From Prauserella alba (GTDB lineage: Bacteria; Actinomycetota; Actinomycetes; Mycobacteriales; Pseudonocardiaceae): a stretch of DNA of 64,000 bases. Numbering within the stretch: position 1 is the first letter of the stretch; the number at the start of each line of letters is the position of its first letter. This document shows, piece by piece, positions 1 to 64,000 of the stretch. Below the pieces are notes generated by a model. That model saw only the letters and a program-made list of their open reading frames with translations. It had not been told where the DNA came from and ran no database searches. The stretch is taken from assembly GCF_024171735.1 (NCBI RefSeq), contig NZ_JAMTCH010000008.1:62001-126000 (forward strand). The letters are read 5' to 3'. Position numbers and translations under genes: made by a program.

Positions 1-147
1 CTCGGCCAGCACCTCCGCGACGGTCGGTCCCGAGCGGTCGAACTCTTCGCGCTACCGATCGAGGTAGGCACGCAACCCGAGCCGATCACTGGACGACGTC
101 GGCGACGATGCGCCCAGCCAGCGGGCACCCTCTGCGTTGTCGGACAT
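1..147 (-). pseudogene. Small conserved-looking ORF broken by an in-frame TAG
   Basis: Reading leftwards from an ATG at 147, the frame gives a 31-residue peptide beginning MSDNAEGARWLG and ending AYLDR, then a TAG at 54-52. The same frame continues open to the window edge as REEFDRSGPTVAEVLAE, which reads like natural continuation of the helix before the stop. No frameshift is needed to join the halves, so a nonsense mutation, a sequencing error at one base, or two unrelated pieces are all possible. I do not recognise the family. There is no clear ribosome binding site before the ATG. The gene runs off the left edge. Confidence 0.4.
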
Positions 148-409
148 GACCCAAGGTTAGCGGCCCGCACCGACAATTCCCCCGCGAACACGCACGTCAT
201 CAGCGTCGTTCAGCACCTTCCGGAGAGAACCCCTGCGCGATCCCCTCCGGAACCCGATCGATCGGATCGATCACTCGGCGCCCCCGCTACTCCGGGACGG
301 GCGGCCGCTTCGACGGCGCGTACCCAGTGGCACACGACGCCGCCCGAGACGACGCGGCCCGACGACGGCTCGGCCGACACACTCGGCCTTCCGCCGTCGA
401 GCGTCGCCG

Positions 410-1327
<918 letters not shown>

Positions 1328-1514
1328 GGAAGGAACCTTTCGTCTGATCGGGTGGAACAACCCCAGCCTAGGCCGCATGTGGCCCCCTCAGGGTGGCCAT
1401 TTCGCAGCATTCTCGGCAGGCCACTCGACGAGGCCGGTCACCTCACCTTGCCGAGGGCGTTCGACGGGTGTGTGATCGAGCACACAGGTGCCGGTGAGCC
1501 GCGAGGAGGCCGTG

Positions 1515-3638
1515 ATGACCGAGAAGCAGGGCAAGGGAGGCGATGCGGTCGCCGCGACGGTGGACGATCCGGCCCGGCTGCGCAATGTCGCGCTGGTCGG
1601 GCCGTCGGGCGGCGGCAAGACGACACTGGCCGAGGCACTCGTCGCCGCGGCCGCCACGGGCGGGCGCACGCCGTCGACCGACACCGGGACCGTGTTCGAC
1701 CACGACCCGGTTGCGCTCCGCCAGCAGCGATCGGTCGGCCTCGCGGTCGCACCCGTGCTGCACCGCAGCGCCACCCACGGCGACGTCAAGATCAACCTGA
1801 TCGACACCCCCGGCTACGCCGATTTCGTCGGCGAACTGCGCGCCGGACTGCGCGCCGCCGACGCCGCCCTGTTCGTCGTCTCAGCTGGACACGGGGTGGA
1901 CGCCGCCACGGTGACGTTGTGGCAGGAGTGCGCGCGGATCGGCATGCCGCGCGCGGTGCTGGTCTCCCGCCTCGACCACGCCCGAGCCGATGTCGACGGG
2001 GAGATCGCCGCGTGCGCCGAGGAGTTCGGCGACGGCGTGCTGCCGCTCTACCTGCCCGCGAGCGAGGGCACGGCGCTGATCGGCCTCATCACCGGACGCC
2101 GGTACGACTACGCGGCAGGGCACCCACCGGTCGTCGGCGACCCCGACCCGGCCGATCTGGACCGCCTGTCCTCGGCCCGCGGTGAGCTCATCGAGGGGAT
2201 CATCGCCGAGAGCGAGGACGAGTCCCTCATGGACCGCTACCTGGCCGGCGAGGACATTCCCGAGGAGACGCTCATCGCCGACCTCGAGACGGCCGTGTGC
2301 CGCGGGGCGTTCCATCCCGTGATCCCGGTGTGCGCCGAGACGGGGGTCGGGCTCGCCGAGGTGCTCGACGGCATCGCGGCCGCATGTCCCTCACCGCTGG
2401 AACGCGCCGTCCCCTTCGCCGCCTCCCCCGAGGGCCTTCCGCATCCACGTCTGGCACCCGATCCGGAAGGCCCGCTGGCCGCCGAGGTCATCCGCACCAC
2501 CGTCGACTCGTTCGTCGGCCGCGTGTCGCTGGCGCGCGTGTTCTCGGGAAGGCTGCAGCCCGACCGCGCCGTGCACGTCTCCGGCCACGGACTGGCCGAC
2601 CGCGGACACGCCGATCACGACGAGGACGAACGGCTCGCCCACCTGTACAGCCCGTTCGGCGCCGCACTCCGCGAGATCCCGTTCGCGGTCGCGGGCGACA
2701 TCTGCGCCCTCACCAAGATCTCGTCGGCCGAGACCGGCGACACGCTGTCCACACCGGACGATCCGTTGCTGATCGCACCGTGGGACATGCCCGAACCGCA
2801 ACTGCCGATGGCGGTCGTCGCGGCAGGCCGCAGCGACGAGGACGCGATGGCACGCAACCTCGGCAGGCTCGTGGCGGCCGATCCGACACTGCGGCTCGAA
2901 CGTCGCGCCGAGACCGGCCAGCTGGTCGTGTGGTGCACCGGTGAGGCGCACGCCGACGTGGTGCTGGCACGGCTGTGCGACGGCGGCGCCGACGTGACCA
3001 CCGAGCCGGTGCGCATCCCGCTACGGGAGACGTTCACGCGCGCGACGACCGGCCACGGCAAGCACGTCAAACAGTCGGGCGGACACGGCCAGTACGCGGT
3101 GTGCGACATCGAGGTCGCACCGCTGCCCCGCGGCACAGGCGTCGAGTTCGCCGACCGCGTCGTCGGTGGCGCCGTGCCGCACCAGTTCATCCCCAGCGTC
3201 GAGAAGGGCGTGCGGGCCCAGCTCGCGGCGGGCCTCACCGAGGGCCGCCCGATCGTCGATGTGCGCGTCACGCTCGTCGACGGCAAGGCACACAGCGTCG
3301 ACTCCTCCGACGCGGCGTTCCAGACCGCGGGCGCGCTGGCGATCAAGGACGCCGCCACCGCGGGGCTGACGGCCCTCGAACCGTTCGACGAGGTCGAGGT
3401 CCGGCTGCCCGACAACTACCTCGGCGCCGTCCTCGGCGACCTGTCGTCCCGCAGGGGCCGCGTGCTCGGCACCGAGGCACCGGGAGGCGGCACGACCGTG
3501 GTGCGCGCCGAGGTACCTGCCACCGAACTGCTCCGCTACGCCGTCGATCTGCGGTCGATCACGTCCGGAACGGCGACGTTCAGCCGCCGTCACGTGCGCT
3601 ACGACCCGGCCCCCGACCACGCCACGGCCGTGCGGTGA
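1515..3638 (+). CDS. Elongation factor G-like protein (EF-G2 type)
   Basis: This 707-residue protein has the five-domain EF-G layout, but its GTPase motifs are eroded in the way seen in actinobacterial EF-G2. The P-loop reads GPSGGGKTT, the switch II region keeps DTPGY, switch I is degenerate (QRSVGLAVAP), and the NKxD guanine-specificity motif is replaced by SRLD. It is therefore probably not the main translocase; some mycobacterial EF-G2 proteins bind GTP without hydrolysing it, and the role remains unclear. The ATG at 1515 is chosen over 1488 because GAGGAGG lies just upstream. It is divergent from pdxS and converges with the XdhC-like gene only 6 bp away. Confidence 0.9.
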   Translation: MTEKQGKGGDAVAATVDDPARLRNVALVGPSGGGKTTLAEALVAAAATGGRTPSTDTGTVFDHDPVALRQQRSVGLAVAPVLHRSATHGDVKINLIDTPGYADFVGELRAGLRAADAALFVVSAGHGVDAATVTLWQECARIGMPRAVLVSRLDHARADVDGEIAACAEEFGDGVLPLYLPASEGTALIGLITGRRYDYAAGHPPVVGDPDPADLDRLSSARGELIEGIIAESEDESLMDRYLAGEDIPEETLIADLETAVCRGAFHPVIPVCAETGVGLAEVLDGIAAACPSPLERAVPFAASPEGLPHPRLAPDPEGPLAAEVIRTTVDSFVGRVSLARVFSGRLQPDRAVHVSGHGLADRGHADHDEDERLAHLYSPFGAALREIPFAVAGDICALTKISSAETGDTLSTPDDPLLIAPWDMPEPQLPMAVVAAGRSDEDAMARNLGRLVAADPTLRLERRAETGQLVVWCTGEAHADVVLARLCDGGADVTTEPVRIPLRETFTRATTGHGKHVKQSGGHGQYAVCDIEVAPLPRGTGVEFADRVVGGAVPHQFIPSVEKGVRAQLAAGLTEGRPIVDVRVTLVDGKAHSVDSSDAAFQTAGALAIKDAATAGLTALEPFDEVEVRLPDNYLGAVLGDLSSRRGRVLGTEAPGGGTTVVRAEVPATELLRYAVDLRSITSGTATFSRRHVRYDPAPDHATAVR

Positions 3639-3644
3639 CCGGCG

Positions 3645-4244
3645 TCAGCCGAACGAGAAGCCACCGGGCCGCTCGTTGCGGTCGGCGAGCAGGCCGGCGA
3701 GCGTCGCGATCGCGATCTCCGGCGGTGTCCGGGAGCCGATGTTCAGCCCGATCGGCCGGTGCACGCGCGCGATGTCGTCCTCACTCGCGCCGAGCTGCCG
3801 CAGCGCGGCGATGTGCGGCCCCTCGTGCCGGGGATTGCCCATGACACCGATCCACCGCGCGGGCTGTGCGAGCGCGTCCCGCAGCACCACGCCGAGTTCG
3901 TCGCGATGATGGTCGGTGACGACGATGTCGGCCGTGTCCGGGACATCCGACAGGTCTGGGATCTCCGTGGGCGCGTCGGCGACGCGCTTGGCGTCGGGTT
4001 CCACGAGCAGCGCCCTGAATCCGGCGTCCGCGGCGTAGCGCAGCAGGTAGTCCGCGACCGGCGTGGCGAACACGGCGACGAGGGTACGGGTGTCGCGACG
4101 CACGTCGCGTTCCCCGTGGGCGACCTCGCACGCATCCGGCTCGGCGGCCGTCTCGGTTCGGGCCGCGGCTTCCGCGTCGGGCTGCGACGTCGCGGGCACC
4201 TCCGGCTTGTCGGACGTGCCCGGCGCTTCCGGTGTCGTTGCCAT
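3645..4244 (-). CDS. XdhC-type Rossmann domain protein
   Basis: This 199-residue protein matches the C-terminal Rossmann domain of the XdhC/CoxI family, which helps insert or sulfurate the molybdenum cofactor in xanthine and CO dehydrogenases. Family features are VAVFATPVADYLLRYA near residue 57, the VVTDHH segment, WIGVMGNPRH, and the HRPIGLNIGSRTPPEIAIA block near the C-terminus. The N-terminal XdhC_CoxI domain is absent; instead there is an acidic, Ala/Pro-rich leader of about 45 residues. No molybdoenzyme genes are nearby, so a cofactor role is only inferred from the family. It lies downstream of the pimA operon on the same strand. Confidence 0.8.
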   Translation of the reverse strand: MATTPEAPGTSDKPEVPATSQPDAEAAARTETAAEPDACEVAHGERDVRRDTRTLVAVFATPVADYLLRYAADAGFRALLVEPDAKRVADAPTEIPDLSDVPDTADIVVTDHHRDELGVVLRDALAQPARWIGVMGNPRHEGPHIAALRQLGASEDDIARVHRPIGLNIGSRTPPEIAIATLAGLLADRNERPGGFSFG

Positions 4245-4274
4245 GCCGCCAGTGTGACAGCCACGGCCGCGGGA

Positions 4275-4805
4275 TCAGGAATCGCGCGCCGGCGGCGTGG
4301 TCGCCGGTTCGGGTTCGGCGATGTCGAAGTACTCGGGCTGCGGCGCGGTGCCCGCGAGTTTGAAGTAGCGGACCTTGCGCCGCCTGCGCAGGGTCAGCGT
4401 GTCCCGCACCGCGTCGTTGTAGACCCGGCGCGCGATCACCATGCGGTGCTCGGCATCGGCGAGTTCGGCGGCGAGCGGCCCGGGCAGCGCCGACCGGTCG
4501 AGGGCGCCGAGCAGCCGGGTGAGCTCGTTCTCGGCGGGCTCGCGGTCGGCCCACGACACCTGTTCGGCGGTGCGCGCCGCCGCCGCCAGCTCGGCGCCGT
4601 CGATCCGCCCGAGCGCGGGCGCAGCGGCCGAGGCCGCCACGGTCCGCGCGACGACGGCGCGCCGTGCGAGTGCCGCGTCGAGTGCCGCCCGTCCGGCGTC
4701 CATGCGCACGTGCAGCCGGTCGAGCCGGTTCGCCGTCGCCAGCAGGAACAGTCCGAGCGCGACCACGAGCACGGCCAGTGCCGCGATCACCACGAACACC
4801 GTCAT
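4275..4805 (-). CDS. Single-pass membrane protein of unknown function downstream of pimA
   Basis: A 176-residue protein with one strong N-terminal membrane helix (about residues 4-24) followed by a cytoplasmic, alanine- and arginine-rich helical domain that probably forms coiled coils (RMDAGRAALDAALARRAVVARTVA). A basic patch (TLRRRRKVRYFKLAG) precedes a short acidic, proline-rich tail. The start codon overlaps the pimA stop by 4 bp, so it is translationally coupled to pimA. A membrane protein at this place is common in actinobacteria, suggesting a link to phosphatidylinositol mannoside assembly. I do not recognise a catalytic family. Confidence 0.75.
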   Translation of the reverse strand: MTVFVVIAALAVLVVALGLFLLATANRLDRLHVRMDAGRAALDAALARRAVVARTVAASAAAPALGRIDGAELAAAARTAEQVSWADREPAENELTRLLGALDRSALPGPLAAELADAEHRMVIARRVYNDAVRDTLTLRRRRKVRYFKLAGTAPQPEYFDIAEPEPATTPPARDS

Positions 4806-5944
4806 GTGCCCACGTCCCGGTCGGGGCCGACCTTGCGCGGGTCGGCGGCGATGGCGGTCTCGTAGACGCGCAGCACCTGCGTGACGACCGTGCGCCAGTC
4901 GTACAGCGCGACGCGGTCGGTCGCCGCCGCCGACAGCCGGGCGCGCCGATCCGGGTCGGTGAGCAGTTCCCGCAACGCACGGCCCAGCGCGACCGCGTCC
5001 CCGGTCGGTGTCAGTACCCCGGCGCGGCCGTCGTCGAGGACGCGCCGGAACGAGTCGAGGTCGCTGGCCAGCACGGGCGCGCCGGCGGCCATCGCCTCGG
5101 TGAGGATCATGCCGAAGCTCTCGCCACCGGTGTTCGGTGCGCAGTAGACGTCGACGCTGCGCAGCGCGCGGGCCTTGATCTCGTCGTCCACCTGGCCGAG
5201 CAGCTCCAGGTGGCCGTCCAGCTCCGGACCGGCCTGCTTGCGCAGCGTCTCGGCCTCTCCCCTGCCCGCGACGAGCAGCCGCACCTCGGGCAGCTCGGCC
5301 ACGATGCCGCGCAGCGCCTCCAACAGCACGCCCATTCCTTTACGCGGTTCGGTGTAGCGGCCGACGAACCCGACGGTGCCGCCCGCACGGGGATAGCCGT
5401 CCAGCGGCTTCGCCCCGGCGAACGACGGCACGTCGACGCCGTTCGGGATCTCCACGGCGTCGCCGCCGAGATGCTCGACCTGAACCCGGCGGGCGAGCGC
5501 CGACACCGCGATCCGGGCGGTGATCTTCTCCAACAGCGGCCGCAGCACCGGTTGGAACGCCGACAGGGTGCGGGAGCGCGGCGTGGAGGTGTGGAACGTC
5601 GCCACGATCGGCCCGTCGGCGACCTTCAACGCCAGCAGCGACAGGCTCGGCGCCGCCGGCTCGTGCAGGTGCAGCACGTCGAACCGGTTGTCCCGCAACC
5701 ACCGCCGCACCCGGGCGTACGACACCGGGCCGAACTGCAGCCGGGCGACCGAACCGTTGTAGGGGATGGCCAGCGACCGGCCGGCCGGGTGGACGAACTC
5801 GGGCAGGTCGGCGTCCTCGTCCGCGGGCGCCAACACGGACACGGTGTGCCCGCGGGAGCGGAGTGCCTTGGCGAGGTCGACGACGTGTCCCTGCACACCA
5901 CCGGGTACGTCGAACGAGTAGGGGCAGACGATCCCGATCCGCAT
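4802..5944 (-). CDS. pimA: Phosphatidyl-myo-inositol mannosyltransferase PimA
   Basis: This 380-residue GT-B enzyme of family GT4 transfers mannose from GDP-mannose to the 2-position of the inositol ring of phosphatidylinositol, the first mannosylation step of phosphatidylinositol mannosides, at the cytoplasmic face of the membrane. The N-terminus MRIGIVCPYSFDVPGGVQ is characteristic of PimA. The sugar-nucleotide domain shows FVGRYTEPRKGMGVLLEAL and the E-x7-E motif in ESFGMILTE. The ATG at 5944 gives the typical N-terminus; a GTG at 5953 overlapping the patA stop is the alternative. It is the third gene of an overlapping pgsA-patA-pimA operon. Confidence 0.93.
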   Translation of the reverse strand: MRIGIVCPYSFDVPGGVQGHVVDLAKALRSRGHTVSVLAPADEDADLPEFVHPAGRSLAIPYNGSVARLQFGPVSYARVRRWLRDNRFDVLHLHEPAAPSLSLLALKVADGPIVATFHTSTPRSRTLSAFQPVLRPLLEKITARIAVSALARRVQVEHLGGDAVEIPNGVDVPSFAGAKPLDGYPRAGGTVGFVGRYTEPRKGMGVLLEALRGIVAELPEVRLLVAGRGEAETLRKQAGPELDGHLELLGQVDDEIKARALRSVDVYCAPNTGGESFGMILTEAMAAGAPVLASDLDSFRRVLDDGRAGVLTPTGDAVALGRALRELLTDPDRRARLSAAATDRVALYDWRTVVTQVLRVYETAIAADPRKVGPDRDVGT

Positions 5945-5949
5945 GCCGG

Positions 5950-6876
5950 TCACCCCGCGTCCGCGGCGGATTCCTCGCCTGCGGTGCCGTCGGCGGCCGG
6001 GTCGTCACGGTCGGCGGGCCAGAACGGCTGCAGCATGTGCCAATCGGTGGGGTGGGCGGCGATGTCGCCTGCGAAGACGTCGGCGAGGGCCTGGGTGGCG
6101 GCCGGTGCCTCGGCCCGGTTGGCGACCCGGATGCGCGGGTGGATGCGCAGCCCCCAACCGCCGTCGGTGAACCAGGATCCGACGGGCAGCAGCGCCGCAC
6201 CGGTGCTCGCGGCGAGCCGTGCCGGGCCTGCGGGGAACCGCGCCGGTTCGCCGAAGAAGGTCACCGGGGTTCCCGTGTTGGTCAGGTCCCGGTCGCCGAC
6301 GAGGCACACGACGCGATTCTCCCGCAGTCGTTCCAGCAGGAGGCGGAACGGCACGCTGCCGTCGGCGGGCACGACCTCGAAGCCGAGCGATTCGCGGTAC
6401 TCGACGAACCGGCGGTACAGCGATTCCGGTTCGAGGCGTTCCGCGACCGTCGTGAGCCGGCCGATCTGCTGTACCGCCCACAGGCCGGCGACGTCCCAGT
6501 TGCCCGTGTGCGGCAGGGCCACGACCGCACCGTTGCCCTCGGCCAGCGCCGCCTCGAGGTACTCGGTACCGCTGATGTCCACATCGGCCAGCACGGTCGC
6601 GGGATCGGCCGAGGGGAGCCGGAACGCCTCGTGCCAGTAGCGGGCGTAGGAGTGCATCGCCCGGCGTGTCAGCTCGTCCAGTTCGGTCTCGCCCGCCCGT
6701 GGGACCACGCGGCGGAGGTTGGCGCGCAGCTGCCGTACGCCGCCGCCACCGCGGCGCGCCGCGAGGTCGGCCACTCCCCAGAAGGCGACCCCGGCGAGGG
6801 CCTTCGGCAGCTTCGGCACGAGGCGCCAGCCCGTGGCGAAGCCGGCGTCGGTGAGCCGCCCGGCCAGCCCCGTCAC
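5950..6876 (-). CDS. patA: Phosphatidylinositol mannoside acyltransferase PatA
   Basis: A 308-residue lysophospholipid acyltransferase (HtrB/LpxL superfamily). PatA acylates the mannose of PIM1/PIM2 using acyl-CoA at the cytoplasmic membrane. The catalytic H-x4-D-type motif is visible as HTGNWD in VVALPHTGNWDVAGLWA, followed by the VCLVGDRDLTNTGTPVTFFGEPARF segment typical of the family (split here as VCLVGDRD and FFGEPARF). The GTG at 6876 overlaps the pgsA stop (GTGA), which fixes the start; the longer open frame to 7323 is a shadow of pgsA. The stop lies 5 bp before the pimA ATG. Confidence 0.92.
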   Translation of the reverse strand: MTGLAGRLTDAGFATGWRLVPKLPKALAGVAFWGVADLAARRGGGGVRQLRANLRRVVPRAGETELDELTRRAMHSYARYWHEAFRLPSADPATVLADVDISGTEYLEAALAEGNGAVVALPHTGNWDVAGLWAVQQIGRLTTVAERLEPESLYRRFVEYRESLGFEVVPADGSVPFRLLLERLRENRVVCLVGDRDLTNTGTPVTFFGEPARFPAGPARLAASTGAALLPVGSWFTDGGWGLRIHPRIRVANRAEAPAATQALADVFAGDIAAHPTDWHMLQPFWPADRDDPAADGTAGEESAADAG

Positions 6877-7481
6877 GGGTGGCCCTCCGTGGCCGAACGT
6901 GCCACCCCGACGATCCGTTGGACCAGGGTGATCACCGACAGCACCGCGAGCAGCCACTGGGACACCTCGACGGCCACGGGCACGCCGAGTCCTTGCAGGC
7001 CGGTGCCGACGAGGGCGATGATCAACCGTTCGGCGCGTTCGATCAACCCGCCGTCGGCCGAGGTGAACCCGGACGCCTCGGCGCGCGCCTTGACGTAGGA
7101 GATCACCTGCGCGAGAACCAGCGAGAGCAGGGCGGCGACGGCGATGCGCTCCTGATCGGTGACGAACGCCCACCAGGCGATGGCCCCGAACAACGCGCCG
7201 TCCACCAGCCGGTCGCACGTCGCGTCGAGCACGGCCCCGAACGGCGTACTGCCTCGCGCCCGCGCCATCGCGCCGTCGAGCAGGTCCAGCATGACGAAGC
7301 CCCACACCGTGAACGTGCCCCACAGCAGCATTCCGGACGGGAAGAAGACCAGGGCGCAGCCGAGCGCACCGGCGGTGCCGATGAGCGTCATGGCGTTGGG
7401 CGTGAGCCCGGCACGCACCAGCGCGGCACCGATCGGATCGGTGACGCGGGATACCGAGGCGCGCGCGAAGATGTTCAGCAT
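6873..7481 (-). CDS. pgsA: Phosphatidylinositol phosphate synthase PgsA1
   Basis: A 202-residue CDP-alcohol phosphatidyltransferase with about six membrane helices. In actinobacteria this enzyme joins CDP-diacylglycerol and inositol 3-phosphate to make phosphatidylinositol phosphate. The CDP-alcohol motif D-x2-DG-x2-AR-x8-G-x3-D-x3-D is complete in DLLDGAMARARGSTPFGAV followed by LDATCDR. It heads the overlapping operon pgsA-patA-pimA-membrane protein. In many actinobacteria the HIT-domain gene lies directly upstream; here that gene is 10 kb away, separated by MarR/YceI and a catabolic island. Confidence 0.93.
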   Translation of the reverse strand: MLNIFARASVSRVTDPIGAALVRAGLTPNAMTLIGTAGALGCALVFFPSGMLLWGTFTVWGFVMLDLLDGAMARARGSTPFGAVLDATCDRLVDGALFGAIAWWAFVTDQERIAVAALLSLVLAQVISYVKARAEASGFTSADGGLIERAERLIIALVGTGLQGLGVPVAVEVSQWLLAVLSVITLVQRIVGVARSATEGHP

Positions 7482-7682
7482 CTGGTCCTACGAGGCGTGC
7501 AGGTCGGTCGGGGGACGTCGGTCGGGGCTGTGCGGGACGGCGACCGCCTGCCGGGTGTCACGTGGTCGGGTGACCTCCGGCGGACTGGCGCATCCGCCGG
7601 AAACCCTATCGACTTCCCGCACCGGCCGCCGGGACGGCCACCCGTGCGACGGCCCGGCACCCGCGAGGACGCTGGTCCGAAC

Positions 7683-8243
7683 CTATGCGGCTCTGCCGGT
7701 GTCGTCGCCGTCACCGTCGCCGTCCGCCGTGTCCCCGTCCTCGGCGGCGAGCCGCCGTTCCACCTCGGGACACCGCGGCCGCAGGCCACCCCGGATCGCG
7801 TCGCTGATCTCACCGAGCATGCGCACCTGTTCGGCGGTCAACTGGTCGAACACCGCGGTGCGGACCGCCTCCACGTGGCCCGGTGCCGCGGCTTTGATCG
7901 CCTCGAAACCGGCGGGCGTCAGGTGGGCGAAGGCGCCGCGCTTGTCCGTGGGACACGCCTCCCTGCGTACCCACCCCTTCGCCTCCATCCTCGCGACGGC
8001 GTGCGAGAGACGGCTGCGGGACGAGCGCGTGGCCACGGCGAGGTCACTCATGCGCATCACCTGATCCGGCGATTCCGAGAGCTCGACCAGCACTTCGTAG
8101 TAGGCCTGCGGCATCCCCGCGTCGTGCTGGAGCTGGGTCTCGGTGTGCGCGTTGAGCATGCCGACGGCCTCCCGGAAGGCGCGCCACACGCGCTGTTCGT
8201 CGTCGCTCAGCCATCGCGGTTCGTGCCGTCGCGCTTCGTCCAT
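7683..8243 (-). CDS. MarR family transcriptional regulator
   Basis: A 186-residue winged-helix repressor-type protein. The DNA-binding core is MRMSDLAVATRSSRSRLSHAV followed by the wing VRREACPTDKRGAFAHLTPAG; the N-terminus carries the dimerisation helices. The C-terminal 25 or so residues are acidic and low-complexity, an unusual extension. The ATG at 8243 lies 7 bp after a good -10 hexamer (TATGAT), suggesting a leaderless transcript; the open frame extends to 8255. It is divergent from yceI, and two TTGA-N4-TCAA inverted repeats in the shared spacer are likely its own operators. No ligand can be predicted. Confidence 0.88.
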   Translation of the reverse strand: MDEARRHEPRWLSDDEQRVWRAFREAVGMLNAHTETQLQHDAGMPQAYYEVLVELSESPDQVMRMSDLAVATRSSRSRLSHAVARMEAKGWVRREACPTDKRGAFAHLTPAGFEAIKAAAPGHVEAVRTAVFDQLTAEQVRMLGEISDAIRGGLRPRCPEVERRLAAEDGDTADGDGDGDDTGRAA

Positions 8244-8260
8244 GTCCACCATCATACTCT

Positions 8261-8276
8261 GGTTGAACCCTCAACC
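8261..8276. promoter_or_regulatory. Probable MarR operator O1
   Basis: GGTTGAACCCTCAACC is an inverted repeat with 6-bp arms and a 4-bp centre, the TTGA-N4-TCAA pattern of MarR/OhrR-type operators. It covers the -35 element of the yceI promoter and lies just upstream of the marR -10 element. A close relative (13 of 16 positions) sits in front of the nitroreductase gene at 21076. Confidence 0.65.
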
Positions 8277-8291
8277 AACATGCGTTACAGT
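8263..8291 (+). promoter_or_regulatory. Predicted yceI promoter
   Basis: A -35 hexamer TTGAAC (8263-8268) and a -10 hexamer TACAGT (8286-8291) are separated by 17 bp. Both MarR-type palindromes overlap it, one at the -35 and one at the expected transcription start, so repression by the divergent MarR protein is expected. The 5' untranslated region would be about 190 nt, which is long. Confidence 0.5.
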
Positions 8292-8295
8292 TATA

Positions 8296-8309
8296 GTTGA
8301 GCGCTCAAC
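8296..8309. promoter_or_regulatory. Probable MarR operator O2
   Basis: GTTGAGCGCTCAAC is a perfect 14-bp palindrome with the same TTGA-N4-TCAA spacing as O1. Its centre is about 34 bp from that of O1, roughly three helical turns, allowing two dimers on the same face of the DNA. Confidence 0.65.
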
Positions 8310-8488
8310 AAGATGGCTTCCGTCTCCGCGCCGGCACCACGAATCCGTGGTACGGAGAGTGCGGGTACCGAGGAAGCCGAAGGGGCGCGAGCGACCTGTC
8401 CTGCCACGCGGACCCGCGACACGGTGTCGGCACCGGGCAGGGCTCCGCAGGCAGGCGAAACAGACAACACACGTGGAGGACACCACCC

Positions 8489-9034
8489 ATGAGCGCAGCG
8501 ACACAGATCCCCGGCTACATCGCGGGCACCTGGACCATCGACCCCGTCCACTCCGAGGTCACGTTCATCACCCGGCACCTCGGCGTGTCCAAGGTCCGCG
8601 GCCAGTTCACGGACTTCGAGGGCACGATCGTGACCGGCGAGGACATCAGCGGCTCCACGGTCGAGGCCACGATTCAGGCCGGCAGCATCCACACGAAGAA
8701 CGACCAGCGCGACGCACACGTCAAGAGCGACGAGTTCCTCGACGTCGAGCGCTTCCCCACGCTGTCGTTCCGTTCCACCGGCATCCGCGCCACCGGTGAC
8801 GGCTACGTCATCGACGGTGAGCTCACGCTGCACGGCGTGACCAAACCGGTCTCGCTCGAGGCCGACCTGGGCGGATTCGGCGACGGCATGGCCGAAGGCA
8901 GCAAGGTCGTGGGTGTCGAGGCCAGGACCGAGATCAACCGCAGCGACTTCGGCGTGGCGTCGCAGTTCCCGACCGCCGTCGTCGCCGACAAGGTCAAGAT
9001 CGAGCTCGACATCGAGGCCGTCCTCGACAACTGA
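8489..9034 (+). CDS. YceI family protein
   Basis: A 181-residue YceI-domain protein, a lipocalin-like beta barrel that binds isoprenoid or other amphiphilic ligands in characterised members. Family signatures are GTWTIDPVHSEVTFITRHL at the N-terminus, the KVRGQFTDFEG segment, and FRSTGIRATGDGYVIDGELTLHG with the following GVTKPVSLE. There is no signal peptide, so it is cytoplasmic. The ATG at 8489 is preceded by GGAGG; longer in-frame starts lack support and would precede the typical N-terminus. It is divergent from the MarR gene, which probably represses it. Confidence 0.9.
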   Translation: MSAATQIPGYIAGTWTIDPVHSEVTFITRHLGVSKVRGQFTDFEGTIVTGEDISGSTVEATIQAGSIHTKNDQRDAHVKSDEFLDVERFPTLSFRSTGIRATGDGYVIDGELTLHGVTKPVSLEADLGGFGDGMAEGSKVVGVEARTEINRSDFGVASQFPTAVVADKVKIELDIEAVLDN

Positions 9035-9094
9035 GCCCCGCGACCGGGGCGCGAGCGGCAACCGCCCGTTCCGCGCGCTCGGTACGGCTCACCG

Positions 9095-9140
9095 GCGAAG
9101 GGCTCGCTTGCTCCGACCCCCGAGCAGGCGAGCCCTTCGC
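9095..9140. terminator. Long hairpin terminator between convergent yceI and quiC
   Basis: GCGAAGGGCTCGC (9095-9107) and GCGAGCCCTTCGC (9128-9140) form a 13-bp perfect stem that continues inwards as TGCTC/GAGCA around a short C-rich loop. It lies between the ends of yceI (+) and the catabolic operon (-) and probably stops transcription from both sides, although there is no strong T-run. Confidence 0.7.
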
Positions 9141-9270
9141 ATGTCCTGCACTCGGGCACGCGTGTTCCGCACTCGGGACACCGGGGTGACACCCGTCCCG
9201 ACGATCACTCGCTCGCCGCGCAACGAGACGGTTTCCCCGGGTCGTGCTCCGGCAGCGCGATACCGTCCGA

Positions 9271-11103
9271 TCACCGACCGGAACCACGGGCCGGCAGCCG
9301 CGCGGCCCGGTGTGCGGCCATCCGCACCGGGGCGTTCGCGACGCCGTAGCCGCCATAGGCACCGACCCGTTGCACCACCTCGAAGAACACCCTGCCTCCC
9401 AAGACCTCCGTGTGGAAGTGGAAGAACTCTCCCCCGGCGTCGCGGTCGTAGAGCACCCGGCACTCGCGGAGCGCCGCCAGCAGATCCGGGGAGAGTTCCG
9501 TCCGAGCATCGAGATCGTCGTAGTAGTTCTCGGGTACCGGCAACAACGGCGCACCACGCTCCCGCATGGCCCGCGCGCTGGCGAAGATGTCGTCGCTGGC
9601 GAACGCGATGTGCTGCGGGTCGGGTACTCCGGGTGCCCAGTCGCCGCGCCGCAGCACGGTCCCGTGCAGTGCGATCCGGACGCGACCGGGTGCATCCACC
9701 ACAGCGCGGTTGCGCACGAGCCCGAACGGTGCGGCGAACTCGGCGTCGTGCCGGGGAGTCAGGCCCAGCACCGCGCGGTAGAACAGAGTGGCTTCGTCGA
9801 AGTAGTCGAACGGCTGCGCCAGCGCGACGTGATCGATGTGACGGAGTCCGGCTGGCGCGTCCGAACCCGCCCCGGTGAGGATGAAGTCGGACATCCAGCC
9901 GTCCTCGGCCGCTTCCGTCCGGCAGAAGAACAGGGACGTGCCGTCGGGTGCGGCGACGACGCTCAGATCCGCCTCGGCCGCGCCACGGGTGCGGGGAACG
10001 GGCGGGGCGAGCAGGGCCTCGGCCCGCGCGGCCGACGCCACCGGGTCGACCGTGTCCACCGCGAGTGCGCTGACGGTGGTGGCCTGTTCGGTGCCGGAGT
10101 TGAGCAGGACACGGGCGTCACCCTGTTGCCACAGCTGAACCGGTTTGGACCGGTGCTGGCCGACGTGCGCGAACCCCATCGCGGCGAGTGCCCGTGACAG
10201 CTGGTGCTCCGAGGGGGAGTCGACGGCCAGTTCCGTGAACGCGTAGCCGGTCAGCTCCGGCGGACGCGGCGGCGCGGGTTCCCGACCGAGTGATTCCTCC
10301 AACGCGATCAATGACCGCATCGCGTCGACAGCCGCACGCCCCGGTTCGGCCTGCCGATACACGTCGTTGAACACTTCCAGCGACAGCGGCCCGTCGTAGC
10401 CCGTGGCCAGTACCGCCCCGGTGAAGGCGCTCAGGTCGAACGAGCCCTGGCCGGGAAACAGCCGATGATGTCTGCTCCACTGCAGCACGTCCATGTTCAG
10501 GTGCGGGGCGTCGGCGAGTTGGAGGAAGAACAGTTTGCCGGCGGGGATCCGGGCGATGCCGTCGATGCTCGTGCCACCGCCCTGCGCGCGTGAGAGCACG
10601 TGAAAGCTGTCCAGGCACAGCCCCAGCGCGGGGTGGTCGGCGCGCCGGACGATCTCCCAGGAGTGTTCCCAGGTGTCGACCACGCGCCCCCACGCAAGGG
10701 CTTCGTAGGCCACCCGCATGCCGTGTTCGGCCGCGCGGTCGCCAAGGGTCCGCAACTGCTCGGCGAGCACCTCGTCGTCGTCGACCGCATCGGCCGACGC
10801 CGACGAGCACACCAGGACTGTGTCGGTCCCGAGCCGCCGCATGAGGTCGAATTTGCGGTCCGCACGCCGCAGGTTGCGCCGGAACGTGTCGCTGTCCGAG
10901 GAGTCGAAGTCCCGGAACGGCTGGTACAGGTCGATCGAGAGGCCCAGCCGGTCGCAGTGCGCGCGCACCTGCTCCGGGGACCAGGCTGAGGCGATCAGGT
11001 CGTTCTCGAAGATCTCGACCCCGCTGAAGCCCGCCGCGGCGGCCGCGTCCAGCTTGTCCTCGAGCGTGCCCGACAGGCACACCGTGGCTATCCCTTTGTG
11101 CAT
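9271..11103 (-). CDS. quiC: Bifunctional TIM barrel/HPPD-like 3-dehydroshikimate dehydratase (QuiC type)
   Basis: A 610-residue two-domain protein. The N-terminal half is a xylose-isomerase-like TIM barrel of the AsbF/QuiC type, which dehydrates 3-dehydroshikimate to protocatechuate. Metal and substrate residues fit: E in VAYEALAWG, D and H in LCLDSFHVL, Q in FFLQLADAP, E in LSLEVFNDVY. The C-terminal half resembles 4-hydroxyphenylpyruvate dioxygenase (VOC fold), with HIDHVAL, PQHIAFAS and VFFEVVQRVGAYGGYG marking a His-His-Glu metal site. The ATG at 11103 begins the barrel; the longer frame belongs to the upstream gene. Last gene of the catabolic operon, 14 bp after the dehydrogenase. Confidence 0.88.
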   Translation of the reverse strand: MHKGIATVCLSGTLEDKLDAAAAAGFSGVEIFENDLIASAWSPEQVRAHCDRLGLSIDLYQPFRDFDSSDSDTFRRNLRRADRKFDLMRRLGTDTVLVCSSASADAVDDDEVLAEQLRTLGDRAAEHGMRVAYEALAWGRVVDTWEHSWEIVRRADHPALGLCLDSFHVLSRAQGGGTSIDGIARIPAGKLFFLQLADAPHLNMDVLQWSRHHRLFPGQGSFDLSAFTGAVLATGYDGPLSLEVFNDVYRQAEPGRAAVDAMRSLIALEESLGREPAPPRPPELTGYAFTELAVDSPSEHQLSRALAAMGFAHVGQHRSKPVQLWQQGDARVLLNSGTEQATTVSALAVDTVDPVASAARAEALLAPPVPRTRGAAEADLSVVAAPDGTSLFFCRTEAAEDGWMSDFILTGAGSDAPAGLRHIDHVALAQPFDYFDEATLFYRAVLGLTPRHDAEFAAPFGLVRNRAVVDAPGRVRIALHGTVLRRGDWAPGVPDPQHIAFASDDIFASARAMRERGAPLLPVPENYYDDLDARTELSPDLLAALRECRVLYDRDAGGEFFHFHTEVLGGRVFFEVVQRVGAYGGYGVANAPVRMAAHRAARLPARGSGR

Positions 11104-11117
11104 GACTTCGACCTCCG

Positions 11118-12149
11118 TCAGGAAATGGACACCGTCGTGCCGGTGCGCGCCGCCTCGGCCACCGCATGTGTCGCCCGCAGCGTCCGCAGCCCTTCGCGGC
11201 CGTCCACCAGCGGCGCGGCCTCGTCGCGCGCCACGGCCCGGAAATGCGCCAGCTGCTCCGCGAGCGGATCCGCCCCGGAGCGGTCCACCACGGAGGTACG
11301 GAACGGTTCCCACCAGGAACGTTCACCGGTGTAGACCCGTAGCCGCATGGTGGGGATGCCGAGCGAGCCGTCGGTGCCGGCCAGCACGTAACAGTCCTCG
11401 TCGGCGTGGTGGGGGTAGGCGGGGTCCTCCGCGGAGGTCTGCTCCCAGCTGTGCGGTGCGGCGGCGGTGTCGGAGAGCAGGAACACCCCGAGCGCACCCG
11501 TGTCGAACCGGAGTGTGACCGCGGCGGTGTCCTCGACGGCGAAGCCTCGGACCGCGTTCGACGCCACGGCCTGCACCTCGGTGATCTCCCCGCACAGCGC
11601 GCGCAGGTTGTCGATCTCGTGGATGAGGTTGATCAGGATCGGCCCGCCGCCCGCCGCTTTCCGCCACGGCGCGTCCTCGAAGTAGCCGTCCGGCTTGCGG
11701 AACAACGCACTCCCCCTGACGGCGACGAGCCTGCCGAGCAAGCCGTCCCGGAGGGCCTCGGTCGCCGCCGCCACGATGGGACTGTGCCGCCGGTGGTGCC
11801 CGACAAGCAGCGGTACGCCCGCCGCCTCGGCCGCCTCCACCATGGACGCGGCATCGGCGGGCGCATCGGCGATTGGCTTCTCGACGAGCACCGGAACACG
11901 CGCATCGACGCACTGCATCACGTGCTCGGCGTGGTGGCGGTTCGGCGATGCCACGATGACCGCATCGGGCCGGACAGCCGCCAACATGTCCGCAACCCCG
12001 GCGTAGCCCGGCACCTCGTGCCCGTCCCGCGCCGCCGGGTGCGGGTCCACGACGGACACGAGCTCACTGCCGGGGTCGGCACGGACCAGCGCGATGTGCC
12101 GCCGTCCGATGAGGCCCGCGCCGACGACCGCGATGCGCACCGGGCTCAT
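11118..12149 (-). CDS. Gfo/Idh/MocA family oxidoreductase
   Basis: A 343-residue NAD(P)-dependent dehydrogenase. The N-terminal Rossmann fold shows [17 protein letters not shown], and [14 protein letters not shown] contains the conserved EKP lysine. [19 protein letters not shown] carries the family catalytic histidine region. Placed between aroQ and quiC, it is a good candidate for the quinate or shikimate dehydrogenase step that would otherwise be missing, but this is inference from context. The start overlaps the aroQ stop by 4 bp (ATGA), so the two are coupled; quiC begins 14 bp downstream. Confidence 0.85.
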
Positions 12150-12571
12150 CGGGTGGCCAGCCAGCGGAGCGCGAGCGCGTAACCGTCCACACCGCACCCG
12201 ATGATCGAGGCGGTCGCCACCGGGCTGATGTACGAATGCGCCCGGAACCGCTCACGCGCGTGGACGTTCGTCAGGTGCACCTCGACGAGCGGCGCCTCGA
12301 GCATCGCGCACGCGTCCCGCAGCGCGACCGAGGTGTGGGTCCACCCGCCGGGATTGAGCACGACCGCCGCACCGGCGTCGACCGCCTCGTGCACCCAGCC
12401 GAGCATCTCGTGCTCGGCGTCGGTCTGCCGCACCGCCACGTCGAGGCCGAGCTCGGCCGCCCACGTCCGGCACGAGGTGACCAGCTCCTCATAGCCGGTC
12501 GTGCCGTACTTCTCGGGCTCGCGGCGGCCGAGCCGCCCGAGGTTGGGTCCGTTGAGCACCCGAACCTGCAT
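12146..12571 (-). CDS. aroQ: Type II 3-dehydroquinate dehydratase
   Basis: A 141-residue type II dehydroquinase, interconverting 3-dehydroquinate and 3-dehydroshikimate by anti elimination. The family motifs are intact: [19 protein letters not shown] with the catalytic tyrosine, [16 protein letters not shown], and [17 protein letters not shown] with the catalytic histidine. The ATG at 12571 has a GAGAAGGG site upstream. In this operon it probably works catabolically, feeding 3-dehydroshikimate to the QuiC-type dehydratase, rather than in aromatic amino acid synthesis. The anabolic copy would be elsewhere. Confidence 0.95.
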
Positions 12572-12622
12572 GTCCGTCCCTTCTCCGGTGGATGTTGCCC
12601 GCTCGCCGCTGCAGCGCACCGG

Positions 12623-13645
12623 TTACCCGGCCGAGCCCCGCACCTGCGCGTAGAGCTTCGCCTGCTCACCGGAGAGTGTGCGTTCGAAGTACCGCTGCGC
12701 CCGCTCGGCGAACGCGTCGCGGTCCACGTCCTCCACGACCGTCACGGTGCCCTCGGACTTCCACTGGTCGAGAATCTCCTGTTCCTGGTTCTCGATGCAC
12801 GTGCGGTTCTTCGCGCGGGTCTCGTGCACGGCCGTCTCGACCGCTTCCTGCTGCTCGGCCGAGAGTCGCTGCCAGCTCTCCTCGTTCACGACGATCAGCT
12901 GCGAACCGGTCTGGTGTCCCGACAGCGAGACGTGGCTCTGCACCTCGTCGAAGCTCTTCTCGGCGATCGTCGGGATCGGGTTCTCCTGGCCGTCGATGAT
13001 GCCCTGCTGCAACCCGACGTAGATCTCCTCGAACGCGACCGTGGTCGCCTTCGCTCCCACGGCCTTCGCGTTCTCCAGGTAGATCGGCGAGTCCGCGTAA
13101 CGCATACGCAGCCCTTCCAGGTCGGCGGGCTCGCGGATCGGGCGGTTCGCCGAGAAGTGGCGCATCCCGAAGAACCAGCCGTCGAGGATGCGGCTACCGG
13201 TGGCCTCCGCGAAGTCGTCCTTCAACTGCTGGCCGTCGTCGCTGTCGAGGAACTCGAACAACTGGTCAGGGCCGTCGAACGCGTACGCCATGTCGAGCAC
13301 GCCGATCGGCGGGTAGCTGGCGGCGAGCGCGGACGAACCCTGCACGTCCATGTCCACGTCGCCGGCCTTCACGGAGTTGAAGCGCTCGGTGTCGTCACCG
13401 AGCTGGCTGTTCGGGAAGGTCTCGATGGTGAGTCCACTGTCCTGCCCGTTGATCCTGTCGGCGACGGCCTGGATGCCGCACCGGGTGTGCGGATGCTGGG
13501 TGGCGTAGCTGTTGGCGAACGACAACGTGACGGTGCCGTCCTCACCGCCGTCGCCACCGCCGCCCATGGCCGTACAACCGGTTGCGAGTACCGCGACGAG
13601 CGCCAGCGCGCCGGTGCGGCGGTACGTGGTGGACCTTGTCGGCAT
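12623..13645 (-). CDS. dctP: TRAP transporter substrate-binding lipoprotein DctP
   Basis: A 340-residue periplasmic-type binding protein of the DctP family, here a lipoprotein (basic start, hydrophobic segment, then VLATGC) anchored outside the membrane. The conserved FENSYATQHPH-like start of the mature domain (LSFANSYATQHPH) and the GLRMRYADSPIYLENAKAVGA and YVGLQQGIIDGQENPI segments identify the family. The arginine in LRMRYAD usually contacts a substrate carboxylate, so an organic acid ligand is expected. The second of two adjacent ATGs has the better spacing to AGGAGG. It is followed by aroQ. Confidence 0.92.
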   Translation of the reverse strand: MPTRSTTYRRTGALALVAVLATGCTAMGGGGDGGEDGTVTLSFANSYATQHPHTRCGIQAVADRINGQDSGLTIETFPNSQLGDDTERFNSVKAGDVDMDVQGSSALAASYPPIGVLDMAYAFDGPDQLFEFLDSDDGQQLKDDFAEATGSRILDGWFFGMRHFSANRPIREPADLEGLRMRYADSPIYLENAKAVGAKATTVAFEEIYVGLQQGIIDGQENPIPTIAEKSFDEVQSHVSLSGHQTGSQLIVVNEESWQRLSAEQQEAVETAVHETRAKNRTCIENQEQEILDQWKSEGTVTVVEDVDRDAFAERAQRYFERTLSGEQAKLYAQVRGSAG

Positions 13646-13676
13646 CATTGCCTCCTGGGTGTGTTTCGTTGACGAG

Positions 13677-14951
13677 TCAGAGACCGAGCACCTGCGGCAG
13701 GAACGTGGCCACCGAGGGCACGAACGTGAGCAGCAGGAGCACGGCGACCAACGGGACGAGGAACGGCGCGGTGCCTCGGAACACCTCGTGCACGGGCATC
13801 TTCGTGACGGGACTGAGGACGTAGAGCACGGCGCCGATGGGCGGGGTCAACAGGCCGATCATCAGGTTGACGATCGTGAGCACGCCGAAGTGCAGCGGGT
13901 CCACGCCGAATTCGACGGCGATCGGCAGCAGGATCGGCACGGTGATGACCAGCACCGAGGTGCCTTCGAGTACTGCGCCGAGCACGATGAGCAGGACGTT
14001 GACCATGAGCAGGAAGACGACCTGGCTGTCGGTGAATCCAAGCATCCAGTCGGCGACCGCCGCGGGCACCTGCTCCCTGGCCAGAATCCATGCCAGCAGC
14101 CCGGAGGCGCCGATGATCAGCGTGATCGACGCAGTGGTCGCCGCGCTGTCGCGGAGGATCCCACCGAGATCCCGCAACCGCACCGCGCGGTAGCACACGC
14201 CGAGCGCGAGTACGTACGTCGCGCCGACGGCCGCGGCCTCGGTCGGGGTGAAGAACCCAGCGAGAATGCCGCCGAGAATGATCACCGGGCACAGCAACGG
14301 GGCCAGCACCCGGACCGTCGCGCGGCGCAGCGTCGCCCAGTCGAACGGCTGGGACTGCAGGTCGTGCTGCCGACGAGCCCACACGAACACCGCGATCGCC
14401 AGCCCGGCGGCCAGGAGGAACGCCGGCAGCACCGACGCGGCGAACAACGCACCGGTGGAGACGGCGGCGATCGAGGAATAGATCACGGCAGGGATGCTGG
14501 GCGGCATCACCGGGCCGATCAGGCTGGAAGCCGCGGTGATGCCCACGGAGAACCGCTTCGAGTATCCTTTTCGGACCATGGCGGGGACCTCGACCTTGCC
14601 GAGTCCGGCCGCATCCGCCAGCGCGGAGCCGCTCATCCAGGAGAAGCCGAGACTCACGCCGATGTTGACGTAGCCGAGGCTGCCTTTGACCCGGCCGATG
14701 AGCGCGAGGGCGAAATCGAACATCCGGTCCGCGATCCCCGCGTGGTTGGCGATCACACCGAGCAGGATGAACAGCGGCACCGCGAGCAACGGGAAGCTGT
14801 CGATGGCACCGGTCAGTTCACGGGTGCTCAGGCCGACCGACTGCCCGTTGAAGGTCACGTAGGTCAGGCACGGCCCGAGGAGCGCGAACGCCACGGGTAC
14901 GCGCAGCGCGAGCAGGACGGCGATTCCCGTGGCCAGCAGCAGCATGCTCAT
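13677..14951 (-). CDS. dctM: TRAP transporter large permease DctM
   Basis: A 424-residue polytopic protein with 11-12 membrane helices, the ion-driven transport subunit of a TRAP system. Typical segments are PLLAVPLFILLGVIANHAGIA, GYVNIGVSLGFSWMSGSALADAA, GITAASSLIGPVMPPSIPAV, and NLMIGLLTPPIGAVLYVLSPVT. TRAP transporters are secondary transporters that use a sodium or proton gradient and are less common in actinobacteria than ABC or MFS systems. Its start overlaps the dctQ stop by 4 bp; the dctP start follows after 30 bp. Confidence 0.95.
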   Translation of the reverse strand: MSMLLLATGIAVLLALRVPVAFALLGPCLTYVTFNGQSVGLSTRELTGAIDSFPLLAVPLFILLGVIANHAGIADRMFDFALALIGRVKGSLGYVNIGVSLGFSWMSGSALADAAGLGKVEVPAMVRKGYSKRFSVGITAASSLIGPVMPPSIPAVIYSSIAAVSTGALFAASVLPAFLLAAGLAIAVFVWARRQHDLQSQPFDWATLRRATVRVLAPLLCPVIILGGILAGFFTPTEAAAVGATYVLALGVCYRAVRLRDLGGILRDSAATTASITLIIGASGLLAWILAREQVPAAVADWMLGFTDSQVVFLLMVNVLLIVLGAVLEGTSVLVITVPILLPIAVEFGVDPLHFGVLTIVNLMIGLLTPPIGAVLYVLSPVTKMPVHEVFRGTAPFLVPLVAVLLLLTFVPSVATFLPQVLGL

Positions 14952-15466
14952 GCCGAGGACTCCTCTTCTCCGATGCCGGGCGGGGGAAGGAAGACGGCCA
15001 CGGCCGATCGCACGGCGGTGAACACGAGCCCGACGAGGGGAATGACGTAGAACCAGCGCATCGGAATGCCGAGCGCGGGTGAGACCTGCGAACTCTCGTC
15101 GGTCACCAGCACGAACGCCTCGTAGGCCAGGTTCACGCAGACGATCGCGACCATGATGCTGGCGAACACGAACACCAGACGGCGGGTGAGGCCCGTCGCC
15201 ACGGTGTCGACGAGCTTCAGCGCGACGTGCGCGTCGCGCTCCATCAGATAGCCCGCCATGGCGAAGGTCAGCCAGACGAGGCTGAAGCGGGCCAGCTCAC
15301 CCGAGCCCACCCAGCCGCCGGTGGGCAGATACCGCCCCACGGCCTGGCCGAGCATCAGAATCAGAATCGTGCTCAGCAGCAGCCCGCCGACGACCACCTC
15401 CGCGGTCGACAGCCAGCGCAACGGACCCCGACGTGAGCGGGTTGCCGTCTCGTCCGGTTCACGCAT
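14948..15466 (-). CDS. dctQ: TRAP transporter small permease DctQ
   Basis: A 172-residue four-helix membrane protein of the DctQ family, the small subunit that pairs with DctM. The segment SGELARFSLVWLTFAMAGYLMERDAHVALK is typical, with the conserved arginine in ELARFSL. The gene overlaps the alcohol dehydrogenase stop by 8 bp and the dctM start by 4 bp, so dehydrogenase and transporter are co-translated. This supports a dedicated uptake-plus-oxidation pathway. Confidence 0.92.
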   Translation of the reverse strand: MREPDETATRSRRGPLRWLSTAEVVVGGLLLSTILILMLGQAVGRYLPTGGWVGSGELARFSLVWLTFAMAGYLMERDAHVALKLVDTVATGLTRRLVFVFASIMVAIVCVNLAYEAFVLVTDESSQVSPALGIPMRWFYVIPLVGLVFTAVRSAVAVFLPPPGIGEEESSA

Positions 15467-16460
15467 GCCGGTCCTCCTGCCATCCGGTCAGGTCGATCCA
15501 GGACTTGCCCGGCGCGGAACGGGCCTGTGCGAAGGCCTGCGCCGCCTGTTCCGGTCGCGCCGCGTACTGCAGCACCTCCCCCGGCACGACGGTGCCGTCG
15601 GCCACTGCCGCGATCGTGTCGGCGAAGTCGCCGGGGTGGTCGTAGATCAACGAGCCGCGGATGACGAGCTGTCTGCGCGCGAGCTCCGTTGTGGACAGTG
15701 AAGCCGGATCCCCGCCCATCCCGATCATCACGATCGATCCCCCCGCACCGACCGCGCGGAGCGCGATGTCCCAGGTGTGGGAGTTGCCTGCGGTGTCGAT
15801 CACGAACGGAAAGCCGTGCGCATCCTCCGGGACAAGCCGTTTCGCGCCGAGTTGTTCGGCGAGCGCGAGCCGCCCTGGATGCGGCTCGGTCACGAACGCA
15901 CGTGCACCCTGCGCCAGCAGTGCCTGGCAGAGCAGCAGCCCCTGTGACCCCGCACCGAGGACCAGACATTCGTCGCCGGCCCCGACACCGGCACGCCGGA
16001 CGGCCGCTCGTGCGACGGCGAGCGGCTCCAGGCACGCGAGTGCCTCGTCGGAGATCGACTCCGGTACCGGGCGGGCGAAGCGTGCCGGAACCGCCACCCG
16101 TTCGGCGAGCAGACCCGGGACGTTCATGCCGACGATGCCGCGGTTCGGGCACGCGGACGTCCGGCCGCTGCAGCACGCCCCGCACGTGAGACACGGATAG
16201 TTCGGCTCGACCACGACACGCTGGCCCACCTGGCGGTCGGTCACGCCGGCGCCCACCGCGACGATCGTGCCGCCGCCCTCGTGCCCCATCACCCATGGCA
16301 TGGCGGGAACCTGCCGATGGCCTTCGTACACCCCGAGGTCGGAGCCGCACAGCCCGACGGCGCGGATACCGACGACGACCTCGTCCGCGCCCGGCTGCGG
16401 ATCAGGCCGGTCCTGCACGACGTCGACCCTGCCGGGAGCGGTCAGGACGATTGCCCTCAT
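15459..16460 (-). CDS. Zinc-binding alcohol dehydrogenase, first gene of the catabolic operon
   Basis: A 333-residue medium-chain dehydrogenase. The catalytic-zinc residues appear as C in GLCGSDLG, GHEGGG, and the structural-zinc cysteines as CLTCGACCSGRTSACPN (unusually cysteine-rich). The cofactor fold shows CLVLGAGSQGLLLCQAL. It resembles sorbitol/threonine-type dehydrogenases; in this operon it may oxidise a hydroxyl of the imported hydroaromatic acid, but the substrate is not certain. The ATG at 16460 is the start of the domain; the longer frame runs into the promoter. A promoter TTGCAG-N18-TATGGT lies upstream, sharing an operator with the divergent lacI-type gene. Confidence 0.88.
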   Translation of the reverse strand: MRAIVLTAPGRVDVVQDRPDPQPGADEVVVGIRAVGLCGSDLGVYEGHRQVPAMPWVMGHEGGGTIVAVGAGVTDRQVGQRVVVEPNYPCLTCGACCSGRTSACPNRGIVGMNVPGLLAERVAVPARFARPVPESISDEALACLEPLAVARAAVRRAGVGAGDECLVLGAGSQGLLLCQALLAQGARAFVTEPHPGRLALAEQLGAKRLVPEDAHGFPFVIDTAGNSHTWDIALRAVGAGGSIVMIGMGGDPASLSTTELARRQLVIRGSLIYDHPGDFADTIAAVADGTVVPGEVLQYAARPEQAAQAFAQARSAPGKSWIDLTGWQEDRHA

Positions 16461-16504
16461 CGGCGGTGTCCTCTCGAAGAGTGAAATCCGGGAAGTGGGG
16501 ACCG

Positions 16505-16534
16505 ACCATAAGCGGGTGGCAAAAACGACTGCAA
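16505..16534 (-). promoter_or_regulatory. Predicted promoter of the catabolic operon
   Basis: On the minus strand TTGCAG (16534-16529) and TATGGT (16510-16505) are separated by 18 bp, a good sigma-A type promoter for the dehydrogenase-TRAP-aroQ-quiC operon. Its -35 hexamer overlaps the LacI-type operator at 16531-16542. Confidence 0.6.
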
Positions 16535-16542
16535 GCGGTTGC
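16531..16542. promoter_or_regulatory. LacI-family operator
   Basis: GCAAGCGGTTGC is a LacI/GalR-type near-palindrome with a central CG. It overlaps the -35 elements of both divergent promoters. Flanking GGCAAA (16518-16523) and TTTGCC (16548-16553) form an outer inverted repeat with nearly the same centre. One bound repressor could silence both its own gene and the operon. Confidence 0.7.
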
Positions 16543-16568
16543 CAAACTTTGCCAAAACTGCCTAGGAT
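16539..16568 (+). promoter_or_regulatory. Predicted promoter of the lacI-type gene
   Basis: TTGCCA (16539-16544) and TAGGAT (16563-16568) are spaced by 18 bp and lie about 32 bp before the ATG at 16601. The -35 element overlaps the operator, implying autoregulation. Confidence 0.55.
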
Positions 16569-16600
16569 CGCCGCGTGTTCGACGAGACGAGGCACTGCTG

Positions 16601-17608
16601 ATGGAGCCGACCGACGGCAAACGGCCGACGATCTACGACGTGGCCAGGGAAGCGGGCGTCGCGACGTCCACGGTGTCGCGAGCGCTCACCAATCCCGGCC
16701 GCGTCAACGAAAGGACCCGCGACCGCGTGGTCGAGGTCGCCGAACGGCTCGGCTACCGGACGAACGCCCTGGCAAGGGCGCTGCCTTCAGGGCGAACCCG
16801 GACGGTGGCCCTGTTCGTCTCCGACATCACCAACCCGCACTTCTTCGGCATCATCCGCGGTGCCGAGCAGCAGACCCGCGCCGCGGGCTGCACGCTCATC
16901 CTGGCCGACACCGAGGAATCGCCCGATCTTGAGGCCGCGCACATCGAGCGGCTCAGCGGGTCGGTGGACGGTTTCGTGATCGCGGCGAGCCGGATGTCCG
17001 ACCAGCAGATCGGCGAGCTCACCGGCCGTCACCGGCTCACGCTCATCAGCCGCCAGGTCGGTGGTGTACCGAGCGCGATCGTCGACCACGAGGACGGCAC
17101 CCGGCAGATCATCGAGCACCTCGCCTCACTCGGGCACCGTTCCGTCGTCTACGCGGCGGGCCCGCGGCGCTCCTGGTTGGCGGCGAAACGATGGCACGCC
17201 GTCAGGGCCGTCTCCCGCAAGCTCGGCCTCAGCGCGACCAGACTGGGGCCGTTCCCTCCCGCCGTACAGGGCGGGGCGGCCGCCGCCGATGCCGCCCTCG
17301 GGCAGGGAGCGACGGCGGTCATCGCCCACAACGACCTACTCGCCATCGGGATGTTGCGGCGCTTCACCGACCGCGGAGTGCACGTCCCGAATGACATCAG
17401 CGTCGTCGGCTACGACGACATCTTCGGCGCCGACTTCTGTTCCCCTCCGCTGACGACCCTCGCGGGCCAGTTCGACGAGGCGGGCAGACTCGCGATCGAT
17501 CTGCTCCTCGGTGCACGAGACGGAACCCGGCCACCGCAGGCCGACAACCAGGTGGTGCTGCCGTCGCACCTCGTCGTCCGCGGTTCGACCGGCACCGCAC
17601 CGTCCTGA
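16601..17608 (+). CDS. LacI family transcriptional regulator
   Basis: A 335-residue repressor with an N-terminal helix-turn-helix and hinge (TIYDVAREAGVATSTVSRAL, then PGRVNERTRDRVVEVAERLGY) and a periplasmic-binding-protein-like effector domain (VALFVSDITNPHFFGIIRGAE, SVVGYDDIFGADFCSPPLTT). It is divergent from the seven-gene catabolic operon, with the predicted operator between them, so it most likely responds to the hydroaromatic substrate or an intermediate. The ATG at 16601 matches the usual LacI N-terminus. It converges with the HIT-domain gene. Confidence 0.92.
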   Translation: MEPTDGKRPTIYDVAREAGVATSTVSRALTNPGRVNERTRDRVVEVAERLGYRTNALARALPSGRTRTVALFVSDITNPHFFGIIRGAEQQTRAAGCTLILADTEESPDLEAAHIERLSGSVDGFVIAASRMSDQQIGELTGRHRLTLISRQVGGVPSAIVDHEDGTRQIIEHLASLGHRSVVYAAGPRRSWLAAKRWHAVRAVSRKLGLSATRLGPFPPAVQGGAAAADAALGQGATAVIAHNDLLAIGMLRRFTDRGVHVPNDISVVGYDDIFGADFCSPPLTTLAGQFDEAGRLAIDLLLGARDGTRPPQADNQVVLPSHLVVRGSTGTAPS

Positions 17609-17651
17609 CGCGGCACCGCACCATCCGGACGCGGCCGCGGACCGGCGTCGC

Positions 17652-17683
17652 GACCCACCCACTGGAGCGACGGCCGGTGGGTC
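17652..17683. terminator. Possible bidirectional terminator between lacI-type gene and HIT gene
   Basis: GACCCACC (17652-17659) and GGTGGGTC (17676-17683) form an 8-bp perfect stem with a 16-nt loop, in the space between two convergent genes. The right arm overlaps the last bases of the HIT gene. No T-run follows on either strand. Confidence 0.45.
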
Positions 17684-18269
17684 ACCAGGCGTCGGCGAGC
17701 AGCTGCCGCGTCTCGCCCAGCAACTGCGGCAGTACCTTCGTCTGGCCGACGACCGGCATGAAGTTGGAGTCGCCACCCCACCGGGGCACGACGTGCTGAT
17801 GCAGGTGCGCGGCGATCCCTGCACCCGCGATCACACCCTGGTTCATGCCGATGTTGAAGCCGTGGGCTGCCGAGACGGTGCGGATGACCCTCATGGCGTG
17901 CTGGGTGAACTCCGCGAGCTCACGGGTCTCGCCGGTGGTGAGTTCGGTGTAGTCGGCGACGTGCCGGTACGGCACGACCATGAGGTGCCCCGGGTTGTAC
18001 GGGTACAGGTTCAGCACCGCGTACACCTCGGAACCGCGCGCGAGGATCAATGCCTCCTCGTCGTCGGCACCGGCGATCCGGCAGAACGGGCACCCGTCGG
18101 CGTGGTCCCCGGCAGGCTTGTTCTCACCCTGGATGTACGCCATGCGGTGCGGGGTCCAGAGCCGTTGCAGTTCGTCCCGGACCCCGACACCGTCCTGGGC
18201 TTCGAGGGCGGGTTCGCCGGTGTCGGCCGAACCCGCCCCGTGACCACCGGACCCGTCACCGGCCAACAA
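17682..18269 (-). CDS. HIT domain protein (Ap4A phosphorylase-like)
   Basis: A 195-residue histidine-triad nucleotide-binding protein. The H-x-H-x-H-x-x motif is [21 protein letters not shown] supplies zinc-type cysteines seen in this subfamily, and the core includes [18 protein letters not shown]. Actinobacterial members resemble diadenosine tetraphosphate phosphorylases. The first 40 or so residues (acidic, Gly-rich) overlap thrS by 14 bp, so it is translationally coupled to the threonyl-tRNA synthetase, a source of Ap4A. A shorter start at 18144 (MAYIQGENK) is possible. The usual next gene, pgsA, is displaced by about 10 kb. Confidence 0.88.
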
Positions 18270-20295
18270 GGGCCTCCAGTGCCTCGGCCGTCGGCGAGGC
18301 GTTCTCGCGCCGGGTCACCCAGTCGCCGATCGCCTCCACCGCACGGTCCACCGGAACGCCGTTGATCTGGCTGCCGTCGCGGAATCGGAACGACACGGCG
18401 CCCGCATCGACGTCCTTGCCGCCCGCAAGCAGCAGGAACGGCACCTTCTGCGTGGTGTGGGTGCGGATCTTCTTCTGCATCCGGTCGTCGCTGGTGTCGA
18501 TGTCGACGCGGATTCCCTTGGCACGCAACGCCTTCTCGACGCCACGCAGGTGCTCGACGTGCTCGTCGGCGATCGGGATCCCCATGACCTGCACCGGCGA
18601 CAGCCACGCGGGGAAGGCTCCCGCGTAGTGCTCGGTGAGCACACCGAAGAACCGCTCGATCGACCCGAACAGCGCGCGGTGGATCATGATCGGCCGCTGC
18701 CTGCTGCCGTCCGGTGCGGTGTATTCGAGCCCGAACCGCTTGTTCTGGTTGAAGTCCAGCTGGATGGTCGACATCTGCCAGGTGCGCCCGATCGCGTCCT
18801 TGGCCTGAACCGAGATCTTCGGTCCGTAGAACGCGGCGCCACCGGGGTCGGGAACCAGCTCGAGGCCGGACTCCTCGGCGGCCTCCCGCAGCGTCTCGGT
18901 GGCCTCCTCCCATTCCCAGTCCTCACCGATGAACTTGTCCGAGTCGCCACGCGTGGACAGCTCGAGGTAGAAGTCCGAAAGGCCGTAGTCGGCGAGCAGA
19001 TCCAGCACGAACCGCAGCAGCGAACGCAGTTCGCCGGGCATCTGCTCCTTGGTGCAGTAGATGTGCGAATCGTCCATCGTCAACCCGCGCACCCGCGTCA
19101 GGCCGTGCACGACACCCGACTTCTCGTAGCGGTACACCGTGCCGAACTCGAACAACCGCAGCGGCAACTCGCGGTACGAGCGTCCGCGGGAGCGGAAGAC
19201 GAGGTTGTGCATGGGGCAGTTCATCGCCTTGAGGTAATAGTCCTCGTCGTCGAACTTCAGCGGCGGGAACATCGTGTCCGCGTAGTACGGCAGGTGCCCC
19301 GAGGTCTCGAACAGCTCACCCTTGGTGATGTGTGGGGTGTTGACGAACTCGTAGCCCGCCTCCTCGTGACGACGGCGCGAGTAGTTCTCCAGCTCCCGCC
19401 GGATGATGCCGCCCTTCGGGTGGAACACCGGCAGGCCGGAGCCGATATCCTCGGGGAACGAGAACAGGTCGAGCTCGGCGCCCAGCTTGCGGTGGTCGCG
19501 CCGTTCGGCCTCGGCCATGCGCTCGAGGTACTCGTCCTGCGCCTCGGCCGATTCCCATGCGGTGCCGTAGATCCGCTGCAGCTGCCGGTTGTTCTCGTCA
19601 CCGCGCCAGTACGCGGCGGCGCTACGGGTGAGCTTGAACGCGGGGATGAACTTCGTCGTGGGCACGTGCGGCCCGCGGCACAGGTCGCCCCAGACGCGCT
19701 CCTTGCTGCGCGGGTCCAGGTTGTCGTAGATCGTCAGCTCGCCGCCGCCGACCTCCATGATTTCGTCGGTATCCACTGTGTCCTTGCCGGACTTCAGGTC
19801 GACGAGTTCGAGCTTGAACGGCTCGTCGGCGAGCTCGGCCTTCGCGTCGTCGACCGAGTCGACGACGCGGCGGGAGAACTGCTGCGAGCCTTTGATGATC
19901 TGCTTCATGCGCTTCTCGAGCGCCTGCAGGTCCTCGGGCGTGAACGGGGTGTCGACGGCGAAGTCGTAGTAGAAGCCGTCCTTGACCGGCGGGCCGATGC
20001 CGAGCTTGGCCCCGGGGAACTGCTGCTGCACGGCCTGGGCGAGCACGTGGGCCGCCGAGTGGCGGATGACGCTGCGCCCGTCGTCGGTACTGGCCGCGAC
20101 GGGTTCTACCTCGACGTCCGACTCGGGCGCCCAGGCGAGGTCGCGCAGTGCGCCGTCGGCGTCGCGCACGACGACGACGGCGTCGGGGCCCTTGCTCGGC
20201 AGTCCCGCTTCGCGCACCGCGGAACCCGCCGTAGTGCCCGCCGGCACCACCACGCGTTCGGTGGCTTCGGAGGCGGCGAACGACGGCTGGGACAC
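18256..20295 (-). CDS. thrS: Threonyl-tRNA synthetase
   Basis: A 679-residue class II aminoacyl-tRNA synthetase charging tRNA-Thr. Domain order is TGS-like N-terminus ([17 protein letters not shown]), the editing domain with [17 protein letters not shown], the catalytic core (motif 2 area [25 protein letters not shown], here in parts; zinc cysteine in MNCPMHN), motif 3 [10 protein letters not shown] preceded by IMIHRALF, and the C-terminal anticodon-binding domain ([15 protein letters not shown]). The GTG at 20295 is preferred since AAGGAG lies 7 bp upstream; ATG codons further upstream have no such site. HIT overlaps the 3' end. Confidence 0.97.
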
Positions 20296-20395
20296 GGTGA
20301 ACTCCTTGCGACGCATTAACACAGGTACTTGCCGTGTCAATGCTAGCCACCGGACCTCGGCCGCCGGTTCGCCGCCCGCCGGGTCGACGCGAGAC

Positions 20396-21007
20396 TCAGG
20401 CCTCGGCGACGACCTCGTCGTAGCCGAGCCGCGGCAGGCGCTCCTGCCATGCGTTCTCCCCCGGCTTGCCGATGTTCACCACAACGAGCGACTTCCACGG
20501 CTTGTCGGCGAAGAACTCGGCGTCGACGCCCGCGCCGTCGAACCCGGTCATCGGGCCCGCCGCGAGACCGGCCGCACGGACACCGAGGATGAAGTAGCCG
20601 ACCTGCAGCGAGGCGTTCAGCTTGGCCACCGGCTCCCGGCCCGCCGGGTCGGAGAACAGGTCCTTGACTCCCGGCGCGTGCGGGAAGACCGTCGGCAGCT
20701 GCTCGTGGAAGTCCGCGTCGGCGGCGAGCACGACGGTGACGGGGGCGGTCTCGGTCTTGGCACGGTTGCCGTCGGCCATATGCTTGAGCAGCCGCTGCCT
20801 GCCGTCGTCGCTGCGGACGACGAGCGCACGGAGGGGCTGGTTGTTCATGGAGGTCGGCGCCCACTTCACGAGCTCGTAGATCGCACGCAGCTGCTCGTCG
20901 GTGACGGGCTCGGAACCGAACGTGTTGGCCGTGCGCGCGTCGCGGAACAGCAGATCCTGCGCGTCGGTGGACAGCTCGAGGTTCTGCGTGGTCGCGCTGG
21001 TCGTCAT
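20396..21007 (-). CDS. Nitroreductase family protein (RutE/HadB-like malonic semialdehyde reductase type)
   Basis: A 203-residue flavin-dependent reductase. The FMN-binding signature is [11 protein letters not shown], and [17 protein letters not shown] is the classic substrate and flavin segment; [21 protein letters not shown] is close to the RutE-like subgroup that reduces malonic semialdehyde or similar small aldehydes and quinones. The ATG at 21007 has GGGGAG upstream. The promoter region carries a site (21076-21091) nearly identical to the MarR operator 13 kb away, suggesting control by that regulator under oxidative or electrophile stress. Confidence 0.85.
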
Positions 21008-21075
21008 CGAGGTTCTCCCCATTCGTCGGATGCTCGAACGACGTCGGTCGGCGTCGCTCCTACCCACGACAACAT

Positions 21076-21091
21076 AGTTGAACCCTTGACC
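21076..21091. promoter_or_regulatory. Possible MarR-type operator upstream of the nitroreductase gene
   Basis: On the minus strand the site reads GGTCAAGGGTTCAACT, matching the marR-proximal operator (GGTTGAGGGTTCAACC) at 13 of 16 positions, with one half-site intact. It abuts a -10-like TATGTT directed at the nitroreductase gene. Weak palindromicity keeps confidence low. Confidence 0.4.
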
Positions 21092-21346
21092 ACTTCCCGT
21101 CACGGCTATGCCGCACATCACGTTCGGTCGACGGCCGGAACCCGGCGGGCACATCGTTGAAAGTGCAACAATCAGCGTCGGGGCCATTGTGCAGTCGGGC
21201 CACGGCGCAGGCGGGCCACCGTGCACTGCGGCATCCGGGCGAACACGGAACAGCCGCGACGACGTCCCGGGCTTCCCGTACGGGGCCTGCGGACTGCAGC
21301 CCACAACGATCGACAGCCCCAAGGATCGATGAGGATCGAAACACAG

Positions 21347-21381
21347 CGAAGGCGCATCCTGCCGAGCAGAATGCGCCTTCG
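21347..21381 (-). terminator. Terminator downstream of tRNA-Val(CAC)
   Basis: CGAAGGCGCAT (21347-21357) and ATGCGCCTTCG (21371-21381) form an 11-bp perfect stem, extended by an inner CTGC/GCAG pair around a 3-nt loop. On the minus strand it is followed by TGTGTTTC. It lies 26 bp after the tRNA. Confidence 0.75.
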
Positions 21382-21406
21382 AGCGAGTGCGATACCGGAG
21401 TATCGG

Positions 21407-21478
21407 TGCGCGATACTGGGATCGAACCAGTGACCTCTTCGGTGTGAACGAAGCGCTCTCCCGCTGAGCTAATCGCGC
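21407..21478 (-). tRNA. tRNA-Val (CAC)
   Basis: A complete cloverleaf of 72 nt: acceptor stem GCGCGAT/ATCGCGC, D arm with GCTCAGCGGGAGAGC, anticodon stem CTTCG/CGAAG with loop TTCACAC (anticodon CAC, decoding GUG), and T arm ACTGGTTCGATCCCAGT. CCA is not encoded. Outside the anticodon stem-loop it is identical to tRNA-Val(GAC) at 22709, which lies on the other strand. Confidence 0.95.
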
Positions 21479-21540
21479 CTGGCGTCCCGCGTGGAGTCGT
21501 ACGCTCCGTGCGTTTCGCGCTCTGTGCTGTTGTGCGATCA

Positions 21541-21571
21541 ACTGTAGCGGACGCCGTTCGGGGGCCGACAA
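21541..21571 (-). promoter_or_regulatory. Predicted promoter for tRNA-Val(CAC)
   Basis: On the minus strand TTGTCG (21571-21566) and TACAGT (21546-21541) are separated by 19 bp, about 60 bp before the tRNA. The remaining gene-free sequence between here and ssgB (21572-21929) shows no convincing gene; a GGGTAA hexamer at 21718-21723 could be a stress-sigma -10 for ssgB but no matching -35 is obvious. Confidence 0.45.
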
Positions 21572-21929
21572 ACGGGTGGTCCTTGAGTCCGCACGGTGCG
21601 CATACATGCGGAAACACTCCGTAGAAGCGGCTGGATACGACGGGCGTCGGAGCGCCCGTCCGGCCGTGACCGGGTATGTCGTGGACAACACGGGAGGGAC
21701 GAGTCCTATCGCCGACGGGGTAAACCCGCCAGTATGGGCGGCGCGTGTGCCACACACGTGCCGTACGGCCGCCGGAGCGCGGCCGGGGTTCGACCGGAAG
21801 TGACGCGCACAACAGGGCTTAACTCGTCCGAGTGGTCTCGGCGATTACGGCGAGCGAATTGGGCTTCGGCTGCGTCTCACCGTCAAGCCTCGGCCGAACC
21901 GGCCGGGAAGGGAGCAGAAGGGTACGACC

Positions 21930-22355
21930 ATGCGAAACGATCACGTGACGCTCCGGTCCAACGCGGTCTTCGACCTGCTGGCACCGAAAACGCCTCCCGT
22001 TCCGGTGAAGGTGGAGCTGCGCTACGACACGCGCGATCCGTACGCCGTCGTCGCCGCCTTCCGTACGGGGCGCGCGGGCTGGGTCGAGTGGGTCTTCGCG
22101 CGCGACCTCATCGCCGACGGACTGTTGGCGGACGCCGGCGACGGCGACGTCCACATCCGCCCGTCGACCGAGGACCCCGAGTCGGTGCTGATCGAACTGA
22201 CCTCGCCGTCCGGCCATGCGATGTTCGAATGCTCGGCCGAGGAGCTCGCCGACTTCCTCGACCGGACCTACGACGTCGTCCTGCCGGGCAACGAGCACCT
22301 CTGGGTCGACGTCGACGAGGCGCTCACCCGGCTGATCCCCAACGATCTTGGCTGA
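21930..22355 (+). CDS. ssgB: SsgA-like sporulation/cell division regulator (SsgB type)
   Basis: A 141-residue SsgA-like protein, a family confined to morphologically complex actinobacteria. SsgB localises at future division sites and recruits FtsZ during sporulation septation. The sequence runs NAVFDLLAPKTPPVPVKVELRY, then YDTRDPYAVVAAFRTG, WVFARDLIADGLL, GDGDVHIRPS and FLDRTYDVVLPGNE, the full family pattern, and it lacks extensions, as expected for SsgB. AGAAGGG precedes the ATG by 8 bp. Its position near thrS and pgsA resembles that in Streptomyces (from memory), suggesting the ancestral locus. Confidence 0.9.
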   Translation: MRNDHVTLRSNAVFDLLAPKTPPVPVKVELRYDTRDPYAVVAAFRTGRAGWVEWVFARDLIADGLLADAGDGDVHIRPSTEDPESVLIELTSPSGHAMFECSAEELADFLDRTYDVVLPGNEHLWVDVDEALTRLIPNDLG

Positions 22356-22508
22356 TCACGGCGCCCGCACAGCCCGGCGGCGACACAAAGTGACCCCCCG
22401 TGCAAGCGGCCGTGCGGGCGTCCAGTAGAGTTCTTCACACACCACGGCAGCGGGGGCAACCCCGGGAAGTCATTCCTCCACGGAGAGTGACTTTCCAGCC
22501 GGGAAAAT

Positions 22509-22581
22509 GCGGACGTAGCGCAGCTGGTAGCGCATCACCTTGCCAAGGTGAGGGTCGCGGGTTCGAGTCCCGTCGTCCGCT
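22509..22581 (+). tRNA. tRNA-Gly (GCC)
   Basis: Cloverleaf with acceptor stem GCGGACG/CGTCCGC, D arm GCGCAGCTGGTAGCGC, anticodon stem TCACC/GGTGA with loop TTGCCAA (anticodon GCC), T arm CGCGGGTTCGAGTCCCG, discriminator T. CCA is not encoded. First of a three-tRNA cluster; a weak promoter with TAGAGT at 22426-22431 lies upstream. Confidence 0.95.
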
Positions 22582-22635
22582 CGACTGCGGCGGCTACCCG
22601 CAGTTGAATCGGGTGTAAGCCTGATTCACAACCGC

Positions 22636-22707
22636 GGCGGCGTGGCCGAGTGGTTCAGGCAAGGGCCTGCAAAGCCCTGTACGCGGGTTCGATTCCCGCC
22701 GCCGCCT
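22636..22707 (+). tRNA. tRNA-Cys (GCA)
   Basis: Acceptor stem GGCGGCG/CGCCGCC, anticodon stem AGGGC/GCCCT with loop CTGCAAA (anticodon GCA), T arm GCGGGTTCGATTCCCGC, discriminator T as usual for tRNA-Cys. CCA is not encoded, and the next tRNA starts only 2 nt later. Confidence 0.94.
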
Positions 22708-22708
22708 C

Positions 22709-22783
22709 GCGCGATTAGCTCAGCGGGAGAGCGCTACCTTGACACGGTAGAGGTCACTGGTTCGATCCCAGTATCGCGCACCA
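22709..22783 (+). tRNA. tRNA-Val (GAC)
   Basis: Acceptor stem GCGCGAT/ATCGCGC, anticodon stem CTACC/GGTAG with loop TTGACAC (anticodon GAC), same D and T arms as tRNA-Val(CAC) at 21407. The 3' CCA is encoded here, unlike in its sister. A strong terminator follows at once. Confidence 0.95.
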
Positions 22784-22787
22784 CTGC

Positions 22788-22822
22788 AACCCCCATCCCG
22801 GGCAACCGGGGTGGGGGTTTTT
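22788..22822 (+). terminator. Intrinsic terminator of the tRNA Gly-Cys-Val cluster
   Basis: AACCCCCATCCCGG (22788-22801) pairs with CCGGGGTGGGGGTT (22806-22819) with a single G-T wobble around a 4-nt loop, running into five Ts. This is the most canonical terminator in the window. Confidence 0.92.
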
Positions 22823-22875
22823 CATGGCCGCCGTGACTTTTCATGGCCGCTGCGACTTTTCATGCCCCCTGTGGC
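22819..22875 (+). repeat. Three tandem 19-bp repeats after the tRNA cluster
   Basis: Units TTTTCATGGCCGCCGTGAC, TTTTCATGGCCGCTGCGAC and TTTTCATGCCCCCTGTGGC start at 22819, 22838 and 22857. The first two differ at 2 of 19 positions; the third is more diverged. The first unit's Ts are also the terminator's T-run. Confidence 0.8.
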
Positions 22876-22976
22876 GTCGCCGCTATTGTCACCGCCGAGG
22901 GCTGATCTGGCGTCCCGCGTGGGCGTCCGGCGCCCTGGAGTCGTGTCTCCAGGGCGCGTCTCCGGTGGCCGTCGCG

Positions 22977-23591
22977 TCAGCCGGCGTCGGCGTGCAGGCC
23001 ACGCAACGGCGGGAGATTCCCCCACAGCACGCGCCCTGCCCTGACGTCCGCGAAGTGGCAGCCGACCCGGTTCGCCGCGACACCGCCTTCGCGAGCACGG
23101 TGCGCCACCAGCAACGTGCTGAACGCTCCGTCATCGCTCAACGTCGCGCGCACGGCGCCCAGAAAACGGTCCCGTTCCTCCCCCAGCAGCGTCCAGGGCA
23201 CCGAACACACGACGAGATCCACCGGCGGGAGCCCACGCTCACGCACCAGCTCCGGCAGATCGAACGCCGACGCGCAGGCCACGTCCACCTCGGGGCAGCG
23301 GGTCCGGAGCCGATCCGTCAACGCGGCGCTGACCTCCACGGCCAGCAGCCGCGACGAATCCGGCAACCGCGTCGCGAGCTCCGCAGTGATCGCACCGGAC
23401 CCCGCGCCGAGCTCGACCACCGTGCGGGCACCGGCCATCCGCACCTCGTCGAGGAAACCGCCCACACAGTCGGCCGCCGTCTCCGTGACGGCACCGGCAC
23501 GTATCGGGTGGCGGAAGAACTCACCGGCGAAGAGAGTCCGCTCCTGCCGGCTGCGCGCAACCGTCGCACCGTCGTGATCCATCCTCGACAT
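22977..23591 (-). CDS. Class I SAM-dependent methyltransferase
   Basis: A 204-residue Rossmann-fold methyltransferase. Motif I is VVELGAGSGAITAELATRL, followed by an acidic motif II (LLAVEVSAALTDRL) and a motif IV-like LVVCSVPWTLL. The layout and motif I resemble KsgA/Erm-type and PmtA-like phospholipid methyltransferases, with the NPPY-like tetrad replaced by SVPW. The substrate is unknown. The ATG at 23591 has GGGGAG 5 bp upstream and is preferred over one at 23624. The 257-bp gap to gdhA contains an open frame starting at 23799 that is probably not a gene. Confidence 0.8.
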   Translation of the reverse strand: MSRMDHDGATVARSRQERTLFAGEFFRHPIRAGAVTETAADCVGGFLDEVRMAGARTVVELGAGSGAITAELATRLPDSSRLLAVEVSAALTDRLRTRCPEVDVACASAFDLPELVRERGLPPVDLVVCSVPWTLLGEERDRFLGAVRATLSDDGAFSTLLVAHRAREGGVAANRVGCHFADVRAGRVLWGNLPPLRGLHADAG

Positions 23592-23848
23592 CCGCACTCC
23601 CCACCACCTCGGCATGGTCGCCATTGTCCATGCCCCTCGGCGCGCCCTTCGAATACGGCTCCCCGCAGGCGCACCCGGCCCGGCGCCCTGTCACCGACCG
23701 CCGGGCCGCGCGATCACCCCACAGGAACGGCGCCGTCTGTCCGTTCAGGACGTACGTACCGCCGGGGACACTCGCCAGGACGCCGTCGACGTCGGGCATC
23801 GCGAACCGAGGCCGGTGACGACCGCGCGTCCCCGCGGTGCACCCTCGC

Positions 23849-26324
<2,476 letters not shown>

Positions 26325-26498
26325 GGCAACTCCCGCATCGACGCCGTTGTGGCCGGAACGCGGCGCCCGAACCCGACGGCCATCAGCCGCCCACGATGTC
26401 GGACACGGCTCGACTCTCCACCATGGACGGGATTAGACCACAGTGAGCGGTGTACCGCCCGGCCGCGCGACGACACCGCGCAGGCACCGGTACTACGG

Positions 26499-27209
26499 TC
26501 AGCCGCGGGACCAGGCGGGAATCCGGTCGAGCATGTCGCAGCGCAGGTCGAGGGCGGCCACGAGCTGGTCCGGATCGCGGTAATCGCCGACCGGGTCGAA
26601 CACGTCGAGGTACTCCCCGCGCAGCACGAAACCCCGGAACGAGCGGGAGTCGTGCAGCAGCAGGGCTCTCAGTTCAGGGCCGAACACGGCGCGGGCGAAC
26701 GCCTCGTCGTCGCAGTGCACCTCGAAGCTCCGGTCGAACTCCTCGTCCCCGAGCTGCAGCCCACCCATACCGATGGTGCGATTGATCGTGTTCTGCGGCC
26801 CGACGATCCGTGTCGCGCTCAGCATGGGGTGCGCGGCAGGCGCGGCGACCCAGATCGCGCGTTCCGGCCGATGCTCGCCGTCGTGGACGGTCTCGAACGT
26901 GGCCGCGACGAACGGCCTGCCGCGATGCGTGCCGGTGATGACGCCCGTCGCTCCCGTCGCGCGGGGCGGCCGGTGGAAAGGCTCGGCCCACCCCGTGCGG
27001 TCGTACTGCCGGTCGTACAGCGGCACGTACGAGTCGTCCCGCTCGGCGAAGGTCCAGCCGCTGGACTCGACCGCCGCCCGCGCCTCCGGTGCCGACATGG
27101 CCGCACGGGCCCTGCCCGCCCGCCGCACCAGGACGATCAGCGCGATCACCCCCGCGGCGAGCAGCAGCACACCACCCAACACGATCGCGAGGATCGCGCC
27201 CACACTCAT
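26499..27209 (-). CDS. Membrane-anchored protein of unknown function
   Basis: A 236-residue protein with one N-terminal membrane helix (residues about 5-29) and a soluble domain beginning after a basic stretch (RRAGRARAAM). Visible features are SSGWTFAERDDSYVPLYDR, GVITGTHRGRPFVAATFETV and LLHDSRSFRGFVLRGEYLDVF. The domain probably faces the cytoplasm. I do not recognise the family. It lies downstream of the four-gene T7SS-like locus on the same strand, 85 bp from the YbaB gene, and may belong to that transcription unit. Confidence 0.7.
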   Translation of the reverse strand: MSVGAILAIVLGGVLLLAAGVIALIVLVRRAGRARAAMSAPEARAAVESSGWTFAERDDSYVPLYDRQYDRTGWAEPFHRPPRATGATGVITGTHRGRPFVAATFETVHDGEHRPERAIWVAAPAAHPMLSATRIVGPQNTINRTIGMGGLQLGDEEFDRSFEVHCDDEAFARAVFGPELRALLLHDSRSFRGFVLRGEYLDVFDPVGDYRDPDQLVAALDLRCDMLDRIPAWSRG

Positions 27210-27294
27210 CCGTCACACCCTCCACATCGCACGGTCGGCGGACGCACGAACCCGGGCGCGCGGCTGCCCCGGCCACCCGGTTTCGCCCGCGGCT

Positions 27295-27795
27295 TCAGCT
27301 GCGCCGCAACACGCGGAAACTCTCGAATGCCTCGTCGTCGCTGAGCCGTTCACGACCGGTGCGCCCGACCGTCGGCCCCGGGCCGTCCCCGAGCGGGTCC
27401 GGCCCCGGGTCCACCGGCTCCGAGTCACCGAACAGCTTCCTGTCCTCCTGGAGCACCTTCTCCAGCAGGTCACTGGAACCGAGTCCGCGCTGCACCACCT
27501 CGGCCTGCGCCCGGGTGGCGGCCACCCGGGCGAGCGCGATCGTGTGCTGCACCCTGGCTGACAGCTCGGCCGGATCCACGCCGCTGCGGACCGCGTCGGA
27601 GAACGTGACCTTCTCGACCGAGCCGTCCGGCCCCGCCTCCACGGTCACCACCCCGTCCGGCGAGCTCGCCGTGCCGGTGACCTCGGACAACTGCTCGGTC
27701 ATGGCCCGGTAGGTCTCCGCACGGTTGCGGTTCGCCGCCGCCGCGTCGTCGACCGCCTGGATTCGCTGCACCAGGTGCTTGGCCGTCTCGTTCAT
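27295..27795 (-). CDS. YbaB/EbfC family protein
   Basis: A 166-residue protein resembling the YbaB/EbfC nucleoid-associated family, with an N-terminal helix (AKHLVQRIQAVDDAAAANRNRAETYRA, given in part), a central beta hairpin (GVVTVEAGPDGSVEKVTFSD) and a second helix (PAELSARVQHTIALARVAA). The acidic, proline-rich tail of about 45 residues is longer than in housekeeping YbaB. YbaB-like proteins of this kind recur beside WXG100-type substrate genes in actinobacteria, so it is more likely a partner of this locus than a general DNA-binding protein. It overlaps the upstream gene by 4 bp. Confidence 0.8.
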   Translation of the reverse strand: MNETAKHLVQRIQAVDDAAAANRNRAETYRAMTEQLSEVTGTASSPDGVVTVEAGPDGSVEKVTFSDAVRSGVDPAELSARVQHTIALARVAATRAQAEVVQRGLGSSDLLEKVLQEDRKLFGDSEPVDPGPDPLGDGPGPTVGRTGRERLSDDEAFESFRVLRRS

Positions 27796-28322
27796 GCCGT
27801 ACCTCCCGTGTTCCCGGACCCGCTGCCGCCACCGCCCTGCTCGGGCCGGATGGTGCCGAGGAACTCCTCGAAATCGGCGAACACGGGTTGAAACGTCTCC
27901 GGAGTGGAGCTGAGCACGATCTGGATCACCGCACGCCGCGACGGATCGGCCGTGTCGGTGAAGCCCATGAACACCTGGTACTGCACCAGATACCGGCGAC
28001 GGCCCGCCACGTCGGCGTCGATCCGCAGCGGCTGGGTGTACACCGGGTTCTCGGCGGTGCCGGTGGCCTGCGTGTTGCCCACCTTCACCTCGTGCGCACC
28101 GCCGCGCAGCCGTTCCGCCGCCTCGGCGGCCACATCGGACAGTCGCACGTCGCCGTCGCGCACCTCTCCGGTGATCGTGATGTTCGCGGTGAAACCGTCC
28201 CCGCCCGTGTCGGGCCGCAGCGCCACGAACGCCGCGTTCGGCGTACCGATCTCGTCCGGCGACACCGACACCCAGCCCTCCGGCAGGGAGAACTCGATCG
28301 GCACCGGGATCGTCGTTGCCAT
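27792..28322 (-). CDS. LpqN/Mog1-like protein of the T7SS-associated locus
   Basis: A 176-residue protein with the layout PIEFSLPEGWVSVSPDEIG, then AFVALRPDTGGDGFTANITI, YLVQYQVFMGF and AVIQIVLSSTPETF, which is the pattern of small alpha-beta sandwich proteins related to LpqN and Mog1. There is no signal peptide. Such genes often accompany type VII secretion substrates and may act as chaperones, but that role is inferred. ATG 28322 is preferred to GTG 28328 on spacing to AAGAAGG. The glycine-rich C-terminus ends 4 bp inside the YbaB gene. Confidence 0.7.
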   Translation of the reverse strand: MATTIPVPIEFSLPEGWVSVSPDEIGTPNAAFVALRPDTGGDGFTANITITGEVRDGDVRLSDVAAEAAERLRGGAHEVKVGNTQATGTAENPVYTQPLRIDADVAGRRRYLVQYQVFMGFTDTADPSRRAVIQIVLSSTPETFQPVFADFEEFLGTIRPEQGGGGSGSGNTGGTA

Positions 28323-28361
28323 GCTCACGCCTTCTTCCTCGTCGACCGACCGTCACCGCTC

Positions 28362-29957
28362 TCAGAAGCCGAGCGCATTGCCCACGCTACTGATCGCGTC
28401 GCCTGCCTTGTCCTTGGCACCGCCGACCGCGTCACCCACGGCCTGGCCCGCGTCGCTCACGGCATCGCCGGCACTCGTCGCCGCGTCGACCACACCGCCC
28501 GGGTCGACCGACACGTCGAAGCCGACCTTGCCGCCCACGCCGAGTGCCGCGCCGGCGGACGCGCCGATGTGGAACTTACCGTCGTCACCCATGCCGAACT
28601 GAGCGTCGGCGGACGCCCCGACACCGGCCCACGCCTCGCCGTTCACACCGGCCCCGACACCGGCGACCTCGCCGCCGACGTCACCGCTGGCCTTGGCACC
28701 GGCGAACGCCTCGGCGCTGACGTCGGCACCGGTGAGACCGACACTGGCGTCGGCCGACGCCTCGGCGCCCGCCATGGCCTCGCCGCTGGCCGACACACTG
28801 GCGTGGTCGCCGAAGTTCATCTCACCTTCGACATCGCCCCTGGCACCGACGAACGCCTCGGCACTGGCCTGCGCGCCGAGCGCGTCGACACTCGCCTCGG
28901 CATTGGCGTCGCCGCCCACGAACCCGCTGGCGCTGCCGCTGCCCGACACGCCCATCCCGGTGTCGAACTCGCCTTCCACCTCGCCCTTCGCCAGGTAGGC
29001 CTCGGCGTTCGCGCCGGCGGCGAAACCGTCCTCGGTGACCTCGGCGTACGCCCCGGCGCCGGCACCGAGCACCGAACCCGAACCGGAAGCACCCGCCGAC
29101 ATGTCGCCGTACTCGGCACCCACGTCGAACTCGCCGCCCGCGACCTCGACGTCGTCACCGACCTCGTGGCGCACGGGGTCGATGCCGAGCATGCCGGGGC
29201 CTGGCAGGTCGATGCCCAGGCTGTCGAACAGCTCCCTGGCGCCGTCGTGCATGAGCTTGTCGGCCGGTTCGTCGCCGACCGTGTTCTGGTAGCTGCTGTT
29301 GCCGTTCTGATCCGTCTGCCAGCCGCCGGTGTCGACGTCCTCCCACTGGCCGGTCTCCGGGTTGAACTGCCGCTGCGTCTGCCGGTTGTCGGCGCCGAAC
29401 TCCTGCTCCCCGAACTTGTGCTGGAACCGGCCCTCCTCGTCGTGGGTCATGCCGAGCGCCATGGCCACGACGCCGCCTTCCGCGGCGACGGCCTTCCTCG
29501 CAGCGTCGAGGATCTGCTGCGCCTCCGCCATGGCGGGCCCGCCCGGGTCCTCGAACGGTACCATCGGGCCGCCCACCATCGGGCCCAGCGCACGTTGCGC
29601 GTCGTACTGCGCCTTCGCCGCCCGGCTGGCCGCCCTCGCCTGGTGGTACAGCTCGATCGCACGCTGCGCCTCGCCCTGCCCCCAGGTCAGGATGTCGGCG
29701 TAGTTCGCCAACTGCTCGCCGCCCTGCCCGACGGCCTCGGCGGCCTGCCCCCACTTGGGCGGTTCCTCGGCGAAGACCGACCGGAACGTCGTCGCCGCGT
29801 CCCCGACCCAGCCGGCCGGGTCGATCGTGCCGAGCGTCGAACCGATCTCGTCGGCGACGTTGATCGGATCGACCAACGAGCCGAGATCGGACGAGATCAC
29901 CTCGGGTTCGCCGGGAATGAGCGCCTTCGGGTCGTCGGTCTGCCCCAGTTCCGCCAT
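28362..29957 (-). CDS. Long Ala/Gly-rich repetitive T7SS-associated protein
   Basis: A 531-residue protein. Residues 1-200 form an alpha-helical WXG100-like region (PAGWVGDAATTFRSVFAEEPP, WGQAAEAVGQGGEQLANYAD, WGQGEAQRAIELYHQARAAS), the type seen in putative T7SS-secreted proteins. A middle segment (about 170-270) is hydrophilic, with a WEDVDTGGWQTDQNGNSSY stretch. From about 270 to 500 the protein is built of imperfect repeats rich in Ala, Gly, Asp and Glu, for example SAEAFAGAKASGDVGGEVAG and NGEAWAGVGASADAQFGMGD. No cysteine and no recognisable toxin domain is seen. Start and upstream stop overlap. Confidence 0.75.
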   Translation of the reverse strand: MAELGQTDDPKALIPGEPEVISSDLGSLVDPINVADEIGSTLGTIDPAGWVGDAATTFRSVFAEEPPKWGQAAEAVGQGGEQLANYADILTWGQGEAQRAIELYHQARAASRAAKAQYDAQRALGPMVGGPMVPFEDPGGPAMAEAQQILDAARKAVAAEGGVVAMALGMTHDEEGRFQHKFGEQEFGADNRQTQRQFNPETGQWEDVDTGGWQTDQNGNSSYQNTVGDEPADKLMHDGARELFDSLGIDLPGPGMLGIDPVRHEVGDDVEVAGGEFDVGAEYGDMSAGASGSGSVLGAGAGAYAEVTEDGFAAGANAEAYLAKGEVEGEFDTGMGVSGSGSASGFVGGDANAEASVDALGAQASAEAFVGARGDVEGEMNFGDHASVSASGEAMAGAEASADASVGLTGADVSAEAFAGAKASGDVGGEVAGVGAGVNGEAWAGVGASADAQFGMGDDGKFHIGASAGAALGVGGKVGFDVSVDPGGVVDAATSAGDAVSDAGQAVGDAVGGAKDKAGDAISSVGNALGF

Positions 29958-30412
29958 CACCGCTCCTGTCCCTCGCTACCGGCACCGCCGTCGAGGACGG
30001 CGCTGATGCCCCCCGCGGCCGCGCCTCCCACGGCGCCGCCGAGGCCGCCCGCGATACCGCCCACGGCACCGCCGACCGCGCCGCCCACGGCTCCGCCTGC
30101 CGCCATACCGCCCGCGGCGCTCTCGACCGCGTTGCCCAGCGTGTCCAGCGACGACCGGGTGTCGTCATCGGATTCGAGGTACTGGGCGGCGGCCGACCCG
30201 AGCTGGCCCCCCAGTTCCTCGGCCTTGCCCTTCAACGTCTCGACACGCTTGCGCATGCTCTCGATGTAGAGCTGCCACGCCTGCTGCACCGCGTCGTTCC
30301 CGTAGTCGCCGCTCGGTCCCTGCCAGACCAGTCCGGCCGCGCCCCCTGCGGTCTCACCGATCCGTCCCGCGGTCCCGCGCAGTTCGTCAGGAACGGCATC
30401 GAAGCCTGTCAT
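29957..30412 (-). CDS. Small WXG100-like protein with glycine-zipper tail
   Basis: A 151-residue protein. Residues 1-95 look like a helical hairpin of the WXG100 type, with WQG (30-32) in the place of WxG and YLESD (78-82) matching the YxxxD/E export motif of ESX substrates. Residues 96-138 are a hydrophobic Gly/Ala run with repeated GGAVGGAVGG units, a glycine zipper that could insert in a membrane. The ATG at 30412 has AAGGAG upstream; the longer frame is ignored. It is the first gene of a four-gene overlapping operon. No EccA-E machinery is present in the window. Confidence 0.7.
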   Translation of the reverse strand: MTGFDAVPDELRGTAGRIGETAGGAAGLVWQGPSGDYGNDAVQQAWQLYIESMRKRVETLKGKAEELGGQLGSAAAQYLESDDDTRSSLDTLGNAVESAAGGMAAGGAVGGAVGGAVGGIAGGLGGAVGGAAAGGISAVLDGGAGSEGQER

Positions 30413-30577
30413 GGTCCCCAACTCCTTCACCTGTTCGGTGGCGCCGCCGGCAGCCGCACGGGCCGCGCTCGCCACCGCTCGTACGTAACCCATGACGCGG
30501 CACGGCACCGCCCGGTTCCCGTCCACAGGTAAATTTCCGCCAACTCGGGCAAACCACTCCCTGCTGCACACACGAAG

Positions 30578-30604
30578 GGCGGGCCGGGATGTCCCCGGCC
30601 CGCC
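30578..30604 (-). terminator. Terminator downstream of the Ebo-type operon
   Basis: GGCGGGCCGGG (30578-30588) and CCCGGCCCGCC (30594-30604) form an 11-bp perfect GC stem with a 5-nt loop, 98 bp after the end of the eboF-like gene. The hairpin with its flank is nearly identical (30 of 31 positions) to the one at 48421. Confidence 0.75.
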
Positions 30605-30701
30605 TCCCCGACCGGCCCGCGGGCCCGCACCCGGCGGTTCGGCGAGCCGCGGTCCGAGTCCGAGCCGGCCGGCGTGCAGTCTCAGCAGGTAGGAAGTCTC
30701 G

Positions 30702-32081
30702 TCACGTCGCTTCCGTCACCCCGGCCAACTCCAGCACCAGATCCCGGACGTCCGCGGCCGCGATGCGGTCGCGCTGCGTTGCCGGGTCGCTGCACAACAA
30801 CAACGGGCCCTCGGCAGGGTCGTCGGGCAGCCGGCCATGCGTGCCCTTCACCCAGCGCCCGTCCATCGGCACGACGTTCATCGTGTACCGCAGGCCCAGC
30901 TTCTTCCTCGCCAGCCCGAGCAACGCCCGTGCCTTCACCGTGGGATCGGCCGGGTCCAGGAACAGCTCCGCCGGGTCGTAACCGGGCTTGCGGTGGATGT
31001 CGACGCCGCGGGCGAAGTCCGGGGCGCGGGCGTCGTCCAGCCAGTAGTAGTACGTGAACCACGCGCCCTGCTCCGCGACCAACACCAACTCGCCCGCGCG
31101 CTCGTGGTCGATGCCGTAGTCCGCCTGCGCCTCGCGGTCCAGCACGAGGTCCACACCGGGCAGGTCCTGGCACAGCTTCGCCACCGACGCGACGTCGGCC
31201 GGGTTCGCGACGTAGACGTGCGCGACCTGGTGGTCGGCCACCGCGAACGCCCGCGACGTCCACGGGTCCAGGTACTCCATGCCCTCCTGGGTGTAGACCT
31301 CCAACAGTCCGGACTGCCGCAGCATCCGGTTGACGTCGACGGGCCGGGACGCGGGCGTGATGCCGTACTCGCTCACCACCACGACCGTCGCGCCGGACGC
31401 CCGCGCGTCGTCGAGCAGCGGCGCGACGGTGCGGTCGACGTCGCGCACGGCGGCGAGCGCCTGCGGACTGTCCGGGCCGTGGCGTTGCAGGTCGTAATCC
31501 AGGTGGGGGACGTACGCCAGCGTCAGGTCCGCGTCCGGCAGCAGCCGCCGGGACGCCCCGACCACCCATTCGCTGGAACGCAACGACGCCGTCGGGCCCC
31601 AGTAATTGAACAGCGGGAACGTGCCCAGCTCCTCGGTGAGCTCGTCGTGCAGCTCCGGCGGGCGCGCATAGCAGTCCGGCGACTTGCGGCCGTCGGCGTG
31701 ATAGACCGGGCGCGGCGTGATGGTCCAGTCGGTGCTGGCGCCCATCGCGTACCACCAGCACACGTTGGCCGCGCGGTAGCCGGGATCGGCGCGCCGGGCG
31801 GTCTCCCACACCTTCTCGCCCTGCACCAGCCGGTTGTGCTGGCGCCACAGGTAGACCTCGCCGAGATCGCGGAAGTACCAGCCGTTGCCGACGATGCCGT
31901 GCTCGCGCGGCGGACGTCCGGTGAGCATCGTGGATTGCGCCGAGCACGTGACGGCGGGCAGCACGGTGTCGAGCTGCGCCTGCCAGCCGTCCGCGGCGAG
32001 CGCGCGCAGGCGTGGCGCGTGCGCGAGCAGCCGTGGTGTCAGTCCGACGATGTTGAGCAGCAAAACCTTGTTCGTACTCAT
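30702..32081 (-). CDS. Alkaline phosphatase-superfamily protein (EboF-like)
   Basis: A 459-residue nucleotide pyrophosphatase/phosphodiesterase-like protein, the last gene of the Ebo-type cluster. The nucleophile threonine is likely in LPAVTCSAQSTMLTGRPPREHGI (shown in part), metal ligands in YVPHLDYDLQRHGPD and a late histidine in DIHRKPGYDP. The first metal-binding aspartate of the superfamily appears as asparagine (LLLNIVGLT), and the DDHG-type motif reads SEYGI, so activity may be altered. No signal peptide is seen, so it is cytoplasmic. The ATG at 32081 overlaps the eboE-like stop by 4 bp. Confidence 0.82.
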   Translation of the reverse strand: MSTNKVLLLNIVGLTPRLLAHAPRLRALAADGWQAQLDTVLPAVTCSAQSTMLTGRPPREHGIVGNGWYFRDLGEVYLWRQHNRLVQGEKVWETARRADPGYRAANVCWWYAMGASTDWTITPRPVYHADGRKSPDCYARPPELHDELTEELGTFPLFNYWGPTASLRSSEWVVGASRRLLPDADLTLAYVPHLDYDLQRHGPDSPQALAAVRDVDRTVAPLLDDARASGATVVVVSEYGITPASRPVDVNRMLRQSGLLEVYTQEGMEYLDPWTSRAFAVADHQVAHVYVANPADVASVAKLCQDLPGVDLVLDREAQADYGIDHERAGELVLVAEQGAWFTYYYWLDDARAPDFARGVDIHRKPGYDPAELFLDPADPTVKARALLGLARKKLGLRYTMNVVPMDGRWVKGTHGRLPDDPAEGPLLLCSDPATQRDRIAAADVRDLVLELAGVTEAT

Positions 32082-33244
32082 GTGGTCTCCAATCCGGCTC
32101 GCCGCATCCGGTCGGCGACCCAGCGCAGTTCGGCGGCGAGCCCGGAGACCAGCTCGGCGTCGGTGTTCGGGCGCTGCGCCTCCGGCAGCACCGACCAGGT
32201 GTAGGTCTCCATCTCGACGTGGTCGGTCAGCGCGGCCGGCCCGCCGAGCAGGGCGTCCAACGTCTCGCCGAGTTCGTGCTGTGTGGACTCCAGCGGTGGT
32301 TCGGGACGTCGATGGATCGGCACGTGGAAGTGCACGCGCCACGGCCCGGTGCCTCGCAACGCGCGGCGACCGTCGACGGCTTCCGGCAGGTCGTCGCGTT
32401 CGGCCACCCGCGACGGCCCGCGTTCGCGCACCTGGTGCAGGAATCGGTCCTCGGCGTACGACGACAACGCCTGCCGGGTGGCTACGTCACCCGGTGTCGC
32501 GGCGTGCAGCGCCGCCGAGGCCTGGGTCTTCACGATCGGCAGTCCGGCATCGGTGAGCCGCCGCACCGCCGACGCCGGGTCCTCGAACGCCACCGCGAGG
32601 TGGCAGGCGTCCAGGCACAGTCCGATGTGGTCGGTGTCGATGCCGGAGAGCTGTTCGATCGCGTCGTCGACCGTCTCCACCACGCAGCCGGGCTCGGGTT
32701 CCAGCCCGACCCGGATCGGCCTGCCGGTCTCGGCGGTTTGCTTGGCGAGCCCTTCCGCCAGCCGGTCCAGCAGCTCGCGTGCCCGCAGGCGCCGGTCGGA
32801 GTACCACGGCGCCCGCCACGCCAGCGGCACCGTCGAGATGCTCCCGCGCGCGGCGTCGTCCGGAAGCAGCCGCGCCAGCACCCGTGCGCACGTCAGGGTG
32901 TACTCCAGCCGCCGCGTCTCCACCCAATCGGGGCTGTACACCGCCTTCTTCACCACCGGGTCGTGGAACCCCTGGTACGGAAAGGCGTTCAGCGTGACGA
33001 CCTCGAGGCCGTGGTCGTCCAGAGTGGCCCGGAGCCGGTCCAGATCCGGATGGTCGGCCAGATGCGCGGCCAGCGGCGCGGGCAGCCACAGTCCGACGCC
33101 GAGCCGGTCGACGTCGAGTTCCGCGCGGATGCCGCCGCCGAACACCTGGAGCTGTCGCAACAGGCCGTCGATGTCCTCGGCGGGATGGACGTTGGTGCAG
33201 TACGCGAGATGGACGCGGCGGCCATCAGGGTGAGCGAAGCGCAT
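32078..33244 (-). CDS. Metabolite traffic protein EboE-like TIM barrel
   Basis: A 388-residue xylose-isomerase-like TIM barrel. Conserved pieces are LAYCTNVHPAEDIDGLLRQL, VVTLNAFPYQGFHDPVVKKAVY, GLEPEPGCVVETVDDAIEQL and GLCLDACHLAVAFEDP, with E and D/H at positions typical of metal-binding barrels. These blocks match EboE of Ebo clusters, which in cyanobacteria are needed to move scytonemin precursors to the periplasm and in other bacteria occur with uncharacterised metabolites. Biochemical function is unknown. The gene follows the TatD-like gene by 9 bp and overlaps the phosphatase-like gene by 4 bp. Confidence 0.85.
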   Translation of the reverse strand: MRFAHPDGRRVHLAYCTNVHPAEDIDGLLRQLQVFGGGIRAELDVDRLGVGLWLPAPLAAHLADHPDLDRLRATLDDHGLEVVTLNAFPYQGFHDPVVKKAVYSPDWVETRRLEYTLTCARVLARLLPDDAARGSISTVPLAWRAPWYSDRRLRARELLDRLAEGLAKQTAETGRPIRVGLEPEPGCVVETVDDAIEQLSGIDTDHIGLCLDACHLAVAFEDPASAVRRLTDAGLPIVKTQASAALHAATPGDVATRQALSSYAEDRFLHQVRERGPSRVAERDDLPEAVDGRRALRGTGPWRVHFHVPIHRRPEPPLESTQHELGETLDALLGGPAALTDHVEMETYTWSVLPEAQRPNTDAELVSGLAAELRWVADRMRRAGLETT

Positions 33245-33253
33245 GCCGCCCCC

Positions 33254-34114
33254 TCACGCCGGACGCTGGCCGCGCAGCACCGAGTTGCCCTCGAACGTCG
33301 CGGTCTGATCGATATCGACCGGGTCGAGGAGCAGCCGTCCACTCTGGCCGTAGAACGCGACGGGGTTGCGCCACAGCACGCGGTCGACGTCGTCCTCGCT
33401 GAACCCGGCGCCGCGCATCGCCTGCCCGGTCTTGGCGGTCTTCAGCGGGTCACTGCGGCCCCAGTCGGCGGCGGAGTTGACGATCATTCGGTCCAGGCCG
33501 TGGTCGGCGAGGATCCGGACCATGCGACGTTCGTCCATTTTGGTGTCCGGGTAGATGGAGAACCCGAGCCAGCAGCCGGACCCGGCCACCATGTCGACGG
33601 TGACCTCGTTCAGGTGATCGACCAGCACCCGTTCCGGTGGCAGCCCGGACGCCGCGACCAGTTCCAGGGTGCGGCGGGTGCCCTCGACCTTGTCGCGGTG
33701 CGGGGTGTGCACCAGCACCGGCAGGTCGTGCTCCCCGGCGAGGTCGAGCTGCCGGACGAACGCCTTCTCCTCGTCGTCGGTCATCGAGTCGAACCCGACT
33801 TCGCCTACCGCCACCACGCCGTCCTTGGCGAGGTAGCGCGGCAGCGCGTCCAGCACCTCGGCGCACCGGGGGTCGTTGGCCTCCTTCGGGTTGAGCGCGA
33901 TCGTGCAGTGGTGGCGGATGCCGAACTGGGCGGCACGGAACCGTTCCCAGCCGACGAGCGCGTCGAAGTAGTCGTAGAACGACGCGGCGCTGCTGCGCGG
34001 CTGGCCGAGCCAGAAAGCCGGTTCGGTGACGGCGCGGACCCCGGCGGCGTACATGGCTTCGTAGTCGTCGGTGGTGCGGGAGGTCATGTGGATGTGGGGG
34101 TCGAAGATGCGCAT
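33254..34114 (-). CDS. TatD family hydrolase (EboB-like)
   Basis: A 286-residue metal-dependent hydrolase of the amidohydrolase superfamily. Metal ligands are visible as DPHIHM (residues 5-10), E in VAVGEVGFDS, H in VLVHTPH, H in LVDHLNEV and D in NSAADWG. In Ebo clusters this is EboB. It differs from DNase-type TatD by an insert after the first strand and a C-terminal tail (LLLDPVDIDQTATFEGNSVL). The ATG shares bases with the eboA-like stop (TGATG), so the pair is coupled. Confidence 0.85.
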   Translation of the reverse strand: MRIFDPHIHMTSRTTDDYEAMYAAGVRAVTEPAFWLGQPRSSAASFYDYFDALVGWERFRAAQFGIRHHCTIALNPKEANDPRCAEVLDALPRYLAKDGVVAVGEVGFDSMTDDEEKAFVRQLDLAGEHDLPVLVHTPHRDKVEGTRRTLELVAASGLPPERVLVDHLNEVTVDMVAGSGCWLGFSIYPDTKMDERRMVRILADHGLDRMIVNSAADWGRSDPLKTAKTGQAMRGAGFSEDDVDRVLWRNPVAFYGQSGRLLLDPVDIDQTATFEGNSVLRGQRPA

Positions 34115-34797
34115 CAGTCCTCCTGGTCGTGCCGCACGCGTTGCTGGTCGGGGACAGTTCCCCCATCGAGGTCCGGGCGTTTCGAGGTCAACCGGTTGAG
34201 CAGGCAGGTCGCGTCGGCCGGGACGTCACGGCCCGCCGCACGACGCTCGGCGGCGAAGCCTTCAACCATCCGGGCCAACTCGGCGTCGCCACGCTCCGCG
34301 AAGCCGGACACCGCCGCCAGCGGAACGCCGGTGAACAGGCACTTCAGCACGCCGTGCCGCCAGTTGTGCGGGTCGAGGTGCTTGGCCGCGTACGGCCCGA
34401 GGGCCGCCGCGATGAGCCGGGTGTCGTTGCCACGGAGGGCGTCCCCTACCAGGTCGAGCGCGGCGTTCCCCACGTCGAGGTGGTCCACAGCCCTCAGCAC
34501 GGCGCGTTTCTCGTCGGCGTCGCCATGCCGGTACAGCGCGCCGATCTCCGTCACGAGGGCATCCCGATTCCAGGCCTGCGCCGCGGCACGAAGCAACGCG
34601 ACCCTGGCCTGGTCCTCGATCCGAGGCGTGACCATGCCGTCGGGGTCGTCCGGGTCGGCCGGTCCCCTGCCGACGGCGCGCGCCACGGCGGGGAACAGCA
34701 CCGCGATCCGCGCCGGGGTGGACGTCACCTCGCCGGTCAGCTCGGTCAGCCTGGCCCTGCCCTCGGTGCCGAGCACGTCGTCCAGCAGGTCGGTCAC
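34114..34797 (-). CDS. EboA domain protein
   Basis: A 227-residue, mostly helical protein. Segments ARIAVLFPAVARAVGR, RVALLRAAAQAWNRDALV, EKRAVLRAVDHLDVG and YAAKHLDPHNWRHGVLKCLFTGVPLA (in parts) match the EboA family, with the HLDPHNWRHGVLKCLF stretch the most diagnostic. EboA has no known catalytic activity. Presence of this family is what marks the locus as Ebo-type. Overlaps the neighbouring TIM-barrel and TatD genes by a few bases at both ends. Confidence 0.85.
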   Translation of the reverse strand: MTDLLDDVLGTEGRARLTELTGEVTSTPARIAVLFPAVARAVGRGPADPDDPDGMVTPRIEDQARVALLRAAAQAWNRDALVTEIGALYRHGDADEKRAVLRAVDHLDVGNAALDLVGDALRGNDTRLIAAALGPYAAKHLDPHNWRHGVLKCLFTGVPLAAVSGFAERGDAELARMVEGFAAERRAAGRDVPADATCLLNRLTSKRPDLDGGTVPDQQRVRHDQED

Positions 34798-35654
34798 GGC
34801 GTCACCTCCGCCGCGAGGGCCGCCGCCTGCGCGGTGCGCAACGCGTCGAGCGAACGCGCGGCCACGGCCGGTGCAGCGTGGGAATGCCGGGGCAGCTCCA
34901 CGCTGACCAGGCCCTGATAACCGACGGCGAGCAGCGCGCGGAGCGTGGCGGGCAGGTCGACGTCGCCGTCGCCGAACTCCAGGTGTTCGTGCACCCCGGG
35001 TCGCATGTCGTCGATCTGCACGTTGCCCAGCAGCGGCCCGACGTCACGGATGCGGTCCTGCGGCGGGGCGGGTTCGTTGCAGACGCAGTGTCCGACGTCG
35101 ACGGTCACCGTGAGGTGTTCGGGTTCGCCGAGCCTGCGGCGCAGGTCCAACACCCCGTCGAGGGTGTCGACGAACATGCCCGGCTCCGGTTCGAACGCGC
35201 ACCGCACGTCCCGGCGTTCGGCCTCGGCCAGCACCTGCTCGACGCCGCTGGTGAGCCGGTGCCAGCCCTGTAGAGCGCCGGCGCCCTCGGGCAATGTCCC
35301 CGACCAGAACGACACCGCCTCCGCGCCGAGATCGGCGGCGACGCGGATCGCGCGATGCAGGTAGTCGATCCGGCGCTCGCGGCCGACGTCGGACACCAGC
35401 GTCGGTTCGTGTTTGCGCCACGGGTCCATGACGTAGCGGGCGCCCGTCTCGATGACGACGGCGAGCCCGTACGCGGCAAGCCGGCGGCGCACGTCGTCGG
35501 TGCGGGCGGCGAGGTCGGGCGCGAACGGGTCGAGATGCGGATGGTCGAGGGTGAGCGCGACACCGTCGTAGCCGAGATCGGCGATCACGCCGAGGGCGTC
35601 GTCCAGGCGGTGTCCGGCGAATCCGTTGGTGCCGTAGCCGAAGCGCAGGGTCAT
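34794..35654 (-). CDS. Sugar phosphate isomerase/epimerase-like TIM barrel
   Basis: A 286-residue AP-endonuclease-2/xylose-isomerase-like barrel. It begins MTLRFGYGTNGFAGHRLDDAL and shows VALTLDHPHLDPF, VIETGARYVMDPWRKHEPTL, CAFEPEPGMFVDTLDG and VTVDVGHCVCNEP, with H, E, D and H candidates for a divalent metal site. A second TIM barrel besides EboE is typical of the actinobacterial version of this cluster. It may isomerise or epimerise the cyclitol-like intermediate, but this is not established. Confidence 0.82.
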   Translation of the reverse strand: MTLRFGYGTNGFAGHRLDDALGVIADLGYDGVALTLDHPHLDPFAPDLAARTDDVRRRLAAYGLAVVIETGARYVMDPWRKHEPTLVSDVGRERRIDYLHRAIRVAADLGAEAVSFWSGTLPEGAGALQGWHRLTSGVEQVLAEAERRDVRCAFEPEPGMFVDTLDGVLDLRRRLGEPEHLTVTVDVGHCVCNEPAPPQDRIRDVGPLLGNVQIDDMRPGVHEHLEFGDGDVDLPATLRALLAVGYQGLVSVELPRHSHAAPAVAARSLDALRTAQAAALAAEVTP

Positions 35655-36532
35655 GTCGGCGACACCACCTTCGAGGCCAGCCGCGCGATCGGTCCAGCGG
35701 CCAGGAGTCCCGCGGCGAGCCCGATCGCCCCGGTCCCCGCCACGAGAGCGGCATGCAATCCGATAACGCCTCGCACGCCTGCGCCGGTCGCGGTGCGTAC
35801 CGTGGCGGCGTCCGGGTTGCGCGCGGCGCGGGCCTGCGCACGGCCGACGGTGCCCGCGTACGTGGCGGCGAACGCGGCGCCGGCGACGGCGCGTCGCGTG
35901 TCGTGGGCGCGCCGGCCGCGACGTCGAGGTAGCGCGGCGGCCGCAGCCGCACCGGCCGCCGACGCCGTCGTGGCGAGTGCCGCCAGGCCGGTGCGCCGCG
36001 ATCCACCGTGCACCTCACCCCTACTCAGGCTGGTGACACCGAGCGTGTGCCCGGCGACCGCGGAGGCCGGCAGTGCCGCCCTCCGCGGTCGACCCCCAGC
36101 TCCGAGCAACACGTCCAACCCCCGCGCGGCCGCCATCACGGCGGGTCCGGCCGGGGTGTCTTTCGCGGCGAGGTCGTACGTCCACGCCGCGGCGGCGACC
36201 GGCACCGCGACCCGCACGGCGGCGCGGCCGCCCACGGCAGTGGCGATGCCCAGGCCCGCCCCGGTCAACCCGGCCGCCAGCGCGAGTGCCTCGCCGGGAC
36301 GCACCCTGCCGGACGGGATCGGGCGCTCGGGGCGTTCCACGGCGTCGAGCGAGCGGTCGGCGTAGTCGTTGAGCGCCATGCCCGCCAGGTAGAAGCACGC
36401 CGAGGCGGCCGGCATCGCCCAGCCACGCTTACCGTACGGCCAGCCCGCCGCCGCCCCGCCGGCAAGGCTGTCACCGGGGATGGTCAGTACGGCCGGCAGC
36501 CGTACCAACTCGACCGCGTCCCGGGTCTTCAT
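35651..36532 (-). CDS. UbiA-like prenyltransferase (SCO3242/EboC type)
   Basis: A 293-residue membrane protein of the UbiA superfamily with eight or nine predicted helices. The first prenyl-diphosphate motif is NDYADRSLD (residues 55-63) in the wider ALNDYADRSLDAVERPERP; the second is YDLAAKD, followed by PAVMAAARGLDVLLGAG. Between the two halves lies an unusually arginine-rich loop (PRRRGRRAHDTRR). It would attach a polyprenyl chain to a polar acceptor at the membrane. Sandwiched between a MIPS-like cyclase and EboA, a cyclitol acceptor is a reasonable guess. Confidence 0.88.
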   Translation of the reverse strand: MKTRDAVELVRLPAVLTIPGDSLAGGAAAGWPYGKRGWAMPAASACFYLAGMALNDYADRSLDAVERPERPIPSGRVRPGEALALAAGLTGAGLGIATAVGGRAAVRVAVPVAAAAWTYDLAAKDTPAGPAVMAAARGLDVLLGAGGRPRRAALPASAVAGHTLGVTSLSRGEVHGGSRRTGLAALATTASAAGAAAAAALPRRRGRRAHDTRRAVAGAAFAATYAGTVGRAQARAARNPDAATVRTATGAGVRGVIGLHAALVAGTGAIGLAAGLLAAGPIARLASKVVSPT

Positions 36533-37683
36533 CGGTCACCTCCGATTCGCTGGCACCACTCGACGAGGGCACGCCATTGGCCGGCCAGGTCGTGCCCGCC
36601 GCCCCCGGCGGGATCCTTGAAGAAGAAGCCGAGCGCGCCCAACGGACCGGATTCCCCGACCTGCCGGGCGCGTGCCACCAGCCGGGCGAGGTCGAGCACC
36701 AGCGGCGCGGCGAGCGCGGAATCGCAGCCCTGCCAGGTGAACTGCATCGACATCTTCGTGCCGAGGAATCCTTCGAACGACACCATGTCCCATGCCGTCT
36801 TCCAGTCACCGAGATCGTCGACGTAGTCGATGTGCAGCGGGCCGTCCACCGGCTCGCCCAGCATCTCGGTCAGCCCCTTGCCCTTGGACGCCGTCTTGCT
36901 CGTCGCCGTCACCGGATCGGCCAGTGCCCGACCGTCTCCCCCGCCGAGCAGGTTGTACGACGCCCAGGAGCGCACCCGGAGCGCGCGGGTCGCGAACATC
37001 GGCGCGAGCGCCGATTTGACCAGCGTCTCACCGGTCTTGCCGTCCGAACCCGCCCACGGCAGCCCCACCCGCTCGGCCAGTTGAGCCAGCGCGGGAAGCC
37101 GGGGGCCGGGGCTCGGCGTGAACGCGACGACCGGGCACCCCGCCCGCAGCGCCGCATAGGCGTAGAGCGAGCTGAGCGGCAACGGCGATTCGCCCGCCGC
37201 CAACGCCCGTTCCAGGGTGTCCAGATCGGACAGTTCGGGGGTGAGCTCGATCGGCGGTTCCGTCGTGGCGACGTCGATGACGATCACGTGGTCCAACGCG
37301 TGCGCCGCACGGAACCCGGCCAGGTCGCGGCTGACGCGCTCGATGGCGTCCCGCTGGGTCTCTTCCTCGCCGGTGACGCCGTGCCGGATGCGGGAGTCCA
37401 CCTGGGTCAGCCCGTCGTGCACCGCCCGCGCGAGCTCGATGCCGAACACCCCGCCGCCGGCCAGCGCCTCGGCGCGTTTCGGCAGCGTGTCGCAGGCGAC
37501 GTCGTGGCCGCCGATCAGCAGGTCGGCCACGGCGGGCGGCCGGGCGGCCGCCACCTCGGCGAGGTCGGTGACGCACCCGGTGCGCCGCGTCAGCCCCGCT
37601 GTCAGCGCGAGCGCGCCGACGGTAGCGGTGGTGGCCACCGACCCGCGCGCGCCGATGAACCACAGTCCGGTCTTCGGTGCCAT
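36529..37683 (-). CDS. Inositol-3-phosphate synthase family protein of the Ebo cluster
   Basis: A 384-residue member of the myo-inositol-1-phosphate synthase family, NAD-dependent enzymes that cyclise glucose 6-phosphate. The NAD fold appears as GLWFIGARGSVATTATVGAL; later blocks are AGSDGKTGETLVKSALAPM and WASYNLLGGGDG, with catalytic lysines in TASKGKGLTE and SFEGFLGTKMSMQFTWQG. It differs from the short actinobacterial Ino1 used for phosphatidylinositol and is the form found in SCO3242-type clusters. It may make a dedicated cyclitol. The ATG at 37683 has GGAGG upstream; the stop overlaps the prenyltransferase start. Confidence 0.88.
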   Translation of the reverse strand: MAPKTGLWFIGARGSVATTATVGALALTAGLTRRTGCVTDLAEVAAARPPAVADLLIGGHDVACDTLPKRAEALAGGGVFGIELARAVHDGLTQVDSRIRHGVTGEEETQRDAIERVSRDLAGFRAAHALDHVIVIDVATTEPPIELTPELSDLDTLERALAAGESPLPLSSLYAYAALRAGCPVVAFTPSPGPRLPALAQLAERVGLPWAGSDGKTGETLVKSALAPMFATRALRVRSWASYNLLGGGDGRALADPVTATSKTASKGKGLTEMLGEPVDGPLHIDYVDDLGDWKTAWDMVSFEGFLGTKMSMQFTWQGCDSALAAPLVLDLARLVARARQVGESGPLGALGFFFKDPAGGGGHDLAGQWRALVEWCQRIGGDR

Positions 37684-37714
37684 CCTCCGGCCTCCCTGGG
37701 GTGGTTGGGTTCTG

Positions 37715-37764
37715 GGAACGTGAGTCGTTGTGGCCGTCGCAGCGACCACAACGACTCACGTTCC
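37715..37764. terminator. Perfect 19-bp inverted repeat between the sugar operon and the Ebo cluster
   Basis: GGAACGTGAGTCGTTGTGG (37715-37733) and its exact complement at 37746-37764 flank a 12-nt loop. It lies 19 bp beyond the stop of the dehydrogenase-like gene and 32 bp before the MIPS-like gene. It could be a terminator, an mRNA stabiliser or a mobile repeat; there is no T-run. The arms have lower GC content than the surrounding sequence. Confidence 0.7.
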
Positions 37765-37782
37765 GCCAGGAGCGGTGCGCGC

Positions 37783-39903
37783 TTACTCCGCCGGTTCGAG
37801 CACGACCTCGTCACTGCCGGTCAGCGACGGCAGACCGTCGGCGCCCGGGTCGCTGTAGGTCGCGTTGAACACGCCGTGCAACTCGTCGTGCTCAGGGTCG
37901 TGACCCTCCGGCTGGCTGGTCTCGATCGAGCCGGAGCAACCGGACGCGGTTGTCTGCGGATGGCCGTGATCGTCGTGGCCGAGGATGTAGGTCACCTCGA
38001 CCTGCGAGCAGTCCACCGGCTGGTCGTCGGTCACGCTGACCTCGTACTCGACGACGTCGCCGAAGGAGAACTGCTGCCCGTCGACCGGCGTGCCGAACTC
38101 CACCACCGGCTCCTGGTTGCCGACCACGATCTCCACTTCGGCGACGCCGGTCTTGCCCCGGTGCTTGCCACCGACGTCGGTCACCTGCAACGAGGCGTTG
38201 TAGACCCCGTTCTCGGTGTAGGTGTGCGTCGGGTTCGGCTCCCGCGAGTCGACCTCGCCGTCGGCGTCGAAGTCCCAGGCGTAGCGCAGCCGGTCGCCGT
38301 CGGCGTCCTCGGTGCCGTCGCTGGAGAACGACACCGTCAGCGGCACCTGCCCGTTGTCGACGTCGGCCGTGGCCGCCGCCTCCGGGCTGTGGTTGCCGTT
38401 CGGTCCGATGTAGTCGATCCGCGACAGCGCCGCCCCCGGGAGTTCTCCGAAGTAGCCCTTGCCGTACTCGAGCATGTAGAGCGCACCGTTCGGGCCGAAC
38501 TCCATCGCCATCGGTCCGGACAGCGGGATGGACGGCGTCACGTCCTCCATGCCGCTCACCGCGCCGGAGTCGTCGAGGTGGAATCCCTTGAGGTAGTCGC
38601 GGGTCCACTCGAAGAACAGCGGCATGCCGTCGTAGTGCTTCGGCCAGCCGACCGGCGCGCGGCCACGGCGGTTCTTGTGGTCGAAGTCGTACGCGGGACC
38701 GGCCATCGGCCCGATGCCGCCGGTGCCGAGCTCGGGGAACTGCGACGACTGCTCGTAGTCGTACCAGACCTGCGGCTGCTCCACCGGCGGGAGCTCCGTG
38801 AGCCCGGTGTTGTGTGGCGACTCGTTCACCGGCGCCGCGCAGTCGAAGGCGTCGCCGGACTCGCCGGTGGCGAAGTCGTAGTCCACATAGGGCAGCTCGG
38901 CGGTGGCGCAGTACGGCCAGCCGTAGTTGCCAGGCTCGGTCGCGACGAACCACTTGCCGGTCCCTGCGGGGCCGCGGTCCGGGTCGGCGGTGGCCGCATC
39001 CGGCGAGTAGTCGCCGACGTAGAGCGCGTCCGTCCGGGGATCGACGTCGATGCGGAACGGGTTCCGCAGCCCCATCAGGTAGATCTCCGGACGCGTCTTC
39101 GGTGTGCCCTGCTCGAAGAGGTTGCCGTCCGGGACGGTGTACGAGCCGCCCGCGCCGACATCGATCCGCAACACCTTGCCGCGCAGGTCGTTGGTGTTGG
39201 CCGAGCTGCGCTGCGCGTCGTAGGCCGGGTTGCGGCCGTCCCGCTCGTCGAGCGGCGCGTAGCCGTCCGAGGAGAACGGGTTGCTGTCGTCGCCGGTGGC
39301 GAGGTAGAGGTTTCCGTCGCTGTCGAACGCGATGTCGCCGCCGACATGACAGCAGATACCCCGATCGACAGGGACGTCGAGGATCTGCTGCTCGCTCGAC
39401 AGGTCCAGGGTGTCGCCGTTGAGCTGGAACCTCGACAGCTTGATCACGCCCTCGAACGGGGCGAAGTCCTCCGGTGCCCCGAACTCGGGCGCATCGCCTT
39501 CATTGACGTCCGGTGTGGACGGATCGTCAACCGGGGTGTCCATCGGCGGCGAGTAGTAGAGGTAGACCCAGCGGTTCGTCGTGCCGTTGAAGCCGGGGTC
39601 GATGGCGATGCTCTGCAGCCCCTCCTCGTCGTGTTCGTAGACGTCGACGTCGGCGGCGACGATGTTGCGGCCGGTGTCCGGGTTGTGCATCCGCACCTCG
39701 CCCGGCCGCGTGGTGTGCAGCACTCTGCCGTCCGGCAGCACGGCGAGATCCATCGGCTCGCCCGGGGTGTCGTCGAGGACGACCTTCTGGAACTCCGAGT
39801 CCGGCGGCGGCGGTGGAGCTTCCTCCGCCGTGGACAGTCCTGGCGCTGTCAGTAACGCGGTTGTCACGGCGGTCACGACCGCCGCGACGAGAGTTTTGCG
39901 CAT
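37783..39903 (-). CDS. Secreted glucose/sorbosone dehydrogenase-like protein with PKD domain
   Basis: A 706-residue exported protein: a Sec signal peptide (residues 1-28, VVTAVTTALLTAPGLSTAEE), a six-bladed PQQ-dependent sugar dehydrogenase-like propeller (PMDLAVLPDGRVLHT, LQSIAIDPGFNGTTN, NLYLATGDDSNPF, GLRNPFRIDVDPRTDALY), a PKD domain (YAWDFDADGEVDSREPNPTHTY) and a His/Asp-rich C-terminal domain (LGHDDHGHPQTT, EGHDPEHDELHG). No membrane anchor. It probably oxidises or binds a sugar outside the cell before import by the neighbouring ABC system. ATG 39903 follows GAGGAG; the longer frame lacks a signal peptide. Confidence 0.88.
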   Translation of the reverse strand: MRKTLVAAVVTAVTTALLTAPGLSTAEEAPPPPPDSEFQKVVLDDTPGEPMDLAVLPDGRVLHTTRPGEVRMHNPDTGRNIVAADVDVYEHDEEGLQSIAIDPGFNGTTNRWVYLYYSPPMDTPVDDPSTPDVNEGDAPEFGAPEDFAPFEGVIKLSRFQLNGDTLDLSSEQQILDVPVDRGICCHVGGDIAFDSDGNLYLATGDDSNPFSSDGYAPLDERDGRNPAYDAQRSSANTNDLRGKVLRIDVGAGGSYTVPDGNLFEQGTPKTRPEIYLMGLRNPFRIDVDPRTDALYVGDYSPDAATADPDRGPAGTGKWFVATEPGNYGWPYCATAELPYVDYDFATGESGDAFDCAAPVNESPHNTGLTELPPVEQPQVWYDYEQSSQFPELGTGGIGPMAGPAYDFDHKNRRGRAPVGWPKHYDGMPLFFEWTRDYLKGFHLDDSGAVSGMEDVTPSIPLSGPMAMEFGPNGALYMLEYGKGYFGELPGAALSRIDYIGPNGNHSPEAAATADVDNGQVPLTVSFSSDGTEDADGDRLRYAWDFDADGEVDSREPNPTHTYTENGVYNASLQVTDVGGKHRGKTGVAEVEIVVGNQEPVVEFGTPVDGQQFSFGDVVEYEVSVTDDQPVDCSQVEVTYILGHDDHGHPQTTASGCSGSIETSQPEGHDPEHDELHGVFNATYSDPGADGLPSLTGSDEVVLEPAE

Positions 39904-40013
39904 GACGAACTCTCCTCGGATAGGTGGAGACCAGACGCGCGGCTGAGGTGACCGCACGCCACTGGGATCGGATCGGCGCCGGTGACGACCGGCCGATCAA
40001 CGGAAAAGGGGAA

Positions 40014-40973
40014 TCAGAAGCGCAGGTTGCGCAGGTAGGAGTAGCCGACCTCGGAGGTCCGGGGGACGCTCACGTCCGGGGTGTCGTTCTCGACGATGTA
40101 CTCCCGCACGGAGTGCGCGCGGAAAATGCGGGCGAAGTCGATGTGGCCGGTGCCCAGGTCGGCCATGTCGCCGTCGTGGGCGTGCCGGTCCTTGACGTGG
40201 TACTGCAGCACCTGCTGCGGCGCCGCCCGCATCGTGTCGATGGCGAAGCCTTCGGGGTCGCGCGCCCCGTCGCCGCTCTCGATGCCGCCGCGGACCACCC
40301 AGTAGATGTCGATCTCGAGGTGCACGAGCTTCGGGTCCAGTTCGGACGTCAGCACCTGCCACGGCGTGACGCCGCCACCGAGGTCGATCGTGAACTCGTG
40401 CGCATGGTTGTGGTAGCCGTAGTGCAGGCCGGCCGACCGGGCCACGTCGGCCTCGTGGTTCATCCGCTCGGCCCACCGCTGCCAGTCGGCCTTGTCGGAC
40501 GAGTTCAGGTAGGGCACCACCATGTACGACTGGCCGAGCGTGAGCGCGTTGTCGATCTTGGTGTGCAGGGCCTGCTCACTGTCGCTGATGCCGTCGTGGC
40601 CGGACGTCGCCGAGACGCCGATGCTGTCGTAGAACGCGCGCAGCTCCCGCGCGGTGCGGCCGAAGTAGCCGAGCGCCTGCTCCACCTTCGGGTAACCGGT
40701 GTCGGCCAGCATCCGCAACGTCGCGTCGAAGCCCGGCTCACCCTGCAGGGCGGAACGCACGGTATACAGCTGCATGCTGATCAACCCCGGCGGCACCCGA
40801 TGCCGGCCGGTGCCCTTGACGGTGGCCTGCGCCGCGGGTGCGGCGACGCCGGCGGCGAGCAGGCCGGCACCGACCGCACCGCCGAGTGCGGTCCGCAACG
40901 CACCTCGTCTGCTGAGGCCGCGCTCACCGAGCGCGCGGCGGACCGCGCTCTCACCATCGAATCCGTAACACAT
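40014..40973 (-). CDS. Secreted (Tat-type) sugar phosphate isomerase/epimerase-like TIM barrel
   Basis: A 319-residue TIM barrel with a leader: MCYGFDGESAVRRALGERGL, then SRRGALRTALGGAVGAGLLAAGVAAPAAQA, a twin-arginine signal. The mature domain shows ISMQLYTVRSAL, VEQALGYFGR, HYGYHNHAHEF and HLEIDIYWVVRGG, with H, E, D and H as a likely metal site. Similar secreted barrels accompany 3-keto-glycoside and other sugar-processing clusters. The MCYGFDGE start before the Tat motif is a recurrent feature of this group. The 87-bp gap to the upstream gene holds nothing notable. Confidence 0.85.
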   Translation of the reverse strand: MCYGFDGESAVRRALGERGLSRRGALRTALGGAVGAGLLAAGVAAPAAQATVKGTGRHRVPPGLISMQLYTVRSALQGEPGFDATLRMLADTGYPKVEQALGYFGRTARELRAFYDSIGVSATSGHDGISDSEQALHTKIDNALTLGQSYMVVPYLNSSDKADWQRWAERMNHEADVARSAGLHYGYHNHAHEFTIDLGGGVTPWQVLTSELDPKLVHLEIDIYWVVRGGIESGDGARDPEGFAIDTMRAAPQQVLQYHVKDRHAHDGDMADLGTGHIDFARIFRAHSVREYIVENDTPDVSVPRTSEVGYSYLRNLRF

Positions 40974-41060
40974 GAACCCTCCTTTTCCGTACTACTTCGT
41001 TGGAGACGTCAGGATTGGGTGCAGCCGCACGCGAGGCGAGGCGCGCGGCGGTGTCGAGGT

Positions 41061-42062
41061 TCAGGAACTGAACGCCGCGTCGAACGCGGCGTCCGGCGGG
41101 TCGAACAGCTGCTCGCGCACGTAGCGCAGCGACTCGGGAGCGCCCCGCAGCCGGTCCATGCCCGCGTCCTCCCACTCGATCGAGATCGGACCGTCGTAGC
41201 CGATGGAGTTCAGCACGCGGAAACACGCCTCCCACGGCACGTCGCCGCGTCCGGTGGACACGAAATCCCAGCCACGCCGGGGATCCCCCCACGGCAGGTG
41301 CGAGCCGAGCCTGCCGTTGCGGCCGTTTCCGGTGTTGCGCTTGGTGTCCTTGCAGTCGACGTGGAAGATCCGGTCCGCGAAGTCGACGAGGAACCCGGCG
41401 GGGTCGATGTCCTGCCACACCATGTGGCTCGGATCCCAGTTCAGGCCGAACGACTCCCGGCGCCCGATCGCGTCGAGGGTGGCCACGGTGGACCAGTAGT
41501 CGTAGGCGATCTCCGACGGGTGCACCTCGAGCGCGAACCGCACGCCCTCTGCCTCGAAGACGTCCATGATCGGGTTCCACCGGTCGGCGAAGTCCTGATA
41601 TCCGGCCTCGATCAGCTCGGCGGGTACCGGCGGGAACATCGCCACGTACTTCCAGCTCGCCGAACCCGTGAAGCCGACGACGGTGTTCACGCCGAGCCGG
41701 GCGGCGACCCGCGCGGTGTGTTTCATCTCCTCGGCCGCACGTTGCCGGATTCCCTCCGGCTCGCCGTCGCCCCAGATCCGCTCGGGCAGGATCGCCTTGT
41801 GGCGCGCGTCGATCGGGTCGTCGCAGACCGCCTGTCCCTTGAGGTGGTTGGAGATCGCCCACACGCCGAGCCCGTACTTGTCCAGGATGTCCAACCTGGA
41901 CCGGAGATACGACTCGTCCTCCACCGCGCGCCAGACGTCGAGATGATCACCCCAGCAGGCGATCTCCAGTCCGTCGTAGCCCCACTCCGAGGCCAGCTTC
42001 GCGACCTCCTCGAACGGCAGGTCCGCCCACTGCCCGGTGAACAGAGTGACCGGTCGTGCCAT
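41061..42062 (-). CDS. Sugar phosphate isomerase/epimerase
   Basis: A 333-residue cytoplasmic TIM barrel of the IolE/xylose-isomerase-like group. It contains [77 protein letters not shown] and [12 protein letters not shown]; the E, D, H and E residues form the usual metal site. It is paired with a Gfo/Idh/MocA dehydrogenase whose stop overlaps its start, a common arrangement for sugar or inositol oxidation followed by isomerisation. The ATG at 42062 is preferred to GTG 42065 on ribosome-binding-site spacing. Confidence 0.88.
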
Positions 42063-43249
42063 CACGCCACCTCTCTCGTCGTGCCTGCTGCCTTCGATTC
42101 ATCCACGGCGACCCACTGACTGCCGGCCGCCGCACTGGCCTGTACCGCGGCGACCACCCGCTGTACCCGCAGCCCGTCGGCGAACGACGGCTCGGGGTCG
42201 GTGCCGTCCGCGATGGCGGTGAGCAGATCGGCGGCCTGGTGCGAGAAGCCGTGTTCGTAGCCGAGCAGGTGGCCGGGCGGCCACCACGCACCCAGGTACG
42301 GGTGCGTCGGCTCGGTGACGAGGATCCGGGTGAAGCCCTGCGTCTCCGCCGGCGCCGAGGCGTCGTAGAACCACAGGGTGTTCATGTCCTCGAAGTCGAA
42401 CGCGAGGCTGCCCTCGGTCCCGTTCAGCTCGATGCGAATGGCGTTCTTGCGGCCTGCGGCGTAGCGGGTGGCCTCGAAGGTGGCCATCGCGCCGCCGCTG
42501 AACCGGCCGAGGAACACCGCCACATCGTCCACGGTGACCTGCCCGGTGCCGTCCCCGTCGGGTCGCGGGCGTTCGGTGACGAAGGTGTCCAGCGCGGCGC
42601 TGACCCCGGTGATGTGCTCATCGGTGAGGAACTGGGTCAGGTCGATCACGTGAGCGCCGATGTCACCGAGCGCGCCGGAGCCCGCCCTGGTGGCGTCGAG
42701 CCGCCAGGAGTACGGCGCGGCCGGGTCGGTGAGCCAGTCCTGCAGGTACTGCGCCCTGACGTGGCGCAGCGCGCCGATCCGGCCGTCGCGCACGAGTTTT
42801 CTGGCAAGCGCGAGTGCGGGAACGCGCCGGTACGTGAATCCGACCATCGCCCGGACGCCCTCGGCGTGGGCCTGTTCGGCGGCCTTGGCCATCTGCTCGG
42901 CTTCGTCGACCGAGTTGGCGAGCGGCTTCTCGCAGAGCACGTGCTTGCCCGCCGCGAGCGCGGCGATCGCGATCTCGGCGTGCGTGTCACCGGGGGTGCA
43001 GATGTCGACGAGGCCGACATCCTCCCTCGCGATCAGTGCGCGCCAATCGGTTTCCACGCTCTGCCAGTCGAACCGGCGGGCCATCTCCTCGGCCTTGGCG
43101 CGGTCGCGCCCGCCGAGCGCGACCAGCCGTGGTTCGAGCTTCGGGTCGAAGAAGCTCTTGGCGCCCCGCCACCCCTGGGAATGCGCCATCCCCATGAAGG
43201 CGTAGCCGATCATGCCGATCCCGATCGGTGCGCTGTCCGCGTGCGTCAT
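42062..43249 (-). CDS. Gfo/Idh/MocA family oxidoreductase
   Basis: A 395-residue NAD(P)-dependent sugar dehydrogenase. The Rossmann fold is [37 protein letters not shown] carries the EKP motif; [19 protein letters not shown] holds the conserved D-x-x-x-H pair. It probably oxidises a sugar or cyclitol imported by the ABC system and passes it to the TIM barrel encoded immediately downstream. The start has an AGGGAGG-type site and lies 38 bp after the binding-protein gene. Confidence 0.9.
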
Positions 43250-43287
43250 CAGCCCTCCCTGGGGCGGTTCGTGGGTGTGGTGCGATC

Positions 43288-44331
43288 TCAGGACTCGAAC
43301 CCGAGCGGGAGGTACTCCTCGACGTTCTCCTTCGTGACGACGGGCGCGTTCAGCACGATCCGGCGCGGCACCTCGTGCTGCACCAGGTCGGACATGCCCT
43401 TGTCCTGGGCGAGCAGCCGCGCGAGGCGGACACCGTCGGCGGCCTGTGTCGGCGGGTAGAGCACGGTGGCTTCCATCTCGCCCTGCTGGATCCAGCGCAT
43501 CGCGTTCTTCGAGCCGGCACCACCGATGAAGAAGAACTCGTCACGGCTGGCGTTGTCGAACGCGGCCTTGACACCCACGCCCTGGTCGTCGTCGTGGTTC
43601 CAGATGATGTCGATCTCCGGCACGGCCTGCAGCAGGTTGGATGCCGCCTGCTCACCGGACTGCACGGTGAAATCCGCCGCGACCCGGTGGTCGACGTTCT
43701 GGTCGCACTCCTTCAGTGCGTCCTTGAACCCGGCGGAGCGGTCCTGGGTCAGTGGCAGCGAGTCGGTGCCCGCGATCTCGGTCACGACCGCGTCGCCGCC
43801 GAGGTCGTTCTCCTTGACCAGGTTGCAGGCGTAGGTGCCGGCCGAGACGCCCATGCCGTAGTTGTCACCGAGGATCGTGGTGCGGGCGGCGAACTCACTG
43901 GAGAACTCGCGGTCGACGTTGACGACCGGGATGCCCGCGTCCATCGCCTGCGTGGCGACCTTGGTCAGCGCCGCGCCGTCCGTCGGCAGCAGCACGATCG
44001 CGTCGACGCCGTCGTTGATGAACGTCTCGATGTGGCTGATCTGCACGCTCGGGTCGTCGGTGCCTTCCGCGACCCGGAGCGTGACGTCCTCGTACTTCTT
44101 GCCCTCGGCGACGGCGGTCGAGTTGATCGCACCCAGCCAGCCGTGGTCCGCCTCCGGGCCGGAGAATCCGATGACGACTTCCTTGCCGGGGTCGTCGTTC
44201 GAGCTGACCGCCCTCGGATCGGTGTTGGTCTCCTGCGACGCCGGTTCGTTGCTCGTACAGGCGGTGGAGAGCAGGGCGAGCGCCGCGACGGCGCCGGTGG
44301 CACGAAGGAGTCTGCTGCTGCGGTGCGGCAT
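43288..44331 (-). CDS. Sugar ABC transporter substrate-binding lipoprotein
   Basis: A 347-residue periplasmic binding protein of the ribose/xylose (RbsB, PBP1) type with a lipoprotein signal (TGAVAALALLSTAC). The mature part starts VVIGFSGPEADHGWLGAIN and includes GVDAIVLLPTDGAAL, GIPVVNVDREF, DNYGMGVSAG and IIWNHDDDQGVGVKAAF. Aromatic and acidic residues in these loops commonly bind sugars. Together with the permease and the double ATPase it forms a complete importer. Confidence 0.9.
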   Translation of the reverse strand: MPHRSSRLLRATGAVAALALLSTACTSNEPASQETNTDPRAVSSNDDPGKEVVIGFSGPEADHGWLGAINSTAVAEGKKYEDVTLRVAEGTDDPSVQISHIETFINDGVDAIVLLPTDGAALTKVATQAMDAGIPVVNVDREFSSEFAARTTILGDNYGMGVSAGTYACNLVKENDLGGDAVVTEIAGTDSLPLTQDRSAGFKDALKECDQNVDHRVAADFTVQSGEQAASNLLQAVPEIDIIWNHDDDQGVGVKAAFDNASRDEFFFIGGAGSKNAMRWIQQGEMEATVLYPPTQAADGVRLARLLAQDKGMSDLVQHEVPRRIVLNAPVVTKENVEEYLPLGFES

Positions 44332-44386
44332 GGTTCTCTCCTCGGGAGTGGGTTCCGGTTGGGTTTCGCGTAGGGAGTCGCGCGGT

Positions 44387-45427
44387 TCACGGCGGGGAGC
44401 CGTTGCGGGCCGCGACGCGCTGTTGGAGCAGCACCGCGACGACGATGATCACGCCCTTCGCGACGGCCTGGGTGGACGTGTCGAGGTTGTTGAGCGTGAA
44501 GACGTTGGTGAGCGTGGTGAAGATCAGCACACCGAAGACGGTGCCGACGATGGTGCCGCGACCACCGGACAGCAGCGTCCCGCCGATGACGACGGCCGCG
44601 ATGGCGTCGAGCTCCATGAGCATGCCGTGCGTCGACGTGCCCGCCGTGGTGCGCGCCAGCAGCATCACCGCCGCGAGTCCACAGGCGACACCGACGAGGA
44701 CGTACAGCAGCGTGGTGTGGCGCTTGACGTTGATGCCCGCCAGCCGCGCGGCCTCCGGGTTGCCGCCGACGGCGAGGGTCCGGCGGCCGAAGGTGGTGCG
44801 GTTGAGCAGAATCCAGCCCGCGACGGCGACCACCGCGAAGATGATGACGAGCACCGGGATGCCGAACACCCTGCCGCCGATGACGTCGACGAAGTCGCTG
44901 ACCGTGACGACCTGCGTGCGCTTCTGCGCGATGATCTCCGCGAGACCGCGCGCCCCGGCCATCATCGCCAGCGTCACGATGAACGCGGCCATCCTGCCGT
45001 AGGCGATGAGTATCCCGTTCACGAGGCCGCAGCCCCCACCGACCAGCAACGCCGTGGTGACCATGACGATCCAGTGGGTGTCCTCGGCGAGCGTCTGCGT
45101 GGCGAGGGTCGACGCCCACACCGACGACAGCGCCACGATCGCACCGACCGACAGGTCGATACCGCCGCCGGTGATCACGAACGTCATACCGACGCTCACC
45201 ACGCCGATCACCGACGCGAGACGCAGGATCGTCATCATGTTGTCGAAGCTGACGAACCGATCGCCCGCGGTGATCACACCGACGATGCACAGCAGCAGCA
45301 GCGCAAACACCAGACCCAGGTTGCGCCCGGCAGGACCGGAGAACATCGCGGTGACCCGGCTCAACGGCCCTTCGGTGTGCCCGCCGGGCGTGCCGGCGCC
45401 GGTTCTCTCGTCGGACGCGGTCGTCAT
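44387..45427 (-). CDS. Sugar ABC transporter permease
   Basis: A 346-residue RbsC/AraH-type permease with about ten membrane helices. The family segment GGGIDLSVGAIVALSSVW and the permease loop GGNPEAARLAGINVKRH are intact, as is GTLLSGGRGTIVGTVFGV. The N-terminal 35 residues are hydrophilic. ATG 45427 follows GGGAGGG; an ATG at 45445 has less support. A single permease gene implies a homodimer in the membrane. Confidence 0.92.
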   Translation of the reverse strand: MTTASDERTGAGTPGGHTEGPLSRVTAMFSGPAGRNLGLVFALLLLCIVGVITAGDRFVSFDNMMTILRLASVIGVVSVGMTFVITGGGIDLSVGAIVALSSVWASTLATQTLAEDTHWIVMVTTALLVGGGCGLVNGILIAYGRMAAFIVTLAMMAGARGLAEIIAQKRTQVVTVSDFVDVIGGRVFGIPVLVIIFAVVAVAGWILLNRTTFGRRTLAVGGNPEAARLAGINVKRHTTLLYVLVGVACGLAAVMLLARTTAGTSTHGMLMELDAIAAVVIGGTLLSGGRGTIVGTVFGVLIFTTLTNVFTLNNLDTSTQAVAKGVIIVVAVLLQQRVAARNGSPP

Positions 45428-45527
45428 GCCGCCCTCCCTCGCCACGTGCGTTGCACCGGCAACTCGGCCCCGGGCAATTCGGCCCGGGGCGGCATGGCGC
45501 CCGACGATTCGGACCTGTGAACCGTCC

Positions 45528-47066
45528 TCATGCCGCGTCTCCTTCCATCACCATGTCGAGCACCTGGTGCTCGTCGATCTCATCGGCGGGACCGTCGTGG
45601 AGCAGGGCGCCGTCGGAGATCACCAGGACCCGGTCGGACAGCCCGATCACCTCCTCGATCTCGCTGGAGACGACGACGACCGCGATGCCGCCGGCCGCCA
45701 GGTCCCTGATCAGCGCGTAGATCTCCGACCGCGCGCCGACGTCGACACCGCGTGTCGGTTCGTCCAACGCCAGCACCCGGCACTGCCGCAGCAGCCAGCG
45801 CGCCAGCACGACCTTCTGCTGATTACCGCCGGAGAGCGTGCCCGCGTGCCGCTCCACGTCAGCCGGCCGCACATCAAGAGCGCGAACCTGGTCGTCGGCC
45901 GCTCGCCGCTCGTCACGACGCTTGACGAAACCGCCTCGGGCGAAGCGGCCGAGACTGGCGAGCGAGATGTTGCGCGCCACCGACTCGTGCAGCACGAGTG
46001 CCTGACTCTTGCGTTCCTCGGGGCACAGACCGACGCCCGCGGCCACCGCGGCGCCGACCCGGCCCGCGCGCAACCGGCGTCCTGCGACGGACACCGTGCC
46101 CTCCTGGGCTTTGCGCGCGCCGTAGATCGTCTCCAGGATCTCCGAGCGGCCGGAGCCGACCAGCCCCGCGAGGCCGACGACCTCCCCGGCGGCCACGGTG
46201 AACGACACGTCGTGGAACTCCCCCGGCCTGCTCAGCCCCGACACCTCGAGCACGGTGTCGCCCAGCTGCCGCTCCGGCCGCTCCGGGAAGACGTACTCGA
46301 TCGACCGGCCGGTCATCAGCCGGATGATCTCCGACGTCGGCGTCTCCGCCGCCGCGAGTCCGGTGGCGGCGGTACGCCCGTCCTTGAGCACCGTGACGCG
46401 GTCGCCGATCTCGCGGATCTCCTCCAGCCGGTGCGAGATGTAGACGATCGCCACACCCTGCGCCGCCAGCTCGCGGATCACGCCGAACAGCCGTGCGACC
46501 TCTTCCTGGTCCAGCACGGCGGACGGCTCGTCCATCACGATCAGCTCCGCCTCGTGCGACAGCGCACGGGCCATGCTCACGATCTGCTTTCCCGCCGCCG
46601 GCAGTCGCCCCACCTCGACATCGGGGGCCACCTCGGGATGACCGAGACGACGCAACAGCTCAGCAGCTGAGCGGTTCGCGTCGGTGCGCGCGACGACTCC
46701 CCATCGCGCGCGCTCGTGCCCGAGGTAGATGTTCTCCGCCACGGTCAGCCCGTCGACCAGGTCGAGCTCCTGGTAGATCGTGGCGATCCCGTGGTCGATC
46801 GCGGCCTGCGGGTTGACGATGCGGATGTCTTCGCCCTGCCAGCGGATCGTGCCGCCGTCCGGCTGGTGCGCCCCGGCGAGCACCTTGATCAACGTCGACT
46901 TACCTGCGCCGTTCTGACCCAGCAGGCAATGAACGTCGCCCGCCCGCACCTCGAGGTCGATGCCGTCCAGCGCTTTCACACCGGGAAAGTGCTTGACGAT
47001 GCCGCTCATCCGCAGCAGGGGTTCCTGCCCCACCTCGGCTGTGATCTCGCTCTCCCTTGAGCTCAT
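45528..47066 (-). CDS. Sugar ABC transporter ATP-binding protein (double domain)
   Basis: A 512-residue RbsA/XylG-type ATPase with two nucleotide-binding domains. The first has Walker A GQNGAGKST and Walker B LIVMDEPSA; the second has a degenerate Walker A (LVGSGRSEI), signature LSGGNQQK and Walker B VLALDEPTRG, typical of the family. The ATG at 47066 lies 8 nt after a strong -10 hexamer, so translation is probably leaderless. It opens a co-directional block running to 30702 and is divergent from the ROK regulator. Confidence 0.93.
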   Translation of the reverse strand: MSSRESEITAEVGQEPLLRMSGIVKHFPGVKALDGIDLEVRAGDVHCLLGQNGAGKSTLIKVLAGAHQPDGGTIRWQGEDIRIVNPQAAIDHGIATIYQELDLVDGLTVAENIYLGHERARWGVVARTDANRSAAELLRRLGHPEVAPDVEVGRLPAAGKQIVSMARALSHEAELIVMDEPSAVLDQEEVARLFGVIRELAAQGVAIVYISHRLEEIREIGDRVTVLKDGRTAATGLAAAETPTSEIIRLMTGRSIEYVFPERPERQLGDTVLEVSGLSRPGEFHDVSFTVAAGEVVGLAGLVGSGRSEILETIYGARKAQEGTVSVAGRRLRAGRVGAAVAAGVGLCPEERKSQALVLHESVARNISLASLGRFARGGFVKRRDERRAADDQVRALDVRPADVERHAGTLSGGNQQKVVLARWLLRQCRVLALDEPTRGVDVGARSEIYALIRDLAAGGIAVVVVSSEIEEVIGLSDRVLVISDGALLHDGPADEIDEHQVLDMVMEGDAA

Positions 47067-47074
47067 GACGGTGG

Positions 47075-47104
47075 ACTCTAGGCGCACTTTTGCATGACCG
47101 TCAA
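47075..47104 (-). promoter_or_regulatory. Leaderless promoter of the sugar ABC operon
   Basis: On the minus strand TTGACG (47104-47099) and TAGAGT (47080-47075) are 18 bp apart, an excellent match to actinobacterial sigma-A promoters. The ATG at 47066 would be at or within 3 nt of the transcription start. The palindrome at 47103-47121 overlaps the -35 element. Confidence 0.75.
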
Positions 47105-47121
47105 TCAGAAGTTCACTGATT
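47103..47121. promoter_or_regulatory. Probable ROK operator
   Basis: AATCAG-AAGTTCA-CTGATT is an inverted repeat with 6-bp perfect arms, AT-rich against a GC-rich background. It abuts and overlaps the -35 of the ABC operon promoter, the expected site for repression by the adjacent ROK protein. Confidence 0.65.
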
Positions 47122-47216
47122 TACATCCAAATGGCCGTATGTCCGACGTGAGAAGTCGGGGGTGTTCTAGTGTCGAAGTAGCGCATTCTGCTGCTGAGGG
47201 GAAGGAAGGCGATCAC

Positions 47217-48392
47217 ATGACTCGGGGCGAGCTGTCACCGGCAGGCACGGCGGCGCTGTTCCAGTTCCTGCGCGACGGGCGGCCACGCACCCGCGCCGAG
47301 TTGTCCGCCGAGACCGGCCTGGCGCGCTCGACCGTCGCCGAGCGCATCGACACCCTGCTCAGCTCAGGTCTGCTGAAGTTCAGCGACAAGGCCAACTCCA
47401 CCGGCGGCCGTCCACCGACGACGGTCGCCTTCAACCCGGCGGCCAGGGTGGTGCTCGCCGCCGACATCGGCGCGACACACGCCAAGCTCGCGGTCACCGA
47501 CCTCGCGGGCGGCGTACTGGTGGAGGAGGACAAGGTGCTCGACATCGCCGCGGGCCCCGAGATCGTGCTCCGGGAAGTGTGCGACCGCGGGCGCGCGCTG
47601 CTCACCCAGGCCGGGCGGGACGAATGCGATTTGCTCGGCGTCGGCATCGGACTTCCCGGGCCGGTCGAGCACCTGTCGGGGAAGCCGACCAATCCGCCGA
47701 TCATGCCCGGCTGGGACGGGTTCGACGTCCCCGCGTTCGTGCGCGCGGAGCTCGGCGCGCCGACATTGGTGGACAACGACGTCAACATCATGGCGCTCGG
47801 CGAGTACCGCGCCCACTGGGCGGAGTACGACCACATGATCTTCGTGAAGGTCGCCACCGGCATCGGCAGCGGCCTGATCAGCTACGGCCGGCTGCACCGG
47901 GGATCGCAGGGTGCGGCAGGCGACATGGGGCACGTCCGGGTGCCGCACGACACCGACGTCCGCTGCCGCTGTGGCAATGTCGGATGCCTGGAAGCCGTCG
48001 CCAGCGGTGCGGCGATCGCCGCGAAGCTGACCGAGGCGGGTGTCCCCGCGACGAACAGCGCCGACGTCGTCACGCTGGCCCGCAACGGCTCCGTGCCCGC
48101 GTTGCAGCACATCCGGCAAGCCGGCCGCGACATCGGAGAGGTACTCGCGACGGCGGTCAGCCTGTTCAACCCGTCCGTACTCGCGGTCGGCGGCGCGCTC
48201 TCGCTGGCGGGCGAACACCTGATCGCCGGAGTACGGGAAGCCGTCTACCAACGTTCCCTACCGCTGGCGACGCAGAATCTGCGCATCGTGCCGTTGCACT
48301 CCGGCGACGAGGCCGGCGTATCCGGTGCGGCGTTCATGGTGATCGATCATGCCCTCGCAGCCGGCCAGGTGGAGTCGCTGCTCACGCAGTGA
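47217..48392 (+). CDS. ROK family transcriptional regulator
   Basis: A 391-residue NagC/XylR-type repressor: an N-terminal winged helix (RAELSAETGLARSTVAERID) followed by a sugar-kinase-like ROK domain. The domain keeps the ATP-site motif ADIGATHAKLAV, the GVGIGLPGPVE block, GDMGHVRVPHD and the zinc-binding cluster CRCGNVGCLEAVAS. It likely senses a sugar and represses the divergent ABC/dehydrogenase operon. The ATG at 47217 is supported by GGAAGG; the frame is open upstream to 47094 but this includes the promoter. Confidence 0.92.
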   Translation: MTRGELSPAGTAALFQFLRDGRPRTRAELSAETGLARSTVAERIDTLLSSGLLKFSDKANSTGGRPPTTVAFNPAARVVLAADIGATHAKLAVTDLAGGVLVEEDKVLDIAAGPEIVLREVCDRGRALLTQAGRDECDLLGVGIGLPGPVEHLSGKPTNPPIMPGWDGFDVPAFVRAELGAPTLVDNDVNIMALGEYRAHWAEYDHMIFVKVATGIGSGLISYGRLHRGSQGAAGDMGHVRVPHDTDVRCRCGNVGCLEAVASGAAIAAKLTEAGVPATNSADVVTLARNGSVPALQHIRQAGRDIGEVLATAVSLFNPSVLAVGGALSLAGEHLIAGVREAVYQRSLPLATQNLRIVPLHSGDEAGVSGAAFMVIDHALAAGQVESLLTQ

Positions 48393-48420
48393 GCGCCGCG
48401 GCGCACGGGCACCCTCGTCG

Positions 48421-48455
48421 GAAGGGCGGGCCGGGAAGTCCCCGGCCCGCCCTTC
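48421..48455. terminator. Bidirectional terminator between the ROK gene and htpG
   Basis: GAAGGGCGGGCCGGG (48421-48435) and CCCGGCCCGCCCTTC (48441-48455) form a 15-bp perfect stem with a 5-nt loop, between convergent genes. Its core is almost the same as the terminator at 30578. Confidence 0.85.
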
Positions 48456-48489
48456 GTGCGGTGCGTACGGTGTTCGGCCGCGGCCGCGG

Positions 48490-50442
48490 TCAGCCGAGCC
48501 CGGAGGCCAGCCTGCCCGCGAGCAGCTGCGCGAACTTGTGCGGGTCCGGCAGCTCCTCCCCTTCGGCCAGCAGGGTGGTGCCGTACAGCAGCTGCGCCAC
48601 CTCTGGCAACGACGGGTCGTCGGCGTTCTTCGCGTGCGACTCGCGCAGCCCGGTCACGAGCGCATGCTCCGGGTTGATCTCCAGGATGCGCTTGACGTCC
48701 GGCAGCGGCTGACCCAACTGGCGGTAGATGCGGACCAGTTCCGGGCTCAAGTCGCCCTCGTCGCCGACGATGCAGGCGGGCGAGGTCGTCAGCCGCGACG
48801 ACAGGCGCACGTCCTTGACCTCGTCCGAGAGAGTCTCGCGCAGCCACTCCAGCAGGCCCGCGAACTGCTCCTTCGTGGCCTCGTCGGCCGAGTCGTCGGC
48901 CTCGTCGTTGCCGTCGAGGTCGACCTCGCCCTTGGCGATCGACCGGAACGTCTTGCCCTGGAACTCGGCACCCGAGTCGACCCACATCTCGTCGACCTGG
49001 TCGGTGAGGATCAGCACCTCGACACCCTTGCTGGTGAAGGCCTCCATGTGCGGCGACTTCTCCACCATCTCGCGGGATTTGCCGGTCAGGTAGTAGATGT
49101 GTTCCTGGCCCTCGGGCATGCGCTCGACGTACTCGGCGAGAGTGGTCTGCTCGTCGGCCGAGCGGGTCGAGTCGAACGAGGCGATCTCGAGGATGTCCTG
49201 CCTGCTGTCCGGGTCGGTGACCAGCCCTTCCTTCACGCACGTGCCGAACTGGCTCCAGAACGTGCGGTACTTGTCCCTGTCCTCGGACTCCTCGGACTTG
49301 ACCAGACCGGCCACGGTGGACAGCACCTTCTTGGCGAGCCTGCGCCGCATCGCGCGGATCTGCCGGTCCTGCTGCAGGATCTCCCGCGAGACGTTCAGCG
49401 ACAGGTCCTGCGCGTCGACGACGCCCTTGACGAAGCGCAGGTACTCGGGCATCAGCTCTTCGCAGTCGTCCATGATGAACACGCGCTTGACGTAGAGCTG
49501 CACGCCGCGCTTCGCCTCGCGGGTGAACAGGTCCATCGGCGCACGCGAGGGCAGGAACAGCAGCGCCTGGTACTCGAACGTGCCCTCGGCGTGCAGCCGC
49601 ATCGTCTCGAGCGGGTCCGCCCAGTCGTGGCTGATGTGCTTGTAGAACTCGTTGTACTCGGCGTCGGTGACCTCGCTGCGCGGCCGGGCCCACAGCGCCT
49701 TCATCGAGTTGAGCGTCTCCGGCTCGACGACGGTCTCCTCGGACTCGCCGTCCTCGCTCTGCTGGACCCGCTCGACCTCCATGCGGATCGGCCAGGCCAG
49801 GAAGTCCGAGTAGCGGGTGACGATCCGCCGCAGCACGCCGGTGTCGGTGTAGTCGTGCATGCCGTCGTCGGTGTCGACGGGCTTGAGGTGCAGGGTCACG
49901 GCGGTGCCCTGCGGGGCGTCGGGCACGTCGGCGATCGTGTAGGTCGCCTCGCCCTCGGACTCCCACCGGGTGCCGACGGTCTCGCCCGCCTTGCGGGTCA
50001 CGACCGTGACCTTGTCGGCGACCATGAACGCCGAGTAGAAGCCGACACCGAACTGCCCGATGAGGTCGCTGCCCTGCGCCTCCTGGGCGGACTTGAGTTT
50101 CTCGAGCAACTCGGCCGTGCCGGACCGGGCGATCGTGCCGATGAGGCCGACGACCTCGTCGCGCGACATCCCGATGCCGTTGTCGCGCACGGTCAGCGTC
50201 CGCGCGGCCGGGTCGCGTTCCAGCTGGATGTGCAGGTCGTCGGTGTCGACCTCCAGATCCTTGTCGACCATCGACTCGAGCCGCACCTTGTCCAGCGCGT
50301 CCGACGCGTTGGACAGCAGCTCCCGCAGGAACACGTCCTTGTCCGAATAGATCGAATGCACCATCAGTCGCAGCAGCTGCCGCGCCTCGGCCTGGAACTC
50401 GTGCGTCTCGGCCTGCTCCGACTCCACTGCCTGCTCCGCCAT
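48490..50442 (-). CDS. htpG: Molecular chaperone HtpG (Hsp90)
   Basis: A 650-residue bacterial Hsp90. The N-terminal ATPase domain shows FLRELLSNASDALDKVRLES with the catalytic glutamate, LTVRDNGIGMSRDEVVGLIG, and IGQFGVGFYSAFMVADKV; the middle domain has LPSRAPMDLFTREAKRGVQLY and YVKRVFIMDDCEELMPEYLRF. It folds and remodels client proteins in the cytoplasm using ATP. Full length, monocistronic, with the gap to the next gene (50443-50648) holding no recognisable gene. Confidence 0.96.
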   Translation of the reverse strand: MAEQAVESEQAETHEFQAEARQLLRLMVHSIYSDKDVFLRELLSNASDALDKVRLESMVDKDLEVDTDDLHIQLERDPAARTLTVRDNGIGMSRDEVVGLIGTIARSGTAELLEKLKSAQEAQGSDLIGQFGVGFYSAFMVADKVTVVTRKAGETVGTRWESEGEATYTIADVPDAPQGTAVTLHLKPVDTDDGMHDYTDTGVLRRIVTRYSDFLAWPIRMEVERVQQSEDGESEETVVEPETLNSMKALWARPRSEVTDAEYNEFYKHISHDWADPLETMRLHAEGTFEYQALLFLPSRAPMDLFTREAKRGVQLYVKRVFIMDDCEELMPEYLRFVKGVVDAQDLSLNVSREILQQDRQIRAMRRRLAKKVLSTVAGLVKSEESEDRDKYRTFWSQFGTCVKEGLVTDPDSRQDILEIASFDSTRSADEQTTLAEYVERMPEGQEHIYYLTGKSREMVEKSPHMEAFTSKGVEVLILTDQVDEMWVDSGAEFQGKTFRSIAKGEVDLDGNDEADDSADEATKEQFAGLLEWLRETLSDEVKDVRLSSRLTTSPACIVGDEGDLSPELVRIYRQLGQPLPDVKRILEINPEHALVTGLRESHAKNADDPSLPEVAQLLYGTTLLAEGEELPDPHKFAQLLAGRLASGLG

Positions 50443-50648
50443 CGGCGATGGACCCCCTTGGGTGATGACATGACTCGTGATGTGACGTTGGCGAATGTGC
50501 CGCCTCCATCATCACCGACGGGGGAATCGCACCGACGACGCCCCTGGTCTTCCCACGCGACGGAACCGACACAGCGGAACCCGGCGGTCGGTGCCCGCCG
50601 GGTTCCGCGCGAGGCCCCTCCCGGGGAAGGGCGGAGGTCGGCGCACCG

Positions 50649-51842
50649 TCAGTGCGCGTGCACCACCCCGCTCAGCTCGTTCGGGGCGGCCTCCAGGTCG
50701 GCCGTCGCGGTCGTCTCACCGGATTCGAGGTCCACGGCGTGGAGCTGTTTCTCCTCCGGGTCCGACACGTACGCGGTGCCGCCCCTGACGAAGATCGCAG
50801 GCCGCGGTTCCTGCCACTCGAGCGGCTCGGACCATTCCTCGTCGAGGACGGGGATCGACTCGGTCAGCTCACCGCTGTCGGGGTCGACGACGTGGATCTT
50901 GCCGTCCGTGCCGAGCACCAGCGCCTCGCCCTCCGGGCCCCGCGCGAGCGAGCGGAAGGTGTAACTCGAGGGCAGGTCGACCCGCTGGAGCTTCGCGTTC
51001 TCCGTGTCGACGAGCGAGATCTGCTCCGGCCGCTCCAGTTCGGCGTCCTCGTCCTTCTTGTAGTCGCCGAGGAGGATCGGCGACTCCGGCGATCCCGCCT
51101 GGTTGCCGATCCGGCCGTAGTCGGTCGGGCTGTCCACCTTCGTGATCTTCCCGTCACGGTAGATCAGCACGCCGTCCTCACAGCCGACCGCGATGGCCCC
51201 GCCCTGGGCCGCCGACTCGCCGTGCACCCCGGGGCAGTTCTCGTTGCGCGTGACCTCGGAACGGGACTCGTCGAGGATCGCGATGCCGTTGCGTTCCTCC
51301 TCGTTGCCGAGCGTGACGAGCATGCCGCCGTTGTCGAGTTCGACCGCCACGCCGTGGTGCGGTTCCTCGGTCGTGTACTCCTCCGTCGACGGCTTGCCGT
51401 CGCCGAGGTCGTGCGGGTCGAAGCTGCGCACCTGCCCCGTGCCGTCGGTGAACAGGACCGTGCGGCCCGCGTGCCGGACGACGTGGCCGGGTTCGGCCCC
51501 GCCGAACGTGACGTCGGTGAGCTGCCCGCCCACCGCGTCGAGCACCTGGAAACCCTCCGATGTGGACACCATGACGTGCCGGTCGTCGCCCGCGGGGTTG
51601 ATCCGGTTGAACCCCTCCAGCGGGATGTCGGCCTTCACCTCGAGCGTCTCGCCGTCGAGGACGTAGATACCCCCGTCGTAGGTGGTGACCACGGGCTCGG
51701 CGATGTCGCCGCCGCCGCTCTGCTGACCGCCGGCTCCCCCGCCTTGGCCCGCTTGCTGGTCCGTGCCGCAGGCGCTCACCGCGAACATCGCGGCCGCCGC
51801 CGACGCCGCGGCGATTCTCCTGGTCCGGGCCGTGTTCCTCAT
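50649..51842 (-). CDS. AztD-like lipoprotein, divergent paralogue
   Basis: A 397-residue secreted beta-propeller-like lipoprotein (lipobox VSAC at residues 20-24, then a Gly/Gln-rich linker). Blade repeats include YDGGIYVLDGETLEVK, GVAVELDNGGMLVTLG, VLIYRDGKITKVDS and VLGTDGKIHVVDPDSG. It matches the layout and exact length of the AztD zinc metallochaperone encoded two genes upstream, but the His cluster of that protein (HGDHNH) is replaced here by GHVVRHAG. It may be a redundant or specialised chaperone. Last gene of the zinc operon, 67 bp after aztC. Confidence 0.8.
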   Translation of the reverse strand: MRNTARTRRIAAASAAAAMFAVSACGTDQQAGQGGGAGGQQSGGGDIAEPVVTTYDGGIYVLDGETLEVKADIPLEGFNRINPAGDDRHVMVSTSEGFQVLDAVGGQLTDVTFGGAEPGHVVRHAGRTVLFTDGTGQVRSFDPHDLGDGKPSTEEYTTEEPHHGVAVELDNGGMLVTLGNEEERNGIAILDESRSEVTRNENCPGVHGESAAQGGAIAVGCEDGVLIYRDGKITKVDSPTDYGRIGNQAGSPESPILLGDYKKDEDAELERPEQISLVDTENAKLQRVDLPSSYTFRSLARGPEGEALVLGTDGKIHVVDPDSGELTESIPVLDEEWSEPLEWQEPRPAIFVRGGTAYVSDPEEKQLHAVDLESGETTATADLEAAPNELSGVVHAH

Positions 51843-51909
51843 CTTCTCTCCTTCTGGTGTGAAAAACCGGGGTTCGTGGCCGCGGCGCCGCTCGATGCGC
51901 CGCGCAGGG

Positions 51910-52845
51910 TCATGCGCCGGTGAGGCCGTCGACGATGGCCTCGGTGTTGGCGCGCATCATGGCGAGGTAGGTCGGTGCGCCCCCGTCGGAACCGGTGAGC
52001 GATTCCGAGTACAACGACCGCACCTGCACGTCGACGCCGGCACGGTCGGCGAGCACCTGCGCGAGCCGGTCCGGCTGCGACGAATCCGCGAAGATCGCCC
52101 GCACCCCGGCCTCACGCACCGTGCCTGCCAGGTCTTCGAGGTCCGAAGCGCTGGGTGAGGCGAGTGTCGTACCGCTGGGGATCACCGCTCCCAGCACGGT
52201 GAAGTCGTACCGCTGCGCGAGGTATCCGAAGACGTGGTGGTTCGTGACCAGCGTGCGCTGCCCGTCGGGGATACGGTCGAACTGCCCGTTCATCCACCCG
52301 TCCAGTTCGTCCAGCTTCGCCAGGTACGCGGCCGCGTTGTCCCGGACCGCCTGTTCGTCGACGCCGTCCACATCGGACACGATGCGGTCGCGGATGTGTT
52401 CCACGGCGGTGCGCATCCGCTGCGGATCGGTCCAGAAATGCGGATCGGCCTCGCCGCCGGATTCGCCACCGGAGAAACGGACGGGTTCGACCTGCTCGGC
52501 CACTGCCGTCGCGGGGACACCCGCCTCGACCGCTGCGTCGACGTTGCGCTGCACTCCCTCTTCCAGCCCGAGTCCGTTGTGGACGAGCAGGCCGGCCTGT
52601 TCCACGATGGCCGACTCCCTGGCCGAGATCGCGAACGAGTGCGGATCGGCACCGGGCTGCATGAGCACCGTCACGTCGGCCTCGTCGCCCGCGATCTCAC
52701 GCGTGACGTCACCGAGGATGTTGGTCGTCACCACGATGCCGCCGTCGCCCGCACCCGCGGCCGAACAGCCGCCCAGCGCCAGTGCGCCCACCGACAGCAG
52801 CGAGGTCAGCACGGCCGCGAGCCGGCCTCTGCGCCCCGCGCTCAT
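51910..52845 (-). CDS. aztC: Zinc ABC transporter substrate-binding lipoprotein AztC
   Basis: A 311-residue cluster A-I metal-binding protein with a lipobox (ALGGC). Zinc ligands are visible as histidines in PGADPHSFAIS, EADPHFWTDPQRM and TNHHVFGYLAQRYD, plus an aspartate in RAIFADSSQPDRL. The long His-rich loop of ZnuA is replaced by a short Gly/Glu loop, as in AztC proteins that take zinc from the chaperone AztD. It overlaps the upstream aztD by 4 bp. Confidence 0.9.
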   Translation of the reverse strand: MSAGRRGRLAAVLTSLLSVGALALGGCSAAGAGDGGIVVTTNILGDVTREIAGDEADVTVLMQPGADPHSFAISARESAIVEQAGLLVHNGLGLEEGVQRNVDAAVEAGVPATAVAEQVEPVRFSGGESGGEADPHFWTDPQRMRTAVEHIRDRIVSDVDGVDEQAVRDNAAAYLAKLDELDGWMNGQFDRIPDGQRTLVTNHHVFGYLAQRYDFTVLGAVIPSGTTLASPSASDLEDLAGTVREAGVRAIFADSSQPDRLAQVLADRAGVDVQVRSLYSESLTGSDGGAPTYLAMMRANTEAIVDGLTGA

Positions 52846-54035
52846 CGACCGGCCTCCACGAGCTGCGACGGCGTGACGTCGAGGTCGAACGTGCGGGCGA
52901 CGCGCAGGTCGTCGTGGTAGTCGATCTCGTGCACCGTCGAGGTGGCGGGATCGTTGACGTAGGCGCGGTTCGTGTCGGCCGTGATCGTGACCCCGTCGGG
53001 TACGCCGTCGGCCCCGCGGTCGAGCAGTGGCGCCGTCGCGGTCTCCTCACCGGTCTCCGCGTCGTAGGCGTGCAACACGCCGTCCTCGGTCAGCACCAGC
53101 AACGGTCCGTCGGCTCCGGTGGCCGTCACGGCGGCGGCAGGTCCGCTCTCGGCGAGCGTCCAGGTGCCCTCACCGGTGTCGAGGCTCCACGCGCCCTGCT
53201 TGCCCGCGACGGCACCGACGGTCTCCGAGCCCGGCCGCTGGTGGAACGCCCCGGCCTCGGGGCCGCCCTCGGGGTACGGGACGTGTTCGCCGGTGAACTC
53301 ACCGTCGTCCTCCCCGACCAGCACGGCGCCGTCGTCGCAACCGAACACGACGCCACGGGTGGTCACAGCCGCGCGGGTGGGGTCGCCGCACGTCGCGTCG
53401 ATGTCGCCGACCCGGCCGCCGTCGCGTTCCCGTACCGCGAGACCGTCACCGCCGGCCACCACGAGGTGCTGTTCGAACGGCACGGCGAGGCCGTCGATCG
53501 TCTCGCGCTCGTCGATCTCGCCCGCTTCGAGCTTCTCCCGGTCGAGCACCACCGTGGTGCCGTCCTCGCGGGCCAGCGCGGTGACGTCGCTGTCCGACCA
53601 CGCCCCCGTGACCGTGCCGTCGACGACGCCCGCGCCTCCGGGCCGCGTGCGGTAGTAGTGGTTGTGGTCGCCGTGTTCGACGGTCCAGGCGCCGCTGTCG
53701 ACCACCCGCGTCCGGCCGCCGCCGGAGAGGAAGGCGAACCGGCCGTCGGTGACGGCGCCGGTCACCCTGTCACCACCCGGCAGGTCGGTCACGTCCTCGG
53801 TCAGCAGGTCGACGACCCGCACGCCCCGCCCGTCGCCCTCGGCGGCCACCAGCCGCAGTTGGGGTTCGGTGGCCTCCTCGGCGCCTTCGACGTAGCCGTG
53901 GGGCGTGGTGGAGTCCTGCGGCCGGGCGGTCTCGGCGTTCCCGCCGCAGGCGGCCAGCGTTATTCCACAGAGGACTGTGGTGAGCGCGGTCGCGGCTCGC
54001 GGCCGGATCGCTGTTGTTGTCACGTGCCGTGTCAC
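52842..54035 (-). CDS. aztD: Zinc metallochaperone AztD
   Basis: A 397-residue secreted beta-propeller lipoprotein (GITLAAC lipobox) of the AztD family, which delivers zinc to AztC. The His motif typical of the zinc loop is present as VEHGDHNHYYRTRPG. Blade-like repeats (FAFLSGGGRTRVVDSGAW, LLVLTEDGVLHAYDAETGE) follow. The GTG at 54035 has AAAGGA upstream and overlaps the aztB stop; longer frames are shadows of aztB. It is the more canonical of the two AztD-like proteins here. Confidence 0.87.
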   Translation of the reverse strand: MTRHVTTTAIRPRAATALTTVLCGITLAACGGNAETARPQDSTTPHGYVEGAEEATEPQLRLVAAEGDGRGVRVVDLLTEDVTDLPGGDRVTGAVTDGRFAFLSGGGRTRVVDSGAWTVEHGDHNHYYRTRPGGAGVVDGTVTGAWSDSDVTALAREDGTTVVLDREKLEAGEIDERETIDGLAVPFEQHLVVAGGDGLAVRERDGGRVGDIDATCGDPTRAAVTTRGVVFGCDDGAVLVGEDDGEFTGEHVPYPEGGPEAGAFHQRPGSETVGAVAGKQGAWSLDTGEGTWTLAESGPAAAVTATGADGPLLVLTEDGVLHAYDAETGEETATAPLLDRGADGVPDGVTITADTNRAYVNDPATSTVHEIDYHDDLRVARTFDLDVTPSQLVEAGR

Positions 54036-54898
54036 GGTGTCCTTTCCGGAGCGGATTCGGGGGGAACGGCGCGCTCCGCGCTGCGGCGCGGGCGCATCCG
54101 GGAGAACGATGCGGAGAGGCCGAACAGCGCCACGGCGACGAGCGCGATCGTGGCGCCCGCGGCGGTTCCCGCATGCCAGGAGACGAGCAGTCCGATGATC
54201 GTCGCCGCACTGCCGAGCAGTACCGCGCCCAGCATGACCAGCGGAATCCGGTCGGCCCAGAACATGGCGGCTGCGGGAGGAGCGACCAGCAGGCCGACGA
54301 CCAGCAGCGTGCCGACGACGTGGAGCGACGACACGATCGCCAGCGTCAGCAACAGCAGCAGTGCGCCGTGTGCCAGGCGCGGGCGAAGGCCGAGGGTGGT
54401 CGCCGTGCGCCGGTCGACGCTCAGGGCGACGAACGCCCGGTGCCCGCCCGCGCACACGACGACGGCGAGCGCCAGTGCCGCGACGAGTTGCAGCAGGTCC
54501 TGCGACCGCACGGCCAGCACGTCGCCGAAGAGGATGCTGGTGAGATCCACCGCGAACGAGTCCGCCTGCGACACGATGATGACGCCTGCGGCGAGCATGG
54601 CGACGAACAGCAGGCCGATCGCGGTGTCCTGGGTGAACCGCCGTGACCGGCCGAGCACGGTGACGCCGCAGGCCATCGCGACGGCACTCAACGCCCCGCC
54701 GAGCATCAGGTTTCCGCCGGTCAGAGAGGCCACCGCGACCCCGGGCAACATGCCGTGCGCCATCGCCTCGCCGAGGAAGGCCATGCCGCGCACGACGACC
54801 CACGTGCCGGCCAGGGCACAGATCGCCGAGACGAGGATCCCTCCCCACATCGCCCGCTGGACGAACGAGACCTCGAACGGCGCGATCAACCACTCCAC
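54032..54898 (-). CDS. aztB: Zinc ABC transporter permease AztB
   Basis: A 288-residue membrane protein of the ZnuB/AztB family with eight or nine helices. It contains ALAGTWVVVRGMAFLGEAMAHG, MLPGVAVASLTGGNLMLGGALSA and SILFGDVLAVRSQDLLQLVA. The GTG at 54898 lies 7 nt after a -10 hexamer (TAGGCT), so the transcript is probably leaderless. It heads aztB-aztD-aztC-aztD paralogue, divergent from aztA across Zur-like palindromes. Confidence 0.9.
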   Translation of the reverse strand: MEWLIAPFEVSFVQRAMWGGILVSAICALAGTWVVVRGMAFLGEAMAHGMLPGVAVASLTGGNLMLGGALSAVAMACGVTVLGRSRRFTQDTAIGLLFVAMLAAGVIIVSQADSFAVDLTSILFGDVLAVRSQDLLQLVAALALAVVVCAGGHRAFVALSVDRRTATTLGLRPRLAHGALLLLLTLAIVSSLHVVGTLLVVGLLVAPPAAAMFWADRIPLVMLGAVLLGSAATIIGLLVSWHAGTAAGATIALVAVALFGLSASFSRMRPRRSAERAVPPESAPERTP

Positions 54899-54905
54899 AC
54901 GCGGT

Positions 54906-54935
54906 AGCCTAAACTGAAAACGAATTTCATTTCAA
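54906..54935 (-). promoter_or_regulatory. Leaderless promoter of aztB
   Basis: TTGAAA (54935-54930) and TAGGCT (54911-54906) on the minus strand are 18 bp apart; the GTG start at 54898 follows within 7 bp. The whole spacer is covered by a Zur-like palindrome. Confidence 0.65.
54915..54929. promoter_or_regulatory. Zur box 1
   Basis: TGAAAACGAATTTCA has perfect 5-bp arms (TGAAA/TTTCA) around 5 bp and resembles the actinobacterial Zur consensus TGAAAATGATTTTCA. It sits between the -35 and -10 of aztB. Confidence 0.75.
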
Positions 54936-54941
54936 TGAAAT
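54929..54941. promoter_or_regulatory. Overlapping AT-rich palindrome (second Zur-like site)
   Basis: ATTTCAATGAAAT is a 6-1-6 inverted repeat that shares a base with Zur box 1 and overlaps the aztB -35 element and the upstream region of aztA. It may bind a second Zur dimer for two-sided repression. Confidence 0.5.
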
Positions 54942-54964
54942 ACCCGCAGTGCCCGAGGAGAGCC

Positions 54965-55780
54965 ATGACACAGACGAGCGAGACCGGTGCCGCACCCGGA
55001 GGACGCCGCGCACCGGACTCCGACGTCCGACCGGACCCTGCGTCGCCGTCCGAACCCGGCGCGACGGCACGCGCGCCGACGGGGGTCGCCCTCGACGACG
55101 TCTCCGCCGGCTACGACGGCACACCCGTGCTGCACGGCGTGACCGCACACATCCCCCACGGGGCCGTCACCGCGATCGTCGGCCCCAACGGCGCCGGGAA
55201 GTCCACAATGGTCGGTGTGATCGCCGGGGTGATCCGGCCCGACTCCGGCACCGTGACGATGCCCGCCGCCACCAGGCCCGCACTCGTCGTCCAGCACTCC
55301 GGCCTGCCCGAACAGCTTCCGGTCACCGTGCGGGACGTCGTGCGCATGGGCCGCTGGGCCCACCGCGGACCGTGGCGCAGGCTCCGCCGGGACGACCACC
55401 GGCTCGTCGAGGACGCACTCGGCCACCTCGGTATCGCCCACCTCGCCCGGCGGCGCCTCAGTACCCTCTCCGGCGGGCAACGCCAGCGCGCGCTCGTCGC
55501 GCAAGGACTCGTACAGCACTCCGACGTCTTGCTGCTCGACGAACCGGCCGCCGGGTTGGACGTCGCCGCCCAGGACACGATCGCGGCGGCGCTCCGCAAG
55601 GCAGCCGGCGACGGCACCGCCGCCGTCCACGTGACCCACGACCTCGCCGAGGCCGATCGCGCCGACCACTGCGTCCTGATCACCGGCGGCCGCGTCCTCG
55701 CCGAGGGCAGTCCCACCGACGTGCTGACCCACGAGGCCGTCGACCACGCCTGGGGCCTCGACCGCTACCGCGGCAGGTGA
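54965..55780 (+). CDS. aztA: Zinc ABC transporter ATP-binding protein AztA
   Basis: A 271-residue ATPase with Walker A IVGPNGAGKSTMVGVIAG, signature LSGGQRQRALVAQGL, Walker B VLLLDEPAAGLD and H-loop VHVTHD. The first 35 residues are a hydrophilic, proline- and arginine-rich extension before the core. ATG 54965 follows GAGGAG. It completes the Azt-type zinc importer with the divergent aztB and aztC, and its transcription is expected to be zinc-repressed through the shared Zur site. Confidence 0.9.
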   Translation: MTQTSETGAAPGGRRAPDSDVRPDPASPSEPGATARAPTGVALDDVSAGYDGTPVLHGVTAHIPHGAVTAIVGPNGAGKSTMVGVIAGVIRPDSGTVTMPAATRPALVVQHSGLPEQLPVTVRDVVRMGRWAHRGPWRRLRRDDHRLVEDALGHLGIAHLARRRLSTLSGGQRQRALVAQGLVQHSDVLLLDEPAAGLDVAAQDTIAAALRKAAGDGTAAVHVTHDLAEADRADHCVLITGGRVLAEGSPTDVLTHEAVDHAWGLDRYRGR

Positions 55781-55814
55781 TGCACCCGCGGCACCGGCAC
55801 CCGCTGCCACGTCC

Positions 55815-57194
55815 TCACCTGAGGTGCCCGGCCGCAACAGATGTCGGCGCGGCGCCACGCCGGGGAGTTCCGGCCACGACGGCGGACGCGGCCACCAACG
55901 CGAGGGTCATCAGGACGAAGGCGGCCCTGTCGGTGCCGTACGCGGCGGTCGCCGTGGACGCCGCCGCGAGGCCGGCGGCGCCGCCGAACTGCTTCGAGGT
56001 GTTCATCAGGCCGGACGCGGCACCGGCATGGCCTGCTCGGACGCCGGTGGTGACAACGGTGGCCAACGGCGTGTTCAACAGTCCCCCGCCGATGCCGATC
56101 ACGACGCTCGGAACCAGGAAGGAGACGGCGAAGGGGCCGCGGGTCACCAGCGCGAACCAGACCAGTCCGGGCACGGCGATCGCGGCGCCGGCCACGACGA
56201 GAATCCGCGGGGCGTACCGGCTCATCAGGCGCGGCGCGACCCAGAGGTTGACGGCGAGCGTCGCCACGATCAGCGGAACGAAGGCCATACCGGCCTGAAT
56301 CGGCGTGTACCCGAGCTGGGTCTGCATGCGGTAGGTGAGGAAGAACCACAGTCCCATCTGGAAACAGGATGCCGTCAGCGCGGTCGCGACGTTGCCGGCC
56401 ACGATGGTCCGGTCCCGCAGCAGCGCGCTCGGCACCAGGGGGTGACGGCTGCGCCGCTGCTGCACCACGAGCAGTGCCAGCAGTACGCAGGCACCACCGC
56501 CGGCCACGGCGGGCAGCATCCCGGCCGCCGGGTCGCCCGCCGACGACAGTGCGTAGGCCGCGCCCGTGAAGGCGCCGGTGGCCAGCCCGGCGCCGGCGAG
56601 CCCGATCCGCCCGCCACGGCGTTCGTCGACGCTCCGCCGGTGCAGGACAGCGGCGGCGACCACGACGACGGCACCGATGGGCAGGTTGATCAGCAGGGTG
56701 AGCCGCCACGAGATCAGATCGGTGAGCACCCCGCTGACGACGTTGCCGAGGCCACCTCCCGCGAGGCCGACGCCGGTCCAGATCGCGATCGCGCGCGTGC
56801 GGCCCGGCCCCTCGGCGTGCGTGACCGTCAGGAGCGTGAAGGTGGCAGGCGAGACGACGGCGGCGGCGAGACCCTGCGCGGCCCGCGCGAGGACGAGTAC
56901 CCAGCCCTCGGTGGCGAGGCCGCCGATCGTGCCCGCCAGCGCGAAGGCACCGGCACCCCAGGCCAGCATCCGTGCGGTGCCGACAACGTCGGCCAGCCTC
57001 GCGCCGACCAGCAGCACCCCGGCGAAGCCGAGGCCGTAGGCCATCGCCACCCACGATGCCGCGACCCTGCCGAGACCGAGTTCGGCCTGGACCGACGGCA
57101 GCGCGATGTTCACCACGGAGACGTCCAGCACGACGGACAGCTGGGCCAGGCAGGACGTCCACAGACCGAGTCGCCGCACCGCAGCATCCACCAC
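55815..57194 (-). CDS. DHA2 family MFS drug exporter
   Basis: A 459-residue major facilitator of the 14-helix DHA2 (EmrB/QacA) group. Motif A-like LVGARLADVVGTARML and motif C-like GVGLAGGGLGNVVSG are seen, plus DVSVVNIALPSVQAEL in helix 1, the DHA2 motif D1. It would export hydrophobic compounds using the proton gradient. It starts with GTG 57194 and is divergent from a TetR gene, with the twin operators in between, so it is probably induced by its substrate through that repressor. Confidence 0.92.
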   Translation of the reverse strand: MVDAAVRRLGLWTSCLAQLSVVLDVSVVNIALPSVQAELGLGRVAASWVAMAYGLGFAGVLLVGARLADVVGTARMLAWGAGAFALAGTIGGLATEGWVLVLARAAQGLAAAVVSPATFTLLTVTHAEGPGRTRAIAIWTGVGLAGGGLGNVVSGVLTDLISWRLTLLINLPIGAVVVVAAAVLHRRSVDERRGGRIGLAGAGLATGAFTGAAYALSSAGDPAAGMLPAVAGGGACVLLALLVVQQRRSRHPLVPSALLRDRTIVAGNVATALTASCFQMGLWFFLTYRMQTQLGYTPIQAGMAFVPLIVATLAVNLWVAPRLMSRYAPRILVVAGAAIAVPGLVWFALVTRGPFAVSFLVPSVVIGIGGGLLNTPLATVVTTGVRAGHAGAASGLMNTSKQFGGAAGLAAASTATAAYGTDRAAFVLMTLALVAASAVVAGTPRRGAAPTSVAAGHLR

Positions 57195-57200
57195 CTTGTC

Positions 57201-57216
57201 TGATACAGCTGTATCA
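57201..57216. promoter_or_regulatory. TetR operator 1
   Basis: TGATACAGCTGTATCA is a perfect 16-bp palindrome just upstream of the MFS gene. Together with the second copy it covers the divergent promoter region. Confidence 0.85.
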
Positions 57217-57221
57217 ACGAA

Positions 57222-57237
57222 TGATACGAATGTATCA
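57222..57237. promoter_or_regulatory. TetR operator 2
   Basis: TGATACGAATGTATCA repeats the TGATAC/GTATCA arms with a different centre, exactly 21 bp from operator 1, i.e. two helical turns. It lies upstream of the TetR gene. Confidence 0.85.
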
Positions 57238-57262
57238 AGACCGAACGGGAGGAAGGCCGCGG

Positions 57263-57850
57263 ATGCCCGAGAGCCGACGCAGGGACGAGATCATGAGCGC
57301 GGTCGAGCGCCTCCTCGCGCGGGGCGGCGTCGACGCGGTGACCATGCGCGCCGTGGCCACCGAGGCCGGCGTGTCACTCCGGCTCGTCCAGTACTACGGC
57401 CGGACCAAGGACGACCTGCTCGGTGCCACCCTCGACCGGCTCGCCGATCGCAGCATCGAGCGGTGGCGCAACCGTTCCGCGCACCCCGATTCCACCGGCC
57501 CGGCCGTCGACCGCATCCGCGAGTTTCTCCGCGAGGCCCTGCCCACGGACGAGCCGAGCAGGGGTTTTCACCGGGTCGGCGTCTCCCTCGAGGCCCTCGC
57601 GATCACCCGACCGGGCGCGGCGGGGCGTGCCTACCAGCGACACCTCGACGGTCTCGCCGACCACCTCGCCGACACTCTCCGCTCCGGTACCCACCTGGAG
57701 GCGACCTCCGCACGATTGCTCGCACTCGAAGTCATGGCCCTCGCCCACGGGCTGGGGACGCTCCTGATGGCCGGACGGATCGACCGGCGGGACGCCGAAT
57801 CCCAGACGGAGGACTACCTGGAACGACTCCGCCCGCGGCTGTCGTCGTGA
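57263..57850 (+). CDS. TetR family transcriptional regulator
   Basis: A 195-residue repressor with an N-terminal helix-turn-helix (RRDEIMSAVERLLARGGVDAV, then TMRAVATEAGVSLRLVQYYG) and a helical ligand-binding domain. The ATG at 57263 has GGGAGGAAGG upstream; longer frames cross the operators. Divergent from the DHA2 exporter and most likely its repressor and its own. The ligand is unknown. Confidence 0.9.
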   Translation: MPESRRRDEIMSAVERLLARGGVDAVTMRAVATEAGVSLRLVQYYGRTKDDLLGATLDRLADRSIERWRNRSAHPDSTGPAVDRIREFLREALPTDEPSRGFHRVGVSLEALAITRPGAAGRAYQRHLDGLADHLADTLRSGTHLEATSARLLALEVMALAHGLGTLLMAGRIDRRDAESQTEDYLERLRPRLSS

Positions 57851-57950
57851 CGGCCCCACTCGCCGGCACATCTGGTGCCACGTCGCGCAGGTATGTACGC
57901 TGTGCGCCCGGCTGTTCAGTATGCGTACGAACGTGACCGAGGAGGGTCGC

Positions 57951-59225
57951 ATGACCACGGCCGACGGCGACGGAGCGGCTGCGCCGCCCGCTCCACCTCC
58001 GCACCGGTTCGAACGCCCTCCCCGTCCGCTGCCGAACAGACACACGCTCCGCCGGGACGTCGGTGCGGGATACGCCACCAACGGTCTCGTCGGCATGGTG
58101 TTCGCCGCCACGGGACCCATCGCGGTGATCATGTCCGTCGGGGTCTCCGGCGGCCTGTCCACCACCCAGCTCTCGTCGTGGATCTTCGGGATCTTCTTCC
58201 TCAACGGCCTGCTGACCCTGCTCGCATCGTGGCTGTACCGCCAGCCGCTCGCGTTCTTCTGGACCATCCCCGGCACCGTCGTGGTCGGCGACTCCCTCGA
58301 TCACCTCACGTGGGCCGAAGTGCTGGGCGCGTTCGTCGTCACGGCGCTGCTGATCCTGCTCGTCGGGCTCACCGGCTGGGTACGTCGCGTGATGGCGGCG
58401 CTGCCGATGCCGATCGTCATGGCGATGGTCGCGGGCGTCTTCCTGCAGTTCGGCCTCGATCTCGTCGGCGCCTTCGGCGTCGACCCGGGTGTCGCCGTGC
58501 CGATGGTGGCCGTGTTCCTGCTGCTCAGCGTGGTGACCGGTCTCGGGAAGTGCATCCCGCCGATCCTCGGCGCGCTCCTCGCGGGCGTCGCGGCCGTCGC
58601 ACTCTCCGGCCGGTTCGACCCCGCGGGCGACACGGCGTGGCTGGCCCAGCCGATGCTGCAGGCACCGCAGTGGTCCTGGCAGGCGATCCTCGAACTCGTC
58701 GTTCCGCTGGCCCTCACCGTGCTGGTGGTGCAGAACGGGCAGGGCATCGCCGTCCTCAAGCAGGCCGGTCACGAACCGCCGGTCAACGTCGCCACGGTGG
58801 CCTGCGGCCTGTGGTCCCTGCCCGCCGCCGCGGTCGGTGCGGTGTCCACGTGCCTGACCGGGCCCACGAACGCGCTGCTCACCGCGTCCGGGCGACGACA
58901 ACGCCACTACATCGCGGGCATGGTGTGCGGCGTGCTCGCCATGCTCGTCGGCCTGCTCGCACCGGCGTTCGTGCAGCTCATGCTGGCCACCCCGGAGGCG
59001 TTCATCGCCGTCCTCGGCGGCCTCGCCATGCTGCGCGCACTCCAAGGGGCGTTCGTGAGCGCCTTCGGCGGCCGGTTCAGTCTCGGCGCCCTCGTCGCCT
59101 TCGTCGTGACCGTTTCCGACGTCGCCCCGCTGAACATCAGCGCCGCGTTCTGGGGACTGATCGCCGGGCTCGCGGTCTCGGCGCTCATGGAACGCGGCGA
59201 CATCACCACCCGCCGCACAGCCTGA
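57951..59225 (+). CDS. benE: BenE family benzoate/proton symporter
   Basis: A 424-residue transporter of the BenE family, related to nucleobase transporters, with about 12 helices. Family segments are GGLSTTQLSSWIFGIFFLNGL, FFWTIPGTVVVGDSL and FVVTVSDVAPLNISAAFWGLIAG (shown in part). Known members take up benzoate. A proline- and alanine-rich N-terminal tail of 30 residues precedes the first helix. No benzoate catabolic genes are in the window, so the substrate is inferred from the family. GAGGAGGG precedes the ATG at 57951; it converges with the PAC2 gene. Confidence 0.88.
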   Translation: MTTADGDGAAAPPAPPPHRFERPPRPLPNRHTLRRDVGAGYATNGLVGMVFAATGPIAVIMSVGVSGGLSTTQLSSWIFGIFFLNGLLTLLASWLYRQPLAFFWTIPGTVVVGDSLDHLTWAEVLGAFVVTALLILLVGLTGWVRRVMAALPMPIVMAMVAGVFLQFGLDLVGAFGVDPGVAVPMVAVFLLLSVVTGLGKCIPPILGALLAGVAAVALSGRFDPAGDTAWLAQPMLQAPQWSWQAILELVVPLALTVLVVQNGQGIAVLKQAGHEPPVNVATVACGLWSLPAAAVGAVSTCLTGPTNALLTASGRRQRHYIAGMVCGVLAMLVGLLAPAFVQLMLATPEAFIAVLGGLAMLRALQGAFVSAFGGRFSLGALVAFVVTVSDVAPLNISAAFWGLIAGLAVSALMERGDITTRRTA

Positions 59226-59236
59226 CGGGCACCGGT

Positions 59237-59258
59237 GCCCGGAGGCCCGCCGCCGGGC
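59237..59258. terminator. Possible terminator between convergent benE and PAC2 genes
   Basis: GCCCGG (59237-59242) and CCGGGC (59253-59258) form a GC-rich stem in the 39-bp gap; an outer TGACGGG/CCCGTCA pair (59223-59229, 59261-59267) extends into both stop regions. No T-run. Confidence 0.4.
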
Positions 59259-59264
59259 GCCCCG

Positions 59265-60167
59265 TCAGTCCTGCTCGGTGCCCGGCTGTTGGGCGAGGAA
59301 CTGCTCGAACTCGGTCGCCAACTCGTCCCCGGTCGGCATCTCGGCGTCACCCACCAACAGGTTGTCGGCCGACGACGTGAACGCGTCGTACTGCTCCTCG
59401 AGCGAGTGCACCACGCTCGCCGCCTCGTCCGAATCCTTGACCTGGCGTTCGACCTCGACCTCGGCGCGCCGGGCGGCCTCGCGCAACGCGTCGTCCGGCA
59501 ACCGCAGGCCCGCGACCTTCTGCACGGCGTCGAGGAGCGTCAGCGCCGCCACCGGATAGCGCGACTGCGACAGGTAGTGCGGCACGTGCGCGGCGAACCC
59601 CGCCGCGTCGTGGCCCGCCTGCCCCAGGCGGAACTCGAGCAGCGCCTCCGCACTGCCCGGCACCTGAGCGCGGTTGAACGTGGGGCTGAACTGGCGCACC
59701 AGCTCCGTCCGGGTCGCGTGCGCCGTGACCCCGAGCGGACGCGTGTGCGGCACACCCATCGGGATCCCCTGGAACTGCACGCTCAGCCGGACCTTCCACC
59801 GCTCGATCAGCCTGCGCACCGCCTCGGCGAACAGCTCCCACTCACGATCCGGCTCGGGGCCGGTGAGCAGCAACATCGGCGTCTCGTCCGCGTCGTGCAG
59901 GAGGCGCACCGTCAGCTCCGGCGCCTGGTAGTCGGCCCAGCCGTCGCCGTCCCACGTCATCGCCGGCCTGCGCGACCGGTAGTCGATGAGCCGGTCGACG
60001 TCGAAGCGCGCCACCACCGGACCGTCGAACGTCTCGGTGAGGTGTTCGCTCAGCAGTTCGCCCGCGTTGCCCGCGTCGACGTAACCGTCCAGGTGGTACA
60101 GCAGGACCGCACCGTCGAGCACCGGCACGTCGGAATCGACCACGTACAACTCGTCCGCATCGGCCAT
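59265..60167 (-). CDS. PAC2 family protein
   Basis: A 300-residue PAC2-type protein, related to archaeal and eukaryotic proteasome assembly chaperones. Diagnostic pieces are VLLYHLDGYVDAGNAGELLSEHL near the start, MLLLTGPEPDREWELFAEAV, GIPMGVPHTRPLGVTAHAT and GFAAHVPHYLSQSRYPVAAL (in parts). Actinobacteria have proteasomes and PAC2 proteins are widespread there, but their role is not established. The C-terminal third is acidic and helical. Confidence 0.88.
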   Translation of the reverse strand: MADADELYVVDSDVPVLDGAVLLYHLDGYVDAGNAGELLSEHLTETFDGPVVARFDVDRLIDYRSRRPAMTWDGDGWADYQAPELTVRLLHDADETPMLLLTGPEPDREWELFAEAVRRLIERWKVRLSVQFQGIPMGVPHTRPLGVTAHATRTELVRQFSPTFNRAQVPGSAEALLEFRLGQAGHDAAGFAAHVPHYLSQSRYPVAALTLLDAVQKVAGLRLPDDALREAARRAEVEVERQVKDSDEAASVVHSLEEQYDAFTSSADNLLVGDAEMPTGDELATEFEQFLAQQPGTEQD

Positions 60168-60279
60168 GTCGCCACCTCCTCCTCGGCCATCGCGTCGCTG
60201 TCCGCACCGCCCGGCCGTGTCGAGGCGGGGCGCGCACCAGCCGCGATGGGTGGTTGCCGGCGCCCCACTGCGCCCGTCG

Positions 60280-61725
60280 CTACCGTTGCTTCTTCGGCTT
60301 CTTCTCCCTCACCCGTACGTTGATCCGCACCGGTGAGCCGTGGAACCCGAACCGCTCCCGGAACTTGCGCTCAACGAACCGGCGGTAGCCGGCCTCGAGG
60401 AAGCCCGTCGTGAACAACACCAGAGTAGGCGGGCGGATTCCCGCCTGGGTCGCGAAAAGCACCTTCGGCTGTTTACCGCCGCGTACCGGAGGGGGCGTCG
60501 CCGCGACCAGATCCGACAGCCAGCTGTTCAGCTGGCCGGTCGGGACCCGCTGATCCCACGAGGCGAGCGACGTCCGCAGCGCCGGCGCGAGCTTGCGCAC
60601 CGCGCGCCCGGTCAAGGCCGACACGTTGACCCGTTCGGCCCACGGCACCCGCACCAGGCCGCGGTCGATCTCCCGTTCCAGCTGATGCCTGCGGTCGTCG
60701 TCGACCAGGTCCCACTTGTTGAAGGCGAGCACGAGCGCGCGGCCCGCCTCCGAGACCATCGTGATGATCCGCAGGTCCTGTTCGGACAGTGGCTCGCTCG
60801 CGTCGAGCAGCACGATCACCACTTCGGCCGCGTCGATCGCCGTCTTGGTCCGCAGCGACGCGTAGTACTCCATGCCACTGGCCGTCTGGACACGCTTGCG
60901 CAGCCCCGCGGTGTCGACGAACCGCCAGTCCTGCCCGTCGAGTTCCACGAGCGAGTCGACCGGATCGACCGTCGTACCGGCCACATCGTCCACAACGGAT
61001 CGTTGCTCACCGGTGATCTTGTTCAGCAGGCTCGACTTCCCGACGTTGGGCTTGCCGACCAGCGCCACCCGCCGCGGGCCCGCGACCGGTGCTCGCCGTT
61101 CCCGCGGCGCCTCCGGCAGCGCCTCGAGAATCGTGTCGAGCAGATCGCCGGAGCTGCGTCCGTGCAGTGCGCTCACCGGATGCGGCTCGCCGAGCCCCAA
61201 CGACCACAGCGACGCCGTCTCGGCGATCAGCCGCTGGTCGTCGACCTTGTTCGCCGCCAGGATCACCGGGCGTTTCGACCGGCGCAACACCTTCGCGACG
61301 GCTTCGTCCGTGGCGCTGGCCCCGACGGTCGCGTCGACCACGAGCAACACCGCATCCGATGTGGACATCGCCAGTTCGGCCTGCTCGGTCACCGAACGCT
61401 GCAGGCCGTCGGCGTCCGGTTCCCAGCCGCCGGTGTCGACGAGCGTGAACCGCCTGCCGCCCCACAGGGCGTCGTAGGCCACCCGGTCGCGCGTCACCCC
61501 CGGCACGTCCTGCACGACCGCCTCCCGGCGGCCCAGAATCCGGTTGACCAGCGTCGACTTGCCCACGTTCGGCCTGCCGACCACGGCCAGCACGGGTTGC
61601 GCGCCCACGACCCCGCCGTCGTCGCTTCCCGACTGGGCCCCCAGCTCGTCGAGGCGGGCGAACTCGGCCTCGTCGGACCAGGTGCCGTCGACCTCGCCGG
61701 AGGCCGTGCCGTCTGCTTCGGTCAT
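60280..61725 (-). CDS. der: Ribosome-associated GTPase Der (EngA)
   Basis: A 481-residue double-GTPase acting in 50S subunit assembly. Domain 1 has [25 protein letters not shown] and DTGGW; its NKxD motif is ANKVD. Domain 2 has [23 protein letters not shown] and FNKWD. The C-terminal KH-like domain ends KPKKQR-like basic residues. A 40-residue acidic N-terminal extension precedes domain 1, usual in actinobacteria. The ATG at 61725 lies 2 bp after the plsC stop, giving the order cmk-plsC-der. Confidence 0.95.
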
Positions 61726-61727
61726 CG

Positions 61728-62402
61728 CTACTGTTTCTCTTCCCTGTCGCTGTGCCTGGTCGCGTCGACGCGGGAGACCAGGTCGGCGAGCGTCCCGCGG
61801 ATGTGTTCGGTGGCGTCGGCCAGCCCGCTGCGGCCGCGGCCGACCTCCAGTGTGAACGGTTCCCCCGCGACGACGTCCACCGCGGGGCGCAGCCGTCTGC
61901 GCTGCAGTTCCGGCGGGCGCAGCGTGCCACGCACCGCCACGGGCTGCACCACCGCACCGGAGTTGCGCACCAGCCACGCCGCACCGTGATGTGCCGAGGT
62001 CACCTCGCCCCTGCCGCGAGTGCCCTCGGGAAAGACTCCCACGAGCCCGCCGCCGGCCAGCACGCCGGTCGCCGTCGTCAGTGCCGTCCGGTCCGGCGCT
62101 CCCCTGGTCACCGGGACCTGCCCGATCCGCCGCAGCCACGGTCCCGCCGTCGCGTCGAACATCTCGTCCTTGACCAGGAACACCGATCGCCGCGGAAGCA
62201 GACCGAACAACAGCTGCGGTTCGATCATCGTGCTGTGGTTGGCCACGAGCACCACAGGGCCGGTGCGCGGCACCCGCTCCATACCCGTGACTCGCAAGCG
62301 GTACGCGGGCCGGTACAGGTTACGGGCGATCGTCCGGCCGAGGTCGTGCAACCACGGCACGGCACCGTCCGGCAACTCGCCGGATCCCGCCGGTCCGCTC
62401 AC
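61728..62402 (-). CDS. 1-acylglycerol-3-phosphate acyltransferase (PlsC family)
   Basis: A 224-residue membrane-associated acyltransferase making phosphatidic acid from lysophosphatidic acid. The catalytic NHSTMIE (NHxxxxD-like, with glutamate at the last position) and the FPEGTRGRG motif are clear, and [23 protein letters not shown] separates them (in part). The GTG at 62402 overlaps the cmk stop (GTGA), so the genes are coupled; the long frame upstream is a shadow of cmk. Confidence 0.9.
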
Positions 62403-63124
62403 CGGCACGGCTCGACCACGTCCTCGTCGAGCAGTCCCCGCGTGCTCGCCAGTTCGGTCAGTGCCACGAGCACCTGTTCGATCGACAGGTCGGACGTGTC
62501 GAACTCGACCGCGTCCTCGGCCGGCCGCAACGGCGAGGACACCCTGCTCGAGTCGAGCCGGTCGCGGCGTTCCACCGACGCCAGCACGGCGGCCTGGTCG
62601 GTCTCCCTCCCCGCGGCGGTGTCCTGGGCACCCCTGCGGGCCGCCCGGACCTCCGCCGACGCGGTGAGGAACACCTTCAACGGCGCGTCCGGCGCCACGA
62701 CGGTGCCGATGTCGCGGCCGTCGACAACGACGCCGCCCGCTTCCCGCGCCACCTCCTCGATGAGGGTCCGCTGCCGCTGCACCAGCAACTCGCGCACCTC
62801 CGGCACGGCGGACACGGCCGAGACAGCGGCGTCGACCCGGGGCGTCCGGATCGTCTCTCCGACGTCCGTGCCGTCGAGCCGCGCACCCGGCGTGGCCGGA
62901 TCGGTGGCCACCTCGCACCGCACCGCCCTCGCGAGCGCCGCCACGGCGTCCGCGTCCAGCGGGTCGACGCCCGCGTCGAGGACCGCCAGTGTCACCACGC
63001 GGTACATCGCACCCGTGTCGAGGTACCCGGCGCCCAGTTTGGCCGCCAGTTTCCGCGCCACCGTGGTCTTACCCGTCCCCGACGGCCCGTCGAGGGCGAC
63101 CACGCCGCGTAGGGCTCCCGTCAC
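62399..63124 (-). CDS. cmk: Cytidylate kinase
   Basis: A 241-residue (d)CMP kinase. The P-loop is ALDGPSGTGKTTVARKLA, followed by YLDTGAMYRVVTLAVL, the CMP-binding VVVDGRDIGTVVAPDA and the lid-region RRGAQDTAAGRETDQAAVLA. It supplies CDP for DNA and lipid nucleotide synthesis. First gene of cmk-plsC-der. The 153-bp gap upstream to the antiporter gene contains nothing recognisable. Confidence 0.94.
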   Translation of the reverse strand: MTGALRGVVALDGPSGTGKTTVARKLAAKLGAGYLDTGAMYRVVTLAVLDAGVDPLDADAVAALARAVRCEVATDPATPGARLDGTDVGETIRTPRVDAAVSAVSAVPEVRELLVQRQRTLIEEVAREAGGVVVDGRDIGTVVAPDAPLKVFLTASAEVRAARRGAQDTAAGRETDQAAVLASVERRDRLDSSRVSSPLRPAEDAVEFDTSDLSIEQVLVALTELASTRGLLDEDVVEPCR

Positions 63125-63277
63125 CGACGTCTCCTCGCTACTCGCTTGCGTCCGCGCACCAGTGGGGACCGGTCACCCGCGCCGGCCCGTGCCGCCCTCG
63201 CAGGCGCACCACGGTCCGTGCGACGCCGCGTCCCGCCCGCGTGCCGCGCTGTGCTGCCGTCCCATTCTGCCCGGTCG

Positions 63278-63619
63278 TCACTCCCGCCCGGCACGCAGGC
63301 GCTGGGAGAGCTCGTCGACCACGAGTGTCGAACGGTCGACGCCGCCGGTCCGGTAGGCGGCCCGCCCGAACAGCTGCGACAGCACGGGCGCGGTGATGAC
63401 CTGGAACAGCCCCGCGAGCACAAGGCCGACCGCGAAGTGCGGTTCGAGGCGCACCGCCGTGCCCGCGAGGATGAGCAGCAGCCCGAGTGTCTGCGGCTTC
63501 GTCGCCGCCTGCAGCCTGCTCAGCGTGTCCGGCAGCCGCACCATGCCCCACGCCCCGATCACGCAGAACAGCGCCCCCGAGACGAGGAGCACCGCACTGA
63601 TCCAGTCCCGCACGCTCAT
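63278..63619 (-). CDS. mnhG: Mrp cation/proton antiporter subunit G
   Basis: A 113-residue protein with three membrane helices, the MnhG/MrpG subunit of the multi-subunit sodium (or potassium)/proton antiporter. The segment GALFCVIGAWGMVRLPDTLSRLQAATKPQTLGL (in part) is typical, with the conserved RLPD. ATG 63619 overlaps the mnhF stop by 4 bp. The C-terminus is longer than in Bacillus MrpG by a short basic tail. Confidence 0.9.
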   Translation of the reverse strand: MSVRDWISAVLLVSGALFCVIGAWGMVRLPDTLSRLQAATKPQTLGLLLILAGTAVRLEPHFAVGLVLAGLFQVITAPVLSQLFGRAAYRTGGVDRSTLVVDELSQRLRAGRE

Positions 63620-63882
63620 CGGTACTCCTCCCTGCGCTCCACGAGCCGCACCACCGAGATCGTGCCCACGAACCCGAGCAGCGCGACCGCCACGATCAGG
63701 GCGATGTAGATGCCACGGGAGGACATCGCCATGCCCACCGCCGTGCCCGCGACGATCAACACCACCAGCACGTCCACGGCGAGGATCCGGTCGAGGGTGC
63801 GCGGGCCGCGCACGATGCGCAGCAACGTCAGCAGGCCTGCCAGCCCGAGCAGGCCGAACGTGATCGCGAATACGATGGTCAT
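63616..63882 (-). CDS. mnhF: Mrp cation/proton antiporter subunit F
   Basis: An 88-residue protein with three membrane helices, MnhF/MrpF. The segment LRIVRGPRTLDRILAVDVLV contains the conserved RGP-x-x-x-D-R pattern, and GFVGTISVVRLVER is near the C-terminus. Its start overlaps the mnhE stop (ATGA), and its stop overlaps the mnhG start. The three genes are co-translated. Confidence 0.92.
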   Translation of the reverse strand: MTIVFAITFGLLGLAGLLTLLRIVRGPRTLDRILAVDVLVVLIVAGTAVGMAMSSRGIYIALIVAVALLGFVGTISVVRLVERREEYR

Positions 63883-64000
63883 CGGCCCTCCCGCCGGTTC
63901 TCGTCGAAGTCACCGGGGTCGTCCCCGCCGTCACGGTCGTGGTCGTTCTCCCGGGTTGCGGCCCCGTGGAACTCGGCGTCACCGGACTCAGCGCCGCGGG
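63879..64000 (-). CDS. mnhE: C-terminal tail of Mrp antiporter subunit E (partial)
   Basis: The frame ending at 63879 runs off the right edge as 39 or so residues, very acidic and basic, ending GDDPGDFDENRREGR. Its position directly before mnhF and the 4-bp overlap suggest it is the end of mnhE, but the conserved membrane part is outside the window, so the assignment rests on operon order. The hydrophilic tail is longer than usual for the family. Confidence 0.6.
   Translation of the reverse strand, partial: RGAESGDAEFHGAATRENDHDRDGGDDPGDFDENRREGR

What the first reader, a model, noticed from the sequence alone, without database searches (positions are those of the whole stretch)
30702..37683. 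Actinobacterial Ebo-type cluster with an inositol-phosphate-synthase-like cyclase in the place of EboD
Seven overlapping genes encode a MIPS-like cyclase, a UbiA-like prenyltransferase, a TIM barrel, EboA, TatD-like EboB, TIM-barrel EboE and phosphatase-like EboF. Cyanobacterial Ebo clusters have a dehydroquinate-synthase-like cyclase at the equivalent step. Both enzyme families make carbocycles from sugar phosphates with NAD, which suggests one scheme: make a cyclitol, prenylate it at the membrane, then isomerise and dephosphorylate. The product would be an undescribed prenylated cyclitol or carrier lipid. Gene content is seen in the sequence, cluster identity comes from known Ebo gene families, and the pathway is inference.
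Basis: partly seen in the sequence, partly recalled or inferred. Interest (0 to 1): 0.8.

Follow-up and report, generated by a model that had tools for sequence, protein, structure and literature searches.

The report
Ebo lipid operon with inositol-phosphate synthase
Many actinobacteria carry a variant of the widespread but unsolved ebo gene cluster in which the usual ring-forming enzyme is replaced by a second, archaeal-type inositol-phosphate synthase, which suggests that the unknown ebo product is a membrane lipid built on inositol.

Summary
Seven co-directional genes (30702-37749, minus strand) encode MIPS, an SCO3242-family UbiA prenyltransferase, a TIM barrel, EboA, EboB, EboE and EboF. 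The MIPS is not the housekeeping Ino1: the same genome has a mycothiol-type Ino1 elsewhere (671.7 bits, cut-off 638; window protein 29.6). It resembles Archaeoglobus MIPS (39% identical; seven putative active-site residues kept in 38 of 38 aligned sequences). In 246 sampled genomes of the phylum, EboE, EboA, this UbiA family and this MIPS type occur in the same 11. Of 59 named actinobacterial loci with full flanks, 46 have MIPS and none an EboD hit. Gemmatirosa and, in reduced form, three haloarchaeal plasmids also have MIPS. Nine of nine EboD-type loci examined lack MIPS and the gene-3 TIM barrel, so a MIPS+TIM pair seems to replace EboD. The prenylated-cyclitol idea is not new (Yurchenko 2016; Klicki 2018); I found no paper on the MIPS substitution. 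Best reading: glucose 6-phosphate to inositol phosphate, then prenylation by a DGGGP-synthase-like enzyme. No reaction is shown. A dehydrogenase-like gene lies within 8 kb at 8 of 12 clusters.

The parts
36529..37749 (-). MIPS-like cyclase (archaeal-type inositol-phosphate synthase); ATG at 37683, alternative GTG at 37749
   Evidence: PF07994 144 bits, PF01658 110.6 bits; nearest solved sequence 1u1i A. fulgidus MIPS, 225 bits; model pLDDT 90.8, TM by query 0.85-0.86 to four A. fulgidus MIPS entries and 0.85 to Bacteroides MIPS 7nwr
35651..36532 (-). UbiA-superfamily prenyltransferase, SCO3242 family (position of EboC)
   Evidence: NF045897 359 bits over 260; NF035940 EboC 130.6 under 250; best solved match of a 16-sequence alignment profile is DGGGP synthase 6m31, 70.7 bits
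34794..35654 (-). xylose-isomerase-like TIM barrel that goes with the MIPS variant
   Evidence: PF01261 139 bits; no hit better than E 0.04 in 9 EboD-type loci
34114..34797 (-). EboA, all-helical protein
   Evidence: NF035938 166.9 bits; model pLDDT 93.3, helices only; no PDB fold match at E 0.001 or better
33254..34114 (-). EboB, TatD-like metal-dependent hydrolase
   Evidence: PF01026 51.6 bits; nearest solved AF_1765, 108 bits
32078..33244 (-). EboE, TIM barrel
   Evidence: NF035939 431.3 bits over 250
30702..32081 (-). EboF, nucleotide pyrophosphatase/phosphodiesterase-like
   Evidence: PF01663 232.1 bits
37783..39957 (-). glucose/sorbosone-dehydrogenase-like protein with PKD domain, 33 nt upstream of the MIPS GTG start; frequent neighbour, not in the core set
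   Evidence: PF07995 95.5 bits and PKD; signal-peptide-like N-terminus read by eye; same family within 8 kb at 8 of 12 clusters

Best explanation
The seven genes are a MIPS-type variant of the ebo operon that makes a prenylated, inositol-derived membrane compound. Most likely order: MIPS turns glucose 6-phosphate into inositol 3-phosphate with NAD; the accompanying TIM barrel adjusts this cyclitol, the pair standing in for EboD; the membrane prenyltransferase joins a prenyl chain to a hydroxyl of the cyclitol (phosphate), as DGGGP synthase does to a glycerol phosphate; EboF removes or opens the phosphate; EboB and EboE tailor; EboA is a helical scaffold. The compound then acts at or outside the membrane, perhaps together with secreted dehydrogenase-like proteins. 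Shown here: gene content, conservation, co-occurrence, absence of EboD, conserved MIPS residues, predicted MIPS fold. Inferred: every reaction, their order and the role of the product.
For: Same 11 of 246 genomes for EboE, EboA, SCO3242-type UbiA and high-scoring MIPS (>=337 bits; next best 223). Each of the 11 has two MIPS, one of them in the cluster. Named loci: 46 of 59 with MIPS, 0 of 59 with EboD, 43 of the 46 in one seven-gene order; of the 13 genomes whose locus lacks MIPS, 12 hold a MIPS of 333-361 bits elsewhere. D236, N266, K285, K289, K317, D343 and K378 kept in 38 of 38 aligned MIPS; N266, K289 and K378 line up with the residues mutated in the A. fulgidus entries 3qw2, 3qvw and 3qvx; that the other four belong to the active site is recalled. 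UbiA profile best matches DGGGP synthase (70.7 bits; chlorophyll synthase 45.4, 4-hydroxybenzoate octaprenyltransferase 24.4). No locus examined has both cyclases. In Gemmatirosa the UbiA groups with actinobacterial MIPS-type UbiA (93/91) while its EboB groups with Deinococcus EboD-type EboB (100/100), and one clade of bacterial MIPS-type EboB is rejected (p 3e-9): the prenyltransferase may follow the cyclase.
Against: No reaction has been tested. Ubi-297, an EboC from flavobacterial ebo clusters, farnesylated 6 of 14 aromatic acceptors, best the quinoline acids (PMC9235831, passages; all 14 were aromatic), so the acceptor may be aromatic. TIM-barrel relatives of gene 3 act on carbonyl sugars, inositol phosphate has no carbonyl, and no oxidoreductase is in the seven-gene set. 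UbiA-follows-cyclase rests on one locus with unstarred support; the EboB tree carried a long-branch warning that names Gemmatirosa; EboF does not reject one MIPS-type clade (p 0.083 bacterial, 0.153 all) and starred branches of the EboF and UbiA trees force only one change; Aureibacter's EboD-type EboC falls on the MIPS side of the UbiA tree on a long branch. Thirteen of 59 loci lack MIPS in place, 12 of these still with the TIM barrel, and S. alanosinicus has no cluster-type MIPS at all. Two Halomarina plasmids have an equally close MIPS (46-47% identity) with no ebo-like neighbours in the flanks read, so this MIPS type also works without ebo.
Confidence: 0.5

Rival explanations
1. Metabolite-export reading: the cluster makes a carrier that helps another compound cross the membrane, as proposed for the scytonemin monomer in Nostoc; the inositol part is only a head group. 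This concerns the role of the product more than its structure.
For: [quoted passage not shown] Here a dehydrogenase-like gene lies near 8 of 12 clusters, and on a Streptomyces plasmid a condensation-domain (NRPS-type) gene lies about 5 kb upstream.
Against: No lipid-linked monomer was found in Nostoc (PMC6282210). No export substrate is evident in the window; the genes upstream look by eye like a sugar-uptake operon.
Confidence: 0.25
2. The MIPS only raises inositol supply (an extra Ino1), and the prenyltransferase acts on an unrelated, perhaps aromatic, acceptor.
For: Ubi-297 farnesylates quinoline acids (PMC9235831). The MIPS keeps the residues of ordinary MIPS. Halomarina has a close MIPS without ebo neighbours.
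Against: All 11 sampled genomes already have another MIPS. In the sample the cluster MIPS type is found only with the other genes, it sits in one fixed order, and it takes the place of EboD.
Confidence: 0.2
3. The MIPS homologue has changed substrate, as its relative Ari2 seems to have, and makes the same cyclitol as EboD from another sugar phosphate.
For: Ari2 (6k96) is a MIPS relative named five-membered-cyclitol-phosphate synthase in the PDB. EboD was proposed to use sedoheptulose 7-phosphate (PMC5133447).
Against: The window protein is much nearer to A. fulgidus MIPS (225 bits) than to Ari2 (57 bits), with the same putative active-site residues, and comes with an extra TIM barrel that EboD-type loci lack.
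Confidence: 0.15

Closest known systems
ebo operon (eboABCDEF) of Bacteroidota, Cyanobacteria and eustigmatophyte plastids (Yurchenko 2016, Klicki 2018)
   Same: EboA, EboB, EboE, EboF, a UbiA enzyme at the EboC position, tight operon
   Different: no EboD; MIPS plus a TIM barrel instead; UbiA passes the SCO3242 cut-off and not the EboC one; other gene order
Archaeal MIPS (A. fulgidus, 1u1i)
   Same: predicted fold, compared active-site residues, 39% identity
   Different: in the tree the actinobacterial cluster MIPS are nearer to haloarchaeal MIPS than to A. fulgidus, whose branch is long
Mycothiol-type Ino1 of actinobacteria (TIGR03450)
   Same: MIPS superfamily; the seven compared residues
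   Different: own-genome copy 21% identical; window protein 29.6 bits against a 638 cut-off
DGGGP synthase (6m31)
   Same: UbiA superfamily; best solved match of the UbiA profile; acts on a phosphorylated polyol (established knowledge)
   Different: makes archaeal glycerol lipids; no cyclitol
SCO3242 and SCO3243, listed under the S. coelicolor CDA cluster (PMC3610822)
   Same: NCBIfam names the prenyltransferase family after SCO3242; SCO3243 is listed as myo-inositol phosphate synthase, beside a separate inositol synthase InoA (SCO3899/3900 operon; PMC7581861)
   Different: the S. coelicolor region was not fetched; that its neighbours are the other ebo genes is my guess, not tested
ebo clusters of Saccharomonospora (PMC9235831)
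   Same: relatives of the window's organism, noted in print as having ebo genes
   Different: the text holds no 'inositol'; its description of the cluster names EboD as a 3-dehydroquinate synthase

Membership tests
ebo operon | EboA present | tested here: met
   NF035938 166.9 bits, cut-off 50
ebo operon | EboB (TatD-like) present | tested here: met
   PF01026 51.6 bits, cut-off 27; 45-73% identity to EboB of the loci
ebo operon | EboC (NF035940 equivalog) present | tested here: not met
   130.6 bits, cut-off 250; instead over the cut-off of the SCO3242 family, 359 against 260
ebo operon | EboD sugar-phosphate cyclase present | tested here: not met
   no EboD hit (two EboD queries, E 1e-5) in 94 loci; the whole own genome has one distant hit, 36% identity, probably AroB, not examined further
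ebo operon | EboE present | tested here: met
   NF035939 431.3 bits, cut-off 250
ebo operon | EboF (PF01663) present | tested here: met
   232.1 bits, cut-off 23
ebo operon | genes clustered as an operon | tested here: met
   overlaps of 1-4 nt at five of six junctions; 43 of 46 loci in one order
ebo operon | makes an isoprenoid-cyclitol or aids metabolite export | not testable with these tools
   needs mutants and chemistry; itself a proposal for the known clusters
myo-inositol-phosphate synthase | both Pfam MIPS domains | tested here: met
   PF07994 144, PF01658 110.6
myo-inositol-phosphate synthase | active-site residues | tested here: met
   seven positions kept in 38 of 38; three tied to A. 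fulgidus mutants, four by recall
myo-inositol-phosphate synthase | converts glucose 6-phosphate to inositol phosphate | not testable with these tools
   needs an enzyme assay
mycothiol-type Ino1 (TIGR03450) | score over the equivalog cut-off | tested here: not met
   29.6 bits against 638; own second copy 671.7
haloarchaeal loci as ebo operons | EboA present | tested here: not met
   no EboA hit in L129-L131, but only about 9 kb each was read
haloarchaeal loci as ebo operons | EboE present | tested here: not met
   the two TIM barrels of L130 score 21.5 and 28.4 bits against 250; those of L129 and L131 were not scanned

The most novel reading that the evidence does not exclude
Actinobacteria, Gemmatimonadota and haloarchaea share a so far undescribed class of prenyl-inositol (ether) lipids, made by a MIPS-TIM-UbiA module that has been exchanged for the EboD module more than once, and this lipid works as a membrane-bound partner of secreted dehydrogenase-like (PQQ-type, ScyD/E-type) proteins rather than as a simple carrier.
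Probability: 0.15. Interest if true: 0.85.

Novelty: new variant of a known kind. Interest (0 to 1): 0.62.

Why it matters
The ebo product was unknown when the operon was named in 2016, and I found no paper that identifies it since. A natural exchange of EboD for a true-looking inositol-phosphate synthase points to a testable starting material (glucose 6-phosphate), a testable intermediate (inositol phosphate) and a testable prenyl acceptor, in genetically tractable Streptomyces. It also links an operon known from cyanobacteria and algal plastids to actinobacteria with large secondary metabolism and, in reduced form, to archaea.

Tried and rejected
Rejected: ordinary Ino1 (a separate true Ino1 exists and the scores are far apart); chance gene neighbours; EboD hidden in the flanks (no hit in 94 loci).

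Led nowhere: Foldseek of the EboA model gave no match at E<=0.001, so only its helical character is said. Haloarchaeal prevalence could not be surveyed. Two paper searches returned no paper.

Of the non-actinobacterial plasmid records with EboE I looked at 10: Ketogulonicigenium 1 of 5, Mycetohabitans 1 of 3, Salipiger 2 of 2 (one strain), Deinococcus 2 of 2, Roseivivax, Azospirillum, Aureibacter and Gemmatirosa 1 each; nine have EboD, Gemmatirosa has MIPS. Haloarchaeal records came from the MIPS query: 3 of 5 have ebo-like neighbours; the two Halomarina do not in the flanks read (9 kb and 4 kb). In the MIPS tree 8 of 11 housekeeping Ino1, the own copy among them, were not retrieved by BLAST and are missing; the own copy was only aligned. 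Starts were picked by script and rows cut at 430 residues (MIPS tree) or 520 (other trees). In the EboB/EboF/UbiA trees L003 was labelled MIPS-type although its own locus has no MIPS. The dehydrogenase count includes the window, where I first saw the gene (7 of 11 without it), used rounded genome sizes, joined split hits of one gene, and its 8 kb limit was set after looking. Paper searches return capped listings of open papers only.
Full report
What is there. On the minus strand, in transcription order: MIPS (36529-37749; ATG at 37683), UbiA prenyltransferase (35651-36532), TIM barrel (34794-35654), EboA (34114-34797), EboB (33254-34114), EboE (32078-33244), EboF (30702-32081). Five of six junctions overlap by 1-4 nt and EboB-EboE is 9 nt apart, so the genes read as one operon. 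MIPS, SCO3242-type UbiA, EboA domain, EboE and EboF pass curated cut-offs; the UbiA misses the EboC equivalog cut-off (130.6 against 250). The window's genome has 5.6 Mb in 11 contigs; the best named EboE match is Prauserella halophila (94%), so the source is probably close to Prauserella.

The MIPS is not Ino1. The genome has two MIPS genes. The other one passes the mycothiol Ino1 equivalog model (671.7, cut-off 638); the window protein scores 29.6 and is 21% identical to it. Its nearest solved sequence is A. fulgidus MIPS (225 bits; M. tuberculosis Ino1 29 bits). The predicted structure (pLDDT 90.8) matches four A. fulgidus entries best by E-value, with TM 0.85-0.86 by query; Bacteroides MIPS 7nwr also reaches 0.85, M. 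tuberculosis Ino1 0.58. Seven putative active-site positions are identical in 38 of 38 aligned sequences; three correspond to residues mutated in A. fulgidus entries, the other four are active-site residues by recall. In the tree the 22 actinobacterial cluster MIPS form one clade (100/99) next to haloarchaeal MIPS (95/88), with Gemmatirosa and A. fulgidus outside.

Co-occurrence. In 246 genomes drawn from the phylum, EboE passes its cut-off in 11 genomes (12 places), the SCO3242-type UbiA in the same 11 (12 places), the EboA domain in the same 11 (12 places), and a MIPS of 337 bits or more in the same 11 (11 places; 35 other genomes have weaker hits at E<=1e-20, at or below 223 bits). Each of the 11 has two PF01658 matches. 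Of 11 loci fetched from ten other genomes of the sample, ten have all seven genes in one order; L003, a second copy in G128, lacks MIPS.

Named loci. Of 80 loci, 59 have 8 kb on both sides of EboE. Of these, tblastn finds MIPS in 46, UbiA in 56, TIM in 57, EboA in 57, EboB in 59, EboF in 57, EboD in 0 and a relative of the window's dehydrogenase-like gene in 26. The 13 without MIPS are all Streptomyces; 12 of those 13 genomes have a MIPS of 333-361 bits elsewhere, and S. alanosinicus has none.

Other phyla. Nine non-actinobacterial plasmid loci have a gene annotated 3-dehydroquinate synthase with the ebo genes: Ketogulonicigenium, Mycetohabitans, Salipiger (two plasmids), Roseivivax, two Deinococcus, Azospirillum, Aureibacter. 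None has a hit to MIPS (best E 0.29) or to the gene-3 TIM barrel (best E 0.04); Ketogulonicigenium has another TIM-barrel gene. Gemmatirosa has MIPS, TIM, UbiA, EboF and EboB, with EboE on the other strand and no EboA hit. Three haloarchaeal plasmids (Halobaculum, Natronococcus, Halocatena) have MIPS, UbiA, a TatD-like protein, two TIM barrels and an EboF-like protein; no EboA or EboD was found in the roughly 9 kb read of each, and the TIM barrels of L130, the only ones scanned, are far below the EboE cut-off. I call these ebo-like, not ebo. Two Halomarina plasmids have a close MIPS without such neighbours.

What moves with what. In EboB, EboF and UbiA trees the cyclase label needs two changes each; starred branches force two only for EboB. 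Gemmatirosa's EboB sits with Deinococcus EboD-type EboB (100/100, with a long-branch warning), and one clade of bacterial MIPS-type EboB is rejected (p 3e-9); for EboF the same is not rejected (p 0.083); for UbiA Gemmatirosa is with the actinobacterial MIPS-type (93/91, not starred), and one clade of all MIPS-type UbiA is not rejected (p 0.25). This suggests that MIPS, TIM and UbiA travel together, as expected if UbiA acts on the cyclitol. It rests on one locus.

Mechanism. The UbiA profile (16 sequences, three of them EboD-type and two haloarchaeal) best matches DGGGP synthase among solved structures, an enzyme that prenylates a hydroxyl of a phosphorylated polyol (established knowledge). MIPS gives inositol phosphate. 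The simplest chain is therefore inositol phosphate, prenylation at the membrane, then hydrolysis by EboF. The TIM barrel's reaction is open: its solved relatives include ketose epimerases and xylose isomerases, which act on carbonyl sugars, and inositol phosphate has no carbonyl. Ubi-297, an EboC from flavobacterial ebo clusters, farnesylated 6 of 14 aromatic acceptors, quinoline acids best and phenols or catechols not at all (PMC9235831, passages read). This counts against a cyclitol acceptor, though all 14 were aromatic.

A partner outside the cell. A gene for a glucose/sorbosone-dehydrogenase-like protein with PKD domain and signal-peptide-like start lies 33 nt upstream of MIPS. The family is within 8 kb of 8 of 12 clusters, with 0.215 expected from its number per genome (P 2e-12; caveats under Tried and rejected). 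Genes annotated as PQQ-dependent dehydrogenases lie beside the Natronococcus and one Salipiger cluster, and S. camelliae has a ScyD/ScyE-family gene there; these three were not compared with the window's gene. ScyE is the periplasmic enzyme in Nostoc (PMC6282210). This suggests that ebo products and secreted proteins of this kind work together.

What is known. Yurchenko 2016 (PMC5133447; passages, section 12 part 1 and section 21 read) named ebo, predicted an isoprenoid-cyclitol product, and does not hold the word inositol in its main text. Yurchenko 2018 (PMC6092422; passages) has no 'inositol' either. Klicki 2018 (PMC6282210; [quoted passage not shown] PMC9235831 (passages) reports ebo genes in Saccharomonospora, relatives of the window's organism, without the word inositol. 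SCO3242 and SCO3243 (listed as myo-inositol phosphate synthase) stand under the CDA cluster in PMC3610822 (passages), and SCO3243 is listed again in PMC3897704 (passages); the inositol synthase InoA of S. coelicolor is separate (PMC7581861, passage). The listings of searches, capped at 8-20 papers each, showed me no paper on MIPS-type ebo clusters; the library lacks most subscription journals and all preprints, supplements were not open to me, and public annotation already carries the gene names.

Verdict. A well-conserved MIPS-type variant of a known, unsolved operon. Sequence, synteny and co-occurrence are strong; the chemistry is inference.

Noticed in passing
window 40014-47087 (-) and 47094-48392 (+): Upstream sugar operon, read by eye from ORF translations (only the first gene was scanned, PF01261): a TIM barrel with Tat-like signal, another TIM barrel, Gfo/Idh-like oxidoreductase, sugar-binding lipoprotein, permease and ATPase of an ABC transporter, and a divergent ROK-like regulator. 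The Tat-like TIM barrel recurs near the cluster in Prauserella, Saccharomonospora, Saccharopolyspora and Jiangella at 64-95% identity.
   Followed up: partly
window 28362-29960 (-): Protein with a putative type VII secretion signal domain (PF21725, 124 bits) downstream of the cluster, with a Gly/Ala-rich C-terminal part.
   Followed up: no
L003 8701-12808; L051, L052, L053, L065, L066, L067, L070: Streptomyces ebo loci without MIPS carry a CrtO-like FAD enzyme and an inositol-monophosphatase-family gene upstream of UbiA (7 of the 80 loci, 82-94% identical to those of L003).
   Followed up: partly
L129-L131: Haloarchaeal plasmids carry a reduced ebo-like cluster with MIPS, UbiA, TatD-like, two TIM barrels and EboF-like genes; no EboA found in the 9 kb read.
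   Followed up: partly
L133 4641-10876, L134 4674-10849: Hymenobacter and Roseomonas plasmids have a MIPS near Gfo/Idh-family genes and a YcaO gene; in L133 a TIM barrel, cut by the end of the locus and 53% identical to window gene 3 over 148 residues, follows: possibly another inositol-derived pathway.
   Followed up: partly
L015: On a Streptomyces plasmid the MIPS-type cluster lies between condensation-domain, ornithine carbamoyltransferase and MFS genes on one side and 4'-phosphopantetheinyl transferase and ABC transporter genes on the other, a secondary-metabolism setting.
   Followed up: no
L019 15469-15792: PLSDB marks a short 2Fe-2S protein gene as a tetracycline resistance gene at 100% identity; this looks like a mis-placed prediction.
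   Followed up: no
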